Shown here in pieces: positions 1-64,000 of a DNA stretch of 64,000 nucleotides (within the stretch, counting starts at the first letter, position 1; each line of letters opens with the position of its first letter). The translations under genes and the position numbers were made by a program. The notes beneath the pieces are model-generated. The model was given only the letters and a program-made list of their open reading frames with translations. It was not told the DNA's origin and did not search any database. This DNA is from Lentinula raphanica (Eukaryota; Basidiomycota; Agaricomycetes; Agaricales; Omphalotaceae). The stretch spans positions 186,001-250,000 of the forward strand of contig JANVFP010000035.1 in assembly GCA_027919835.1 (NCBI GenBank), given 5' to 3'.

Positions 1-1245
1 TCATGCGATTTGGTTTGCGGTTTCACAATGCTATTGATCCTTTCAGTGGCTATAACCACTGGCTGAAGTGTTGGTGGACCAACAAGAATCCCATCTTGAT
101 CAATAGCTACTACCTTGAGGCTTTTCGCAAAGAAGGTGATGCACAGTGTGCTGGTATGTGTGATTTCTACATGAACATTCCTAGACTGATAATATGTAGC
201 GTATATTCCACTCACTATGATGAGTGATCCAGGAACTGAAAATTTCGGGATCGCCAATATGCATACTGAAATCAGACAATCTCTCGACCCCAATCTTCGT
301 GGTACCCTTCAGCACCGGTTCATGCGTAAAAAGAAGAATATCAAGTCAGAAATCAACTGGTCCGTATATAGGCGCGACTTCGCTCCAGGCTTTGAAAAGC
401 TTTTCAACGAAGGCCTTCTTTCTGGCTTATATGATCCTGACAACAACCTAGAATGGTCAGTAAAGTTAACAATCAAATATTTCCTCATTTAAGAATTTTC
501 ACTTGTAGTCTAGTTTTCCGCCAGATTGCTATACCGTTCATGCAGCGTGAATGTGATGCATGGATGAATCGGCGAAATCACTCTAAGCCAAGAGCAGATC
601 GTACTAAAGTGTTACCGAATGGTATTCCTGCTCTCATCCAAAAGTTTCCACACCGCTATGGAGCTGTAAGCTTCAAGGTATGTTACTGCATCACTGTTGT
701 ATTGTTTAATCCACTTAGCTTTTTAAAAGATTGGTGTTTCCGAAGAACTCCTTCATGAAATGGAAACCAAATATACCCCTGCAGACCATCCTGTCTTTCA
801 GCTCACACCACCTGAATTCAACCGACAAGCAAACTATTTCCTGATACAGGAACTAGGTTCTCCCGATATCACTATGGAGTCATTCTGGACTGTGTACAGT
901 CAATTGCTTGCTTTGTTCCACTCGGCCACTGCGAATGATCCTTTGCTCAGCAGAGAAGTTGAAGAGATTGCAAAAGAGGATCAACGGATAGATTCCGAGG
1001 TGGTTGATCTCATGCCAGGACAGCAAGAGTTGCGATATAATGGAAAAGTTATTGGTCAGGAGGGACTAACTGCTGAAGAAATCAATGATCCATTTTTCCG
1101 ACATGATAGTGAAAACTATCTTGTAGTTGATTTTACAGATGAAGAAGATAGTGGTAGTGGTGATGACAGCTCCGATCTGGTGCTTGATGTTTCGGATTTC
1201 ACAGATGAGTCCGAAAAAGAGGTTGCTAATTCACTGTTACCATGA
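1..1245 (+). CDS. Integrase-core DDE transposase of AK element (5' end outside window)
   Basis: C-terminal two thirds of the transposase seen complete at 29914-31713. The part present starts just after the first catalytic Asp (in CIDQHDKF, outside the window). It contains the core segment around GLRFHNAIDPFSGYNHWLK, the second Asp in MMSDPGTEN, the third acidic residue in KSEINWSVYRRDF, and an acidic C-terminal tail. Introns with GT..AG ends lie near 155-199, 453-514 and 679-729. The reading frames match the intact copies, so this piece is not visibly damaged. It is nevertheless attached to an element that lacks its kinase end, so the element could not move by itself. Confidence 0.8.
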
Positions 1246-1640
1246 GCTCAGATGTAATCATACTCACACCAAAATTTGACACTATGATCCACATATCTGT
1301 AAGACTCTTTTGCATACTTCTCTTGATCTTAGTGGTAGAAGCCTGACTGTGTAGACACAAATTGATAAATAATATCAGATATTATTACGAAACAGAGTAT
1401 TAAGAACTCGGAGGAAGAGTACCATTAATAGATCAGATAAAATGATAAAGTGAAGGGTATAGACTCTGAGAGTAGAATTGTAACGAGTGATACGAGAATG
1501 AGTGAGAAGCCAGGAATGTAAGGTTTGGAATGAATGGATATGAGATAGAAGCTTGCAAAGATTAATGAGCGTGGCATGAATATATAAATAATATATCATA
1601 TCAATAGCAGAAGATGAAAGGAAATCATTGTTCAGGTATT

Positions 1641-1949
1641 TCAAGTGAAGTCCTCACGAGATGGCATGTAATATTCGCAAAATTCATTACCCTTGCACTC
1701 ATGAGTTTCCAGTAGAGTGTCAAAAGCAACATTTCCACGGGCGAAGAGTTGCTTTCCAAGTACACTGAGAGTAAGGACATTAGACATGAGTTTAGTTCCA
1801 GAAATAGATACGCACGGGTGGGTAATGATTTGGGGGTCTGTCAACAAGTCACCAGCACCCTGGAAATCACTAGTAAAGGCGAGCTTGGCTGTGTGAACAT
1901 ACTGGACATGCTGAGCAAAGGCAAGAAAACGTGCGCAGAGATTCTTCTC
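1641..1949 (-). pseudogene. Alpha-kinase gene, 3' fragment
   Basis: Last part of the kinase gene (same as 32109-32417). It keeps the DFQG, LTDPQI and GN..HECKGNEFC motifs of the C-lobe but has lost the N-lobe, the ATP-binding Lys and the zinc motif. The upstream side is replaced by copia sequence on the same strand, so no kinase can be made. The 51-bp last intron is retained. The non-coding strip 1246-1640 corresponds to the intergenic strip between the two convergent genes of the element. Confidence 0.85.
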
Positions 1950-3543
1950 GTCGGTGATTCCCAAGGATACAGTCTTCGCAAGTGTCTCGACTTTGGGCAG
2001 TTATTTCAAGACCATCGACAAGGGTAGAGGCATTTGAGATACGATGTATCCCCGCATGTGCGAATCGTCGGTGCCAGAGCTTTATGTCTCCAGGAGAGTA
2101 CAAGGATCGAGCGGCAAGAGCAGTCGGAACGTTGCAGGTGAGGGATCCTTCGATCAGATATAGACCATTTGCTAATCTCCCTTCGAAGACCGCAGACCCG
2201 TTTGGCTCGTGAAAGACCATCCTCCCATCGCCGATAACAACCTTCCATTTCAACTTGTCTAATGCTCCAACTGATATGAGATTAGAGGCGATATCAGGGG
2301 CATGGAGGACATTGCGGAACGTGAGGAGGTGAGCAACATTTTTGTAGACAACTCGAATCTCTACGTCTCCTACTCCGATGATTGGGAAGTTTACACCTTC
2401 TTTAGAAGAATTTCCGGTCGACCCTGTCTTCGGCGTATAGGTCTTGAACGATTCGCGGTCGCGAAAGAAGTGCGCTGACGCTCCTGTGTCGGCAAACGTC
2501 CTGATTGGTCCCGGCGCTCGAACGTTGAGTGCAGTATGTACGACGGTTGTGAGAGCATAGTGGCTACCCGGTGCGATCGTTTCGGGAGTGTTGGCTTGGT
2601 TGGCAACTGGAGTGTTCAGGAGTGGCGCATCCCTCTTCCCCTTCCACCATTTCGGGTACTGCCCTTGTTTTCCCCCACCCAGTTTCCAACAGTTTTCGAT
2701 TGTATGACCTCTCCCACGACAATTGGTATTGGTACACACCAGATCTGGATTCGCCGGCCCCTTCCCGCTCGATCCCGCGTTACCTCGGGACTGTCCTTGG
2801 GCGATCAACGCCTTCAGCTCAGCCACTTCCGCTTGGAGAGCAGTCACCTTGTCGGGGGCAAACACACTCGACGATTGGGCATTCGCTCCCCCTCCTATGT
2901 GCATGTAGTACTCGTCCAAACGGGATACGATGGTGTTAAAGTTCCGTTCGCTCATGAGCGACCCCGTGTATACAGCCCACACCGGATTACGAGGAAAGGA
3001 GTCGAGGAATATGGTAATGAATTGTTCGTTTGTTATACTTGCTCCTGAATCTTTTGCTTCTTTCAGGAGAAGTCGCATTTTTTCGGCATAGCCTCCTTCC
3101 CCCGCTACCTTCATCCCTTCTTCGGGATACCTACACGCACGAAGGTTATCTTCCTTCCGCTGTCTCGCAATTGTCGCGACATGCACGAACTCAGTCTTTA
3201 GGTATTCCCAAAGCTCGTGTGAGTTAAGTCCTCGGGGAATACCTAATCCATCCGGATTTTTGATATTCGACCATAGAGTTAGATACGCGACAGATTCTCG
3301 TAGGTCGTATTCAAGCGGAGTCGGATTAGGATCGTTGACAGCAGTCGGTACAGTAAGTGTCGTGTATGGTGAAGGAGTGTTATGAGGATTGGTAACCCGC
3401 CCTTCCCAGTATAGGTCAAGGCCTCGGAGTCGACCTGTGGGAAGCATTATGTCTTTGAAAGATACAAAGTTCTCCCCATTGAAGCGTTGATCTTCAGGGA
3501 GATACTGTATCGAAGTATAGCTGCTCGAGGTCGTGGAAGTCAT
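1950..3543 (-). pseudogene. Copia-1 gag-pol, truncated in integrase
   Basis: Starts at the same ATG as the full polyprotein and runs in frame through gag, a CX4CX4HX4C zinc knuckle, the DTGAS protease motif and the H..H/C..C zinc domain at the start of integrase. It then enters the kinase fragment out of frame and ends at 1870. It lacks the integrase catalytic core, reverse transcriptase and RNase H. A truncated Gag-protease product is conceivable but there is no evidence for it. Confidence 0.9.
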
Positions 3544-3657
3544 CGTGGCTTAACCACTTATTTTTCCAACTCTTTTCGGGTATGTAAGTTCTGTGAGTCT
3601 TCTATTTCCTGTTGATCGCGATTTTTTGTGCAGGTCTAAAGCGCGGGGCCCATAACC

Positions 3658-4064
3658 TGACGAAAGGAGTACAGTAAGTACGACGATACTCAGACGATCC
3701 ACAGGATGTGGTAAACGACTCGTATTCTGAGTACATTACCTGACGAAAGGAGTACAGTAAGTACGACGATACTGTAAGTACTCAGTAAGTATAGTCCAAT
3801 ATATATAAAGTATATGAGAATACACACCTCAGACGATCCACAGGATGTGGTAAACGACTGAGGTGCGAAAAGAGGGAATTTGTGTATAAGAGAAAAGTCG
3901 GAAGTAAAAGTTGAAACAACGAAAATTTATGAAACCATATGTATGAGTATAGCCTCGAAGAGGCATCGTCCGAATCATTGTAAGTACGGCCGTAGGAGTC
4001 CGACCAGCGTTCTCTGACCTTTTGGTAGGGTTCGTCTGAGGACTTCACCCGCATATATTCAACA
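3658..4064 (-). repeat. Copia-1 5' LTR (copy in unit 1)
   Basis: 407 bp, reverse of the LTR at 36537-36943, ending TG..CA. It is flanked inward by the primer binding site (3637-3657) and outward by protease-like gene sequence. It contains the two long stem-loops and the duplicated end block described for the intact element. Confidence 0.9.
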
Positions 4065-5356
4065 CCTATGTTACGGAGGAACTGGATATGTTTGTAAGTT
4101 TCATAATTGACACTGATGCTCAATGTTGATTTAGAAAACAGTAGTCCAAAATGGACCTCTTAATTCTGGAATAACTGCTACACTTTATGGGTGGGACTGG
4201 GCAAAGCATGATCGTTCAAGAAAAGGATTCAAAATTTATGATGCCTTTGATTTTGCTATTGCAGCCAATACCCTAATTGTAGCAGATGGATATCATGGAA
4301 ACATAGGTCTTGCTCCCAGACAGTCAGTTATTCAGACTCATGCCACCACTGAAATTACAAGTATAGCTAATGGGTAATTATTGCAGAGGGGATGTACAAA
4401 CCAAGAACAGCAGAGTTTGTTTCTTAATCTTGCTCAGTCTTGATATGTTATTGACTATTTGTTGAAATATTTCAGAACTTCCTTGCTTCAATGAGAGTAG
4501 CCCGACAAAATCAAGATGTAGGATCTTATTTGAAATTCGGAATTGTTCTCCATAACTAATTCTGAATATGTACCCGCAGTGTTCTGCATTTATTATCCGG
4601 CTTGCCTATCCAGGACACTCGAACAACCATCAGAGTGAAACAATGCCAGTTCTTCATTGCAATGTAACATTTTTATGGTACTGATGAGTTTATAGTCGCA
4701 GTGTCATCTCCTTTGGTCATCAGTTTCCCTTTCAAGCACCTGATAACCCCGATACTCACTTTAGCCCTCGGATTCCGACTGTTTCGCATACTAATAAGCG
4801 GCCCCTTTCTTGGACTGTCAAGCTTTTCAGAATTGGGATTCGAAAATATGGCACAGAATTTGCATGGATTGATATGAGCAATGAACCTTCAGCTACTGGT
4901 CCGACTGGAAGTCGAAAAGGGATTGACATACTGATGGACACAGGTGTGTATAATTAGCTTCAATCAAGAAAATTTGTTGTTACTCACTTGTGCTCATGTG
5001 TCTCTTACACAGGAAATCCATTGAGTGTTCTCCCTGACCATGTGTTGTCCAAGATCCAGTCAGATGACAAATGGCAGAGCCCAAAATCAAGTATCTCAAC
5101 AGGTCAAAGAGCAAATGCCCTGTCTGAGATGCTCGTTGGCTTCGAATTCCAAGGGGAAGGTTCCAATGTAGTGATGGTCGAGGTTCGTGCATTGGAGTTT
5201 CTGTCTTGGCCTCCTCGAGTAGGGGCAGGAGATAGAGTGAATATAGAATACAACAATATCAAGGGAACCGCAGAGAAAAACTATACCCTGGGTCAAGTGG
5301 GCTTTTCACTTCCTGTCATTCATGTCTACCGCAAGCGGGAGTTAGTTGCCTCTTAA
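4065..5356 (+). pseudogene. Aspartyl-protease-like gene, 3' half (unit 1 copy)
   Basis: 3' half of the gene seen complete but interrupted at 35245-43071. Readable features are GWDWAKHD, an ADGYHGNIGLAP segment resembling the DGilGL loop of pepsin-like proteases, and a second catalytic motif LMDTGNPLSVLPD spread over an intron at about 4945-5020. The 5' half is missing because copia-1 lies there. The reading frame ends at 5356 inside the inverted repeat of the adjoining AK element, which replaces the native stop. It probably has no function. Confidence 0.7.
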
Positions 5357-5421
5357 CCGAGAATTTGGCCGGACTCCGGGCTATTCATTCTGGGATTTTC
5401 GGTATTGTTTCCGGTGATGAC
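5327..5421 (+). repeat. Terminal inverted repeat, left (AK copy a)
   Basis: 95 bp, matching the reverse complement of 10836-10930 with two mismatches. It begins TACCGCAAGCGGGAG and contains the short inverted repeats CCGC-AA-GCGG at the tip and CCGGA-C-TCCGG internally. Confidence 0.92.
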
Positions 5422-5500
5422 AAACACTGAATAACTTGGTCTAGACAGGGCTATATGTCAACGTAGTTTGACAACGTTTATTTGCCCTCTTGCATTCCTT

Positions 5501-5768
5501 CTTCCTAGACACTCATGGTCTCCGGACCAGGTGCTTGCTCATGCATGGGCGCAGGTGTCATTTCCTCCTTCCTAGACACTCATGGTCTCCGGACTAGGTG
5601 CTTGCTCATGCATGGGCGCAGGTGTCATTTCCTCCTTCCTAGACACTCATGGTCTCCGGACTAGGTGCTTGCTCATGCATGGGCGCAGGTGTCATTTCCT
5701 CCTTCCTAGACACTCATGGTCCCCGGACTAGGTGCTTGCTCATGCATGGGCGCAGGTGTCATTTCTCA
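5501..5768. repeat. Minisatellite, 4 x 67 bp (AK copy a)
   Basis: Four nearly identical 67-bp units start at 5501, 5568, 5635 and 5702. Each contains CCTAGACACTCATGGT and CATGCATGGGCGCAGG. The array lies between the left terminal repeat and the kinase start, and recurs in every full-length copy of the element. Short reading frames across it are artefacts of the repeat. Confidence 0.95.
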
Positions 5769-5914
5769 TTCCAACTCGCATATTCACTGCCTTACTACCT
5801 GCTGTATAAACCTAATATGTTCGTGGCGGCCTCATCCATCGCCTGCAATGAATCTTAAAGAATGCACCAAAAGACTTGTTGCTGTAATACTGAGGACATC
5901 GGCTGTCTTAGAGG

Positions 5915-5932
5915 TTGACCGGTACCGGTCAA
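5915..5932. promoter_or_regulatory. 18-bp perfect palindrome upstream of the kinase
   Basis: TTGACCGGTACCGGTCAA is its own reverse complement and lies 108 bp before the kinase ATG. A dimeric DNA-binding protein is the natural reader of such a site, but none is identified. It is conserved in all full-length copies. Confidence 0.5.
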
Positions 5933-6039
5933 AGCTTGCCGACGTTGTTCAATGTTGACCCTGAATGTTGAACACGGAGAATTGAAAGTGCATCGCTGTT
6001 TCATTCTTGTCCTTCACTCTATCCTTTCTTCTCATTTTC

Positions 6040-8492
6040 ATGGATGGAGCTGCCCTTGAGGCCTCTATCACTGATGCTCAGACAGCATATTGTGAGCGGT
6101 GCTCTAAACCACTTCAACCTGCTCAGAAGGCCCTATTTGTGAGATCTGCAACACGAGGGAACCGCAGAGTGTGCGTTGACTGCTACAAACATTATGAGAC
6201 GAAGAAGAAGCAGCCATCTTTGTCTACTGCAGGCCGTGAGTTCCATGCCTCCATGCTAATGCTGTCCGCTCATCCGCTATCTGATGACTTCAGGCTCCAC
6301 TTTAACTCAAAGTTCAAGTCAGTCAACACCAATAGGTATGGATATAAGGGAAAATGTGAACCGGGCACAGAGAGGAGGTATGTACTCATATGCTTATATA
6401 TGTCTACTGAACCTAATGCGTGACGCGCAATGTGTGTTAGAGTTCGAAGGCACTAAAATCGTCAAAGCAATTTCAAGTCGCAAGACCTTGGCGCCACTGC
6501 CGCCGAACATGCCTTCGACTCACAAGCTCCCATTTCCTGAACATCTCCGCTCTCGTCTCAGCGGCACTCTGGGTTACAACGAAGCCCATGACCTATACAA
6601 GCAATGTCAGCAGTTCTATCACGAGCGAGCAATGTCAGCTGGATATACCGAGTTCATCACCTTGCATGCCGCAGTATGTCACGTATCGACAAATACGAAA
6701 TTCAAAGCTGTTGGGGTATGTGACTCTTGCTATGGCTGAATGCTTGTTTTTATAACAATTATCCATCCAGGATGTTCTAGCTGTGATACCCCATATCAGT
6801 CCTCATATCGGCTGTCATGATCTTCACTCCATCCTCTACATGTACCTCCTTCCAAAATGGCTGAAATATTCTCGTAACGTCAAACTTCTCATATCAGATA
6901 CAACGCTAGCAAATGATCAGCATGCCGACATTCTTCCCCGGATTCCGGACATCAATGCTATCAAAGACAAGTGCTTTGTCTCGAAAGGACCGAAGCGAGC
7001 TCAAACCATCGTCACAAAGCCCTTAAAGTTATTCCTTCATGTCGACTCTCAGTTGGTTGGGGAAGCCGAGTTCCGCCGTTTGCAGTACAGTGAGCAGGAT
7101 GCACCCGAAGTCAGTGCGACATTGACCCATGTCTGTAATTTGTTCATAGTTTTGATTCGAGGAGAGTGTTACTGATACCTGTTCATTTCAGATGCAGATG
7201 GCGTCGGTATCAACAAGCATGACTCAATCGAAACCAAAACGGAAGCGCTCCGTCAAAGACTCAGCTACTCACAAACTTATGTCCATTTCCGAGTCTGAGA
7301 GTGATGACAACTACACTCCAGTGACAAAGAAAACCAAGCGCGACATATGTGAAACTGCTCTGGTATGTCTTTCAATATTGAACATTACATACATTTCAAA
7401 TGACATGCGTCTTCAAGAGTATCAATGAAACACATGGTCGTCCTCCAGCCACAGTCTTCCGTCCTGTCTCGATGCCTGAGCCCCTCAGTCCTGGTGTGAT
7501 TCGCTCGGTACTAAGCCAGCAGAGTATCTCACGAGCAAGGTCTAAACTCAGTATGTTTTGTCCAATATTTCATTGCTTGTTTTCAAACTCACTCTTTCTT
7601 AGTGACATTGTCGTGCACGGTCTATCCTCTTCCTCGATGGTCATGGTCGGAGCTTGTAAAGGAGCCCGTCAAGTGCCAAGATCTTCGTGCCAATTTCGAA
7701 GGAAAAGAACTCAGTGTGACACTCGACACAAATCAAAAATCACGCCAGGGTTCATTTAAGATGGCCCTTACTGATTGTGTCACTTCCGAAGTGATTGTTG
7801 GTGCTTCCACTAGTGTCTGCCTCAAACGCTGCTTCATCCGGAGCTCAGATGGAGGAGTCGCACAGTTACCAGAAGATCGACAATATCACGAACTTTCAAT
7901 CGAACTGAATTGCATCCTGTGGGCAAAGGTACTTCTTGACCTTGTTTATGCCTTCATGTCACAAGTCGACGCCATGCGCTGCTCACAACCACGATTTGCT
8001 GTCCCGCGACTCCGTTTTGTGGATGCCGCATTAGTCATTGCCAGGCGAGAGGATCATGAGGAGTTTTACATGATGGAGGAATGTATTGGCGGGGATGGCT
8101 GTAACGATTGGCCATTCCTCAAATACATTTGCAACAATTCGGCGCACCCTATTCTGGTTGATACTACCTCTCCGCGTGCATCTGAGAAGAATCTCTGCGC
8201 ACGTTTTCTTGCCTTTGCTCAGCATGTCCAGTATGTTCACACAGCCAAGCTCGCCTTTACTAGTGATTTCCAGGGTGCTGGTGACTTGTTGACAGACCCC
8301 CAAATCATTACCCACCCGTGCGTATCTATTTCTGGAACTAAACTCATGTCTAATGTCCTTACTCTCAGTGTACTTGGAAAGCAACTCTTCGCCCGTGGAA
8401 ATGTTGCTTTTGACACTCTACTGGAAACTCATGAGTGCAAGGGTAATGAATTTTGCGAATATTACATGCCATCTCGTGAGGACTTCACTTGA
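6040..8492 (+). CDS. Alpha-type protein kinase with N-terminal zinc motif (AK copy a)
   Basis: Predicted atypical (alpha-family) protein kinase, a Ser/Thr kinase fold unrelated in sequence to conventional kinases. The ATG at 6040 is preferred because the frame further upstream lacks an ATG. Exon 1 carries a Cys motif (CERC, then VCVDCYKHY) common in basidiomycete alpha-kinases. A basic, Ser-rich linker follows (KPKRKRSVKD). The kinase domain lies at about 7600-8480: a candidate ATP-binding Lys in VCLKRCF, Glu pair in MMEECIGG, catalytic DFQG, LTDPQI, a Gly-Asn motif (FARGNVAF) and the zinc-site HECKGNEFC. Introns lie near 6379-6440, 6716-6770, 7130-7191, 7363-7418, 7551-7602 and 8320-8370; the last is a multiple of three and has no stop. 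The gene is cargo inside a transposon. Substrate unknown. Confidence 0.85.
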
Positions 8493-8887
8493 AATACCTG
8501 AACAATGATTTCCTTTCATCTTCTGCTATTGATATGATATATTATTTATATATTCATGCCACGCTCATTAATCTTTGCAAGCTTCTATCTCATATCCATT
8601 CATTCCAAACCTTACATTCCTGGCTTCTCACTCATTCTCGTATCACTCGTTACAATTCTACTCTCAGAGTCTATACCCTTCACTTTATCATTTTATCTGA
8701 TCTATTAATGGTACTCTTCCTCCGAGTTCTTAATACTCTGTTTCGTAATAATATCTGATATTATTTATCAATTTGTGTCTACACAGTCAGGCTTCTACCA
8801 CTAAGATCAAGAGAAGTATGCAAAAGAGTCTTACAGATACGTGGATCATAGTGTCAAATTTTGGTGTGAGTATGATTACATCTGAGC
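8493..8887. terminator. Intergenic strip between the two convergent AK genes
   Basis: AT-rich, 395 bp, without a convincing gene; the 89-codon frame at 8489-8758 has no recognisable domain. At 8747-8765 lies a 19-bp palindrome, AATAATATCTGATATTATT. Because kinase and transposase converge here, the strip must hold both 3' ends. The palindrome is a candidate for a shared termination or processing signal, by position only. Confidence 0.35.
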
Positions 8888-10687
8888 TCATGGTAACAGT
8901 GAATTAGCAACCTCTTTTTCGGACTCATCTGTGAAATCCGAAACATCAAGCACCAGATCGGAGCTGTCATCACCACTACCACTATCTTCTTCATCTGTAA
9001 AATCAACTACAAGATAGTTTTCACTATCATGTCGGAAAAATGGATCATTGATTTCTTCAGCAGTTAGTCCCTCCTGACCAATAACTTTTCCATTATATCG
9101 CAACTCTTGCTGTCCTGGCATGAGATCAACCACCTCGGAATCTATCCGTTGATCCTCTTTTGCAATCTCTTCAACTTCTCTGCTGAGCAAAGGATCATTC
9201 GCAGTGGCCGAGTGGAACAAAGCAAGCAATTGACTGTACACAGTCCAGAATGACTCCATAGTGATATCGGGAGAACCTAGTTCCTGTATCAGGAAATAGT
9301 TTGCTTGTCGGTTGAATTCAGGTGGTGTGAGCTGAAAGACAGGATGGTCTGCAGGGGTATATTTGATTTCCATTTCATGAAGGAGTTCTTCGGAAACACC
9401 AATCTTTTAAAAAGCTAAGTGGATTAAACAATACAACAGTGATGCAGTAACATACCTTGAAGCTTACAGCTCCATAGCGGTGTGGAAACTTTTGGATGAG
9501 AGCAGGAATACCATTCGGTAACACTTTAGTACGATCTGCTCTTGGCTTAGAGTGATTTCGCCGATTCATCCATGCATCACATTCACGCTGCATGAACGGT
9601 ATAGCAATCTGGCGGAAAACTAGACTACAAGTGAAAATTCTTAAATGAGGAAATATTTGATTGTTAACTTTACTGACCATTCTAGGTTGTTGTCAGGATC
9701 ATATAAGCCAGAAAGAAGGCCTTCGTTGAAAAGCTTTTCAAAGCCTGGAGCGAAGTCGCGCCTATATACGGACCAGTTGATTTCTGACTTGATATTCTTC
9801 TTTTTACGCATGAACCGGTGCTGAAGGGTACCACGAAGATTGGGGTCGAGAGATTGTCTGATTTCAGTATGCATATTGGCGATCCCGAAATTTTCAGTTC
9901 CTGGATCACTCATCATAGTGAGTGGAATATACGCTACATATTATCAGTCTAGGAATGTTCATGTAGAAATCACACATACCAGCACACTGTGCATCACCTT
10001 CTTTGCGAAAAGCCTCAAGGTAGTAGCTATTGATCAAGATGGGATTCTTGTTGGTCCACCAACACTTCAGCCAGTGGTTATAGCCACTGAAAGGATCAAT
10101 AGCATTGTGAAACCGCAAACCAAATCGCATGAATTTATCATGCTGATCAATGCAAACCATATCATGCACTCCAGCAGCATAGTATATACGACGCTTGAAT
10201 TTATTGCCACGCCGAGCAGCAACTGCCTCAGGCTCAATCTTACGAAGAACTTGAAGAATTAGCTGCCTATCATTGCAATTAGACTCCATGAAAAATCATG
10301 AATCCAAAGGAATTCACCGTGGTGCTTTCACTCCATATTCCAAGCTCAACATGATCCGCACACCATCTGCACCTTTTGTTGGAAATCGCTGCTTGATCTT
10401 CTCGATCCATGGGCGGATCGATTCCTCATCGTGATTTTGCTTTCGGGTTGAAAGGTAACCCCACTCTTTCAGCCATATCCGGTACGTGAAAACACTGTGG
10501 AGTGTATTTTATCAATGAAGAAGATATATATCATGAGATTGTCATCAATAGATACGGACCTGAGGCCATAAGTGTCAGTATCATAGTATTCCTTCAAGAT
10601 TTCAACAGCTTCTGTGTCCGCAACTGATAATCTCCATAGCTGCTCGATAATGTGTTTCAAAGCTTCCTTTGGTGCTACAAACAACAT
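8888..10687 (-). CDS. Integrase-core DDE transposase, IS3EU-like (AK copy a)
   Basis: Presumed transposase that cuts and joins the AK element. A helical N-terminal region (APKEALKHIIEQLWRLS, later EYGVKAPR and VLRKIEPEAV) precedes an integrase-type core. The core has first Asp in CIDQHDKF, the conserved LDPFSG/WLK.WWTN stretch as IDPFSGYNHWLKCWWTNKN, second Asp in MMSDPGTEN, and third acidic residue in KSEINWSVYRRDF. The C-terminus is rich in Asp, Glu and Ser. At least five short introns are needed to join the pieces. The start is uncertain; an ATG at 10687 is in frame with the first conserved helix. TAC-type termini and a 6-bp duplication fit the IS3EU superfamily as I remember it. Length is about 500 residues. 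Confidence 0.8.
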
Positions 10688-10835
10688 AGATGTCAACTAT
10701 TATGAATGTATGCAGGAACCTCATTGAGCGTACGATTAGGCATATGCTGGTTGACTTTCTTCGGGGGCATGGTTGGTGGCTCGAAACAAGATGCTCCAGA
10801 TATAATACATACATAATGATATGTCACAAGAATGA

Positions 10836-10930
10836 GTCATCACCGGAAACAACACCGAAAATCCCGGAATGAATAGCCCGGAGTCCGGCCAAATTCTCGG
10901 TTAAGAGGCAACTAACTCCCGCTTGCGGTA
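10836..10930 (-). repeat. Terminal inverted repeat, right (AK copy a)
   Basis: Reverse complement of the left repeat with two differences. The outermost bases ..CTTGCGGTA abut GCATCG of the dehydrogenase-like gene. Confidence 0.92.
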
Positions 10931-11894
10931 GCATCGCATGAAGCATGTATTCTCCCGACTCCGTGTGCGAGAACGGGAAAGATAGTTCGAAGAAGACTTT
11001 GAAGAACATTCGGAAGAGCGGCCACTCGAGGTTGTCGGCGAGCGCGCTACGAACGGGACCTGGGTAGGCGTGGATGAAGGTGATGAGAGGGTTCTGAGCA
11101 GCGAATTCCTGGCGAGGCAAACACATTAATGGAGATGATCAGTGTTGAGAGGAAGAGATACATACCTGAAGGATGACATCCAAGTAAGCTGGAAATTGTC
11201 GACGTACTTTCCAGAACGAATATCCTTTCTTCGAAAACCCAAGATCGTCATAGTCAATGCGTTTCCCTAGCCCAGGTCCACCGACAATATACACTTTAGC
11301 ATCTTCACCTGCTTCTTTCGCTTTTTGCATGAGCGGCATGAGCTCTCTGGTAAACTTGAACCTGGCGTAATAAAGCAACACCAGCTTCGGCTCCTTCCCT
11401 TCCGATGTTTCTTCTTTATGAAAACTCCTAACAAACATCGGAGACAAGACGAGGTAGTTGATCGTCGTTAGTCTCTGGAGAAGATCGTCTATCGTTCGCT
11501 TGCATTCAGCCATCAGCGTAGCATCACAGTAGATGAATTCATGTTTCGCTCCAGGCGCAGTAGGTTTCGGAAACGAGTCTATGATGGCTTGGGCATTGGT
11601 GGCATTTCGACCGATGAGGATGATGTGAGCGTTTCCGTTGGTGTGCTTCGCGTAGGCTTCTGCCATCCCACGTCCGACTCCCGCAGTGCCCCCTAGGAAA
11701 ACGGCTACTGGAGCGGAGCGTTCCTGAGTAGACTCAGTAGAGTAAGGGGGTATATGGGATATATCATTCGCGTTGGAAGTCCGGATAGAGGTTAGATTAG
11801 AGGTTCGGCGATGGGTTTTGTAAATATAGGTTGTGAGGGTGAGAGTGAAGAGAGACGCTGCTAGCGCGAAGGACGTAGAGTTGGTGGTAGGCAT
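10931..11894 (-). pseudogene. Short-chain dehydrogenase/reductase-like gene, 3' end cut by AK element (unit 1)
   Basis: Begins at ATG 11894 with a hydrophobic segment (ALAASLFTLTLTTYIY) that could anchor the protein in a membrane. An NAD(P)-binding Rossmann start follows (FLGGTAGVGRGMAEAYAK), then IILIGRNA. One intron lies at about 11108-11164. The usual Tyr-x3-Lys catalytic pair is not evident. The second exon runs in frame until HAM at 10931 and then enters the transposon, where an artificial C-terminus of about 35 codons is read. The native end is missing, so the product is probably inactive. This unit-1 copy has an undamaged frame; the unit-2 copy does not. Confidence 0.7.
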
Positions 11895-12361
11895 GATAGC
11901 TTATAGTCCATGGAACAGCAAGAGAAACTTGGTACTTAAAGAAGAGTTGAAGGAAATGCCGACGCGACGCGTCTGTTCGGCAGGAGAATCCCACGGCTTC
12001 GGCTTATGTAAGGTCGAAAACGCGCTCAACGTCAACCGTCCTTCTACTTCCACTTCAACGAGGACTCGAGCTCTGACTCTAGAATGAAGATACAAGCTCA
12101 AGAGGTACGCTGGTTATATCTTCTGCGAGCCACGATTGCAATGTTCAACGAACATCTAGACGGCAAACGCTGATGGGTGATATGATATCAGATGTTCAAT
12201 TGAGAATCACACTGGTAAGTACCGCCTTCTATACCTAAATCTTGAGCTTCCAGACTTGCACTCACCGGCGACCGCTCAATACCTGATTACTTCAGCCCTG
12301 ATCAACTCAAGAACGAATACCCCGGACTACAGCCTTACTTGCGTTACCTCACACCCGGACC
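11895..12361. promoter_or_regulatory. Divergent promoter region between dehydrogenase-like and F-box-like genes
   Basis: 467 bp without a gene, shared by two genes transcribed away from each other. No clear TATA box or other defined site was seen. A nearly identical copy is at 27084-27550. Confidence 0.4.
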
Positions 12362-14100
12362 ATGCCAGATCTGCCCCAAGAGCTCGTCGATCGCCTCGTA
12401 GACGAGTCCTTCGACACCATCGAACATCTCAAGAACCTATCGCTCGTAGCCAAACCATGGCTTCATCGTGCTCGATATCACCTCTTTCGCTCTATCACAC
12501 TTGCTCCCAAAGATCGGAAGGAGATCGAAAACTACTACACATATCTCAAGCAACAAGCCTTACCCTCGTACAACCGCAGCAGTCGCTTCTATAATCCTCT
12601 ATCTCCCACCGACCAAAAATTCCTTCGCTCCTCGTCCAGTCGAAACTCAGAATCACAAACGTCGATTCTTTCCTCGTCACCAGCCATCCTTCCTCACGTT
12701 CGCACTCTCCGACTCGAATCTTCCATCCGCACCGGCGGCGGTCGAAAGATCCTCGCAGAGGATTACTTTGATCGATACCTAGGATTCGGTGACAACCCAG
12801 ACGACAGCTATCTCATGCGGGATGTATCATACGACGCCGAGGAGTTTTATCTCAAGCAGATGGACAGATGGTATGACATCGATCTACCATGGGGGCATTT
12901 GCATGGTATCCAAGCGTTGCCGTTCAGGAACCTCCGGTCTGTCTATATCCAGTGGAGTTTGTTCAGCTGGACATTACCCCTCGTCGATGATTATGAACCG
13001 CTGTATTTTGATGAGTCACCTCTCTCGACCGATCCCATGTGGCAGGATCATTCGCCTGGATATCAGCTGGCGATGTTCCTCAAGTCCTGCGCTGATACCC
13101 TTGACCATGTCTTCATTGACGAGTATCCCGGTTTTTGTCTGGCTCAGTATACTTCGACACATAATGCAGATGCTCTGTTGGATCTTATAATACAGAACTC
13201 TCCAACACCAAGTCGCTCTGCCTTGGAGGACTTTATACACCTCACACGTCTGCCTCATTCGACGAAGCCACTAATCTCGTCCCAAATCATCACAACATCG
13301 TCGATCCCCCTTCCGAACCTTTGACCAAGCGAAACCCGCCAATCTATCCTTCTGGTGAGGAGATCCATATGTTCTTCGGAGGTTTTCGGTTCGATATATA
13401 CCTGTCGCGACGGTCATCTATCTCAACGAGTTATCAGCGTGTCTCTGGAGCGTCTTTTTCTCCGCGGGTTCGATGAAGAATCGTCGCTCTTGATCGAAGA
13501 CGCGCTGTTCAACAGCGATATGATCTCTTTGCAGAAAATAACCCATCTGGCGTTATCCGCAATGCCGGCTACCTTTGATTATGCATTCCTCTTTTCCAAG
13601 CTACGTCATACGTTGACGCATCTCACATTGGACATAGACGAATCCAGTGAGTGTTTATCTTTCTTATCTCTCATTCAATCGAGACTGACGCTCCCTCACC
13701 CGCACAGCCCACAGCCTCAAACTCCGCTTCTCCTACTTCCCTTCTCTCGAACACCTCCAATTCATCTCATACTCCGTTCTATACCACTCAAGTCTCAACT
13801 CCATCCTATCTTCTCTCTCCGACGCCTCACAACGCGGTTCCGGTCGCACCCTCAAATCCTCCATCTTGGCTTCAGCAACGCCTTGAGGGACTCACCGGTA
13901 CCTTCTATCGAGAATTATCTGCAAGTGTCGGAAGCAGATACGTACTTACCCAACATGCTTCGGACCTCGTCGATCCAGGATGGGGTAAAGTTCGCGGTAG
14001 TCACGATGAATATGTCGCAGGGCGATTTTGCGCGGCTATTACCGAATACGTTTGCGACAGGATGTTTGAGGTGGAGGAGACAGATCGGTGGTGGATGTAG
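12362..14100 (+). pseudogene. F-box-like gene, frameshifted copy (unit 1)
   Basis: Copy of the gene at 27551-29293. The N-terminus (LPQELVDRLVDESFDT, then LSLVAKPWLHRARYHLF) looks like the F-box of basidiomycete F-box/LRR proteins. At about 13201 one C is missing relative to the other copy, shifting the frame. Further single-base losses lie near 13363, 13858 and 14069. All are in short runs of one base, so they may be sequencing errors rather than real mutations. Confidence 0.65.
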
Positions 14101-14476
14101 TGTTTGTTTGTCATACTCGGACTGTAGGAGCTGCGACAGAGGTAGGTCTTCATGACTTTTTCCATATCTCATCAGCCTAATGGTGCTCAGTTTAGCTTCG
14201 GTAAACGAATATCATATCTGGCATGTTTCGGTGTACAAACTAAAGTAGTGCATCCTATCTGACATGACTCTGCACTGACTACTGATGACGCAAACGGGGA
14301 GGCAGTGATGTGATCGACATATCTCTGGCCTGATCCATTTCTTGTAGAGTGTTCACGGAAATACCCATTGGGCATGACCTGCACATAGGGAAATTTTTCT
14401 TTTTCCCTAGGTGAGACATGTTTTACAATTGCAGCCCAATACCAGTTCTGTAGGATAAATTCAATCATCTGACATG
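14101..14476. other. 3' flank of the aspartyl-protease-like gene (unit 1 copy)
   Basis: This strip ends in GACATG at 14471-14476, the target site of the AK element. It corresponds to the sequence beyond the end of the protease-like gene at the intact locus (29294-29671). A reverse-strand frame (14187-14537) is open here but not in the second copy, which differs by single-base runs. I recognise no gene. Confidence 0.5.
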
Positions 14477-14717
14477 TACCGCAAGCGGGAGTTAGTTGCC
14501 TCTTAACCGAGAATTTGCCGGACTCCGGGCTATTCATTCCGGGATTTTCGGTGTTGTTTCCGGTGATGACTCATTCTTGTGACATATCATTATGTATGTA
14601 TTATATCTGGAGCATCTTGTTTCGAGCCACCAACCATGCCCCCGAGAAAGTCAACCAGCATATGCCTAATCGTACGCTCAATGAGGTTCCTGCATACATT
14701 CATAATAGTTGACATCT

Positions 14718-16494
14718 ATGTTGTTTGTAGCACCAAAGGAAGCTTTGAAACACATTATCGAGCAGCTATGGAGATTATCAGTTGCGGACACAGAAGCTGT
14801 TGAAATCTTGAAGGAATACTATGATACTGACACTTATGGCCTCAGGTCCGTATCTATTGATGACAATCTCATGATATATCTTCTTCATTGATAAAATACA
14901 CTCCACAGTGTTTTCACGTACCGGATATGGCTGAAAGAGTGGGTTACCTTTCAACCCGAAAGCAAAATCACGATGAGGATCGATCCGCCATGGATCGAGA
15001 AGATCAAGCAGCGATTTCCAACAAAAGGTGCAGATGGTGTGGCGGATCATGTTGAGCTTGGAATATGGAGTGAAAGCACCACGGTGAATTCCTTTGGATT
15101 CATGATTTTTCATGGAGTCTAATTGCAATGATAGGCAGCTAATTCTTCAAGTTCTTCGTAGATTGACCTGAGGCAGTTGCTGCTCGGCGTGGCAATAAAT
15201 TCAAGCGTCGTATATACTATGCTGCTGGAGTGCATGATATGGTTTGCATTGATCAGCATGATAAATTCATGCGATTTGGTTTGCGGTTCACAATGCTATT
15301 GATCCTTTCAGTGGCTATAACCACTGCTGAAGTGTTGGTGGACCAACAAGAATCCCATCTTGATCAATAGCTACTACCTTGAGGCTTTTCGCAAAGAAGG
15401 TGATGCACAGTGTGCTGGTATGTGTGATTTCTACATGAACTTCCTAGACTGATAATATGTAGCGTATATTCCACTCACTATGAGAGTGATCCAGGAACTG
15501 AAAATTTCGGATCGCCAATATGCATACTGAATCAGACAATCTCTCGACCCCAATCTTCGTGGTACCCTTCAGCACCGGTTCATGCGTAAAAAGAAGAATA
15601 TCAAGTCAGAAATCAACTGGTCCGTATATAGGCGCGACTTCGCTCCAGGCTTTGAAAAGCTTTTCAACGAAGGCCTTCTTTCTGGCTTATATGATCCTGA
15701 CAAACCTAGAATGGTCAGTAAAGTTACAATCAAATATTTCCTCATTTAAGAATTTTCACTTGTAGTCTAGTTTTCCGCCAGATTGCTATACCGTTCATGC
15801 AGCCGTGAATGTGATGCATGGATGAATCGGCGAAATCACTCTAAGCCAAGAGCAGATCGTACTAAAGTGTTACCGAATGGTATTCCTGCTCTCATCCAAA
15901 AGTTCCACACCGCTATGGAGCTGTAAGCTTCAAGGTATGTTACTGCATCACTGTTGTATTGTTTAATCCACTTAGCTTTTAAAAGATTGGTGTTTCCGAA
16001 GAACTCCTTCATGAAATGGAAACAAATATACCCCTGCAGACCATCCTGTCTTTCAGCTCACACACCTGAATTCAACCGACAAGCAAACTATTTCCTGATA
16101 CAGGAACTAGGTTCTCCCGATATCACTATGGAGTCATTCTGGACTGTGTACAGTCAATTGCTTGCTTTGTTCCACTCGGCCACTGCGAATGATCCTTTGC
16201 TCAGCAGAGAAGTTGAAGAGATTGCAAAAGAGGATCAACGGATAGATTCCGAGTGGTTGATCTCATGCCAGGACAGCAAGAGTTGCGATATAATGGAAAA
16301 GTTATTGGTCAGGAGGGACTAACTGCTGAAGAAATCAATGATCCATTTTTCCGACATGATAGTGAAACTATCTGTAGTTGATTTACAGATGAAGAAGATA
16401 GTGGTAGTGGTGATGACAGCTCCGATCTGGTGCTTGATGTTTCGGATTTCACAGATGAGTCCGAAAAAGAGGTTGCTAATTCACTGTTACCATG
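14718..16494 (+). pseudogene. Integrase-core DDE transposase, frameshifted copy (truncated AK copy 2)
   Basis: Same gene as 29914-31713 but broken by many one-base deletions, for example near 15285, 15325, 15440, 15484 and 15703, and an extra base near 15803. The three catalytic regions are recognisable only in separate frames. The damage is almost all loss of one base and stops abruptly near 16400, so poor consensus quality is a plausible cause. Confidence 0.8.
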
Positions 16495-16890
16495 AGCTCA
16501 GATGTAATCATACTCACACCAAAATTTGACACTATGATCCACATATCTGTAAGACTCTTTTGCATACTTCTCTTGATCTTAGTGGTAGAAGCCTGACTGT
16601 GTAGACACAAATTGATAAATAATATCAGATATTATTACGAAACAGAGTATTAAGAACTCGGAGGAAGAGTACCATTAATAGATCAGATAAAATGATAAAG
16701 TGAAGGGTATAGACTCTGAGAGTAGAATTGTAACGAGTGATACGAGAATGAGTGAGAAGCCAGGAATGTAAGGTTTGGAATGAATGGATATGAGATAGAA
16801 GCTTGCAAAGATTAATGAGCGTGGCATGAATATATAAATAATATATCATATCAATAGCAGAAGATGAAAGGAAATCATTGTTCAGGTATT

Positions 16891-17199
16891 TCAAGTGAAG
16901 TCCTCACGAGATGGCATGTAATATTCGCAAAATTCATTACCCTTGCACTCATGAGTTTCCAGTAGAGTGTCAAAAGCAACATTTCCACGGGCGAAGAGTT
17001 GCTTTCCAAGTACACTGAGAGTAAGGACATTAGACATGAGTTTAGTTCCAGAAATAGATACGCACGGGTGGGTAATGATTTGGGGGTCTGTCAACAAGTC
17101 ACCAGCACCCTGGAAATCACTAGTAAAGGCGAGCTTGGCTGTGTGAACATACTGGACATGCTGAGCAAAGGCAAGAAAACGTGCGCAGAGATTCTTCTC
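16891..17199 (-). pseudogene. Alpha-kinase gene, 3' fragment (copy 2)
   Basis: Same as 1641-1949, including the microhomology junction at its 5' side. The non-coding strip 16495-16890 matches the intergenic strip of the element. Confidence 0.85.
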
Positions 17200-18792
17200 G
17201 TCGGTGATTCCCAAGGATACAGTCTTCGCAAGTGTCTCGACTTTGGGCAGTTATTTCAAGACCATCGACAAGGGTAGAGGCATTTGAGATACGATGTATC
17301 CCCGCATGTGCGAATCGTCGGTGCCAGAGCTTTATGTCTCCAGGAGAGTACAAGGATCGAGCGGCAAGAGCAGTCGGAACGTTGCAGGTGAGGGATCCTT
17401 CGATCAGATATAGACCATTTGCTAATCTCCCTTCGAAGACCGCAGACCCGTTTGGCTCGTGAAAGACCATCCTCCCATCGCCGATAACAACCTTCCATTT
17501 CAACTTGTCTAATGCTCCAACTGATATGAGATTAGAGGCGATATCAGGGGCATGGAGGACATTGCGGAACGTGAGGAGGTGAGCAACATTTTTGTAGACA
17601 ACTCGAATCTCTACGTCTCCTACTCCGATGATTGGGAAGTTTACACCTTCTTTAGAAGAATTTCCGGTCGACCCTGTCTTCGGCGTATAGGTCTTGAACG
17701 ATTCGCGGTCGCGAAAGAAGTGCGCTGACGCTCCTGTGTCGGCAAACGTCCTGATTGGTCCCGGCGCTCGAACGTTGAGTGCAGTATGTACGACGGTTGT
17801 GAGAGCATAGTGGCTACCCGGTGCGATCGTTTCGGGAGTGTTGGCTTGGTTGGCAACTGGAGTGTTCAGGAGTGGCGCATCCCTCTTCCCCTTCCACCAT
17901 TTCGGGTACTGCCCTTGTTTTCCCCACCCAGTTTCCAACAGTTTTCGATTGTATGACCTCTCCCACGACAATTGGTATTGGTACACACCAGATCTGGATT
18001 CGCCGGCCCCTTCCCGCTCGATCCCGCGTTACCTCGGGACTGTCCTTGGGCGATCAACGCCTTCAGCTCAGCCACTTCCGCTTGGAGAGCAGTCACCTTG
18101 TCGGGGGCAAACACACTCGACGATTGGGCATTCGCTCCCCCTCCTATGTGCATGTAGTACTCGTCCAAACGGGATACGATGGTGTTAAAGTTCCGTTCGC
18201 TCATGAGCGACCCCGTGTATACAGCCCACACCGGATTACGAGGAAAGGAGTCGAGGAATATGGTAATGAATTGTTCGTTTGTTATACTTGCTCCTGAATC
18301 TTTTGCTTCTTTCAGGAGAAGTCGCATTTTTTCGGCATAGCCTCCTTCCCCCGCTACCTTCATCCCTTCTTCGGGATACCTACACGCACGAAGGTTATCT
18401 TCCTTCCGCTGTCTCGCAATTGTCGCGACATGCACGAACTCAGTCTTTAGGTATTCCCAAAGCTCGTGTGAGTTAAGTCCTCGGGGAATACCTAATCCAT
18501 CCGGATTTTTGATATTCGACCATAGAGTTAGATACGCGACAGATTCTCGTAGGTCGTATTCAAGCGGAGTCGGATTAGGATCGTTGACAGCAGTCGGTAC
18601 AGTAAGTGTCGTGTATGGTGAAGGAGTGTTATGAGGATTGGTAACCCGCCCTTCCCAGTATAGGTCAAGGCCTCGGAGTCGACCTGTGGGAAGCATTATG
18701 TCTTTGAAAGATACAAAGTTCTCCCCATTGAAGCGTTGATCTTCAGGGAGATACTGTATCGAAGTATAGCTGCTCGAGGTCGTGGAAGTCAT
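17200..18792 (-). pseudogene. Copia-1 gag-pol, truncated and frameshifted (unit 2)
   Basis: Starts at 18792 with the same gag. The frame is lost just after the zinc knuckle because of a one-base deletion in a C run near 17923, and is then truncated at 17200 in the integrase zinc domain like the unit-1 copy. Confidence 0.88.
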
Positions 18793-18905
18793 CGTGGCTT
18801 AACCACTTATTTTTCCAACTCTTTTCGGGTATGTAAGTTCTGTGAGTCTTCTATTTCCTGTTGATCGCGATTTTTGTGCAGGTCTAAAGCGCGGGGCCCA
18901 TAACC

Positions 18906-19312
18906 TGACGAAAGGAGTACAGTAAGTACGACGATACTCAGACGATCCACAGGATGTGGTAAACGACTCGTATTCTGAGTACATTACCTGACGAAAGGAG
19001 TACAGTAAGTACGACGATACTGTAAGTACTCAGTAAGTATAGTCCAATATATATAAAGTATATGAGAATACACACCTCAGACGATCCACAGGATGTGGTA
19101 AACGACTGAGGTGCGAAAAGAGGGAATTTGTGTATAAGAGAAAAGTCGGAAGTAAAAGTTGAAACAACGAAAATTTATGAAACCATATGTATGAGTATAG
19201 CCTCGAAGAGGCATCGTCCGAATCATTGTAAGTACGGCCGTAGGAGTCCGACCAGCGTTCTCTGACCTTTTGGTAGGGTTCGTCTGAGGACTTCACCCGC
19301 ATATATTCAACA
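18906..19312 (-). repeat. Copia-1 5' LTR (unit 2 copy)
   Basis: 407 bp, TG..CA ends, same as 3658-4064. The primer site lies directly inward. Confidence 0.9.
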
Positions 19313-20600
19313 CCTATGTTACGGAGGAACTGGATATGTTTGTAAGTTTCATAATTGACACTGATGCTCAATGTTGATTTAGAAAACAGTAGTCCAAAAT
19401 GGACCTCTTAATTCTGGAATAACTGCTACACTTTATGGGTGGGACTGGGCAAAGCATGATCGTTCAAGAAAAGGATTCAAAATTTATGATGCCTTTGATT
19501 TTGCTATTGCAGCCAATACCCTAATTGTAGCAGATGGATATCATGGAAACATAGGTCTTGCTCCCAGACAGTCAGTTATTCAGACTCATGCCACCACTGA
19601 AATTACAAGTATAGCTAATGGGTAATTATTGCAGAGGGGATGTACAAACCAAGAACAGCAGAGTTTGTTTCTTAATCTTGCTCAGTCTTGATATGTTATT
19701 GACTATTTGTTGAAATATTTCAGAACTTCCTTGCTTCAATGAGAGTAGCCCGACAAAATCAAGATGTAGGATCTTATTTGAAATTCGGAATTGTTCTCCA
19801 TAACTAATTCTGAATATGTACCCGCAGTGTTCTGCATTTATTATCCGGCTTGCCTATCCAGGACACTCGAACAACCATCAGAGTGAAACAATGCCAGTTC
19901 TTCATTGCAATGTAACATTTTTATGGTACTGATGAGTTTATAGTCGCAGTGTCATCTCCTTTGGTCATCAGTTTCCCTTTCAAGCACCTGATAACCCCGA
20001 TACTCACTTTAGCCCTCGGATTCCGACTGTTTCGCATACTAATAAGCGGCCCCTTTCTTGGACTGTCAAGCTTTTCAGAATTGGGATTCGAAAATATGGC
20101 ACAGAATTTGCATGGATTGATATGAGCAATGAACCTTCAGCTACTGGTCCGACTGGAAGTCGAAAAGGGATTGACATACTGATGGACACAGGTGTGTATA
20201 ATTAGCTTCAATCAAGAAAATTTGTTGTTACTCACTTGTGCTCATGTGTCTCTTACACAGGAAATCCATTGAGTGTTCTCCCTGACCATGTGTTGTCCAA
20301 GATCCAGTCAGATGACAAATGGCAGAGCCCAAAATCAAGTATCTCAACAGGTCAAAGAGCAAATGCCCTGTCTGAGATGCTCGTTGGCTTCGAATTCAAG
20401 GGGAGGTTCCAATGTGTGATGGTCGAGGTTCGTGCATTGGAGTTCTGTCTTGGCCTCCTCGAGTAGGGGCAGGAGATAGAGTGAATATAGAATACAACAA
20501 TATCAAGGGAACCGCAGAGAAAAACTATACCCTGGGTCAAGTGGGCTTTTCACTTCCTGTCATTCATGTCTACCGCAAGCGGGAGTTAGTTGCCTCTTAA
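19313..20600 (+). pseudogene. Aspartyl-protease-like gene, 3' half (unit 2 copy)
   Basis: Same as 4065-5356. The frame is additionally broken near 20396-20415 by loss of single bases in a stretch that reads FEFQGEGSNVVMVEV in the other copies. It ends inside the terminal repeat of the following AK element. Confidence 0.68.
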
Positions 20601-20743
20601 CCGAGAATTTGGCCGGACTCCGGCTATTCATTCTGGGATTTTCGGTATTGTTTCCGGTGATGACAAACACTGAATAACTTGGTCTAGACAGGGCTATATG
20701 TCAACGTAGTTTGACAACGTTTATTTGCCCTCTTGCATTCCTT

Positions 20744-20997
20744 CTTCCTAGACACTCATGGTCTCCGGACAGGTGCTTGCTCATGCATGGGCGCAGGTGT
20801 CATTTCCTCCTTCCTAGACACTCATGGTCTCCGGACTAGGTGCTTGCTCATGCATGGGCGCAGTGTCATTTCCTCCTTCCTAGACACTCATGGCTCGACT
20901 AGGTGCTTGCTCATGCATGGGCGCAGGTGTCATTCTCCTTCTAGACACTCATGGTCCGGACTGGTGCTTGCTCATGCATGGGCGCAGGTGTCATTTC
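20744..20997. repeat. Minisatellite, degraded 4 x 67 bp (AK copy b)
   Basis: The same four units as at 5501-5768, shortened by scattered one- and two-base losses to about 254 bp. Confidence 0.88.
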
Positions 20998-21269
20998 TCA
21001 TTCCAACTCGCATATTCACTGCCTTACTACCTGCTGTATAAACTAATATGTTCGTGGCGGCCTCATCCATCGCCTGCAATGAATCTTAAAGAATGCACCA
21101 AAAGACTTGTTGCTGTAATACTGAGGACATCGGCTGTCTTAGAGGTTGACCGGTACCGGTCAAAGCTTGCCGACGTTGTTCAATGTTGACCCTGAATGTT
21201 GAACACGGAGAATTGAAAGTGCATCGCTGTTTCATTCTGTCCTTCACTCTATCCTTTCTTCTCATTTTC

Positions 21270-23702
21270 ATGGATGGAGCTGCCCTTGAGGCCTCTATCA
21301 CTGATGCTCAGACAGCATATTGTGAGCGGTGCTCTAAACCACTTCAACCTGCTCAGAAGGCCCTATTTGTGAGATCTGCAACACGAGGGAACCGCAGAGT
21401 GTGCGTTGACTGCTACAAACATTATGAGACGAAGAAGAAGCAGCCATCTTTGTCTACTGCAGGCCGTGAGTTCCATGCCTCCATGCTAATGCTGTCCGCT
21501 CATCCGCTATCTGATGACTTCAGGCTCCACTTAACTCCAAAGTTCAAGTCAGTCACACCAATAGGTATGGATATAAGGGAAAATGTGAACCGGGCACAGA
21601 GAGGAGGTATGTACTCATATGCTTATATATGTCTACTGAACCTAATGCGTGACGCGCAATGTGTGTTAGAGTTCGAAGGCACTAAAATCGTCAAAGCAAT
21701 TTCAGTCGCAAGACCTTGGCGCCACTGCCGCCGAACATGCCTTCGACTCACAGCTCCCATTTCCTGAACATCTCCGCTCTCGTCTCAGCGGCACTCTGGT
21801 TACAACGAAGCCCATGACCTATACAAGCAATGTCAGCAGTTCTATCACGAGCGAGCAATGTCAGCTGGATATACCGAGTTCATCACCTTGCATGCCGCAG
21901 TATGTCACGTATCGACAAATACGAAATTCAAAGCTGTTGGGGTATGTGACTCTTGCTATGGCTGAATGCTTGTTTTTATAACAATTATCCATCCAGGATG
22001 TTCTAGCTGTGATACCCATATCAGTCCTCATATCGGCTGTCATGATCTTCACTCCATCCTCTACATGTACCTCCTTCCAAAATGGCGAAATATTCTCGTA
22101 ACGTCAAACTTCTCATATCAGATACAACGCTAGCAAATGATCAGCATGCCGACATTCCCCGGATTCCGGACATCAATGCTATCAAAGACAAGTGCTTTGT
22201 CTCGAAGGACCGAAGCGAGCTCAAACCATCGTCACAAAGCCCTTAAAGTTATTCCTTCATGTCGACTCTCAGTTGGTTGGGGAAGCCGAGTTCCGCCGTT
22301 TGCAGTACAGTGAGCAGGATGCACCCGAAGTCAGTGCGACATTGACCCATGTCTGTAATTGTTCATAGTTTTGATTCGAGGAGAGTGTTACTGATACCTG
22401 TTCATTTCAGATGCAGATGGCGTCGGTATCAACAAGCATGACTCAATCGAAACCAAAACGGAAGCGCTCCGTCAAAGACTCAGCTACTCACAAACTTATG
22501 TCCATTTCCGAGTCTGGAGTGATGACAACTACACTCCAGTGACAAAGAAAACCAAGCGCGACATATGTGAAACTGCTCTGGTATGTCTTTCAATATGAAC
22601 ATTACATACATTTCAAATGACATGCGTTCAAGAGTATCAATGAAACACATGGTCGTCCTCCAGCCACAGTCTTCCGTCCTGTCTCGATGCCTGAGCCCCT
22701 CAGTCCTGGTGTGATTCGCTCGGTACTAAGCCAGCAGAGTATCTCACGAGCAAGGTCTAAACTCAGTATGTTTTGTCCAATATTTCATTGCTTGTTTTCA
22801 AACTCACTCTTTCTTAGTGACATTGTCGTGCACGGTCTATCCTCTTCCTCGATGGTCATGGTCGGAGCTTGTAAAGGAGCCCGTCAAGTGCCAAGATCTT
22901 CGTGCCAATTTCGAAGGAAAAGAACTCAGTGTGACACTCGACACAAATCAAAAATCACGCCAGGGTTCATTTAAGATGGCCCTTACTGATTGTGTCACTT
23001 CCGAAGTGATTGTTGGTGCTTCCACTAGTGTCTGCCTCAAACGCTGCTTCATCCGGAGCTCAGATGGAGGAGTCGCACAGTTACCAGAAGATCGACAATA
23101 TCACGAACTTTCAATCGAACTGAATTGCATCCTGTGGGCAAAGGTACTTCTTGACCTTGTTTATGCCTTCATGTCACAAGTCGACGCCATGCGCTGCTCA
23201 CAACCACGATTTCTGTCCCGCGACTCCGTTTGTGGATGCCGCATTAGTCATTGCCAGGCGAGAGGATCATGAGGAGTTTTACATGATGGAGGAATGTATT
23301 GGCGGGATGGCTGTAACGATTGGCCATTCCTCAAATACATTTGCAACAATTGGCGCACCCTATTCTGGTTGATACTACCTCTCCGCGTGCATCTGAGAAG
23401 AATCTCTGCGCACGTTTTCTTGCCTTTGCTCAGCATGTCCAGTATGTTCACACAGCCAAGCTCGCCTTTACTAGTGATTTCCAGGGTGCTGGTGACTTGT
23501 TGACAGACCCCCAAATCATTACCCACCGTGCGTATCTATTTCTGGAACTAAACTCATGTCTAATGTCCTTACTCTCAGTGTACTTGGAAAGCAACTCTTC
23601 GCCCGTGGAAATGTTGCTTTTGACACTCTACTGGAAACTCATGAGTGCAAGGGTAATGAATTTTGCGAATATTACATGCCATCTCGTGAGGACTTCACTT
23701 GA
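21270..23702 (+). pseudogene. Alpha-kinase gene, frameshifted copy (AK copy b)
   Basis: Counterpart of 6040-8492 with small deletions, for example near 21532, 21555, 21705, 21799, 22014, 22086, 22157, 22206, 22516, 23213 and 23230. The zinc motif and the C-lobe motifs remain readable in pieces. If the losses are sequencing errors, the gene could be intact in reality. Confidence 0.75.
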
Positions 23703-24095
23703 AATACCTGAACAATGATTTCCTTTCATCTTCTGCTATTGATATGATATATTATTTATATATTCATGCCACGCTCATTAATCTTTGCAAGCTTCTATCT
23801 CATATCCATTCATTCCAAACCTTACATTCCTGGCTTCTCACTCATTCTCGTATCACTCGTTACAATTCTACTCTCAGAGTCTATACCCTTCACTTATCAT
23901 TTTATCTGATCTATTAATGTACTCTTCCTCCGAGTTCTTAATACTCTGTTTCGTAATAATATCTGATATTTTTATCAATTTGTGTCTACACAGTCAGGCT
24001 TCTACCACTAAGATCAAGAGAAGTATGCAAAAGAGTCTTACAGATACGTGGATCATAGTGTTCAAATTTTGGTGTGAGTATGATTACATCTGAGC

Positions 24096-25882
24096 TCATG
24101 GTAACAGTGAATTAGCAACCTCTTTTCGGACTCATCTGTGAAATCCGAACATCAGCACCAGATCGGAGCTGTCATCACCACTACCACTATCTCTTCATCT
24201 GTAAAATCAACTACAAGATAGTTTTCACTATCATGTCGGAAAAATGGATCATTGATTTCTTCAGCAGTTAGTCCCCTCCTGACCAATAACTTTTCCATTA
24301 TATCGCAACTCTTGCTGTCCTGGCATGAGATCAACCACCTCGGAATCTATCCGTTGATCCTCTTTTGCAATCTCTTCAACTTCTCTGCTGAGCAAAGGAT
24401 CATTCGCAGTGGCCGAGTGGAACAAAGCAAGCAATTGACTGTACACAGTCCAGAATGACTCCATAGTGATATCGGGAGAACCTAGTTCCTGTATCAGGAA
24501 ATAGTTTGCTTGTCGGTTGAATTCAGTGGTGTGAGCTGAAAGACAGGATGGTCTGCAGGGGTATATTTGATTTCCATTTCATGAAGGAGTTCTTCGGAAA
24601 CCAATCTTTTAAAAAGCTAAGTGGATTAAACAATACAACAGTGATGCAGTAACATACTTGAAGCTTACAGCTCCATAGCGGTGTGGAAACTTTTGGATGA
24701 GAGCAGGAATACCATTCGGTAACACTTTATACGATCTGCTCTTGGCTTAGAGTGATTCGCCGATTCATCCATGCATCACATTCACGCTGCATGAACGGTA
24801 TAAGCAATCTGGCGGAAAACTAGACTACAAGTGAAAATTCTTAAATGAGGAAATATTTGATTGTTAACTTTACTGACCATTCTAGGTTGTTGTCAGGATC
24901 ATTATAAGCCAGAAAGAAGGCCTTCGTTGAAAAGCTTTCAAAGCCTGGAGCGAAGTCGCGCCTATATACGGACCAGTTGATTTCTGACTTGATATTCTTC
25001 TTTTTACGCATGAACCGGTGCTGAAGGGTACCACGAAGATTGGGGTCGAGAGATTGTCTGATTTCAGTATGCATATTGGCGATCCCGAAATTTTCAGTTC
25101 CTGGATCACTCATCATAGTGAGTGGAATATACGCTACATATTATCAGTCTAGAATGTTCATGTAGAAATCACACATACCAGCACACTGTGCATCACCTTC
25201 TTTGCGAAAAGCCTCAAGGTAGTAGCTATTGATCAAGATGGGATTCTTGTTGGTCCACCAACACTTCAGCCAGTGGTTATAGCACTGAAAGGATCAATAG
25301 CATTGTGAAACCGCAAACCAAATCGCATGAATTTATCATGCTGATCAATGCAAACCATATCATGCACTCCAGCAGCATAGTATATACGACGCTTGAATTT
25401 ATTGCCACGCCGAGCAGCAACTGCCTCAGGCTCAATCTTACGAAGAACTTGAAGAATTAGCTGCCTATCATTGCAATTAGACTCCATGAAAAATCATGAA
25501 TCCAAAGGAATTCACCGTGGTGCTTTCACTCCATATTCCAAGCTCAACATGATCCGCACACCATCTGCACCTTTTGTTGGAATCGCTGCTTGATCTTCTC
25601 GATCCATGGCGGATCGATTCCTCATCGTGATTTTGCTTTCGGGTTGAAAGGTAACCCCACTCTTTCAGCCATATCCGGTACGTGAAAACACTGTGGAGTG
25701 TATTTTATCAATGAAGAAGATATATATCATGAGATTGTCATCAATAGATACGGACCTGAGGCCATAGTGTCAGTATCATAGTATTCCTTCAAGATTTCAA
25801 CAGCTTCTGTGTCCGCAACTGATAATCTCCATAGCTGCTCGATAATGTGTTTCAAAGCTTCCTTTGGTGCTACAAACAACAT
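24096..25882 (-). pseudogene. Integrase-core DDE transposase, frameshifted copy (AK copy b)
   Basis: Counterpart of 8888-10687 with one-base losses and a few one-base gains, for example near 24127, 24190, 24274, 24601, 24903 and 25283. Catalytic regions are recognisable in separate frames. Confidence 0.78.
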
Positions 25883-26122
25883 AGATGTCAACTATTATGA
25901 ATGTATGCAGGAACCTCATTGAGCGTACGATTAGGCATATGCTGGTTGACTTTCTTCGGGGCATGGTTGGTGGCTCGAAACAGATGCTCCAGATATAATA
26001 CATACATAATGATATGTCACAAGAATGAGTCATCACCGGAACAACACCGAAAATCCCGGAATGAATAGCCCGGAGTCCGGCCAAATTCTCGGTTAAGAGG
26101 CAACTAACTCCCGCTTGCGGTA

Positions 26123-27083
26123 GCATCGCATGAAGCATGTATTCTCCCGACTCCGTGTGCGAGAACGGGAAAGATAGTTCGAAGAAGACTTTGAAGAACA
26201 TTCGGAAGAGCGGCCACTCGAGGTTGTCGGCGAGCGCGCTACGAACGGGACCTGGGTAGGCGTGGATGAAGGTGATGAGAGGGTTCTGAGCAGCGAATTC
26301 CTGGCGAGGCAAACACATTAATGGAGATGATCAGTGTTGAGAGGAAGAGATACATACCTGAAGGATGACATCCAAGTAAGCTGGAAATTGTCGACGTACT
26401 TTCCAGAACGAATATCCTTTCTTCGAAAACCCAAGATCGTCATAGTCAATGCGTTTCCCTAGCCCAGGTCCACCGACAATATACACTTTAGCATCTTCAC
26501 CTGCTTCTTTCGCTTTTGCATGAGCGGCATGAGCTCTCTGGTAAACTTGAACCTGGCGTAATAAAGCAACACCAGCTTCGGCTCCTTCCCTTCCGATGTT
26601 TCTTCTTTATGAAAACTCCTAACAAACTCGGAGACAAGACGAGGTAGTTGATCGTCGTTAGTCTCTGGAGAAGATCGTCTATCGTTCGCTTGCATTCAGC
26701 CATCAGCGTAGCATCACAGTAGATGAATTCATGTTTCGCTCCAGGCGCAGTAGGTTTCGGAAACGAGTCTATGATGGCTTGGGCATTGGTGGCATTTCGA
26801 CCGATGAGGATGATGTGAGCGTTTCCGTTGGTGTGCTTCGCGTAGGCTTCTGCCATCCCACGTCCGACTCCCGCAGTGCCCCCTAGGAAAACGGCTACTG
26901 GAGCGGAGCGTTCCTGAGTAGACTCAGTAGAGTAAGGGGGTATATGGGATATATCATTCGCGTTGGAAGTCCGGATAGAGGTTAGATTAGAGGTTCGGCG
27001 ATGGGTTTTGTAAATATAGGTTGTGAGGGTGAGAGTGAAGAGAGACGCTGCTAGCGCGAAGGACGTAGAGTTGGTGGTAGCAT
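26123..27083 (-). pseudogene. Short-chain dehydrogenase/reductase-like gene, cut and frameshifted (unit 2)
   Basis: Same as 10931-11894, including the transposon at its 3' end. It also lacks a G in codon 2 (near 27080), a T near 26515 and two bases near 26627, so the frame is broken three times. The nucleotide-binding motif GGTAGVGRG is intact. Confidence 0.7.
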
Positions 27084-27550
27084 GATAGCTTATAGTCCAT
27101 GGAACAGCAAGAGAAACTTGGTACTTAAAGAAGAGTTGAAGGAAATGCCGACGCGACGCGTCTGTTCGGCAGGAGAATCCCACGGCTTCGGCTTATGTAA
27201 GGTCGAAAACGCGCTCAACGTCAACCGTCCTTCTACTTCCACTTCAACGAGGACTCGAGCTCTGACTCTAGAATGAAGATACAAGCTCAAGAGGTACGCT
27301 GGTTATATCTTCTGCGAGCCACGATTGCAATGTTCAACGAACATCTAGACGGCAAACGCTGATGGGTGATATGATATCAGATGTTCAATTGAGAATCACA
27401 CTGGTAAGTACCGCCTTCTATACCTAAATCTTGAGCTTCCAGACTTGCACTCACCGGCGACCGCTCAATACCTGATTACTTCAGCCCTGATCAACTCAAG
27501 AACGAATACCCCGGACTACAGCCTTACTTGCGTTACCTCACACCCGGACC

Positions 27551-29293
27551 ATGCCAGATCTGCCCCAAGAGCTCGTCGATCGCCTCGTAGACGAGTCCTT
27601 CGACACCATCGAACATCTCAAGAACCTATCGCTCGTAGCCAAACCATGGCTTCATCGTGCTCGATATCACCTCTTTCGCTCTATCACACTTGCTCCCAAA
27701 GATCGGAAGGAGATCGAAAACTACTACACATATCTCAAGCAACAAGCCTTACCCTCGTACAACCGCAGCAGTCGCTTCTATAATCCTCTATCTCCCACCG
27801 ACCAAAAATTCCTTCGCTCCTCGTCCAGTCGAAACTCAGAATCACAAACGTCGATTCTTTCCTCGTCACCAGCCATCCTTCCTCACGTTCGCACTCTCCG
27901 ACTCGAATCTTCCATCCGCACCGGCGGCGGTCGAAAGATCCTCGCAGAGGATTACTTTGATCGATACCTAGGATTCGGTGACAACCCAGACGACAGCTAT
28001 CTCATGCGGGATGTATCATACGACGCCGAGGAGTTTTATCTCAAGCAGATGGACAGATGGTATGACATCGATCTACCATGGGGGCATTTGCATGGTATCC
28101 AAGCGTTGCCGTTCAGGAACCTCCGGTCTGTCTATATCCAGTGGAGTTTGTTCAGCTGGACATTACCCCTCGTCGATGATTATGAACCGCTGTATTTTGA
28201 TGAGTCACCTCTCTCGACCGATCCCATGTGGCAGGATCATTCGCCTGGATATCAGCTGGCGATGTTCCTCAAGTCCTGCGCTGATACCCTTGACCATGTC
28301 TTCATTGACGAGTATCCCGGTTTTTGTCTGGCTCAGTATACTTCGACACATAATGCAGATGCTCTGTTGGATCTTATAATACAGAACTCTCCCAACACCA
28401 AGTCGCTCTGCCTTGGAGGACTTTATACACCTCACACGTCTGCCTCATTCGACGAAGCCACTAATCTCGTCCCAAATCATCACAACATCGTCGATCCCCC
28501 TTCCGAACCTTTGACCAAGCGAAACCCGCCAATCTATCCTTCTGGTGAGGAGATCCATATGTTTCTTCGGAGGTTTTCGGTTCGATATATACCTGTCGCG
28601 ACGGTCATCTATCTCAACGAGTTATCAGCGTGTCTCTGGAGCGTCTTTTTCTCCGCGGGTTCGATGAAGAATCGTCGCTCTTGATCGAAGACGCGCTGTT
28701 CAACAGCGATATGATCTCTTTGCAGAAAATAACCCATCTGGCGTTATCCGCAATGCCGGCTACCTTTGATTATGCATTCCTCTTTTCCAAGCTACGTCAT
28801 ACGTTGACGCATCTCACATTGGACATAGACGAATCCAGTGAGTGTTTATCTTTCTTATCTCTCATTCAATCGAGACTGACGCTCCCTCACCCGCACAGCC
28901 CACAGCCTCAAACTCCGCTTCTCCTACTTCCCTTCTCTCGAACACCTCCAATTCATCTCATACTCCGTTCTATACCACTCAAGTCTCAACTCCATCCTAT
29001 CTTCTCTCTCCGACGCCTCACAACGCGGTTCCGGTCGCACCCTCAAATCCCTCCATCTTGGCTTCAGCAACGCCTTGAGGGACTCACCGGTACCTTCTAT
29101 CGAGAATTATCTGCAAGTGTCGGAAGCAGATACGTACTTACCCAACATGCTTCGGACCTCGTCGATCCAGGATGGGGTAAAGTTCGCGGTAGTCACGATG
29201 AATATGTCGCAGGGCGATTTTGCGCGGCTATTACCGAATACGTTTGCGACAGGATGTTTGAGGGTGGAGGAGACAGATCGGTGGTGGATGTAG
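27551..29293 (+). CDS. F-box-like protein
   Basis: N-terminal F-box-like segment (LPQELVDRLVDESFDT..LSLVAKPWLHRARYHLF, residues about 3-40). A long region follows without sharp motifs but with the spacing of leucine-rich strands seen in basidiomycete F-box proteins. F-box proteins of this kind usually select substrates for SCF ubiquitin ligases. Introns are likely near 28580-28630 (weak donor GTTCGA) and 28839-28899; the last exon ends at TGG ATG TAG, 29291-29293. The frame is intact over the first 1.0 kb, unlike the copy at 12362. A single-base run near 29264 differs from the other copy and decides whether the last codons fit. Divergent from the dehydrogenase-like gene. Confidence 0.6.
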
Positions 29294-29665
29294 TGTTTGT
29301 TTGTCATACTCGGACTGTAGGAGCTGCGACAGAGGTAGGTCTTCATGACTTTTTCCATATCTCATCAGCCTAATGGTGCTCAGTTTAGCTTCGGTAAACG
29401 AATATCATATCTGGCATGTTTCGGTGTACAAACTAAAGTAGTGCATCCTATCTGACATGACTCTGCACTGACTACTGATGACGCAAACGGGGAGGCAGTG
29501 ATGTGATCGACATATCTCTGGGCCTGATCCATTTTCTTGTAGAGTGTTCACGGAAATACCCATTGGGCATGACCTGCACATAGGGAAATTTTTCTTTTTC
29601 CCTAGGTGAGACATGTTTTACAATTGCAGCCCAATACCAGTTCTGTAGGATAAATTCAATCATCT
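29294..29665. other. 3' flank of the aspartyl-protease-like gene (intact locus)
   Basis: About 370 bp between the F-box-like gene and the AK target site. Read on the minus strand it continues the protease-like gene across the transposon: without the insertion that gene would end VIHVR-stop at the target site, making this strip its 3' untranslated region. I recognise no separate gene. Confidence 0.45.
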
Positions 29666-29671
29666 GACATG
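29666..29671. repeat. Target-site duplication GACATG, left
   Basis: GACATG directly before the AK element. The same six bases follow its right end at 35275-35280. Sequence beyond the six differs. Confidence 0.9.
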
Positions 29672-29766
29672 TACCGCAAGCGGGAGTTAGTTGCCTCTTA
29701 ACCGAGAATTTGGCCGGACTCCGGGCTATTCATTCCGGGATTTTCGGTGTTGTTTCCGGTGATGAC
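29672..29766 (+). repeat. Terminal inverted repeat, left (AK copy c)
   Basis: 95 bp from TACCGCAAGC to GGTGATGAC. It matches the reverse complement of 35180-35274 except at two positions. Confidence 0.93.
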
Positions 29767-29913
29767 TCATTCTTGTGACATATCATTATGTATGTATTAT
29801 ATCTGGAGCATCTTGTTTCGAGCCACCAACCATGCCCCGAAGAAAGTCAACCAGCATATGCCTAATCGTACGCTCAATGAGGTTCCTGCATACATTCATA
29901 ATAGTTGACATCT

Positions 29914-31713
29914 ATGTTGTTTGTAGCACCAAAGGAAGCTTTGAAACACATTATCGAGCAGCTATGGAGATTATCAGTTGCGGACACAGAAGCTGTTGAA
30001 ATCTTGAAGGAATACTATGATACTGACACTTATGGCCTCAGGTCCGTATCTATTGATGACAATCTCATGATATATATCTTCTTCATTGATAAAATACACT
30101 CCACAGTGTTTTCACGTACCGGATATGGCTGAAAGAGTGGGGTTACCTTTCAACCCGAAAGCAAAATCACGATGAGGAATCGATCCGCCCATGGATCGAG
30201 AAGATCAAGCAGCGATTTCCAACAAAAGGTGCAGATGGTGTGCGGATCATGTTGAGCTTGGAATATGGAGTGAAAGCACCACGGTGAATTCCTTTGGATT
30301 CATGATTTTTCATGGAGTCTAATTGCAATGATAGGCAGCTAATTCTTCAAGTTCTTCGTAAGATTGAGCCTGAGGCAGTTGCTGCTCGGCGTGGCAATAA
30401 ATTCAAGCGTCGTATATACTATGCTGCTGGAGTGCATGATATGGTTTGCATTGATCAGCATGATAAATTCATGCGATTTGGTTTGCGGTTTCACAATGCT
30501 ATTGATCCTTTCAGTGGCTATAACCACTGGCTGAAGTGTTGGTGGACCAACAAGAATCCCATCTTGATCAATAGCTACTACCTTGAGGCTTTTCGCAAAG
30601 AAGGTGATGCACAGTGTGCTGGTATGTGTGATTTCTACATGAACATTCCTAGACTGATAATATGTAGCGTATATTCCACTCACTATGATGAGTGATCCAG
30701 GAACTGAAAATTTCGGGATCGCCAATATGCATACTGAAATCAGACAATCTCTCGACCCCAATCTTCGTGGTACCCTTCAGCACCGGTTCATGCGTAAAAA
30801 GAAGAATATCAAGTCAGAAATCAACTGGTCCGTATATAGGCGCGACTTCGCTCCAGGCTTTGAAAAGCTTTTCAACGAAGGCCTTCTTTCTGGCTTATAT
30901 GATCCTGACAACAACCTAGAATGGTCAGTAAAGTTAACAATCAAATATTTCCTCATTTAAGAATTTTCACTTGTAGTCTAGTTTTCCGCCAGATTGCTAT
31001 ACCGTTCATGCAGCGTGAATGTGATGCATGGATGAATCGGCGAAATCACTCTAAGCCAAGAGCAGATCGTACTAAAGTGTTACCGAATGGTATTCCTGCT
31101 CTCATCCAAAAGTTTCCACACCGCTATGGAGCTGTAAGCTTCAAGGTATGTTACTGCATCACTGTTGTATTGTTTAATCCACTTAGCTTTTTAAAAGATT
31201 GGTGTTTCCGAAGAACTCCTTCATGAAATGGAAATCAAATATACCCCTGCAGACCATCCTGTCTTTCAGCTCACACCACCTGAATTCAACCGACAAGCAA
31301 ACTATTTCCTGATACAGGAACTAGGTTCTCCCGATATCACTATGGAGTCATTCTGGACTGTGTACAGTCAATTGCTTGCTTTGTTCCACTCGGCCACTGC
31401 GAATGATCCTTTGCTCAGCAGAGAAGTTGAAGAGATTGCAAAAGAGGATCAACGGATAGATTCCGAGGTGGTTGATCTCATGCCAGGACAGCAAGAGTTG
31501 CGATATAATGGAAAAGTTATTGGTCAGGAGGGACTAACTGCTGAAGAAATCAATGATCCATTTTTCCGACATGATAGTGAAAACTATCTTGTAGTTGATT
31601 TTACAGATGAAGAAGATAGTGGTAGTGGTGATGACAGCTCCGATCTGGTGCTTGATGTTTCGGATTTCACAGATGAGTCCGAAAAAGAGGTTGCTAATTC
31701 ACTGTTACCATGA
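29914..31713 (+). CDS. Integrase-core DDE transposase, IS3EU-like (AK copy c)
   Basis: Intact and colinear with 8888-10687. Order: N-terminal helices, a 5' domain ending EYGVKAPR, VLRKIEPEAVAARRGN, then the DDE core (Asp in CIDQHDKF at about 30460, Asp in MMSDPGTEN at about 30693, acidic residue in KSEINW at about 30820). The conserved tail element (EELLHEMEIKYTPADHPVFQ) and an acidic end follow. Introns lie near 30043-30106, 30286-30336, 30622-30666, 30922-30975 and 31146-31198. The ATG at 29914 is chosen because it continues in frame into the first conserved helix; a short upstream exon is possible. One residue (Ile for Thr, near 31234) differs from the window-start copy. Confidence 0.82.
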
Positions 31714-32108
31714 GCTCAGATGTAATCATACTCACACCAAAATTTGACACTATGATCCACATATCTGTAAGACTCTTTTGCATACTTCTCTTGATCTTAG
31801 TGGTAGAAGCCTGACTGTGTAGACACAAATTGATAAATAATATCAGATATTATTACGAAACAGAGTATTAAGAACTCGGAGGAAGAGTACCATTAATAGA
31901 TCAGATAAAATGATAAAGTGAAGGGTATAGACTCTGAGAGTAGAATTGTAACGAGTGATACGAGAATGAGTGAGAAGCCAGGAATGTAAGGTTTGGAATG
32001 AATGGATATGAGATAGAAGCTTGCAAAGATTAATGAGCGTGGCATGAATATATAAATAATATATCATATCAATAGCAGAAGATGAAAGGAAATCATTGTT
32101 CAGGTATT
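31714..32108. terminator. Intergenic strip between convergent genes (AK copy c)
   Basis: Same 395-bp AT-rich strip as 8493-8887, with the 19-bp palindrome near its left third (about 31836-31854). No gene seen. Confidence 0.35.
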
Positions 32109-34561
32109 TCAAGTGAAGTCCTCACGAGATGGCATGTAATATTCGCAAAATTCATTACCCTTGCACTCATGAGTTTCCAGTAGAGTGTCAAAAGCAACAT
32201 TTCCACGGGCGAAGAGTTGCTTTCCAAGTACACTGAGAGTAAGGACATTAGACATGAGTTTAGTTCCAGAAATAGATACGCACGGGTGGGTAATGATTTG
32301 GGGGTCTGTCAACAAGTCACCAGCACCCTGGAAATCACTAGTAAAGGCGAGCTTGGCTGTGTGAACATACTGGACATGCTGAGCAAAGGCAAGAAAACGT
32401 GCGCAGAGATTCTTCTCAGATGCACGCGGAGAGGTAGTATCAACCAGAATAGGGTGCGCCGAATTGTTGCAAATGTATTTGAGGAATGGCCAATCGTTAC
32501 AGCCATCCCCGCCAATACATTCCTCCATCATGTAAAACTCCTCATGATCCTCTCGCCTGGCAATGACTAATGCGGCATCCACAAAACGGAGTCGCGGGAC
32601 AGCAAATCGTGGTTGTGAGCAGCGCATGGCGTCGACTTGTGACATGAAGGCATAAACAAGGTCAAGAAGTACCTTTGCCCACAGGATGCAATTCAGTTCG
32701 ATTGAAAGTTCGTGATATTGTCGATCTTCTGGTAACTGTGCGACTCCTCCATCTGAGCTCCGGATGAAGCAGCGTTTGAGGCAGACACTAGTGGAAGCAC
32801 CAACAATCACTTCGGAAGTGACACAATCAGTAAGGGCCATCTTAAATGAACCCTGGCGTGATTTTTGATTTGTGTCGAGTGTCACACTGAGTTCTTTTCC
32901 TTCGAAATTGGCACGAAGATCTTGGCACTTGACGGGCTCCTTTACAAGCTCCGACCATGACCATCGAGGAAGAGGATAGACCGTGCACGACAATGTCACT
33001 AAGAAAGAGTGAGTTTGAAAACAAGCAATGAAATATTGGACAAAACATACTGAGTTTAGACCTTGCTCGTGAGATACTCTGCTGGCTTAGTACCGAGCGA
33101 ATCACACCAGGACTGAGGGGCTCAGGCATCGAGACAGGACGGAAGACTGTGGCTGGAGGACGACCATGTGTTTCATTGATACTCTTGAAGACGCATGTCA
33201 TTTGAAATGTATGTAATGTTCAATATTGAAAGACATACCAGAGCAGTTTCACATATGTCGCGCTTGGTTTTCTTTGTCACTGGAGTGTAGTTGTCATCAC
33301 TCTCAGACTCGGAAATGGACATAAGTTTGTGAGTAGCTGAGTCTTTGACGGAGCGCTTCCGTTTTGGTTTCGATTGAGTCATGCTTGTTGATACCGACGC
33401 CATCTGCATCTGAAATGAACAGGTATCAGTAACACTCTCCTCGAATCAAAACTATGAACAAATTACAGACATGGGTCAATGTCGCACTGACTTCGGGTGC
33501 ATCCTGCTCACTGTACTGCAAACGGCGGAACTCGGCTTCCCCAACCAACTGAGAGTCGACATGAAGGAATAACTTTAAGGGCTTTGTGACGATGGTTTGA
33601 GCTCGCTTCGGTCCTTTCGAGACAAAGCACTTGTCTTTGATAGCATTGATGTCCGGAATCCGGGGAAGAATGTCGGCATGCTGATCATTTGCTAGCGTTG
33701 TATCTGATATGAGAAGTTTGACGTTACGAGAATATTTCAGCCATTTTGGAAGGAGGTACATGTAGAGGATGGAGTGAAGATCATGACAGCCGATATGAGG
33801 ACTGATATGGGGTATCACAGCTAGAACATCCTGGATGGATAATTGTTATAAAAACAAGCATTCAGCCATAGCAAGAGTCACATACCCCAACAGCTTTGAA
33901 TTTCGTATTTGTCGATACGTGACATACTGCGGCATGCAAGGTGATGAACTCGGTATATCCAGCTGACATTGCTCGCTCGTGATAGAACTGCTGACATTGC
34001 TTGTATAGGTCATGGGCTTCGTTGTAACCCAGAGTGCCGCTGAGACGAGAGCGGAGATGTTCAGGAAATGGGAGCTTGTGAGTCGAAGGCATGTTCGGCG
34101 GCAGTGGCGCCAAGGTCTTGCGACTTGAAATTGCTTTGACGATTTTAGTGCCTTCGAACTCTAACACACATTGCGCGTCACGCATTAGGTTCAGTAGACA
34201 TATATAAGCATATGAGTACATACCTCCTCTCTGTGCCCGGTTCACATTTTCCCTTATATCCATACCTATTGGTGTTGACTGACTTGAACTTTGAGTTAAA
34301 GTGGAGCCTGAAGTCATCAGATAGCGGATGAGCGGACAGCATTAGCATGGAGGCATGGAACTCACGGCCTGCAGTAGACAAAGATGGCTGCTTCTTCTTC
34401 GTCTCATAATGTTTGTAGCAGTCAACGCACACTCTGCGGTTCCCTCGTGTTGCAGATCTCACAAATAGGGCCTTCTGAGCAGGTTGAAGTGGTTTAGAGC
34501 ACCGCTCACAATATGCTGTCTGAGCATCAGTGATAGAGGCCTCAAGGGCAGCTCCATCCAT
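32109..34561 (-). CDS. Alpha-type protein kinase with N-terminal zinc motif (AK copy c)
   Basis: Intact and identical in layout to 6040-8492. ATG at 34561; exon 1 with CERC and VCVDCYKHY; kinase domain in the last two exons with VCLKRCF, MMEECIGG, DFQG, LTDPQI, GN and HECKGNEFC. All six introns keep GT..AG ends. Presence of the same undamaged gene in two separate element copies suggests it travels with the element and has been kept. Whether it serves the element (for example by phosphorylating transposase or host factors) or the fungus cannot be told from sequence. Confidence 0.86.
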
Positions 34562-34668
34562 GAGAATGAGAAGAAAGGATAGAGTGAAGGACAAGAATGA
34601 AACAGCGATGCACTTTCAATTCTCCGTGTTCAACATTCAGGGTCAACATTGAACAACGTCGGCAAGCT

Positions 34669-34686
34669 TTGACCGGTACCGGTCAA
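34669..34686. promoter_or_regulatory. 18-bp perfect palindrome upstream of the kinase (AK copy c)
   Basis: Same TTGACCGGTACCGGTCAA as at 5915-5932, again 108 bp before the kinase start. Confidence 0.5.
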
Positions 34687-34832
34687 CCTCTAAGACAGCC
34701 GATGTCCTCAGTATTACAGCAACAAGTCTTTTGGTGCATTCTTTAAGATTCATTGCAGGCGATGGATGAGGCCGCCACGAACATATTAGGTTTATACAGC
34801 AGGTAGTAAGGCAGTGAATATGCGAGTTGGAA

Positions 34833-35100
34833 TGAGAAATGACACCTGCGCCCATGCATGAGCAAGCACCTAGTCCGGGGACCATGAGTGTCTAGGAAGG
34901 AGGAAATGACACCTGCGCCCATGCATGAGCAAGCACCTAGTCCGGAGACCATGAGTGTCTAGGAAGGAGGAAATGACACCTGCGCCCATGCATGAGCAAG
35001 CACCTAGTCCGGAGACCATGAGTGTCTAGGAAGGAGGAAATGACACCTGCGCCCATGCATGAGCAAGCACCTGGTCCGGAGACCATGAGTGTCTAGGAAG
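34833..35100. repeat. Minisatellite, 4 x 67 bp (AK copy c)
   Basis: Reverse complement of 5501-5768, with four full units. It sits about 80 bp inside the right terminal repeat. Confidence 0.95.
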
Positions 35101-35179
35101 AAGGAATGCAAGAGGGCAAATAAACGTTGTCAAACTACGTTGACATATAGCCCTGTCTAGACCAAGTTATTCAGTGTTT

Positions 35180-35274
35180 GTCATCACCGGAAACAATACC
35201 GAAAATCCCAGAATGAATAGCCCGGAGTCCGGCCAAATTCTCGGTTAAGAGGCAACTAACTCCCGCTTGCGGTA
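35180..35274 (-). repeat. Terminal inverted repeat, right (AK copy c)
   Basis: Reverse complement of 29672-29766 with two differences. It is followed by GACATG (35275-35280), the right target-site duplication. Confidence 0.93.
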
Positions 35275-36536
35275 GACATGAATGACAGGAAGTGAAAAGC
35301 CCACTTGACCCAGGGTATAGTTTTTCTCTGCGGTTCCCTTGATATTGTTGTATTCTATATTCACTCTATCTCCTGCCCCTACTCGAGGAGGCCAAGACAG
35401 AAACTCCAATGCACGAACCTCGACCATCACTACATTGGAACCTTCCCCTTGGAATTCGAAGCCAACGAGCATCTCAGACAGGGCATTTGCTCTTTGACCT
35501 GTTGAGATACTTGATTTTGGGCTCTGCCATTTGTCATCTGACTGGATCTTGGACAACACATGGTCAGGGAGAACACTCAATGGATTTCCTGTGTAAGAGA
35601 CACATGAGCACAAGTGAGTAACAACAAATTTTCTTGATTGAAGCTAATTATACACACCTGTGTCCATCAGTATGTCAATCCCTTTTCGACTTCCAGTCGG
35701 ACCAGTAGCTGAAGGTTCATTGCTCATATCAATCCATGCAAATTCTGTGCCATATTTTCGAATCCCAATTCTGAAAAGCTTGACAGTCCAAGAAAGGGGC
35801 CGCTTATTAGTATGCGAAACAGTCGGAATCCGAGGGCTAAAGTGAGTATCGGGGTTATCAGGTGCTTGAAAGGGAAACTGATGACCAAAGGAGATGACAC
35901 TGCGACTATAAACTCATCAGTACCATAAAAATGTTACATTGCAATGAAGAACTGGCATTGTTTCACTCTGATGGTTGTTCGAGTGTCCTGGATAGGCAAG
36001 CCGGATAATAAATGCAGAACACTGCGGGTACATATTCAGAATTAGTTATGGAGAACAATTCCGAATTTCAAATAAGATCCTACATCTTGATTTTGTCGGG
36101 CTACTCTCATTGAAGCAAGGAAGTTCTGAAATATTTCAACAAATAGTCAATAACATATCAAGACTGAGCAAGATTAAGAAACAAACTCTGCTGTTCTTGG
36201 TTTGTACATCCCCTCTGCAATAATTACCCATTAGCTATACTTGTAATTTCAGTGGTGGCATGAGTCTGAATAACTGACTGTCTGGGAGCAAGACCTATGT
36301 TTCCATGATATCCATCTGCTACAATTAGGGTATTGGCTGCAATAGCAAAATCAAAGGCATCATAAATTTTGAATCCTTTTCTTGAACGATCATGCTTTGC
36401 CCAGTCCCACCCATAAAGTGTAGCAGTTATTCCAGAATTAAGAGGTCCATTTTGGACTACTGTTTTCTAAATCAACATTGAGCATCAGTGTCAATTATGA
36501 AACTTACAAACATATCCAGTTCCTCCGTAACATAGG
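35245..36536 (-). pseudogene. Aspartyl-protease-like gene, 3' half (intact locus)
   Basis: Second half of the gene whose first half is at 41889-43071. It carries the pepsin-like segment ADGYHGNIGLAP and the second catalytic motif LMDTGNPLSVLPD (split by an intron at 35590-35656). The end, GQVGFSLPVIHV, runs into the AK terminal repeat, which adds YRKRELVAS and a stop at 35245. At its 5' side copia-1 begins directly after CCTAT (36532-36536, minus strand). With copia-1 removed the frame would read through SPSRLLCYGGTG. Two different elements have thus hit this gene. Confidence 0.7.
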
Positions 36537-36943
36537 TGTTGAATATATGCGGGTGAAGTCCTCAGACGAACCCTACCAAAAGGTCAGAGAACGCTGGTCG
36601 GACTCCTACGGCCGTACTTACAATGATTCGGACGATGCCTCTTCGAGGCTATACTCATACATATGGTTTCATAAATTTTCGTTGTTTCAACTTTTACTTC
36701 CGACTTTTCTCTTATACACAAATTCCCTCTTTTCGCACCTCAGTCGTTTACCACATCCTGTGGATCGTCTGAGGTGTGTATTCTCATATACTTTATATAT
36801 ATTGGACTATACTTACTGAGTACTTACAGTATCGTCGTACTTACTGTACTCCTTTCGTCAGGTAATGTACTCAGAATACGAGTCGTTTACCACATCCTGT
36901 GGATCGTCTGAGTATCGTCGTACTTACTGTACTCCTTTCGTCA
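36537..36943 (+). repeat. Copia-1 5' LTR
   Basis: 407 bp, TGTTGAATAT..TTTCGTCA. It contains a stem-loop CACCTCAG..CTGAGGTG enclosing CCACA-TCC-TGTGG, a second copy of the inner hairpin, and a duplicated block ending CTTTCGTCAGGT (36828-36863 and 36911-36946). Confidence 0.94.
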
Positions 36944-36963
36944 GGTTATGGGCCCCGCGCTTT
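36944..36963 (+). other. Primer binding site, initiator tRNA-Met anticodon type
   Basis: GGTTATGGGCCCCGCGC directly after the LTR is complementary to the anticodon-loop region (CCCATAACC) of a eukaryotic initiator tRNA-Met. Drosophila copia uses such an internal half-tRNA primer instead of the tRNA 3' end. Confidence 0.75.
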
Positions 36964-37057
36964 AGACCTGCACAAAAAATCGCGATCAACAGGAAATAGA
37001 AGACTCACAGAACTTACATACCCGAAAAGAGTTGGAAAAATAAGTGGTTAAGCCACG

Positions 37058-40000
37058 ATGACTTCCACGACCTCGAGCAGCTATACTTCGATACAGTATC
37101 TCCCTGAAGATCAACGCTTCAATGGGGAGAACTTTGTATCTTTCAAAGACATAATGCTTCCCACAGGTCGACTCCGAGGCCTTGACCTATACTGGGAAGG
37201 GCGGGTTACCAATCCTCATAACACTCCTTCACCATACACGACACTTACTGTACCGACTGCTGTCAACGATCCTAATCCGACTCCGCTTGAATACGACCTA
37301 CGAGAATCTGTCGCGTATCTAACTCTATGGTCGAATATCAAAAATCCGGATGGATTAGGTATTCCCCGAGGACTTAACTCACACGAGCTTTGGGAATACC
37401 TAAAGACTGAGTTCGTGCATGTCGCGACAATTGCGAGACAGCGGAAGGAAGATAACCTTCGTGCGTGTAGGTATCCCGAAGAAGGGATGAAGGTAGCGGG
37501 GGAAGGAGGCTATGCCGAAAAAATGCGACTTCTCCTGAAAGAAGCAAAAGATTCAGGAGCAAGTATAACAAACGAACAATTCATTACCATATTCCTCGAC
37601 TCCTTTCCTCGTAATCCGGTGTGGGCTGTATACACGGGGTCGCTCATGAGCGAACGGAACTTTAACACCATCGTATCCCGTTTGGACGAGTACTACATGC
37701 ACATAGGAGGGGGAGCGAATGCCCAATCGTCGAGTGTGTTTGCCCCCGACAAGGTGACTGCTCTCCAAGCGGAAGTGGCTGAGCTGAAGGCGTTGATCGC
37801 CCAAGGACAGTCCCGAGGTAACGCGGGATCGAGCGGGAAGGGGCCGGCGAATCCAGATCTGGTGTGTACCAATACCAATTGTCGTGGGAGAGGTCATACA
37901 ATCGAAAACTGTTGGAAACTGGGTGGGGGAAAACAAGGGCAGTACCCGAAATGGTGGAAGGGGAAGAGGGATGCGCCACTCCTGAACACTCCAGTTGCCA
38001 ACCAAGCCAACACTCCCGAAACGATCGCACCGGGTAGCCACTATGCTCTCACAACCGTCGTACATACTGCACTCAACGTTCGAGCGCCGGGACCAATCAG
38101 GACGTTTGCCGACACAGGAGCGTCAGCGCACTTCTTTCGCGACCGCGAATCGTTCAAGACCTATACGCCGAAGACAGGGTCGACCGGAAATTCTTCTAAA
38201 GAAGGTGTAAACTTCCCAATCATCGGAGTAGGAGACGTAGAGATTCGAGTTGTCTACAAAAATGTTGCTCACCTCCTCACGTTCCGCAATGTCCTCCATG
38301 CCCCTGATATCGCCTCTAATCTCATATCAGTTGGAGCATTAGACAAGTTGAAATGGAAGGTTGTTATCGGCGATGGGAGGATGGTCTTTCACGAGCCAAA
38401 CGGGTCTGCGGTCTTCGAAGGGAGATTAGCAAATGGTCTATATCTGATCGAAGGATCCCTCACCTGCAACGTTCCGACTGCTCTTGCCGCTCGATCCTTG
38501 TACTCTCCTGGAGACATAAAGCTCTGGCACCGACGATTCGCACATGCGGGGATACATCGTATCTCAAATGCCTCTACCCTTGTCGATGGTCTTGAAATAA
38601 CTGCCCAAAGTCGAGACACTTGCGAAGACTGTATCCTTGGGAATCACCGACGACGACCATTCGACGGGGAACGTGGAAATGAGGTGCACCCCCTTGAGCG
38701 AGTATACCTGGACATATTCGGCCCCACTCGTGTGAAGTCAGTAGGAGGAGCAAGTTACGCGATGATTCTTGTAGATGGTGCCACATCGAAAAAGAAAGGG
38801 TACTATCTTTCGAATCGAACGGCCCTAACGACTCTAGAGCAAGTAGAAGAATATCGCCTAACCTCCGAGAGACAAACCGGCTTCAAGCTCAAGGTGATTC
38901 GTACCGATAACGCCCCCGAATTCCGCTCGCATGTGTGGTCTGAATGGTTTAAGAAACACGGGATCATCCACGAGTACACAGCGGCCTACTCGTCAGCATC
39001 GAATGGCGTTGCTGAACGTGCTATCGGGGTGCTCATTGGTAACGTGAGGGTGATGCTGATAGAGGGCCGTTTAGGACCAGAGTGGTGGGCTGAGGCGTGT
39101 GACGCTGGAATCTACGTTGGCAACTTCCTACCATCCTCCAGACACCCAAACAAGATCCCTGAGGTAGAATGGACCAAAAAATCCCAAGATGTGTCCCATC
39201 TCAGAGTCTGGGGATGTTCCTGCTACTGCCATATCCCGGAGGAGAAGGGTGGAAGTAAAATCGACCCGAGATCGATAAAGTGCCAGTTAGTTGGTTTCGA
39301 GGGACCCGGGCTATACAGGTGTAAAGTACTTGAATCCACCGAGGTTATCCGATCACGAGACGTTGTCTTCGATGAAGGTGTGGGCCGTTGGACGTCTGAC
39401 GCTGAGGGGGAGAGAGAAGAGACAGATGGGGACTTTATCAACTACCCAGCGTCAACCAACGCCCACTTAGATCAGCCAGTCACGCCACACACTCTCGAAA
39501 CGGACCGATCCGAGGAATCATCGGCTAACGAACCGGCCATTGATAATCAGATTCAAATTCCAAAGACACCAGTTCGAACACAGGACATGCCAATCCCTGC
39601 AGCACCTCGACGTAAACGAACCAAAAACCCACCTTCGGAACCGACCAGATGATCTACGCGAATTCGAGAAATGTCAAAACCCATGAAGGAGTCACAGGCA
39701 TTCCAAGAGGAGGAGAAAGAAGCGGAGAAGAGAGGTGAAGAGTGGGCTGGAGATTGGGAGTTAGGAGAAGTACCGATACTGCCAGATGATGAAGAAACAG
39801 CCTTTATCGCCCAAGACGAACCCCTTGCCAAGGAACCAACCAACAAATGGGCTCCGTTATCCTACGCAGAAGCAATGACTCGAGAAGATCTATGGGGACC
39901 GGCTCTAGATAAAGAAATCAACCGACTCGACGACCGAAAAGCCTTCACTCCTGTACCAAGAGAAGACTGGATGAAGTTAATTGGTACACGCCTCGTCTTC

Positions 40001-41452
40001 GACGTCGTCACTAACGAGGATGGACTAGTTGTGAAGCGTCGAGTTCGACTAGTTGCACAAGGTCATACCCAAAAACAAGGAGTCCATTACTTCGATTCCT
40101 TCTCAATGACAGTTCGATATGAATCCGTACGCTTCGTTATCGCCATAGCAGCATTCTTCGGACTCAACCTTTGGGCTGGTGACTTCGCCGCAGCATACCT
40201 GAATGCTAAACCCCAAACGACTAACTACCTACGAATTCCTGATGGATACCAAGGTCATTACGGGTTACGAGATGGTCGAGAAACGGTACTCCAGCAGAAC
40301 ATCAACCTTTACGGGACTAAGGATGCTGGAAACAACTGGTACAGACTACTCGATAAAACCTTCAGGGATCTCAACCACCAATCCATATCGGCAGACCCGT
40401 GCGTTCGATTCCGGGATACAGAAGTTGGCAAGACCATTACGACGACGTACACGGATGATGTTATGGGAGCCTCCACTACCGACGAAGATGCGGAAATAGT
40501 CCAGCAGGAATTAGGAAGTCGATTCGAGTTTCGAAGAGATGGTCGACCCGGGGTGAGCTTGGGGATTGTACTTGAGTACCACGATTCGGGGAGCATTTCA
40601 ATCCACCAACGTCCCCTCATAGAGAGTACATTGGAGAGATTCGAGATGATTGGATGCTCTCCCAAGTACACTCCGCTACCACCTGGACTGGACCTATCGG
40701 AAAGCCAACCACTCCCTATATCCCCGAAAGACCAACACTTCATGTCAGACAAGGATTATATGGGTCTGATTGGATGCTTGAACCATATTTCTCAGGGAAC
40801 TCGACCCGATATCGCATATGCAGTCTCCCTCCTTCAACGGTATGCATCCGATCCTCGTCCCCTTCATTGGTCTTCCGGACAGCACATCCTTGCGTACCTT
40901 AGTGCGACCTCCCATTATAAACTCACGTACAAAACCCGGCGCGATATGGATTCCGAGTCCGACGACGTTCCCCTCAAGGGATACTGTGACGCATCCCATG
41001 CCGATATCCAGGATGAGAATCTTACAGCTACTCGAAAGTCCACGATGGGTTATGTGTTCATGGTTGCCGGTGCGGCGGTCTCCTGGAGTTCGAAGAAACA
41101 AAATGTCGTCGCATTATCTACTACCGAGGCGGAGTACGTAGCGATGGTCCACGCCGGAAAACAAGCTAAGTGGATGGTCAACTTTCTAAAGGGAATTCAT
41201 CGGAAAGTCGACGGGATCCCTGAGATCGCGGTCGACAACCAGAGCTCCCTCTCCCTTACGAAGACTACTACACACCATGCTCGTACCAAGCACTTCGACA
41301 CCAACTGGGCATGGATACGCGATGTAGTCCGAGAGGGAGAACTTGAATTCTACTATGTCCCTTCCGAGGACAACGTTGCCGATCTCTTCACCAAACCTTT
41401 ATCTCGAGGGCTAGTGGAGAAGTTCAGTGGATTGATGGGTCTGGTCGAATAG
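37058..41452 (+). CDS. Copia-1 gag-pol polyprotein (one in-frame TGA)
   Basis: One frame of 1464 codons, interrupted by TGA at 39650-39652. Order: gag; zinc knuckle CX4CX4HX4C (CTNTNC..GH..ENC, about 37866); aspartic protease FADTGAS (about 38110); integrase zinc domain (HRRFAHAG..DTCEDC); integrase core with Asp in YLDIFGP, Asp in RTDNAPEF and Glu in NGVAERAI; spacer with the stop; reverse transcriptase with YTDD (about 40452); RNase H (YCDASHAD, STTEAEYVA, ADLFTKPLS). The stop lies between integrase and RT where the residue would be expected to be Arg (CGA to TGA). Unless it is read through, the element cannot make RT from the full frame; an ATG follows at 39671. Confidence 0.93.
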
Positions 41453-41481
41453 GAAAGATGGGCCTCGGACTTCAGGGGGAG

Positions 41482-41888
41482 TGTTGAATATATGCGGGTG
41501 AAGTCCTCAGACGAACCCTACCAAAAGGTCAGAGAACGCTGGTCGGACTCCTACGGCCGTACTTACAATGATTCGGACGATGCCTCTTCGAGGCTATACT
41601 CATACATATGGTTTCATAAATTTTCGTTGTTTCAACTTTTACTTCCGACTTTTCTCTTATACACAAATTCCCTCTTTTCGCACCTCAGTCGTTTACCACA
41701 TCCTGTGGATCGTCTGAGGTGTGTATTCTCATATACTTTATATATATTGGACTATACTTACTGAGTACTTACAGTATCGTCGTACTTACTGTACTCCTTT
41801 CGTCAGGTAATGTACTCAGAATACGAGTCGTTTACCACATCCTGTGGATCGTCTGAGTATCGTCGTACTTACTGTACTCCTTTCGTCA
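41482..41888 (+). repeat. Copia-1 3' LTR
   Basis: 407 bp, read as identical to the 5' LTR. It is preceded by the purine tract TCAGGGGGAG and followed by the target duplication ATAGG. Confidence 0.94.
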
Positions 41889-43071
41889 ATAGGAGTCTGC
41901 TTGGACTATTTGCAAGTCCAAGCGGAGCTTGAACTGACAAAGGCCATGGAACAACCCCAGGTCTAAAATTTTCAGGCCACTGATCTGTAGTCTGAGCTTT
42001 CTCTACAGTGCCCCCTGATTGGTCAACTTCTTTGTCCACAGCAATTATGTTTTTAAAGCCATGAGTATACAACCAGCTATCATGAAATTTGTCAGGGTAG
42101 TGCTTGCAACTCTTCAAACAGTTCAAGATATATACCTATGTGCATCTCCTTAATTTGAGATATGTATTTTGCCATTATGATTGTCATCACCATCCATAAA
42201 TATAAAACTTACCTGTGTCCACAGGAAGGCTGTATGTTAATTCATTGAGACCATTAGTTCTGTCATCAATATTCTGCCATCACTGATGAAAATTTCTGCC
42301 TGAGTGTATATAAATCAAATTTTACTCACAACATCAAGATAGTAATATATTTCTGCACATCATGATTATTCAGTAACCAATTCCTGACACCTGAAAACAT
42401 ATACAATTAAACTTACTGCGTGCATTTGCAGATACTACATGTGGACTATCAATTTCTTGCAATGGTAGCAGAGAATTTACATCGCTATTTGTGATATATT
42501 GTGTCATTGATGATGGAGTTTCATTATATTTTGTATTGTTTGGCCCTGCCATTCTGGATCCTTGCATATAGGATGGGTAGTTGAACTTGGACCTATTGCT
42601 GTTACCAGCACTGCTGTATAATTGTTGACTTATTGTTATAGGTGAAGGATTGAACTGTTGAATGGGCTCAGCACTTCATTGTTTGAGATATAATAAGATG
42701 ACTGATATACTCTGGAACTTTGCATCATACTAAATGCATTGGGTATGTTCTGCTCAGGAACTGTAGGAGGGTTCCTAAGCAAATGAAGGGTATCTTGATA
42801 AGCCTTCATTGCATTTTCTCCCTTTACAAATTTGAATAGATATTGTTTGCCTCCAATACTGCTGGGTGCAATATAATATCCATGAGGTGCTTTGTTATAC
42901 AATGTAACCTTCTTGCGAAGGACAGTGGTCTATGAAATAAGATAAGTGACCAGTGAATGGTTTAGCTTGCTAGAAAGAACAACATACAATCTCAGCATAT
43001 TCATATCCAGCATTTGGTGATTCTAGAATCAAGATTTGGGGTTTCTCAATACTGCTTGATACAGATGACAT
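41889..43071 (-). pseudogene. Aspartyl-protease-like gene, 5' half
   Basis: Starts at ATG 43071 (MSSVSSSIEKPQ); exon 1 ends at 42988, exon 2 begins at 42929. An unusual Asn/Ser/Gln-rich region follows, then the first catalytic-type motif LTYSLPVDTG near 42210, which pairs with the DTG of the 3' half. This places the protein in the pepsin-like (A1) group, though the 150-residue N-terminal extension is atypical and no signal peptide is seen. Around 42640-42660 the frame shifts between two good stretches, meaning either an unseen intron or a one-base defect. Copia-1 then interrupts the coding sequence at 41888. Confidence 0.6.
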
Positions 43072-43132
43072 GATGAAATATTGCGGTAGAGTTTAGAGCA
43101 AGGGTTAACAGAAAGATCAACTCTGCTGGTTC

Positions 43133-43142
43133 AATTTATAGA
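43133..43142 (-). promoter_or_regulatory. TATA-like box of the protease-like gene
   Basis: On the minus strand CTATAAATTG lies about 64 bp upstream of the ATG at 43071, a usual distance for a fungal TATA box when the 5' leader is short. Positional evidence only. Confidence 0.35.
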
Positions 43143-43548
43143 TAGTGAGCAGTTGGCATATGAGTCTCGATTGGGATAGCTTAAAGGACAGAGCCTCTCA
43201 ATCATATGGGAGATAAAAATGATTCCACTAATACCAATGAAGCTCCCATGTTCTCAACTTCTCAATATAAATAACCCACAAATAGACATGAGGTTTCCAA
43301 AAATCAATGGGGAAATAAGGAATTTGTAGTTCCGCCTTACAGATGTAATGAACTGAATTATTCTGAATGTTTTTGCAGTTCAGAAAAACTTCTCTTGTCA
43401 TTGCAGGTCTCAACTACCTTGCACTGGTGACTGCAGCACATGTGCAAATATCTAATAAGTATTATGTTTCCCTTCAGCAATAGATACACCCTAACTCGTG
43501 TTGATCACAATCAATGACAATTACATCTGACCCTTGCCACAAGGTCAG

Positions 43549-44040
43549 TTGTAGGTCTTCTTCTCACCAAGTTCATATAGATTGAATTTATTCCCTTTGT
43601 GTCTGAGCTTCAATCTGTGAATTCTATATTACCACATTGTTTAGTGTTTTGTGTGTATTCTTTCGGAGGCTTTAACAGATAACACCAGAGTGCGCAATTG
43701 GCTACAATTTGTGTAACAAAGGTCATGAGTCCATAGTATGACATTCTGAACACATAGTTTTACCTGCCTGCCTGGTGTCATGGTCCTGTATCAGTTGTGG
43801 GTCCTCTTCTCACCAAGTTCATGTAAATTGAATGGATTCCCTTGTCTGAGCTTCAATCTGCAAATTCTATATTTCCACATTGTTCAGTGTTTTGTGTGTG
43901 GTCTTTCGGAGGCTTTAACAGATAAGTAATGCCAGAGTATGCAATTGGCTAGAATTCATGGAACAAGGGTTATGAGTCCATAGTATGGCATTCAGGACAA
44001 ATAGTTTTACCTGCCTGCCTGGTGTCATGGTCCTGAATCT
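43549..44040. repeat. Diverged direct duplication, 2 x about 245 bp
   Basis: Two adjacent units (43549-43793 and 43794-44040) share long blocks such as CTTCTCACCAAGTTCAT, TTTCGGAGGCTTTAACAG and CCTGCCTGGTGTCATGG, with scattered substitutions and small indels. Not coding. Origin unknown. Confidence 0.8.
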
Positions 44041-44964
44041 ATTCTTTGCCCAATCTACTATCTAGAACTTATGCAATCATTCAAGCCTCAGATGGTCCAT
44101 TTGGGGTCCACACAACTCATCTGGCAACTGAATTAAGATATCGTGAGCATGATTGCACTGCTTCCAAGGGTAAGGGAGTGCAAATGGTAGCTAAAATGTG
44201 CACCGGAGTTTGAGAATGACAGATACTATGTAGTCAATAAACCAGTTGCCAACGCGATCGTGGTGTCTTGAACCTGTAGCTGCACAATCCTGCACTTTTT
44301 GTAGAAGTTTGCGTGCATTAGGATGAACATGAGTTTTTATGAACAATTACTTGTATGTCTGAACACTGGAGGTAGACGAGTTAACTGTAGCGGGTTCCTG
44401 AGTCGTATCATGATATCAAGCTCACACAGTTCTGGCTGGAGGAAAAGGCTGGAGCTCGACGCACGAATATTTCAGCGAAGATGTCCGATGAAAACTGAGT
44501 CTAACAATGACTACCGTCCCTCCGAATGCAACTCGTCTTGATCAGAGATCAACTGATACCAGCCATATTCTGTACCACGGGCTTTCGCAATTCGCAATCT
44601 CGAGTTTCTATCGACCCATCCCTTCATTTGTCCTACCGGCGAACTGTTACCAGCTTGAGAGGAAGAAAGGCATGTAGAGGAAGGTTCTTACGCACGGGGA
44701 GTATTGTATCCAACTAGAGAATTGGAGTCGTAGAAGATTGTATGGACCTGATTTTGAACATTGAATATTGAATATTGTTATCGAGCATTCAAGAAGACAG
44801 GGTTCGTTGTTGACAACGTTGAAGATTGAGAGCAAATTCGGAGTTTCAACGTTCAACCGGCACAAAAGCCGAACTTTATGACCACCACGGTCCACCACCT
44901 GAGATTCCAACGCGACTCACGAAATAGCAGTCTCTCTGACACTATTCAATTTTCCCGGTGGTAC

Positions 44965-45390
44965 TGTTACGATTGGACGTGGATCGCAGAAGTCTTCGCG
45001 TGCAAAGTACGTCAACACTTCCAACCATGCACTAGCACCAAGCTCCGTTCGTGATGTGGTCGATGAGAACCTCCAGCGGCTGCTAGTCCGAAACATTACG
45101 AGGACGGCAGATGTTTCAGCATCGGTCAAACAAATGACTGTGACTCGTATCTGATGCCGTGGTCATTGAAGTGTCCAGACTGAGAAGATTCGCTAGTCGT
45201 CGTCTATAGAGATACGCGATAAGTCGTCAACCTGACAGTACAAGTTCAAGAGTGATGAATATACGTAACGACTTAAATACCCAAAAGGAGAGACATAAAT
45301 AAACCAATACACCGATTCAACCCATTACCAGTCACGCTACCGCGTATCCATCGTCGTATCGTCGCCACGCCATCTACCAAAATCCTAACA
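44965..45390 (-). repeat. Copia-2 3' LTR (proposed limits)
   Basis: On the minus strand a purine tract CAGGGGGAG is followed by TGTTAGGATT (LTR start at 45390). A matching end, AATCGTAACA, is found at 44965; start and end are inverted copies differing at one of ten bases, giving a 426-bp LTR. A TATA-like TATTTAAG lies inside. The partner LTR is outside the window, so the end is a proposal. Confidence 0.6.
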
Positions 45391-45687
45391 CTCCCCCTGG
45401 CGACGATACCACCAGTCAAGCCCCAAGGCCCGAACAAAACGTTGATGTAACTCCTTCGATAGAGACTTTGTCATGAGATCCGCAACGTTGTCCTCAGAAG
45501 CCACCGGATATATCTCGACCTTCTTGTCCTCGACTTCGTCGCGAATAAAATGATACCAGACATCGATTGCCTTTGAAGTTCCGTGCTCGCGAGTCGTTTC
45601 CGAAAGACTTATGGCACCTAAGCTGTCGCTAAGAATATGCATAGGTGTCCTACCGCCAAGCTCGACTTCTGATAGCCAACTATTCAG
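45385..45687 (-). pseudogene. Copia-2 pol, 3' end (RNase H C-terminus)
   Basis: Continues the RNase H domain broken at 63107: NSWLSEVELGG, then SDSLGAISL, then the typical copia ending EDNVADLMTKSLSKELH. It stops with TAG at the LTR edge. Together with 63107-64000 it forms one pol gene interrupted by the KDZ element; the overlap is the duplicated ACTATTCAG (plus strand) at 45679-45687. Confidence 0.9.
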
Positions 45688-45887
45688 CTGATACTGTAAA
45701 CCTTTTGTAAAAAGACCCGATGAGTTATCGGGGAGCTTTTGAAAATATCTGTGACAACAAGGTGAGGCTCCGGGGGTTCATCCGGGTGGCGGGCATGGGT
45801 CATTTAAGCGCTCAAACGCCCGGAGAGCGCCCAGGCCATCAAATGGCTGCTTTCTCGGCTTTCTCGGCACAACAGTACTTCCAGAAT
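45688..45887 (+). repeat. KDZ terminal inverted repeat, left
   Basis: 200 bp, nearly identical to the reverse complement of 62903-63106 from GATACTGTA inward to TTCCAGAAT. The outermost few bases differ (CT here, TTCACAG-type at the other end). Confidence 0.92.
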
Positions 45888-45980
45888 AACCTGGGGCGGG
45901 GCCTTTTGCAAAAATACACGATAATACAAATGCATTGAAGATACATCAAAATACACTGTATTAGTACACTATGAGGAGGT

Positions 45981-48900
45981 TTAGCTACCCCCCTCCTCAA
46001 TGTCCATGTCCCTTGCCTGTTCCTCCCCATCACCGTCGTCCAAGTCATCGTCGTTGTCCTCCTCCTCCTCCTCGTCATCGTAGTCGTCGTCGTCGTCTTG
46101 GTCCTCCTCCTCCTCCTCGTCAGCGTTCTCCTCTCCCATTCCATCGTCATCGTCTTCATCATCGTCGTCGCCGTCGGGCTGGTCCTCGTCATCGCGGTTG
46201 TTGTTGTTGTCGATGATAATCCTCTGCTTCCTCCTGGAGCTTTCTTTCGCGCGTTCCTGGCTAGCCATTTCATCGATATCCACCATCTGAATGTAAGGAG
46301 TCCACAGGAGCCTGAAACGTTCTGAGATCTTCCTCTTCACAGCGGCCTGCTTGTGGGCATAAGCAGCGGCACCTTCCAAATGACAAGAGCTGAACTGGGG
46401 GATATCTGTTCTGGATTCCCATTCCTTGGCCTGCTGCTCCAGGGTGACAAGACATCGTCTCATCTCCTCTTGTAGCAGCTGGATTTCCTCCTTCCAACGT
46501 TTGACCCGAGAGAAAGCCTTGCAAAACTCAACACGCATGCCTAGATACATGTCAGTACTTGAAAACCTTCAACAACACTGAACTTACCGTCGTAAAGCGC
46601 CTGGTCTGTGGGAAGTCCGGTCTGGCCATCCGCCGCTACCCAGATCCAGGAGATGAGCCGTCTACTCTCTCCTGCGCCCTCGATGCCCTTGATACCTCCG
46701 TGCTCATTGACCAACGCCGCTTCTTTCCTTCTGCTCTTCATCGGTCTCTGATCCTTTCTTCTCTCTTCCTCTTCGTCCTCAAGCATCCGAACGTCTTCCT
46801 GCAAGAGTTTATGCCACCCCACGGATTCCTCCCCAACCAGTCTACACTTGGCACTCCAGGCATGTCGGTACGTGGAGACAGCCAGGTCGATCTTTCTTTG
46901 ATGGTTGTCCAGAAGGGTTCGACTCCTCGCAGACTGTTTCTGTTTCCTGACATGGTTCGTTTTGTAGGTGTAGAGCCTCCTTTTGACCAAAAGGCCATGT
47001 CGAATTGAATCAAGACTTGAAGAACACTGCCCGTCGCGATACTTGCTCTCTATGCTGGCAAGGTTTAGGTTTCTTCGGGAAGCTGGGAGTTCAGAAGGGA
47101 AAACGAGAGTGGTGTGTTCCGCGAGGGTCTCCGAACCGTCTGACTCTCTGGTAGTTAGTAACTGAACGGCTTCAGGGCAGTGTGTCTTCTGGAGAGCCCG
47201 AACTCTAACGATTTGCTTTTCGATCCTGGTACGCCGCTCCAAGAAATTGTCGCGCTGCTTCTTTGAGGGTGAGCGCTCATGCCTCACATCTAGTGCTAGC
47301 TGCCTCCTGAAAGAACGTTAGTAACATCGAATTGGTGATCAAGGAGCCTACTCACTGCTGCTCTTCAACTTCTAGGAGGAGGAATATGTATTGTGAAGGG
47401 GTAAGGTTGTCGTCCAGACCAAGCTCATCACCGGCGTCGTGGGCTAAACGGCCGTTGATCCTGTCTTCATCTGCGAACTGAGCTCTGATATCCTGGAGTG
47501 TTAAGCCTGAAGTTGAGTTAGATCAAAGAATTTCAGAAGGTGTACAAGGCTTACTAGTTTTGGGAAGTTCGAACGGATTGAAGTCGGTCTTCTTCTGTTC
47601 AAAGTCATCAACCATCTTCATCCACTCTGGAGCCTCTTTCGCCTGGTTCTTAGCAAAGATCTTGAACGCGGATTTTTGTCTGGAGAACTCCTTCAAGGCG
47701 TTCTTCATCCTTTTCAGAAGAAGAGTACCTGGGAAGGAGAGGAATCAATACATATTGAGCTTCGACAGGAGTGAAACATACCTAACCCAATCACCTTCCT
47801 CCAATTCCAGTGATGCCAGTAATCCTCACACGTGTTTTGCCGAGATCCTGGCCCCATCTCCCTAGTACTTGTCCCTAGCAAACCACTCCCCGACCAGATA
47901 CGTTCGATCCCTTTGCCGTCGCTTTGTCCCGCGCCCCTGGTGTACGATAGGTTGAAAGTCCTTTGGCATTTCATGGTATGCCCCAGGATGTGTAACTTTG
48001 GTATTACGAAGGCAACGATTTTCAGGACACCGTCCAGTCTCAGGAAAGGAGGGAGGGAGCGCAGGCGTTCGACAAGTTTCTTCGACCATTGACACACGAT
48101 ATCATAAGAGATGAGGAGGCGCAGAAGGCTGGTAAAATGTCGAAGGGCAGAGGCGAAGATGTAATCCATATTAGAGTACCTGTTCAAAGAATAGATGGGT
48201 CAAGGTCTTCTTTGGATTAGTCTGAATACATACCTTTCTCCTCGTTGGAGGTCACCTACTCCGTTCTTCATGACAATTTCGTGCCTTGCACAGGTACACA
48301 TGCCAACACCGGTAGCTCTATAACCGGAGGAATACTTTGTGTTTGCGTGATCGAGAGCAGAGAGCCCGGTGCAGGTGCACATCTAAGAAAAATTAGTTTA
48401 TGAACTGAAGAATAATGCAAGATCGCGGACGTTACCTCATTTTGATCTCCCATTCCCTTGCAAAATTCGCGGTACGGTCCAGATTCAACGAAGTATCCCC
48501 AACCATCCCCTAAAGGAGGATCCACTGTCCAGGAGGATATTTGGCGGTTTTTAAGTCGGAAGCAGGCGTCGATGGCGATGAAGGTCACGTAAAGGAATCT
48601 ACAGTGAAGGTGAGTTGAAAATTGAAGAACAAGGCAGGATAACTTACTGCCTCTCGTCCGGTGCGTTAGTCCAGTCCTCTGGGAGGTTCACCTCTGGCCT
48701 AGGACAAGCTATACACTGCACGGCTAGCTCCCCGATCCTCGTCTCGCCAACCTTACGGACTCCATCATTTCCCCTTCCAGCCCGTTTGAGCTCTTTCAAA
48801 TGCCTCCACTGGCGGGCCATCCTCAAGAACGATGAGTAGCGGGATTTGAACTTCGGACCCTCTATTCCAGGCTGAAGGGGCTAAGAACAGAAGAGTTAGT

Positions 48901-49966
48901 TTGGTACAAAATCTCGAATAGGATGAACTTACAGAAAATCGCTTTCCGCCAATATTGTCTGTCAGTTTCTCAAGCGTAGTGTAATAGTCATATGCAGTGA
49001 TCTTTCCTCGGTAACTGAGCATATGGAATTGCTCCAGGGCACGAAATGTGCACGCAGTCCTGGGCCGGTCTGTAGTGGCGGGAAGCCATTCGTTGAGCAT
49101 CAGTTGCTCCCACTGAGGCCTCATCACACTCAGCGGACAATGACAAAAGTCGATAGAAACGCGATGGATTTTGTTCGTATGGATAACGACGAAGTCAGAG
49201 GGGCCAGGGCTGGGGTTGGGGCAGATAGAACCGTCGGCGTGCCCTAATTGAATCCTGAGACCTAGATCTTGTAAAGATGTATCCTCAAAAAAGAGCCCGT
49301 TCCAACGCTGGAGGAGAGCGCGATAGTCAGCCGTGGTCTAGCAAGAGTTACGAATACAAACACACCTTGATCGAATCCAAAGGTCTGTCGCGATGCCTCC
49401 TTACACAGCAAGTAGCACAAGTGAGTTGCCGCGAAAAACAATCCACGCAAGAAAACTCCGGGAGTTTTTGGTCGTCGCCGACTGGACAGCTTGAACAACA
49501 GTCCTGCTTTGGGTCAGATCGAGCCTCCACAGTGAGAAGTATCTTCAGAGCATCGTCTCGGCAGTTTTTTGTCCAGTTGAGCAGCGGAAAGTCCTAGATC
49601 AGGAGATTCGTTAAGCAAAATATTTTATCAGGGAGGGACGCGTACAGATTTTCGGTAACGTTTCGTTGAGTCTACAGGGGGATGTCGAACGTCGGCGATT
49701 AATTCATCCACAGGTATAGGGTCAAGAGATTCATAGGAGTTCGAAGTGTTAGGGTCCTCGATTTGTGCAGCTGCTGAATTTTCGAAAGTCTTCAATGGAG
49801 GAATAGAAACTTCATGCCGGAGGATACGACGTTTATCGGAGGTAAGGGATTCGGAAACAATCGTGGGACGCGCAGAAGAAGAAGAAGAGGCGTTGAGCCC
49901 AAAATCTGCCAGCTGTAGTCCTTCCAGCGGATCCGGACTTTCGATTTTGCGTTTTTTTCGAGCCAT
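45981..49966 (-). CDS. KDZ transposase with CxC2 cysteine cluster
   Basis: Presumed transposase of the 17.4-kb element. ATG at 49966 (MARKKRKIES, a basic start resembling a nuclear signal). The CxC2 cluster lies at about 49350-49530 (SCVDCFSRQLTCATCC, then H and PLDSI). Family segments follow in order: RALEQFHMLSYRGKITAYDYY; IDACFRLK with the first acidic residue; ATGVGMCTCARHE with NGVGDLQRGERY; SYDIVCQW with the second; AGQSDGKGIERIW with the third; then NPFELP, QLLTTRESDGSET and a long helical C-terminal part. The last 60 residues are almost all Asp and Glu (45985-46180). Around ten short introns are required. No stop is seen within the expected exons, so it may be functional. Family known as Kyakuja-Dileera-Zisupton. 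Confidence 0.88.
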
Positions 49967-50109
49967 GGTCACAGAGCAAAGACGAAGCGTGCACTGCAGT
50001 GCACGTGGCATTCAACAATATATACACGTGATTCAGGCGATACTACAGCCAAGTACTACAAGTCAATTCTTTCAAAAAAAGTCCGATAATTCAAATGCGC
50101 GCTCTGCTC

Positions 50110-52380
50110 TCATTCTTCAACCTGATTGAGCCACAATTCTGCCTCCAGGATGCTGCTAACCTCCTTGACAAGGATCATTTCTCCCCGGTTCCGAGCATCC
50201 TGGAGAATATAGTCAGCCTCTTCACTAAAACAAAGTGAATTAGTGAATCAATGAGTTTCGAGTACTTAGAACGGTTTACTCACGCTCGTACAACGCAATT
50301 GAAAAATTTGGTATGAATAGCCCAGAGACGCCGGGGAAACGGAAGCGGAGTAGAGGCTAACAAGGGAGATCCCAGAGAACTGGGACTCGAAATAGTTGAA
50401 GAAGTGGAAGCATGTTTAGACGGAGACGCGGGAGCGTCGCGTTTAGATGGAGACGCGGGAGCGTCGTGTTTAGACGGAGACGCAGGAGCGTCGTATTTAG
50501 ATGGAGACGCAGGAGCGTCGTGTTTGAAGGGAGATGCGGGAGCGGCGTTGATATGCTGACTTTGGTATAAATGTAAAATGTATATGTCTTTGAAATATTA
50601 ACTTCAAAACACACACACCAACACACACACACAAAATTCCAACACTAAGTTCTGAGGGGTGCTAAAAGATATAAAATTCAAAGTACAAATTTCACAACTT
50701 TGTCTAGAAACAGGGTTGAATAGATTTTCTTTCACAAGTTCTATAAAACTTGGGCTTGCTATAACTGAGGGGTTCTTTGATCTGACTTGCTTGTAATAAC
50801 TTTACTGAACTGCACTTTGAATAACTTTACTATCTTTCTTCTTTGGAGTTAAAAGTACAATCTTTCTTTGTTATACAATCTGTCTGATTCTCGGAACTTC
50901 TGCTTTTTCTTTCTATTCTGGTGCTGAAACTAACTTCCCTTCTGAAGGACTAGCAATCACAACAAAAGTGGGGGGGGAAGAAAGCTTCCTTTCATTCTTG
51001 GGTTTGAGCCCTTTTTATGTCCTGGAGCATAGATCCAGATCTGTTATCAATCATTCCAGAAGCTTCTCAGCTCCACAGTTCTAGAACACTGTCATAACAA
51101 CTGTTAGAATTCTGTTATGGAATTCTTCTACTCAGAATATTTCTATGACAGCTGTCAAGTTTATTGTTCTTTTTACATTTTCTAATCAGAATTCTGTTAT
51201 CTGCCATAAATGTCCAGTTGTCTGCTTTTCTAGGATCTTGCTAAATCTCAGAATTCCTCATCTTTCTACTGCATGATAATGCTGGATTAGAAGGAATTTT
51301 ACACTTCTAAGTAACATAGGAAGTGCAGGTATCAAATTGCATGGACACAAAGTATGGGTTTTAGCAGTTTTCCTACTTGTATATTTCTGATATTAATCAC
51401 TGAGATCATCTGTCATCAACATCTCTACAAGCCTAGGTAGCTGCAAGGTACCACAGTCCTGTCAGAGCTGTCACCCCAAATGTCATTGTAAAATCTGGAT
51501 ATTCCAAAATTTTAGGGACAGTCTATTTTCGGGTGTATCAGCGTTTCTAGACGGAGACACGAGAGCGGCATGTTTAGAGGGAGACACAGACACGAAAGCT
51601 AATTTGGATGAACCAGAAGCAGAAGCAGAAGCATATTTAGATGGAGAACCATCGTTCACAGACAATTTAGATTTCAAAGGAGATTTAGAGATATCGGACT
51701 TCTTCGCCGCGGTAGAGACTGGAGATGGCCTCACGATCGAAGGAAATGCTTTCGAAGAAGAAGATTTCACAGTTGGATCCTTTAGAGGGGCCTCTGTAAA
51801 AGGAGACGAAGCTCTTATGACCGATTCTTTGCTAGGAGAGGGGACCAGTACAACGTTATGGTTAGACGGCGGCGGTACCGAGGAAAGAGGCAGCGACGAA
51901 GCACGCGGCGGGGCCTCGTATAAAGAACCATCAACGAAATCTTCCGCGTGACGATGATGCCCAAGGCAGTACTGTTTCCACCCTTCCATCGCCTCCTCAT
52001 AGGTATTATATTTCTTGTGCTGGCTGTTGGGGAATCCAGTCACACGGCCACCAGCACTAGCCCTGCACGACGGTGAGACTCTAGAACAGTAGGTGAACAA
52101 TGGGTGCTTACCAGTCTCTATAGCAACCTGGTAAGTCTCCAACATATACGTTGTAAAAGCCAGTGGATTTTTTCGTAGTTCCAGGACCATCGTACAGAGC
52201 CGGAACACACGTTGGCACTCGTGTATCCATCTCACTGATATATGGCTCCCAATCGGACAGTCGTGTCCAGATAGCACTTTCGGAGAGACTGGAACCTTCG
52301 GATGAAGGTGAAGCTTGTCTTGTAGCAGGTTGAGATTCCTTCGAGTCGTCCTCAGGGAAATAGAGGCCCACTGCACTCAT
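50110..52380 (-). pseudogene. Hybrid-binding (RNase H1 N-terminal/viroplasmin-type) domain protein, interrupted by an insertion
   Basis: Starts at ATG 52380 (MSAVGLYFPEDD). The domain is split by an intron at about 52065-52110: FYNVYVGDLPGCYRDW before, WASAGGRVTGFPNSQHKKY and EEAMEGWKQYC after. This is the pattern of the small domain that binds RNA/DNA hybrids in RNase H1 and occurs in caulimovirus viroplasmin; no RNase H domain follows. The tail is long, Ser/Pro/Lys-rich, with PSK motifs, and ends in about five repeats of DAPASPSK and a short last exon (stop at 50110). A 992-bp insert (50549-51540) breaks the tail; without it and one copy of GCGT the frame is continuous, so the gene was whole before. 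With the insert, translation would stop soon after it. Confidence 0.65.
50549..51540. mobile_element. Solo-LTR-like insertion, 992 bp
   Basis: Begins TGATATGC and ends GTGTATCA (TG..CA, short inverted ends TGATA/TATCA), flanked by GCGT on both sides (50545-50548, 51541-51544). AT-rich, with no gene inside. It contains a G9 run, a CA-repeat near 50610 and several TCTAGAA/ATTCT words. The structure suggests a solo LTR of an unidentified retrotransposon; the 4-bp duplication would also fit a few DNA elements. Confidence 0.6.
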
Positions 52381-52567
52381 CGTGGCTGGAGAAAGAAAAG
52401 AGACGATGGACGTTCAGAACAAGAGCATCCACGTGTCGAAAAACCAACCATCAAGAATTGATAAGCCGATACCTTGGGCGTCTACGGGCGTCTATCGATA
52501 AGGCTACTCGAATCTTTTACTCCCTGCTGTCCCTACGACGCGTTCAAGCCAAAGAAAAGCATCTGTA

Positions 52568-53055
52568 ATGATATTCGTCAAGATAAGGACCCTTCTCGAT
52601 GCTATCAATGCTCCAGAGCCTCCCGTTTGTCTTGTCGACAAGCCTCCTCATCTCCCTCTTCAGGATGTCTACAAAATTGTCGGTATCAGTACAGTGCCTG
52701 TTGGTGGTGTTGAGACAGGTATCATCAACGTTGGATTGGTCGTTACCTCTACTCCTTCGAACTTGACAACTGAAGTCAACTCTGTTGAAATGCATCACGA
52801 ACTGCTTGAACACGGTATCAACCCAGGTGATAAAGTCTGTTTCAACATCAAGTGAGGATGATTTTGCTATACTGGCTCTTCACTTGTCTTATTGTTTGTA
52901 GGAATGTCTCTGTGAAGGATATCCACCGTGAAAGCACTGCTTCTGACTCAAAGAACGGCACCGCTTCCTTCAATGCTCAGGTCGTTGTTCTCAGACAACC
53001 CGGAGGTGGTCATTCCTTCCAAGCCCACTTTGGTCAGTGTCGACCGGCTTTTTTC
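52568..53055 (+). pseudogene. Fragment of translation elongation factor EF-1 alpha (domain II)
   Basis: Reads [63 protein letters not shown] and, after a 50-bp intron with good splice sites (52853-52902), NVSVKDIHRE and FNAQVVVL. These are the landmarks of EF-1 alpha domain II. The GTPase domain and domain III are absent. Many residues deviate from the normally near-invariant protein, yet no stop or frameshift is seen. It is most likely a captured, decaying gene piece; a small retained protein cannot be excluded. It lies inside the KDZ element just before the nested Tc1-like element. Confidence 0.8.
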
Positions 53056-53157
53056 ATTGCTCATACTCAATTCGAGTGTCATTTTTAGGAACCAAGTCCT
53101 ATTTTTTCTTCGCGCTCAATATTTCAGAAGTATGATTTCAGAAACAGACTGTTATTA

Positions 53158-53463
53158 TTGCTGTTTTCACAAGAGTTGGCGCCTCGTTCGCACGCTTCAT
53201 CTCTTTCTCTCGAAAACTGTCCAAAACTAAAACAGCGATATCTCGCTCGTTTCTTCACCGATTCCTTCAATTCTGAGTGCGTTCAAAAGCGGTAATCTAG
53301 CTCCAGACAGCCCCATAGTTAGATTTACAAAATTCAAATATATGTTATACCTCAAATTTCCGTGGCTGAATTTTCTCAAAACAACGATAGCACCTTTTCC
53401 TGTAGCCAGATATTCAAGAAACTCGAGTATGTTGCCCGTAAGATTGCATAAAAGTGTGCCCCA
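53158..53463 (+). repeat. Tc1-like terminal inverted repeat, left
   Basis: 306 bp; matches the reverse complement of 56888-57193 with scattered differences near its inner end. Confidence 0.9.
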
Positions 53464-53580
53464 CTCAGAGATTGACCATTGAACTCGGCCTCGGCCCTCA
53501 TAGGTCTCATGAGTCATCATTCCATCCTCATTCTCTCACTACCATGTCACAATAACCTGTTTCACCTTTACCACTTCAAG

Positions 53581-54780
53581 ATGGCCCGCGGAAAACGACT
53601 TTCAAACGATCTTCGACGCACCATTGTGAATCTTCGTAGAAACTGCACTTCCCTGGATGAAATTGTTTCGAAATCAGCATGCAAACGAAGGACAGTGCAA
53701 CGCATCTTGGCAGAGCACCGGAAGAATATTTCAGGGCTTAGACACACAAGAAGTGACCTTCGAGGGAGGAAGCATAAATATAATACTCAGGATATGAGGG
53801 TTCGTTGATATTTCTATGTCTTTCCGCAAGAAATCTTATGCAAGCCCAGTTCATTCATGGACTACTCGCTCATACACCTGATATGTATCTGGATGAATTA
53901 CAACAACAACTAGAGGACCGTAGGGGTATACGCCTTAGTCTTGCGACTATCTGGAGAATGTTGAAACAGAGTGGATATCATCTAAAGAAGGTCCGTATAC
54001 TCAAACATCAACCAAACTATCAGTCTCAACCTTCTTCATAGATCACTCGTGTAGCAATTGAGCGTGATGAGCTGAAACGAGCACATTTCAAATTGACCTA
54101 TGCACGTTTATATACTGCTGGGCAACTTGTTTTTGTAGATGAAAGCTCGTTCGATCGACGTACACCATATAGACGACGCGGGTGGGCTGTTTTTGGAAGA
54201 CGGGTTTACAAGAGTACATTCTTTGTACGAGGTCGACGGTTTGTCTCTTTCTACAAGCTTCTGCTTCAAAACCATTCATATCTTTCTCTTTTCTAGTTAT
54301 TCTCTTCTTCCTGCACTATCTATTGGTGGTATTCTCTATGCTAAAGTTGTCGAAGGATCATTCACTGCACAAAAATTCTTTGATTTTATCGAAGCACTTC
54401 TGACCTGCATGCAACCTTTTCCGGCCCCGAAGTCTGTAATTGTTATGGATAATGCTCGTATCCACAAGGATCCACGAGTTCTAGACCTCATCCAATCACG
54501 GTTTGTGTTCTCATTGTGCAGATCTATTATATACTGACACTGTACCAGGGGGATGCGCTACTTTTTCCTTCCACCATACTCTCCAGATTATAATCCCATT
54601 GAGCTTGGTTTCTCAGCAATCAAAGCACAAGTCCGGCGGCATGGGGAGCTGGCACGAGAAGATCATGACCCAGATGTAGATGATGGGTATGTCTATACAC
54701 ACATTTTGAAAATGACATATTCTATTACGAGCGAAGATGCTCAAGGATTTTTTGAACATTGTGGGTATATAGAAGAATAG
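53581..54780 (+). CDS. Tc1/mariner (IS630-type) DD34E transposase
   Basis: Begins MARGKRLSNDLRRTIVNLRR with a helix-turn-helix type N-terminus (LDEIVSKSACKRRTVQRIL), then YLDELQQQLEDRRGIRLS.. as the second DNA-binding part. Catalytic Asp in VFVDESSFDRRTPY, second Asp in VIVMDNARIH and Glu in SPDYNPIELGFS, with 34 residues between the last two. Four short introns (near 53800-53830, 53992-54043, 54238-54296 and 54501-54549) keep the frame continuous, so the gene looks intact. It would cut and paste the 4.0-kb element at TA sites. Confidence 0.88.
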
Positions 54781-54793
54781 AGTTATTCAAATT

Positions 54794-56787
54794 CTAACTG
54801 AAACGAGGCCGTTTGATCAATCCTAAGTCCTCTTTTGCCCATCTAATTAGACGTTGCGCATACCCATATTCCATTCCAGTAAGCTGCGACAGCGTCTCCT
54901 CTTTGAGTCCTGACAAATCTTCAACATCAAACAAACCACGTTCCCGAAGGACATCAGTATACTGCCCATAATTTCCACCCCGTTTCGAGCGCTCAGGATC
55001 CATGTCAATCTGTGGCAACCAATCACACAGCTCTAGATTCTTCTTGTTAGAAGATGCCGCCTTCGACTTTTGTGGACTACCAGCTGGGGAAGATGTAGGA
55101 GCCACGGAACTATCTGAACGGGGGCGTTTCGAAGAGTTTGAAGCATGTGATGTGTTTGATGAGGAGTTCTGGGGATTCAGTGATTGCATCATGGTCTGCA
55201 TGAGGGGCGCAACAGTGCCCATGACCATGACCATTTCCTGCATACGGGTCGTGATATCTGGAGCTGCAGAAGGAGGAGCAGGAGCAGGTATATATTGAAC
55301 AGGTGCAGGGGTCATTGGCACCGCAGTACTGGTAGTACGACGATTTTGACGAGAAAGATTTTCACCAAGAGTTCTGAGGATCTCGGCAGGAGGGTTGTTT
55401 TTGTCGATGACTGCTTTATGTTTTGACTACAGTAACAAGTCAGTGTCAGTTATGATTGAATGTCATTACAACTTCAAGGTGACAACGTACTGCAAGGTCA
55501 ACCCATAGATTCAAGTCACGATCTGTGTATTGGTAGTGGTCACCGCTGCTAAGCACGTAGCATGGCGCTTGACATGCAGAGCATCGTGTCTCTGTCCGAA
55601 GAGAAACCAACAAGGCGGCATCAGACATTGACGCAACTTGCTCAGAACCAGCGGCAGCAGAGGAGGCATTTTTCATCGGCTAACATCACGGAGCATTAGC
55701 GTTTCACTGTTTCTATGTTTTGCGAACATACCTTTGAAACATCCTTCACTGGAGCCTTGTCTACCGGGGTCTTGTCAAGGATTGTTATTGACCAACTCTG
55801 CTTTTGCTGACGCGCAGTTCGTGAATCAAGATAACCTTCGACACCTTGAATGAGATTGATCCAGTCTTGTTCACACTCGAGCAGAATATCATTTGGTCCT
55901 TCGTGGACCTTTGCTTTTGGCTTGTATGAAGGCAAATATGATATGTTGCGAAGGAGGGATACCCGAGTGTCCATTGCCGCTGCAAGCTCGTTCATGAAGG
56001 TATCGAAGTTTGTGTGGGATGTAATGGTGGAAAGATTTCGCTTCGAACTGCGATATGGAACTTCGAATGGGATCTTGAATTGCCTGACAGACTTCACATG
56101 TGCTTTCCAAGGGTCTTCATTGTCATCTTCGGAGCAAATAGCTGTATGTAAATATAAAGGCGGTAAGACATCATGAGAAATCGACGCACCATTATCACCT
56201 TCACTCTCACTACTACTATCCATGGCTTTGGTAGGTTTCCTCTTCATCTGGGAATAGACAGTTGGTTGATCATTTGAGTAGTGTTCGTTGTCTAAATCAG
56301 CATTGCCGTGAGTTTGAATGGCATCCATGAAAGAAACATCATCATCCGAGTTTAGGATACTGATAGTATCCAACGTCGGTGAGTTCGGTGCCCTATAACG
56401 GATGGTAGGCTGAGGTACTGGCATAGAGTGGGTTTGAGCTTTTCTGCTGTGGTGGACTGAAGATGTAGCTGCAGCAGTGGCATGAGAGCGCACAGGAGTA
56501 GCCTGCTGAAAGACACCAGCAGCATTAGAGAGTGACATCAATGCTGCAGCTGCAGTCGTGTCATCTTCATCTATGGCTTCTAGGCTATGACCAGCAGGAT
56601 GTACCCTGTCATAAGCAGGAATACCGCGGTGGTAAGGTTTTGGAGCAGGACGAGTAGTAGGAGGAGAAAGCACTGCTGAAGTCGAACTGCTGCTGTTTTG
56701 GTCTTCATGTTCATGTGTTGATGACACTGGCTGTCTGGATTTGCGCTTGCCAGATGTTTTTCGCCTGGCATTCGCCTGGTTTCCCAT
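54794..56787 (-). CDS. Unknown accessory protein of the Tc1-like element
   Basis: Unrecognised. Starts at ATG 56787 (MGNQANARRKTSGKRKSR), with a basic start, then a long Ser/Thr/Pro-rich region. A globular-looking part follows (WKAHVKSVRQFKIPFEVPYR; FDTFMNELAAAMDTRVSLL; DILLECEQDWINLIQGVEGY), then a Cys segment (CSACQAPCYVLSS..YTDRDLNLWVDLAVRCHLEV). The C-terminal segment (GQYTDVLRERGLFDVEDLSG..ETLSQLTGMEYGYAQRLIRW) has the helix pattern of a SAM domain. Three or four introns. It converges on the transposase with 13 bp between stops and lies inside the inverted repeats, so it is part of the element. It may help bind DNA or assemble the transposase, but that is a guess. Confidence 0.6.
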
Positions 56788-56887
56788 CCGGAGGCAGATA
56801 TGAGGTGGAAAACAAACAGTTGTAACTTGTCAGGGTCAGTCCATTCCGATTTCACAATGGCACATTCATCTTGTACAACATACAGCC

Positions 56888-57193
56888 TGGGGCACACTTC
56901 TATGTAACTTTATGAGCAACATACTTGAATTTCTTGAATATCTGGCTACAGGAAAAGGTGCTATCGTTGTTTTGAGAAAATTCAGCCACGGAAATTTGAG
57001 GTATAACATATATTTGAATTTTGTGAATCTAACTATGGGGCTGTCTGGAGCTAGATTACCGCTTTTGAACGCACTCAGAATTGAAGGAATCGGTGAAGAA
57101 ACGAGCGAGATATTGCTGTTTTAGTTTTGGACGGTTTTCGAGAGAAAGAGATGAAGCGTGCGAACGAGGCGCCAACTCTTGTGAAAACAGCAA
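56888..57193 (-). repeat. Tc1-like terminal inverted repeat, right
   Basis: 306 bp; ends GTGAAAACAGCAA before TA at 57194-57195. Confidence 0.9.
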
Positions 57194-57205
57194 TAAAGAG
57201 TACCG

Positions 57206-59099
57206 CTACTTGTTATATTTCGAACATATATCATCCCAGAGAGAAAACAATTTCAAACCATTGCCCCATCGAGCTTTCCTGTCCCGGTCTCTCTGTTGTA
57301 TGTCCTCAGGACTCCGAGTAGCAAGAAACTCTTTATCAGACATGTAGCCGTTGTACACCCACCGAAATAAACCAGATGAAGAATATTGTACCACAGAGTA
57401 GCGATCCTCCCCCTCTTGAATGGGGAGGTTGGAGTGAGTAAGCAGTGCAGAGGGGATAAGGATGGTGGAGCCAGGAGGGAATCGAATAATGAGACCCAGG
57501 TCCCAGAGAATGAGATGGCCTCCCTTGTCGGGATCGAATTGACCGAGGGGGGTTATAGCGCACCACCCGAAGGCCAAATTGTAGCTATCGGTATGGGGCC
57601 AAGAAACAGAATAAGGACCCAAATTAAAGCTGACGCCTGCGAACGCGCTTTTCTTTATCCAGCGCTTGAGCTTCGGGTCCGAGGAGAAGAGAGAATTGAG
57701 GGTGTCCTGATAGAGAGTGAAGATCTTCCCGGCAAAGCATTGAAATACACCTGTTGCATCGTGAGATAGAGGGATCAGAATCTAAATGAACGGGCACCGT
57801 ACAGTTTGTAAACCCAACCAGCCGTTGAAAGCTATGGGAAGCGGCGATGCTCATGAGAATCTTGCGGTTGGAGTCGGTGTGAAAAGCCATTGTCCCGGGC
57901 CTCTATTGTAATTCGGCAATAGATCAGCGGTAAGTTTGAATGGGAGCGAGGTCACAACATCTGCTTACCAGACTCCCTCCTCCAAAAGAAGTTCCCATAG
58001 ATACCGAGGGGCAGGGAGCGCGTTTGTTGTTCCTTTGCTTCTCGGAAAAGCTCATTTCTTTCCTGGCGGAGCGGAGTTGCGCCTCAAGGTCCTTCGTAAC
58101 GCTGTCCCAATGTCGGTCTCGAGGCTTTCCCGCTAAGACAGATATCACACGGCCAGACCTGTCAAGGACAGCGAAGCTCTCCCTGGCCTTGGTTCAGTAG
58201 AGTTCAAAAGACAAAAAAAAAATAGCTTACATTCCATTCCAGTTCAAGACTTTCATTTCAAAGTCCCCTAGAAGCTCCCGGAGCGATGGGTAAATCTTCT
58301 CGAACTCCTGTCTGAGACCAGACCAGCCTCCGGAGTTCACCGGAAGATCCTCTGTCCGGAACGCGGGCAAAGGGGAAAGCGTTTGAGACTCAGCTGCGCG
58401 TCGACGAGCAATCTCCTTGAGTCCACTGAGAAGTCGAGCCTGGGCTTCCTCCCTAGCGAGTCTTCTTTTCTTCCGATTCTTCAGAGTCTTTCTTCGCCTC
58501 CGGGCTCGCTTCCCACTGCCTTTCAGCAGGTCCGCTTCCTCCTCGTCGTCAGAAGAGTCCTCTTGAGCCACAGAGGGATGGAGATTGAGAGGAAGAGGTA
58601 GCTCCGGATCACTTGTTTCTTGGAAGCTTTCACAAGAGTCCTCACTCTCCACGTCAGAAAGGTCCGAGAGATTTCCCTCCAGATCGACGTCGTATTCCTG
58701 CTCCGTAGAACCGTCCAAGTCTTCGTAGGCTTCGAGTGCAGCAGCGAGGTCAAAGTGAGGAGCGGTAATGGGTTCTCCAGGTTGGAGATCATAAGCTCGA
58801 AACTCCTTACCCGAGCGTACTAAAGGAAAGAGATTCAGTCAGTCTCTTCGACAATAGGAGAAAGAGGAGAGAAAATAGGGGAGGAAGCCCTCCGACAAAC
58901 CTCACCAGGCTCCAAAGTCGGGCCCTCGGAGGCTGTCAGATAAAGCTTGAGGTAGAGGCTACTCGTCCGCATTAGTTTCACCAGGCTCCAAAGTCGGGCC
59001 CTCGGAGACTAAGCAGAGCCAGAGTCTGCACTGTGCAGCTTCTACTGTAGGAAAATGATAACAAGAGAAGGAAAGGACGAACTCACAGCCGCGACTCAT
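57206..59099 (-). CDS. TET/JBP-type 2-oxoglutarate/Fe(II) dioxygenase
   Basis: Related to enzymes that oxidise 5-methylcytosine or thymine in DNA, using Fe(II) and 2-oxoglutarate. Proposed start MSRG at 59099. An acidic Ser-rich part and a basic stretch follow (KRARRRRKTLKNRKKRR). Family segments come next: VISVLAGKPRDRHWDSV; SVSMGTSFGGGSL; HSFQRLVGFTNC; then the catalytic core in the last exon (57622-57206): His and Asp iron ligands in PHTDSYNLAFGWCAITPLG, GGHLILWDL, FPPGSTILIPSALLTHSN with the second His, and Arg in EDRYSVVQYSSSGLFRW. All catalytic residues are present. About six introns. The Tc1-like element sits just downstream of its stop but does not break it. KDZ elements with such genes are an established association in mushrooms. 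Confidence 0.85.
58905..59015. repeat. Duplicated exon-edge cassette in the TET/JBP-like gene
   Basis: A block reading ACCAGGCTCCAAAGTCGGGC on the plus strand occurs twice, at about 58907 and 58981, 74 bp apart. On the coding strand both copies encode SEGPTLEPG followed by GGTGA, so there are two possible splice donors with the same upstream coding text. Confidence 0.7.
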
Positions 59100-59349
59100 G
59101 ACAGAGTTATTTAGTGGAAGAGGAGGAACCAAGTAGCAATGTTGAACGTTGCGGAACCGTCTTTGTCTTTGTTCTTGGCGAGGAAAGAGTGAAATGGCAA
59201 ACAAGCGCCCAGTCAACAAAAAGTGACGAAGCGTGTTGTCACACCACATGATCGTCTGCTTTGTAATTGATGGTTACTTCCTTACTCAATTTTTCGAACA
59301 GCCCACAAATCTTAAGTCCACTTTTTTTAAAAACTGACAATACGTGGCA
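59100..59349. promoter_or_regulatory. Divergent promoter of TET/JBP-like gene and accessory gene
   Basis: 250 bp shared by two genes read in opposite directions inside the KDZ element. No defined box was recognised. The layout would allow joint control of both genes. Confidence 0.4.
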
Positions 59350-62300
59350 ATGCCTAAAAAGCCCACTGGTAGAAAGCAAGGAAACCAGGGCCACTTCCAT
59401 GGAAAGCCCCTGGACCTTCTTGAATCTTATGCTCAAGCTTACGTTGACGCGGGTATGAACAAGACCTCGTTCTGGCAGGAGTTTTGGCAAGCCTGGTATA
59501 AGCACTATCCTCCTCTTCCTGAACAAAACTCGACTTCGACGGGTGATACTCCTCCTGCGAATACTCTTTCTGCGGAAGCTCCTTCTGCAGATACTCCCTC
59601 TGGGGAGAATGAGCCTTCTGAATCCACTGAATCCGCCGAACCGGCGTCATCGTCGAAAGAGACCGTGAAAGAAACCGTGAAAGAGGACCAGGACACCGTC
59701 AATGCGCGCACTGCTTCTCAGCAGGTAAGTCTGGGAAAGCGATGTATTATACTTGCCTATGTATAACAATTAACCCGTGCTCTTGAAGAAAATCAAGAGT
59801 TGGTTCAGTAACAGGGCAACAAGGTTCAAGAACCGCGAGAAGAACCCTTTCCTCCACTACCTCAGACGACTTGATAAAAAACTTGTCCCTCCCAGGCTCG
59901 TCCCACTTCACAAATTCTTCATGCAGCTTCCCGAGTACGCCAACGAAGTTGAGGCTCGATATCTCCTGGAGCTGAAGGCCTCTAGTACTAGAAGCCCAGG
60001 GGAAGACGAGGAAGAAATCGAACTGGATGAACTGGACGACGAGGAGCAGGAGAACGGTGAGCTCTCGGAGACAAAAAAGACAGGCTCCGGAGAAGGAGGG
60101 TCGGAACAGGCGAAGGAAGGCTCCCAGAAGGAGCTCGACGGTGCCGCAAACAAGGACGATAACGACGAAAAGGACGATAGCGACGAAGAAGATGAGGACG
60201 ACGAAGACGAGGGCAAAAAAACTGCCCAGACTGCTGAAGAGAAATCCCTCGCACTGAGTCGAAGGGTTAAAGTTGCCCTGGCTATCTTTTCCTCCAAGTC
60301 TGAGGAGGTCAAGCAGGACGTGGCGAGGCGCCGCCAAGCGGACTTCGAGGAGCGTAAAAAGAAGTATGAGCAATCCTTGTCAGGGGATGACCTTTTCGAT
60401 GAAGAGCTGGTCCCTGAGTAGGTACCTTTTTTTCGACCTGCTCCCTAATCCTGACCAATCCCTCTAGAAGGAGAAACTACATTGCTGCGCTCACCCAGCC
60501 GTTTCTTGATGCCCTCGGGAAGCTCACGAAGACCAAGGTTTCCCTCAACGCTGTAGCTATCGAAGATACGCCAGAGAGGAAAGATAACCTGTTTGTGAGG
60601 CAGTAAGTTTGTCCCAATCGATCAGCTTCGATAATCAACCAACGTCACTTTCCTAGCATCCAATCCGGCAACGTTTCCAAGAAATTCTCAGACTGGGATC
60701 CGAACTCGTTCCGGGACATATACGCCAAAGCATTCATCAGTTACGTGAAAGACATGGTAGAGTTGGAGAAAGGTACGTTCCTTCCTTGGTCATCTCTCTG
60801 CATCGGCTCAAGTTTGCTCTTCTCAGGGAATCAACTCCTTCGCCCCTCTCGCTGGAACGAGGGGGATTCCACACCGGACACCCTATTCCCCTCTGACGCG
60901 CTTCTGAGTTTCAACAATGACGAGGTGAAGACAAGCGAGACGGTTCCGAAGGGAAAGAAGGGTAAGAAAAGAGGAAGAGAGGACTCCGACTCCGTTTCTC
61001 GTCGGAAATCCAAGCGGAGTAGGCGAAAAGGGAAGGGGAAAGCGAAACAACACGAGGAGTCGTCTTCTGAAACCGCACAGTCATCTGCTGAAAGTGACGA
61101 GAGTGAAGCTGACGAACCGCTCATTCTCAGACGCTCAACTCGTGCTCAGAGCCGTACATCCCTTCCCTCCCCTCCTGAACCCTCCACCCAAGACGAACGG
61201 CCCGCGAGGAGAAACCCGGTTGCTCAGTCGATTCCCAATCCGACCTTTGAAGATGATCTGGCGAAGCTGTCTGGTGAAGAACGTGAACAATACATTGCTC
61301 GTTATGGAGATTTTAACTCTCACTGGTATTCGATCGTTCGACGCGCCGACTTGGAGAAAGAAGAGAAGGAAAAGAGGAGAGAAAAGGGGAAAGAGAATGC
61401 AGAGGCTACAGTGGACTCTTCCAGGACAGATGTGGACCCAGGAGTTAGTGCCAATTCTTCCACTGGCACTACTACTGAAGGTTCTTCGGGCGCTACCGTT
61501 GAAACCCGCACTGACCCTGAGAACCTTCCTGTCATTACTACATTGACTCCCACGACCACGAACAATTCCACGATCAGCGCCACCTCGGTCCTCGGGAACG
61601 ATGCCTCCGACAGTTCTGCCACTTCCCAGAATTCTACCTCTACCTCCCACAATTCCACCACCGCCAATACTAAAGATTCCACCCCTGCTAACGATTCCAC
61701 CCCTGCTAACGATTCCGCCACTGCTCATGATTCTGCTACTGCTCACGATTTCGCTACCCGCACTGCTCACGATGCCACAAATGCTAACGATTCGGCTACT
61801 GCCACTCCTTCCTCCACCGCCAATAATACCTTGACTTCCGAAGATTCCACAGCTGCTCAGGATTCCACACCTGCTCCTAACAACCTCACGCCTGCTTTAA
61901 TCAGTCCTTCTGCTACTTCTACTACTCCAGTTAATATTCAGGATACCTCGGTGGTGAGCACTGCTGAGATGAGCGGTGTGGGAACGACTACTGCTGGGAT
62001 AACGACGCCTCCTTCAGGTATAGCAGAAGACACGGTTGACTTCGGGATCGTCGATGTTACTTTGGAAGGTGGCCCTGACCGCGATCCTCTCAATCCCAAT
62101 CGGGGTACTTCGAACACTTCCCTTTCAACTTCCCGTTCAACTTCGGTTTCAAATACATCTAAGCAACGTGCTCCAAAGCGTTCCGCTCCTGATTCCTCTC
62201 CTGACGCCTCGGCTCCTGACGCCTCGTCTTCAACTCTTCCTACCGGCGGTTTCTCTTTCCAGGACCAGGCTTGGTTTATCAAAATCAGGGACAAGCTCCT

Positions 62301-62802
62301 AGCGGCGAAGAGCATGGACAGAGCACCCGGATGGAAGGCCACTGTGGGCCATTGGTTCGAGCTGGAGGCTTCGTTTGGATTCACAAAACGTGGAAAGGGA
62401 CTGCCCACGGTCTCTCGTCCTCCAGCAGTAGGCCAATGGATCAAATCCTACCGGAACGAGAAGAACGAAAACATCCCAAAGGCTGTCGGGAAAGCCGAGG
62501 AATTCGGAGCTGAGGTTCTCAAATGGTGGAGAGCCATCAATCCCGACTGGAGGACCCCATCCCCGAACGGAACCTTTTTTCAAAATGAGGAGAAAGAAGA
62601 GGGATCTTGGGATGTCATTCGGGTCTATGGGCCCAATGGTCTCCTCAGCGTCCTCGGGTGTCTTGTTTGGTGGCACCAAAGGGCTACCGAGGAGAGGATC
62701 ATCGACGAAAGCTGGTTTTTGGTGAATAACGACCTCGATCACGTTCTGAAGAAGTTACTGGGGGTTTCTGGGCCTGCTCACAAGAAGCAACGTATCGCAT
62801 AG
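59350..62802 (+). CDS. Large KDZ-associated accessory protein of unknown function
   Basis: Starts at ATG 59350 (MPKKPTGRKQG). Five exons: N-terminal helical part (HFHGKPLDLLESYAQAYVDA); after an intron KIKSWFSNRATRFKNREKNP and RRLDKKLVPPRLVPLHKFFM; an acidic stretch; DVARRRQADFEERKKKYEQS; RRNYIAALTQPFLDAL. The last exon begins at 60829 with a nuclear-signal-like KGKKGKKRGRE and a long Thr/Ser/Asn/Asp/Ala-rich low-complexity part with repeats of the type PANDSTPANDS and TAHDSATAHD. A compact C-terminal domain closes it (GWKATVGHWFELEASFGF..LKWWRAINPDWR..VYGPNGLLSVLGCLVWW). From memory, proteins of this layout are common and multicopy in Agaricomycetes, often beside transposons. WFSNRA recalls a homeodomain recognition helix, but the resemblance is weak. 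Confidence 0.7.
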
Positions 62803-62902
62803 GACACTGATTGCTTTGTAGTATTGATATCGCTGTATTTTTCTCTAATTTTGTCAATACATAGTTATCGTTTGTTTTTACAAAAGTACCACCTGGGAAA
62901 GC

Positions 62903-63106
62903 ATTCTGGAAGTACTGTTGTGCCGAGAAAGCCGAGAAAGCAGCCATTTGATGGCCTGGGCGCTCTCCGGGCGTTTGAGCGCTTAAATGACCCATGCCCG
63001 CCACCCGGATGAACCCCCGGAGCCTCACCTTGTTGTCACAGATATTTTCAAAAGCTCCCCGATAACTTATCGGGTCTTTTTACAAAAGGTCTACAGTATC
63101 CTGTGA
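62903..63106 (-). repeat. KDZ terminal inverted repeat, right
   Basis: 204 bp, reverse complement of 45688-45887 with a few differences. It is followed by the duplicated ACTATTCAG at 63107-63115. Confidence 0.92.
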
Positions 63107-64000
63107 ACTATTCAGCCACACAGCCTGTTGAACTCCACGAGCTAGCGCCACGTATTCCGCTTCCGTTGATGACAACGCTGTGATTGACTGGGGTTTCGAG
63201 GACCAGGAGACCAGTGATCCGTTAATGAGAAAGACGTATCCCGATACCGAACGTCGCGTGTGCGGATTGCTCGCCCAGTCCGAGTCGACATATCCAATTG
63301 GTTTGATATCTCTATCAGATTCGAGTTTTCGATACACGATTCCGTAGTTGATGGTAGATTTGATATATCGACATAGTTTGATCAAAAGTTCCCAGTGTGT
63401 TCGAGTTGGTGCGTTCTGAACTGAGGAGAGGGACGAGCAAGCGAAGACGATATCAGGACGAGTTGACGAGGCGATCCACCAGCAGCATCCGAGAAGTCGT
63501 CGGTATGGCTTGTTCTTCATAAAAGCTGCATCGTCGCTGCTATAGGGAGATGCGGGAGTAACGTGATATTTGGGAGGAAGCGGGGTGTCGATAGGATAAA
63601 GTGATTCCCAGAGACCGAAGTATTTGAGAGCGTTTTCAACAAAAGGTGCCTGCGAGATTCCTATGCTTCCGTCGTCGAAATATTCCAGCGTTAGTCCTAC
63701 AAGAAACTTTTTATCTTTGACGTCCTTCAAATCCCAGCATTTAAAGTCCTCCATCGACTTATCGGCCTCCACATCGTTAGAAGCTGTTGACCAAATGTCG
63801 TCCGTATGCACTGAATGGATGGAATGGGCGCCAGTCACTGGGTCTTTTCGGAATCGAATGCAGGGGTCAGCTCTAGACGACTTGAAGCCTAAGCAATGAG
63901 CTTCATTCTTGAGATCTTTGAACCAAATATGGCCCGCCTGAGCAAGTCCGTATAGTGGTTTCTTCATCAGGCAAACTTTGCCTTCCTCCCCCTGCCTGGT
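63107..64000 (-). pseudogene. Copia-2 pol, reverse transcriptase and RNase H part (continues beyond window)
   Basis: Minus-strand frame from the window edge: KKPLYGLAQAGHIWFKDL, HTDD at the RT active site (where YVDD is usual), TRPDIVFACSSLSS, the RNase H segments YVDSDWASNPHTRRSVSGYV and SSTEAEYVALARGVQQAVWL. It is interrupted at 63107 by the KDZ element. The remaining end is at 45385-45687. The element is defective because of the 17-kb insertion. Confidence 0.92.

Follow-up and report, generated by a model that had tools for sequence, protein, structure and literature searches.

A DNA transposon with a transposase and an alpha-kinase gene, resembling IS3EU, in the mushroom Lentinula raphanica

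The element and its ends

The window, a stretch of 64,000 nucleotides from Lentinula raphanica (C35), contains a complete DNA transposon of 5.6 kb, here called E3 (29672-35274). Its inverted repeats of 95 nt each are complementary at 98%, and the hexamer GACATG flanks the element on both sides (Table 1). Two genes lie tail to tail between the repeats, one for a DDE transposase and the other for an alpha-kinase. The original prediction for this locus had proposed the 95-bp repeats, the perfect 6-bp duplication, and an integrase-core transposase converging on an alpha-kinase gene. The repeats and the duplication are confirmed by the coordinates, and the two genes by exon models and Pfam matches. 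The motifs that it had named for the kinase (EE, DFQG, LTDP, GN, and HEC..C) are all present as well. A minisatellite with a 67-bp unit separates the kinase start from the right repeat. It is found in every full copy within the window, at 5495-5772 and 20738-21004 in addition to the array of E3.

Table 1. Coordinates of the element, its genes, and its copies in the window
Feature	Position	Strand	Remarks
Target site duplication, left	29666..29671	.	GACATG
Left terminal inverted repeat	29672..29766	+	95 bp, starts TACCGCAAGCGGGAG
DDE transposase (rva_4 integrase core)	29858..31713	+	7 exons, 509 aa; exons 29858-29867, 29927-30041, 30107-30283, 30335-30621, 30668-30923, 30977-31145, 31198-31713
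Alpha-kinase	32109..34561	-	6 exons, 722 aa (public model 685 aa); exons 34561-34220, 34158-33886, 33830-33471, 33409-33239, 33183-33051, 32998-32109
Minisatellite	34829..35106	.	67-bp unit, 4.2 copies
Right terminal inverted repeat	35180..35274	-	95 bp
Target site duplication, right	35275..35280	.	GACATG
E1, second full copy	5327..10930	-	inverted, within segmental duplication; L-end abuts GCATCG
E2, third copy	20571..26122	-	inverted; junction same as E1
Truncated left part of element copy	14477..17199	+	

The transposase

The reading frame of the transposase is free of stops, and the protein matches the rva_4 integrase core of Pfam (PF24764, E 4.9e-9). To judge from the alignment of 59 homologues, D141, D206, and E247 are the likely catalytic triad. 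Considering the homologues with a residue at the respective position, the first is conserved in 58 of 58 and the other two in 59 of 59 each. The first 130 residues do not contain a single cysteine, and an HHCC motif is absent. A search of solved structures with the transposase gave no match at E <= 1, and the NCBIfam matches of three transposases were all sub-threshold. At the C-terminus, the acidic tail (encoded at 31595-31713) contains an FTD-like motif followed by acidic residues, which recurs in many of 13 relatives and might be regarded as a candidate docking or phosphorylation site.

The alpha-kinase

The kinase frame is also free of stops. The boundary of the first intron is uncertain. 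The public gene model P0121, from a contig equal in length to C35, is listed in Table 1 beside ours. The protein matches the Alpha_kinase family PF02816 (E 5.2e-9; 36.9 bits against a curated cut-off of 21.3). It consists of an N-terminal CxxC..CxxC motif, a middle domain, a basic linker, and the C-terminal alpha-kinase domain. The N-terminal half, comprising the first three of these regions, has no Pfam match, and its CxxC..CxxC stretch weakly resembles ribosomal protein L24 (E 0.021). Several Lentinula kinases have basic clusters in the linker, a composition that would be compatible with nuclear entry.

In an alignment of nine kinase relatives, CLK, EE, and LTDPQI are found in all nine and DFQG in seven, the remaining two having NFQG and DYQG instead. 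The conserved lysine (K481 in P0121), the aspartate of DxQG (D628), and that of TDP (D638) are present, their presumed roles being those of the equivalent residues in MHCK A and TRPM7. Based on the same two kinases we take H614, H666, C668, and C674 as two-His two-Cys zinc-ligand candidates, the full set of which is not kept by every one of the nine relatives. In MHCK A, TRPM7, and eEF2K the HxC motif is followed by cysteines with C-x3-C spacing, whereas the spacing here is C-x5-C. The likeness to these three alpha-kinases is in the catalytic domain, as seen from PF02816 and from a weak sequence match to MHCK A (E 0.056), which covers the SHFTY, DIQG, TDPQI, and THKC stretch. The predicted structure of the kinase is poor (mean pLDDT 49, pTM 0.35). 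In a Foldseek search with this model nothing was found at E <= 0.001; alpha-kinases rank first (TRPM7 with E 0.017, eEF2K with E 0.038 and 0.083), and small ribosomal chains also appear among the fold matches of this poor model.

Copies within the window

Comparing the window with itself revealed a tandem duplication of 15.25 kb (99.3%) and an inverted duplication (99.97%). Across 5.6 kb, E1 differs from E3 by two substitutions and one 1-nt indel. In both E1 and E2 the R-end keeps the GACATG flank (as CATGTC), and the L-end abuts GCATCG with no matching duplication. A truncated left part of the element stands before each of the two; the one equivalent to that in Table 1 starts left of the window, at C35:185203. 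Because of these L-ends and the truncated left part before each copy, the window contains one insertion with its duplication (E3) and rearranged duplicates of it. We also considered E1, E2, and E3 as independent transpositions and rejected this based on the self-comparison, the junctions, and the near-identity of the copies. Being segmental duplicates, the two copies with an undamaged kinase that the original prediction had pointed out do not count as independent evidence. Because the copies are segmental duplicates, the window taken by itself would even be compatible with a host kinase gene that was trapped by chance between the repeats at a single locus.

Compared to E1, E2 has 19 substitutions as well as 42 gaps of a single base and 7 of 2-3 bases. 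In 38 of the 42 single-base gaps it is E2 that lacks the base, and homopolymers of at least three bases account for 17 of the 42. The broken frames of E2 may result from assembly error, and the single-base losses suggest a poor consensus in the duplicated region. The L-ends are joined precisely to GCATCG at 10930/10931 and 26122/26123. These junctions sit at the edge of the inverted and tandem duplications, and the partner break lies inside another element copy. That one junction falls exactly at the element terminus suggests an aberrant one-ended (alternative) transposition event.

Insertions elsewhere in the genome

The original prediction had proposed to search the genome with the 95-bp repeat and the transposase, and in Lentinula raphanica this search identified six further insertions (C2, C19, C27, C53, C1, and C20). 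Counting C35, six of the seven insertions have a perfect 6-bp duplication, namely GACATG (C35), TCCACT (C2), ATACTG (C27), GGACAG (C19), GATCCT (C1), and TGAGAG (C53). The duplication at C20 matches in five of six bases (GAAAGG/GTAAGG). Kinase sequence is present at all seven. It had been considered that other copies of the repeat family might never contain the kinase; the opposite was found. Units of transposase and kinase between terminal inverted repeats have thus inserted at several independent places, with duplication of six bases.

The elements differ in their ends and in their layout. The termini are TACCG..CGGTA in C35, C2, C19, C27, and C53, and a third family ends with TATAAAG (C20) and TATTGAG (C1). 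The two genes are oriented tail to tail in C35, C2, C27, and C19, and head to head in C20 and C1. Among C2, C27, and C19 the element sequence is 98.5-99.5% similar, and this similarity stops at the ends or at most four bases from them. Over the catalytic segment, the kinase of E3 is 54% identical to that of C2 and 38-39% to those of C20 and C1. A census of the terminal repeat allowing up to three mismatches found 16 ends, consisting of pairs at C2, C19, C27, and C53 and eight ends at C35; the control pattern gave none.

Chance trapping of a host gene is hard to reconcile with these data. Six insertions apart from that in the window, each with its own flanks and duplication, hold kinase sequence, and the kinase families of the genome have diverged to 38-54% and yet align over most of their length. 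The independent insertions led us to reject this explanation, to which we assign practically no probability. In turn, it is almost certain that the structure of this element family stably includes the kinase.

The link between the two genes also holds when the genome is searched from the side of the transposase. Transposase matches were found at C35, C2, C27, C19, C20, and C1, together with a weak one at C41 (21% identity). All of the former six loci contain an alpha-kinase; C41 does not. Because the kinase accompanies the transposase at each of these six loci, we suggest that it contributes to the working of the transposon and was not just trapped in it. As a control, we used the rva_4 domain, for which 87 matches at 51 other loci were obtained; this number is a lower bound, since the six kinase-bearing loci are themselves absent from these matches. 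None of the 51 loci has a kinase within 20 kb, the nearest being 60 kb away. For 12 of them, the comparison with homologues of the element transposase gave matches of 22-32% at seven and none at five, and the seven scored negative when spliced.

State of the kinase copies

Gene models of the kinase without stops were obtained at C35 (E3, with E1 nearly identical) and C27. The copies at C2, C19, C20, and C53 are damaged to various degrees, and the earlier description of the kinase as undamaged does not apply to the family as a whole. In C2 the kinase frame is interrupted by a single stop close to the N-terminus, the kinase of C19 has an internal deletion of about 490 bp, and that of C20 lacks about 740 bp of the N-terminal half of the C1 kinase. 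Both C1 and C20, seen in pieces, contain the catalytic exons as well as LTDPQI and the GNEFC stretch at the C-terminus. C53 has lost the 3' part of the gene including the kinase domain. The transposase frames of C2, C27, and C19 are all stop-free (start codons were not identified), and in C19 D141 is replaced by H.

The C53 copy, 1369 bp long and flanked by the TGAGAG duplication, has no transposase; both ends and the 5' part of the kinase are retained. This latter stretch may hold useful cis sequence, and it could be possible that the kinase plays no active part as a protein and is carried along, for example because its gene overlaps with signals of the right end. The damage to several kinase copies would fit such passive carriage, which we nevertheless regard as very unlikely because the codon constraint between C20 and C1 (see below) and the conserved motifs point to a function of the protein. 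The C53 copy (C53:67842-69210) seems to be located in or beside a TRA1-like gene. The public protein P0131, whose contig is as long as C53, joins the N-terminus of the kinase to a sequence with the precomputed domain PF20206 (Tra1 ring).

The state of the copies also bears on the possibility that the kinase restrains its own transposase, as a control of copy number, instead of helping it. The copy number is indeed low, with seven independent insertions in 49 Mb, and the combination of a kinase stop with a stop-free transposase frame in C2 implies that loss of the kinase is tolerated in at least one copy. However, copy number may be low for many other reasons, and we consider restraint to be unlikely.

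Selection and co-descent

A comparison of the rates of the kinase between element copies had been proposed with the original prediction. Between C20 and C1, dN is 0.047 and dS 0.58 over 211 codons of the catalytic segment, corresponding to a dN/dS of about 0.08 (pN/pS 0.11, bootstrap 0.07-0.19). For this one pair, the catalytic segment of the kinase has evolved under purifying selection. The transposases of the same two elements have a dS of 0.93 and a dN of 0.036 over 297 codons. Between families dS is saturated, and dN/dS was not used there. The young kinase copies show small counts of synonymous and non-synonymous differences, namely 6/4 for C2-C27, 2/8 for C27-C19, and 5/6 for C2-C19.

Trees were computed for 10 transposases and 8 kinases, the Lentinula sequences among them coming from four species. 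In both trees, E3 of L. raphanica groups with L. aciculospora (support 100/97 for the transposase and 83/85 for the kinase), L. edodes groups with L. lateritia, and the C2-type copies are placed together. Within the latter group, C2 and C27 are joined in one tree, and C27 and C19 in the other. A transposase from Rhodocollybia joins the group of E3 and L. aciculospora (88/89); the set does not contain a Rhodocollybia kinase. The L. edodes transposase P0006 and kinase P0123 each come from a contig 158,223 bases long, which hints at their co-location. No such hint is given by the pairs from L. aciculospora, L. lateritia, and Hygrophoropsis, whose contigs differ in length. Outside Lentinula, kinase matches were found in Hygrophoropsis (26% over 98%) and, weakly, in Peniophora (28% over 30%). 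Both are included in one of two homology results of nine proteins each; in the other they are part of the query alignment and yet not among the nine.

The kinase was introduced as cargo in the original prediction. Because it is under purifying selection and has diverged together with the transposase, this is probably the wrong word. Selection on the protein would fit a benefit to the element or to the host alike, and the kinase could instead be a true cargo, useful to the host or able to bias inheritance and kept by host selection, with the transposon profiting indirectly. In rusts the alpha-kinase family is reported to be highly expanded (PMC4469406), which would agree with a use by the host. 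Such a cargo would, however, not be expected to stay linked to a single lineage of transposases, in families that have diverged and with matching groups in the trees. The damaged copies at C2, C19, C20, and C53 fit the turnover of elements, and when the genome was searched with this kinase, all intact copies of its type were inside the elements; the remaining four alpha-kinases (two at C4, one each at C39 and C51) were not matched. We therefore judge a host-serving cargo to be improbable.

Relationship to known transposons

According to Kojima 2023 (PMC10045372), IS3EU/GingerRoot elements have TA..TA termini, usually 6-bp duplications, and a DDD/E transposase without HHCC motif. The Lentinula elements agree with this description in their duplications, their TA..TA termini, and their HHCC-less DDD/E integrase core. 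The element thus fits IS3EU by the features tested, and we liken it to IS3EU based on published descriptions. The 6-bp duplications that the original prediction had attributed to IS3EU are a published feature, perfect at six of the seven insertions here. The text of Kojima 2023 nowhere mentions a kinase.

The statement that IS3EU elements had not been described with a kinase did not hold. Kojima 2025 (PMC12730594) already reports for TET+ IS3EU families of rust fungi and Tuber indicum that a TET/JBP gene is located between the transposase and an alpha-kinase in all families. The pair of transposase and alpha-kinase is therefore already known from TET-bearing IS3EU elements of other fungi. Those elements resemble ours in the 6-bp duplications, the TA..TA type of ends, and the opposite orientation of the kinase with respect to the transposase. 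They differ in their hosts and in the TET/JBP gene, whereas the Lentinula elements are found in a mushroom and have no TET between the genes. None of the 28 Tet_JBP matches in the genome lies in the elements. The ends also differ, being TAYGG..CCRTA in the rust families (PMC12730594) and TACCG, TATAAAG (C20), and TATTGAG (C1) here. The same paper describes TET/JBP genes in Plavaka and in KDZ (Kyakuja-Dileera-Zisupton) elements, which are likewise fungal DNA transposons with an extra enzyme gene; these elements have other transposases, 8-bp duplications in the case of Zisupton, and a dioxygenase instead of a kinase. The mushroom families without TET, the two gene layouts, and the evidence for selection are new.

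In the open-licence literature on alpha-kinases in connection with transposons, fungi, or IS3EU, we found no further paper describing such an element. In other papers, PF02816 appears in a comparison table (PMC5295586) and one alpha-kinase gene is among the highly variable genes (PMC4164029).

Role of the kinase

In our opinion, the data are best explained by a two-gene cut-and-paste DNA transposon of the IS3EU type, in which the kinase is a functional gene of the element (probability roughly 0.55). Judging from its family, the DDE integrase-core transposase would bind the ends and excise the element, which would then be inserted by a 6-bp staggered cut. The kinase might enter the nucleus by means of its basic linker clusters and phosphorylate the transposase or a host chromatin or silencing protein. 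We regard such an action as quite possible, at somewhat less than even odds. Phosphorylation could then set the rate of transposition or relieve silencing, in parallel to what has been proposed for transposon-borne TET/JBP (PMC12730594).

More tentatively still, the alpha-kinase could belong to the core of IS3EU elements in fungi, acquired before the split of mushrooms and rusts, and be dedicated to working with the transposase, be it as activator, as restraint, or against silencing, with TET having been added later in some lineages. If this were true, a part of the alpha-kinase expansions in rusts and mushrooms would be this transposon. What had been mentioned only briefly in the literature is tested here with the Lentinula elements, in which the kinase stays with the transposase and bears signs of selection, all without TET. 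The two-gene system is also simple enough to ask how a transposon uses protein phosphorylation.

Alpha-kinases of the genome

Genome-wide, 12 alpha-kinase matches were obtained, which correspond to 11 gene copies, and seven of these copies are found at the six transposase loci. The suggestion of the original prediction that the element has spread alpha-kinases through such genomes holds in a limited sense, in that the repeats of these transposons enclose seven of the 11 copies found. The transposon would be an origin of alpha-kinases that are treated as ordinary genes in genome annotations. Two of the four remaining genes, at C39:285446 and C4:331407, share 99.4% identity across 2.6 kb or more, and perhaps belong to another mobile or duplicated unit.
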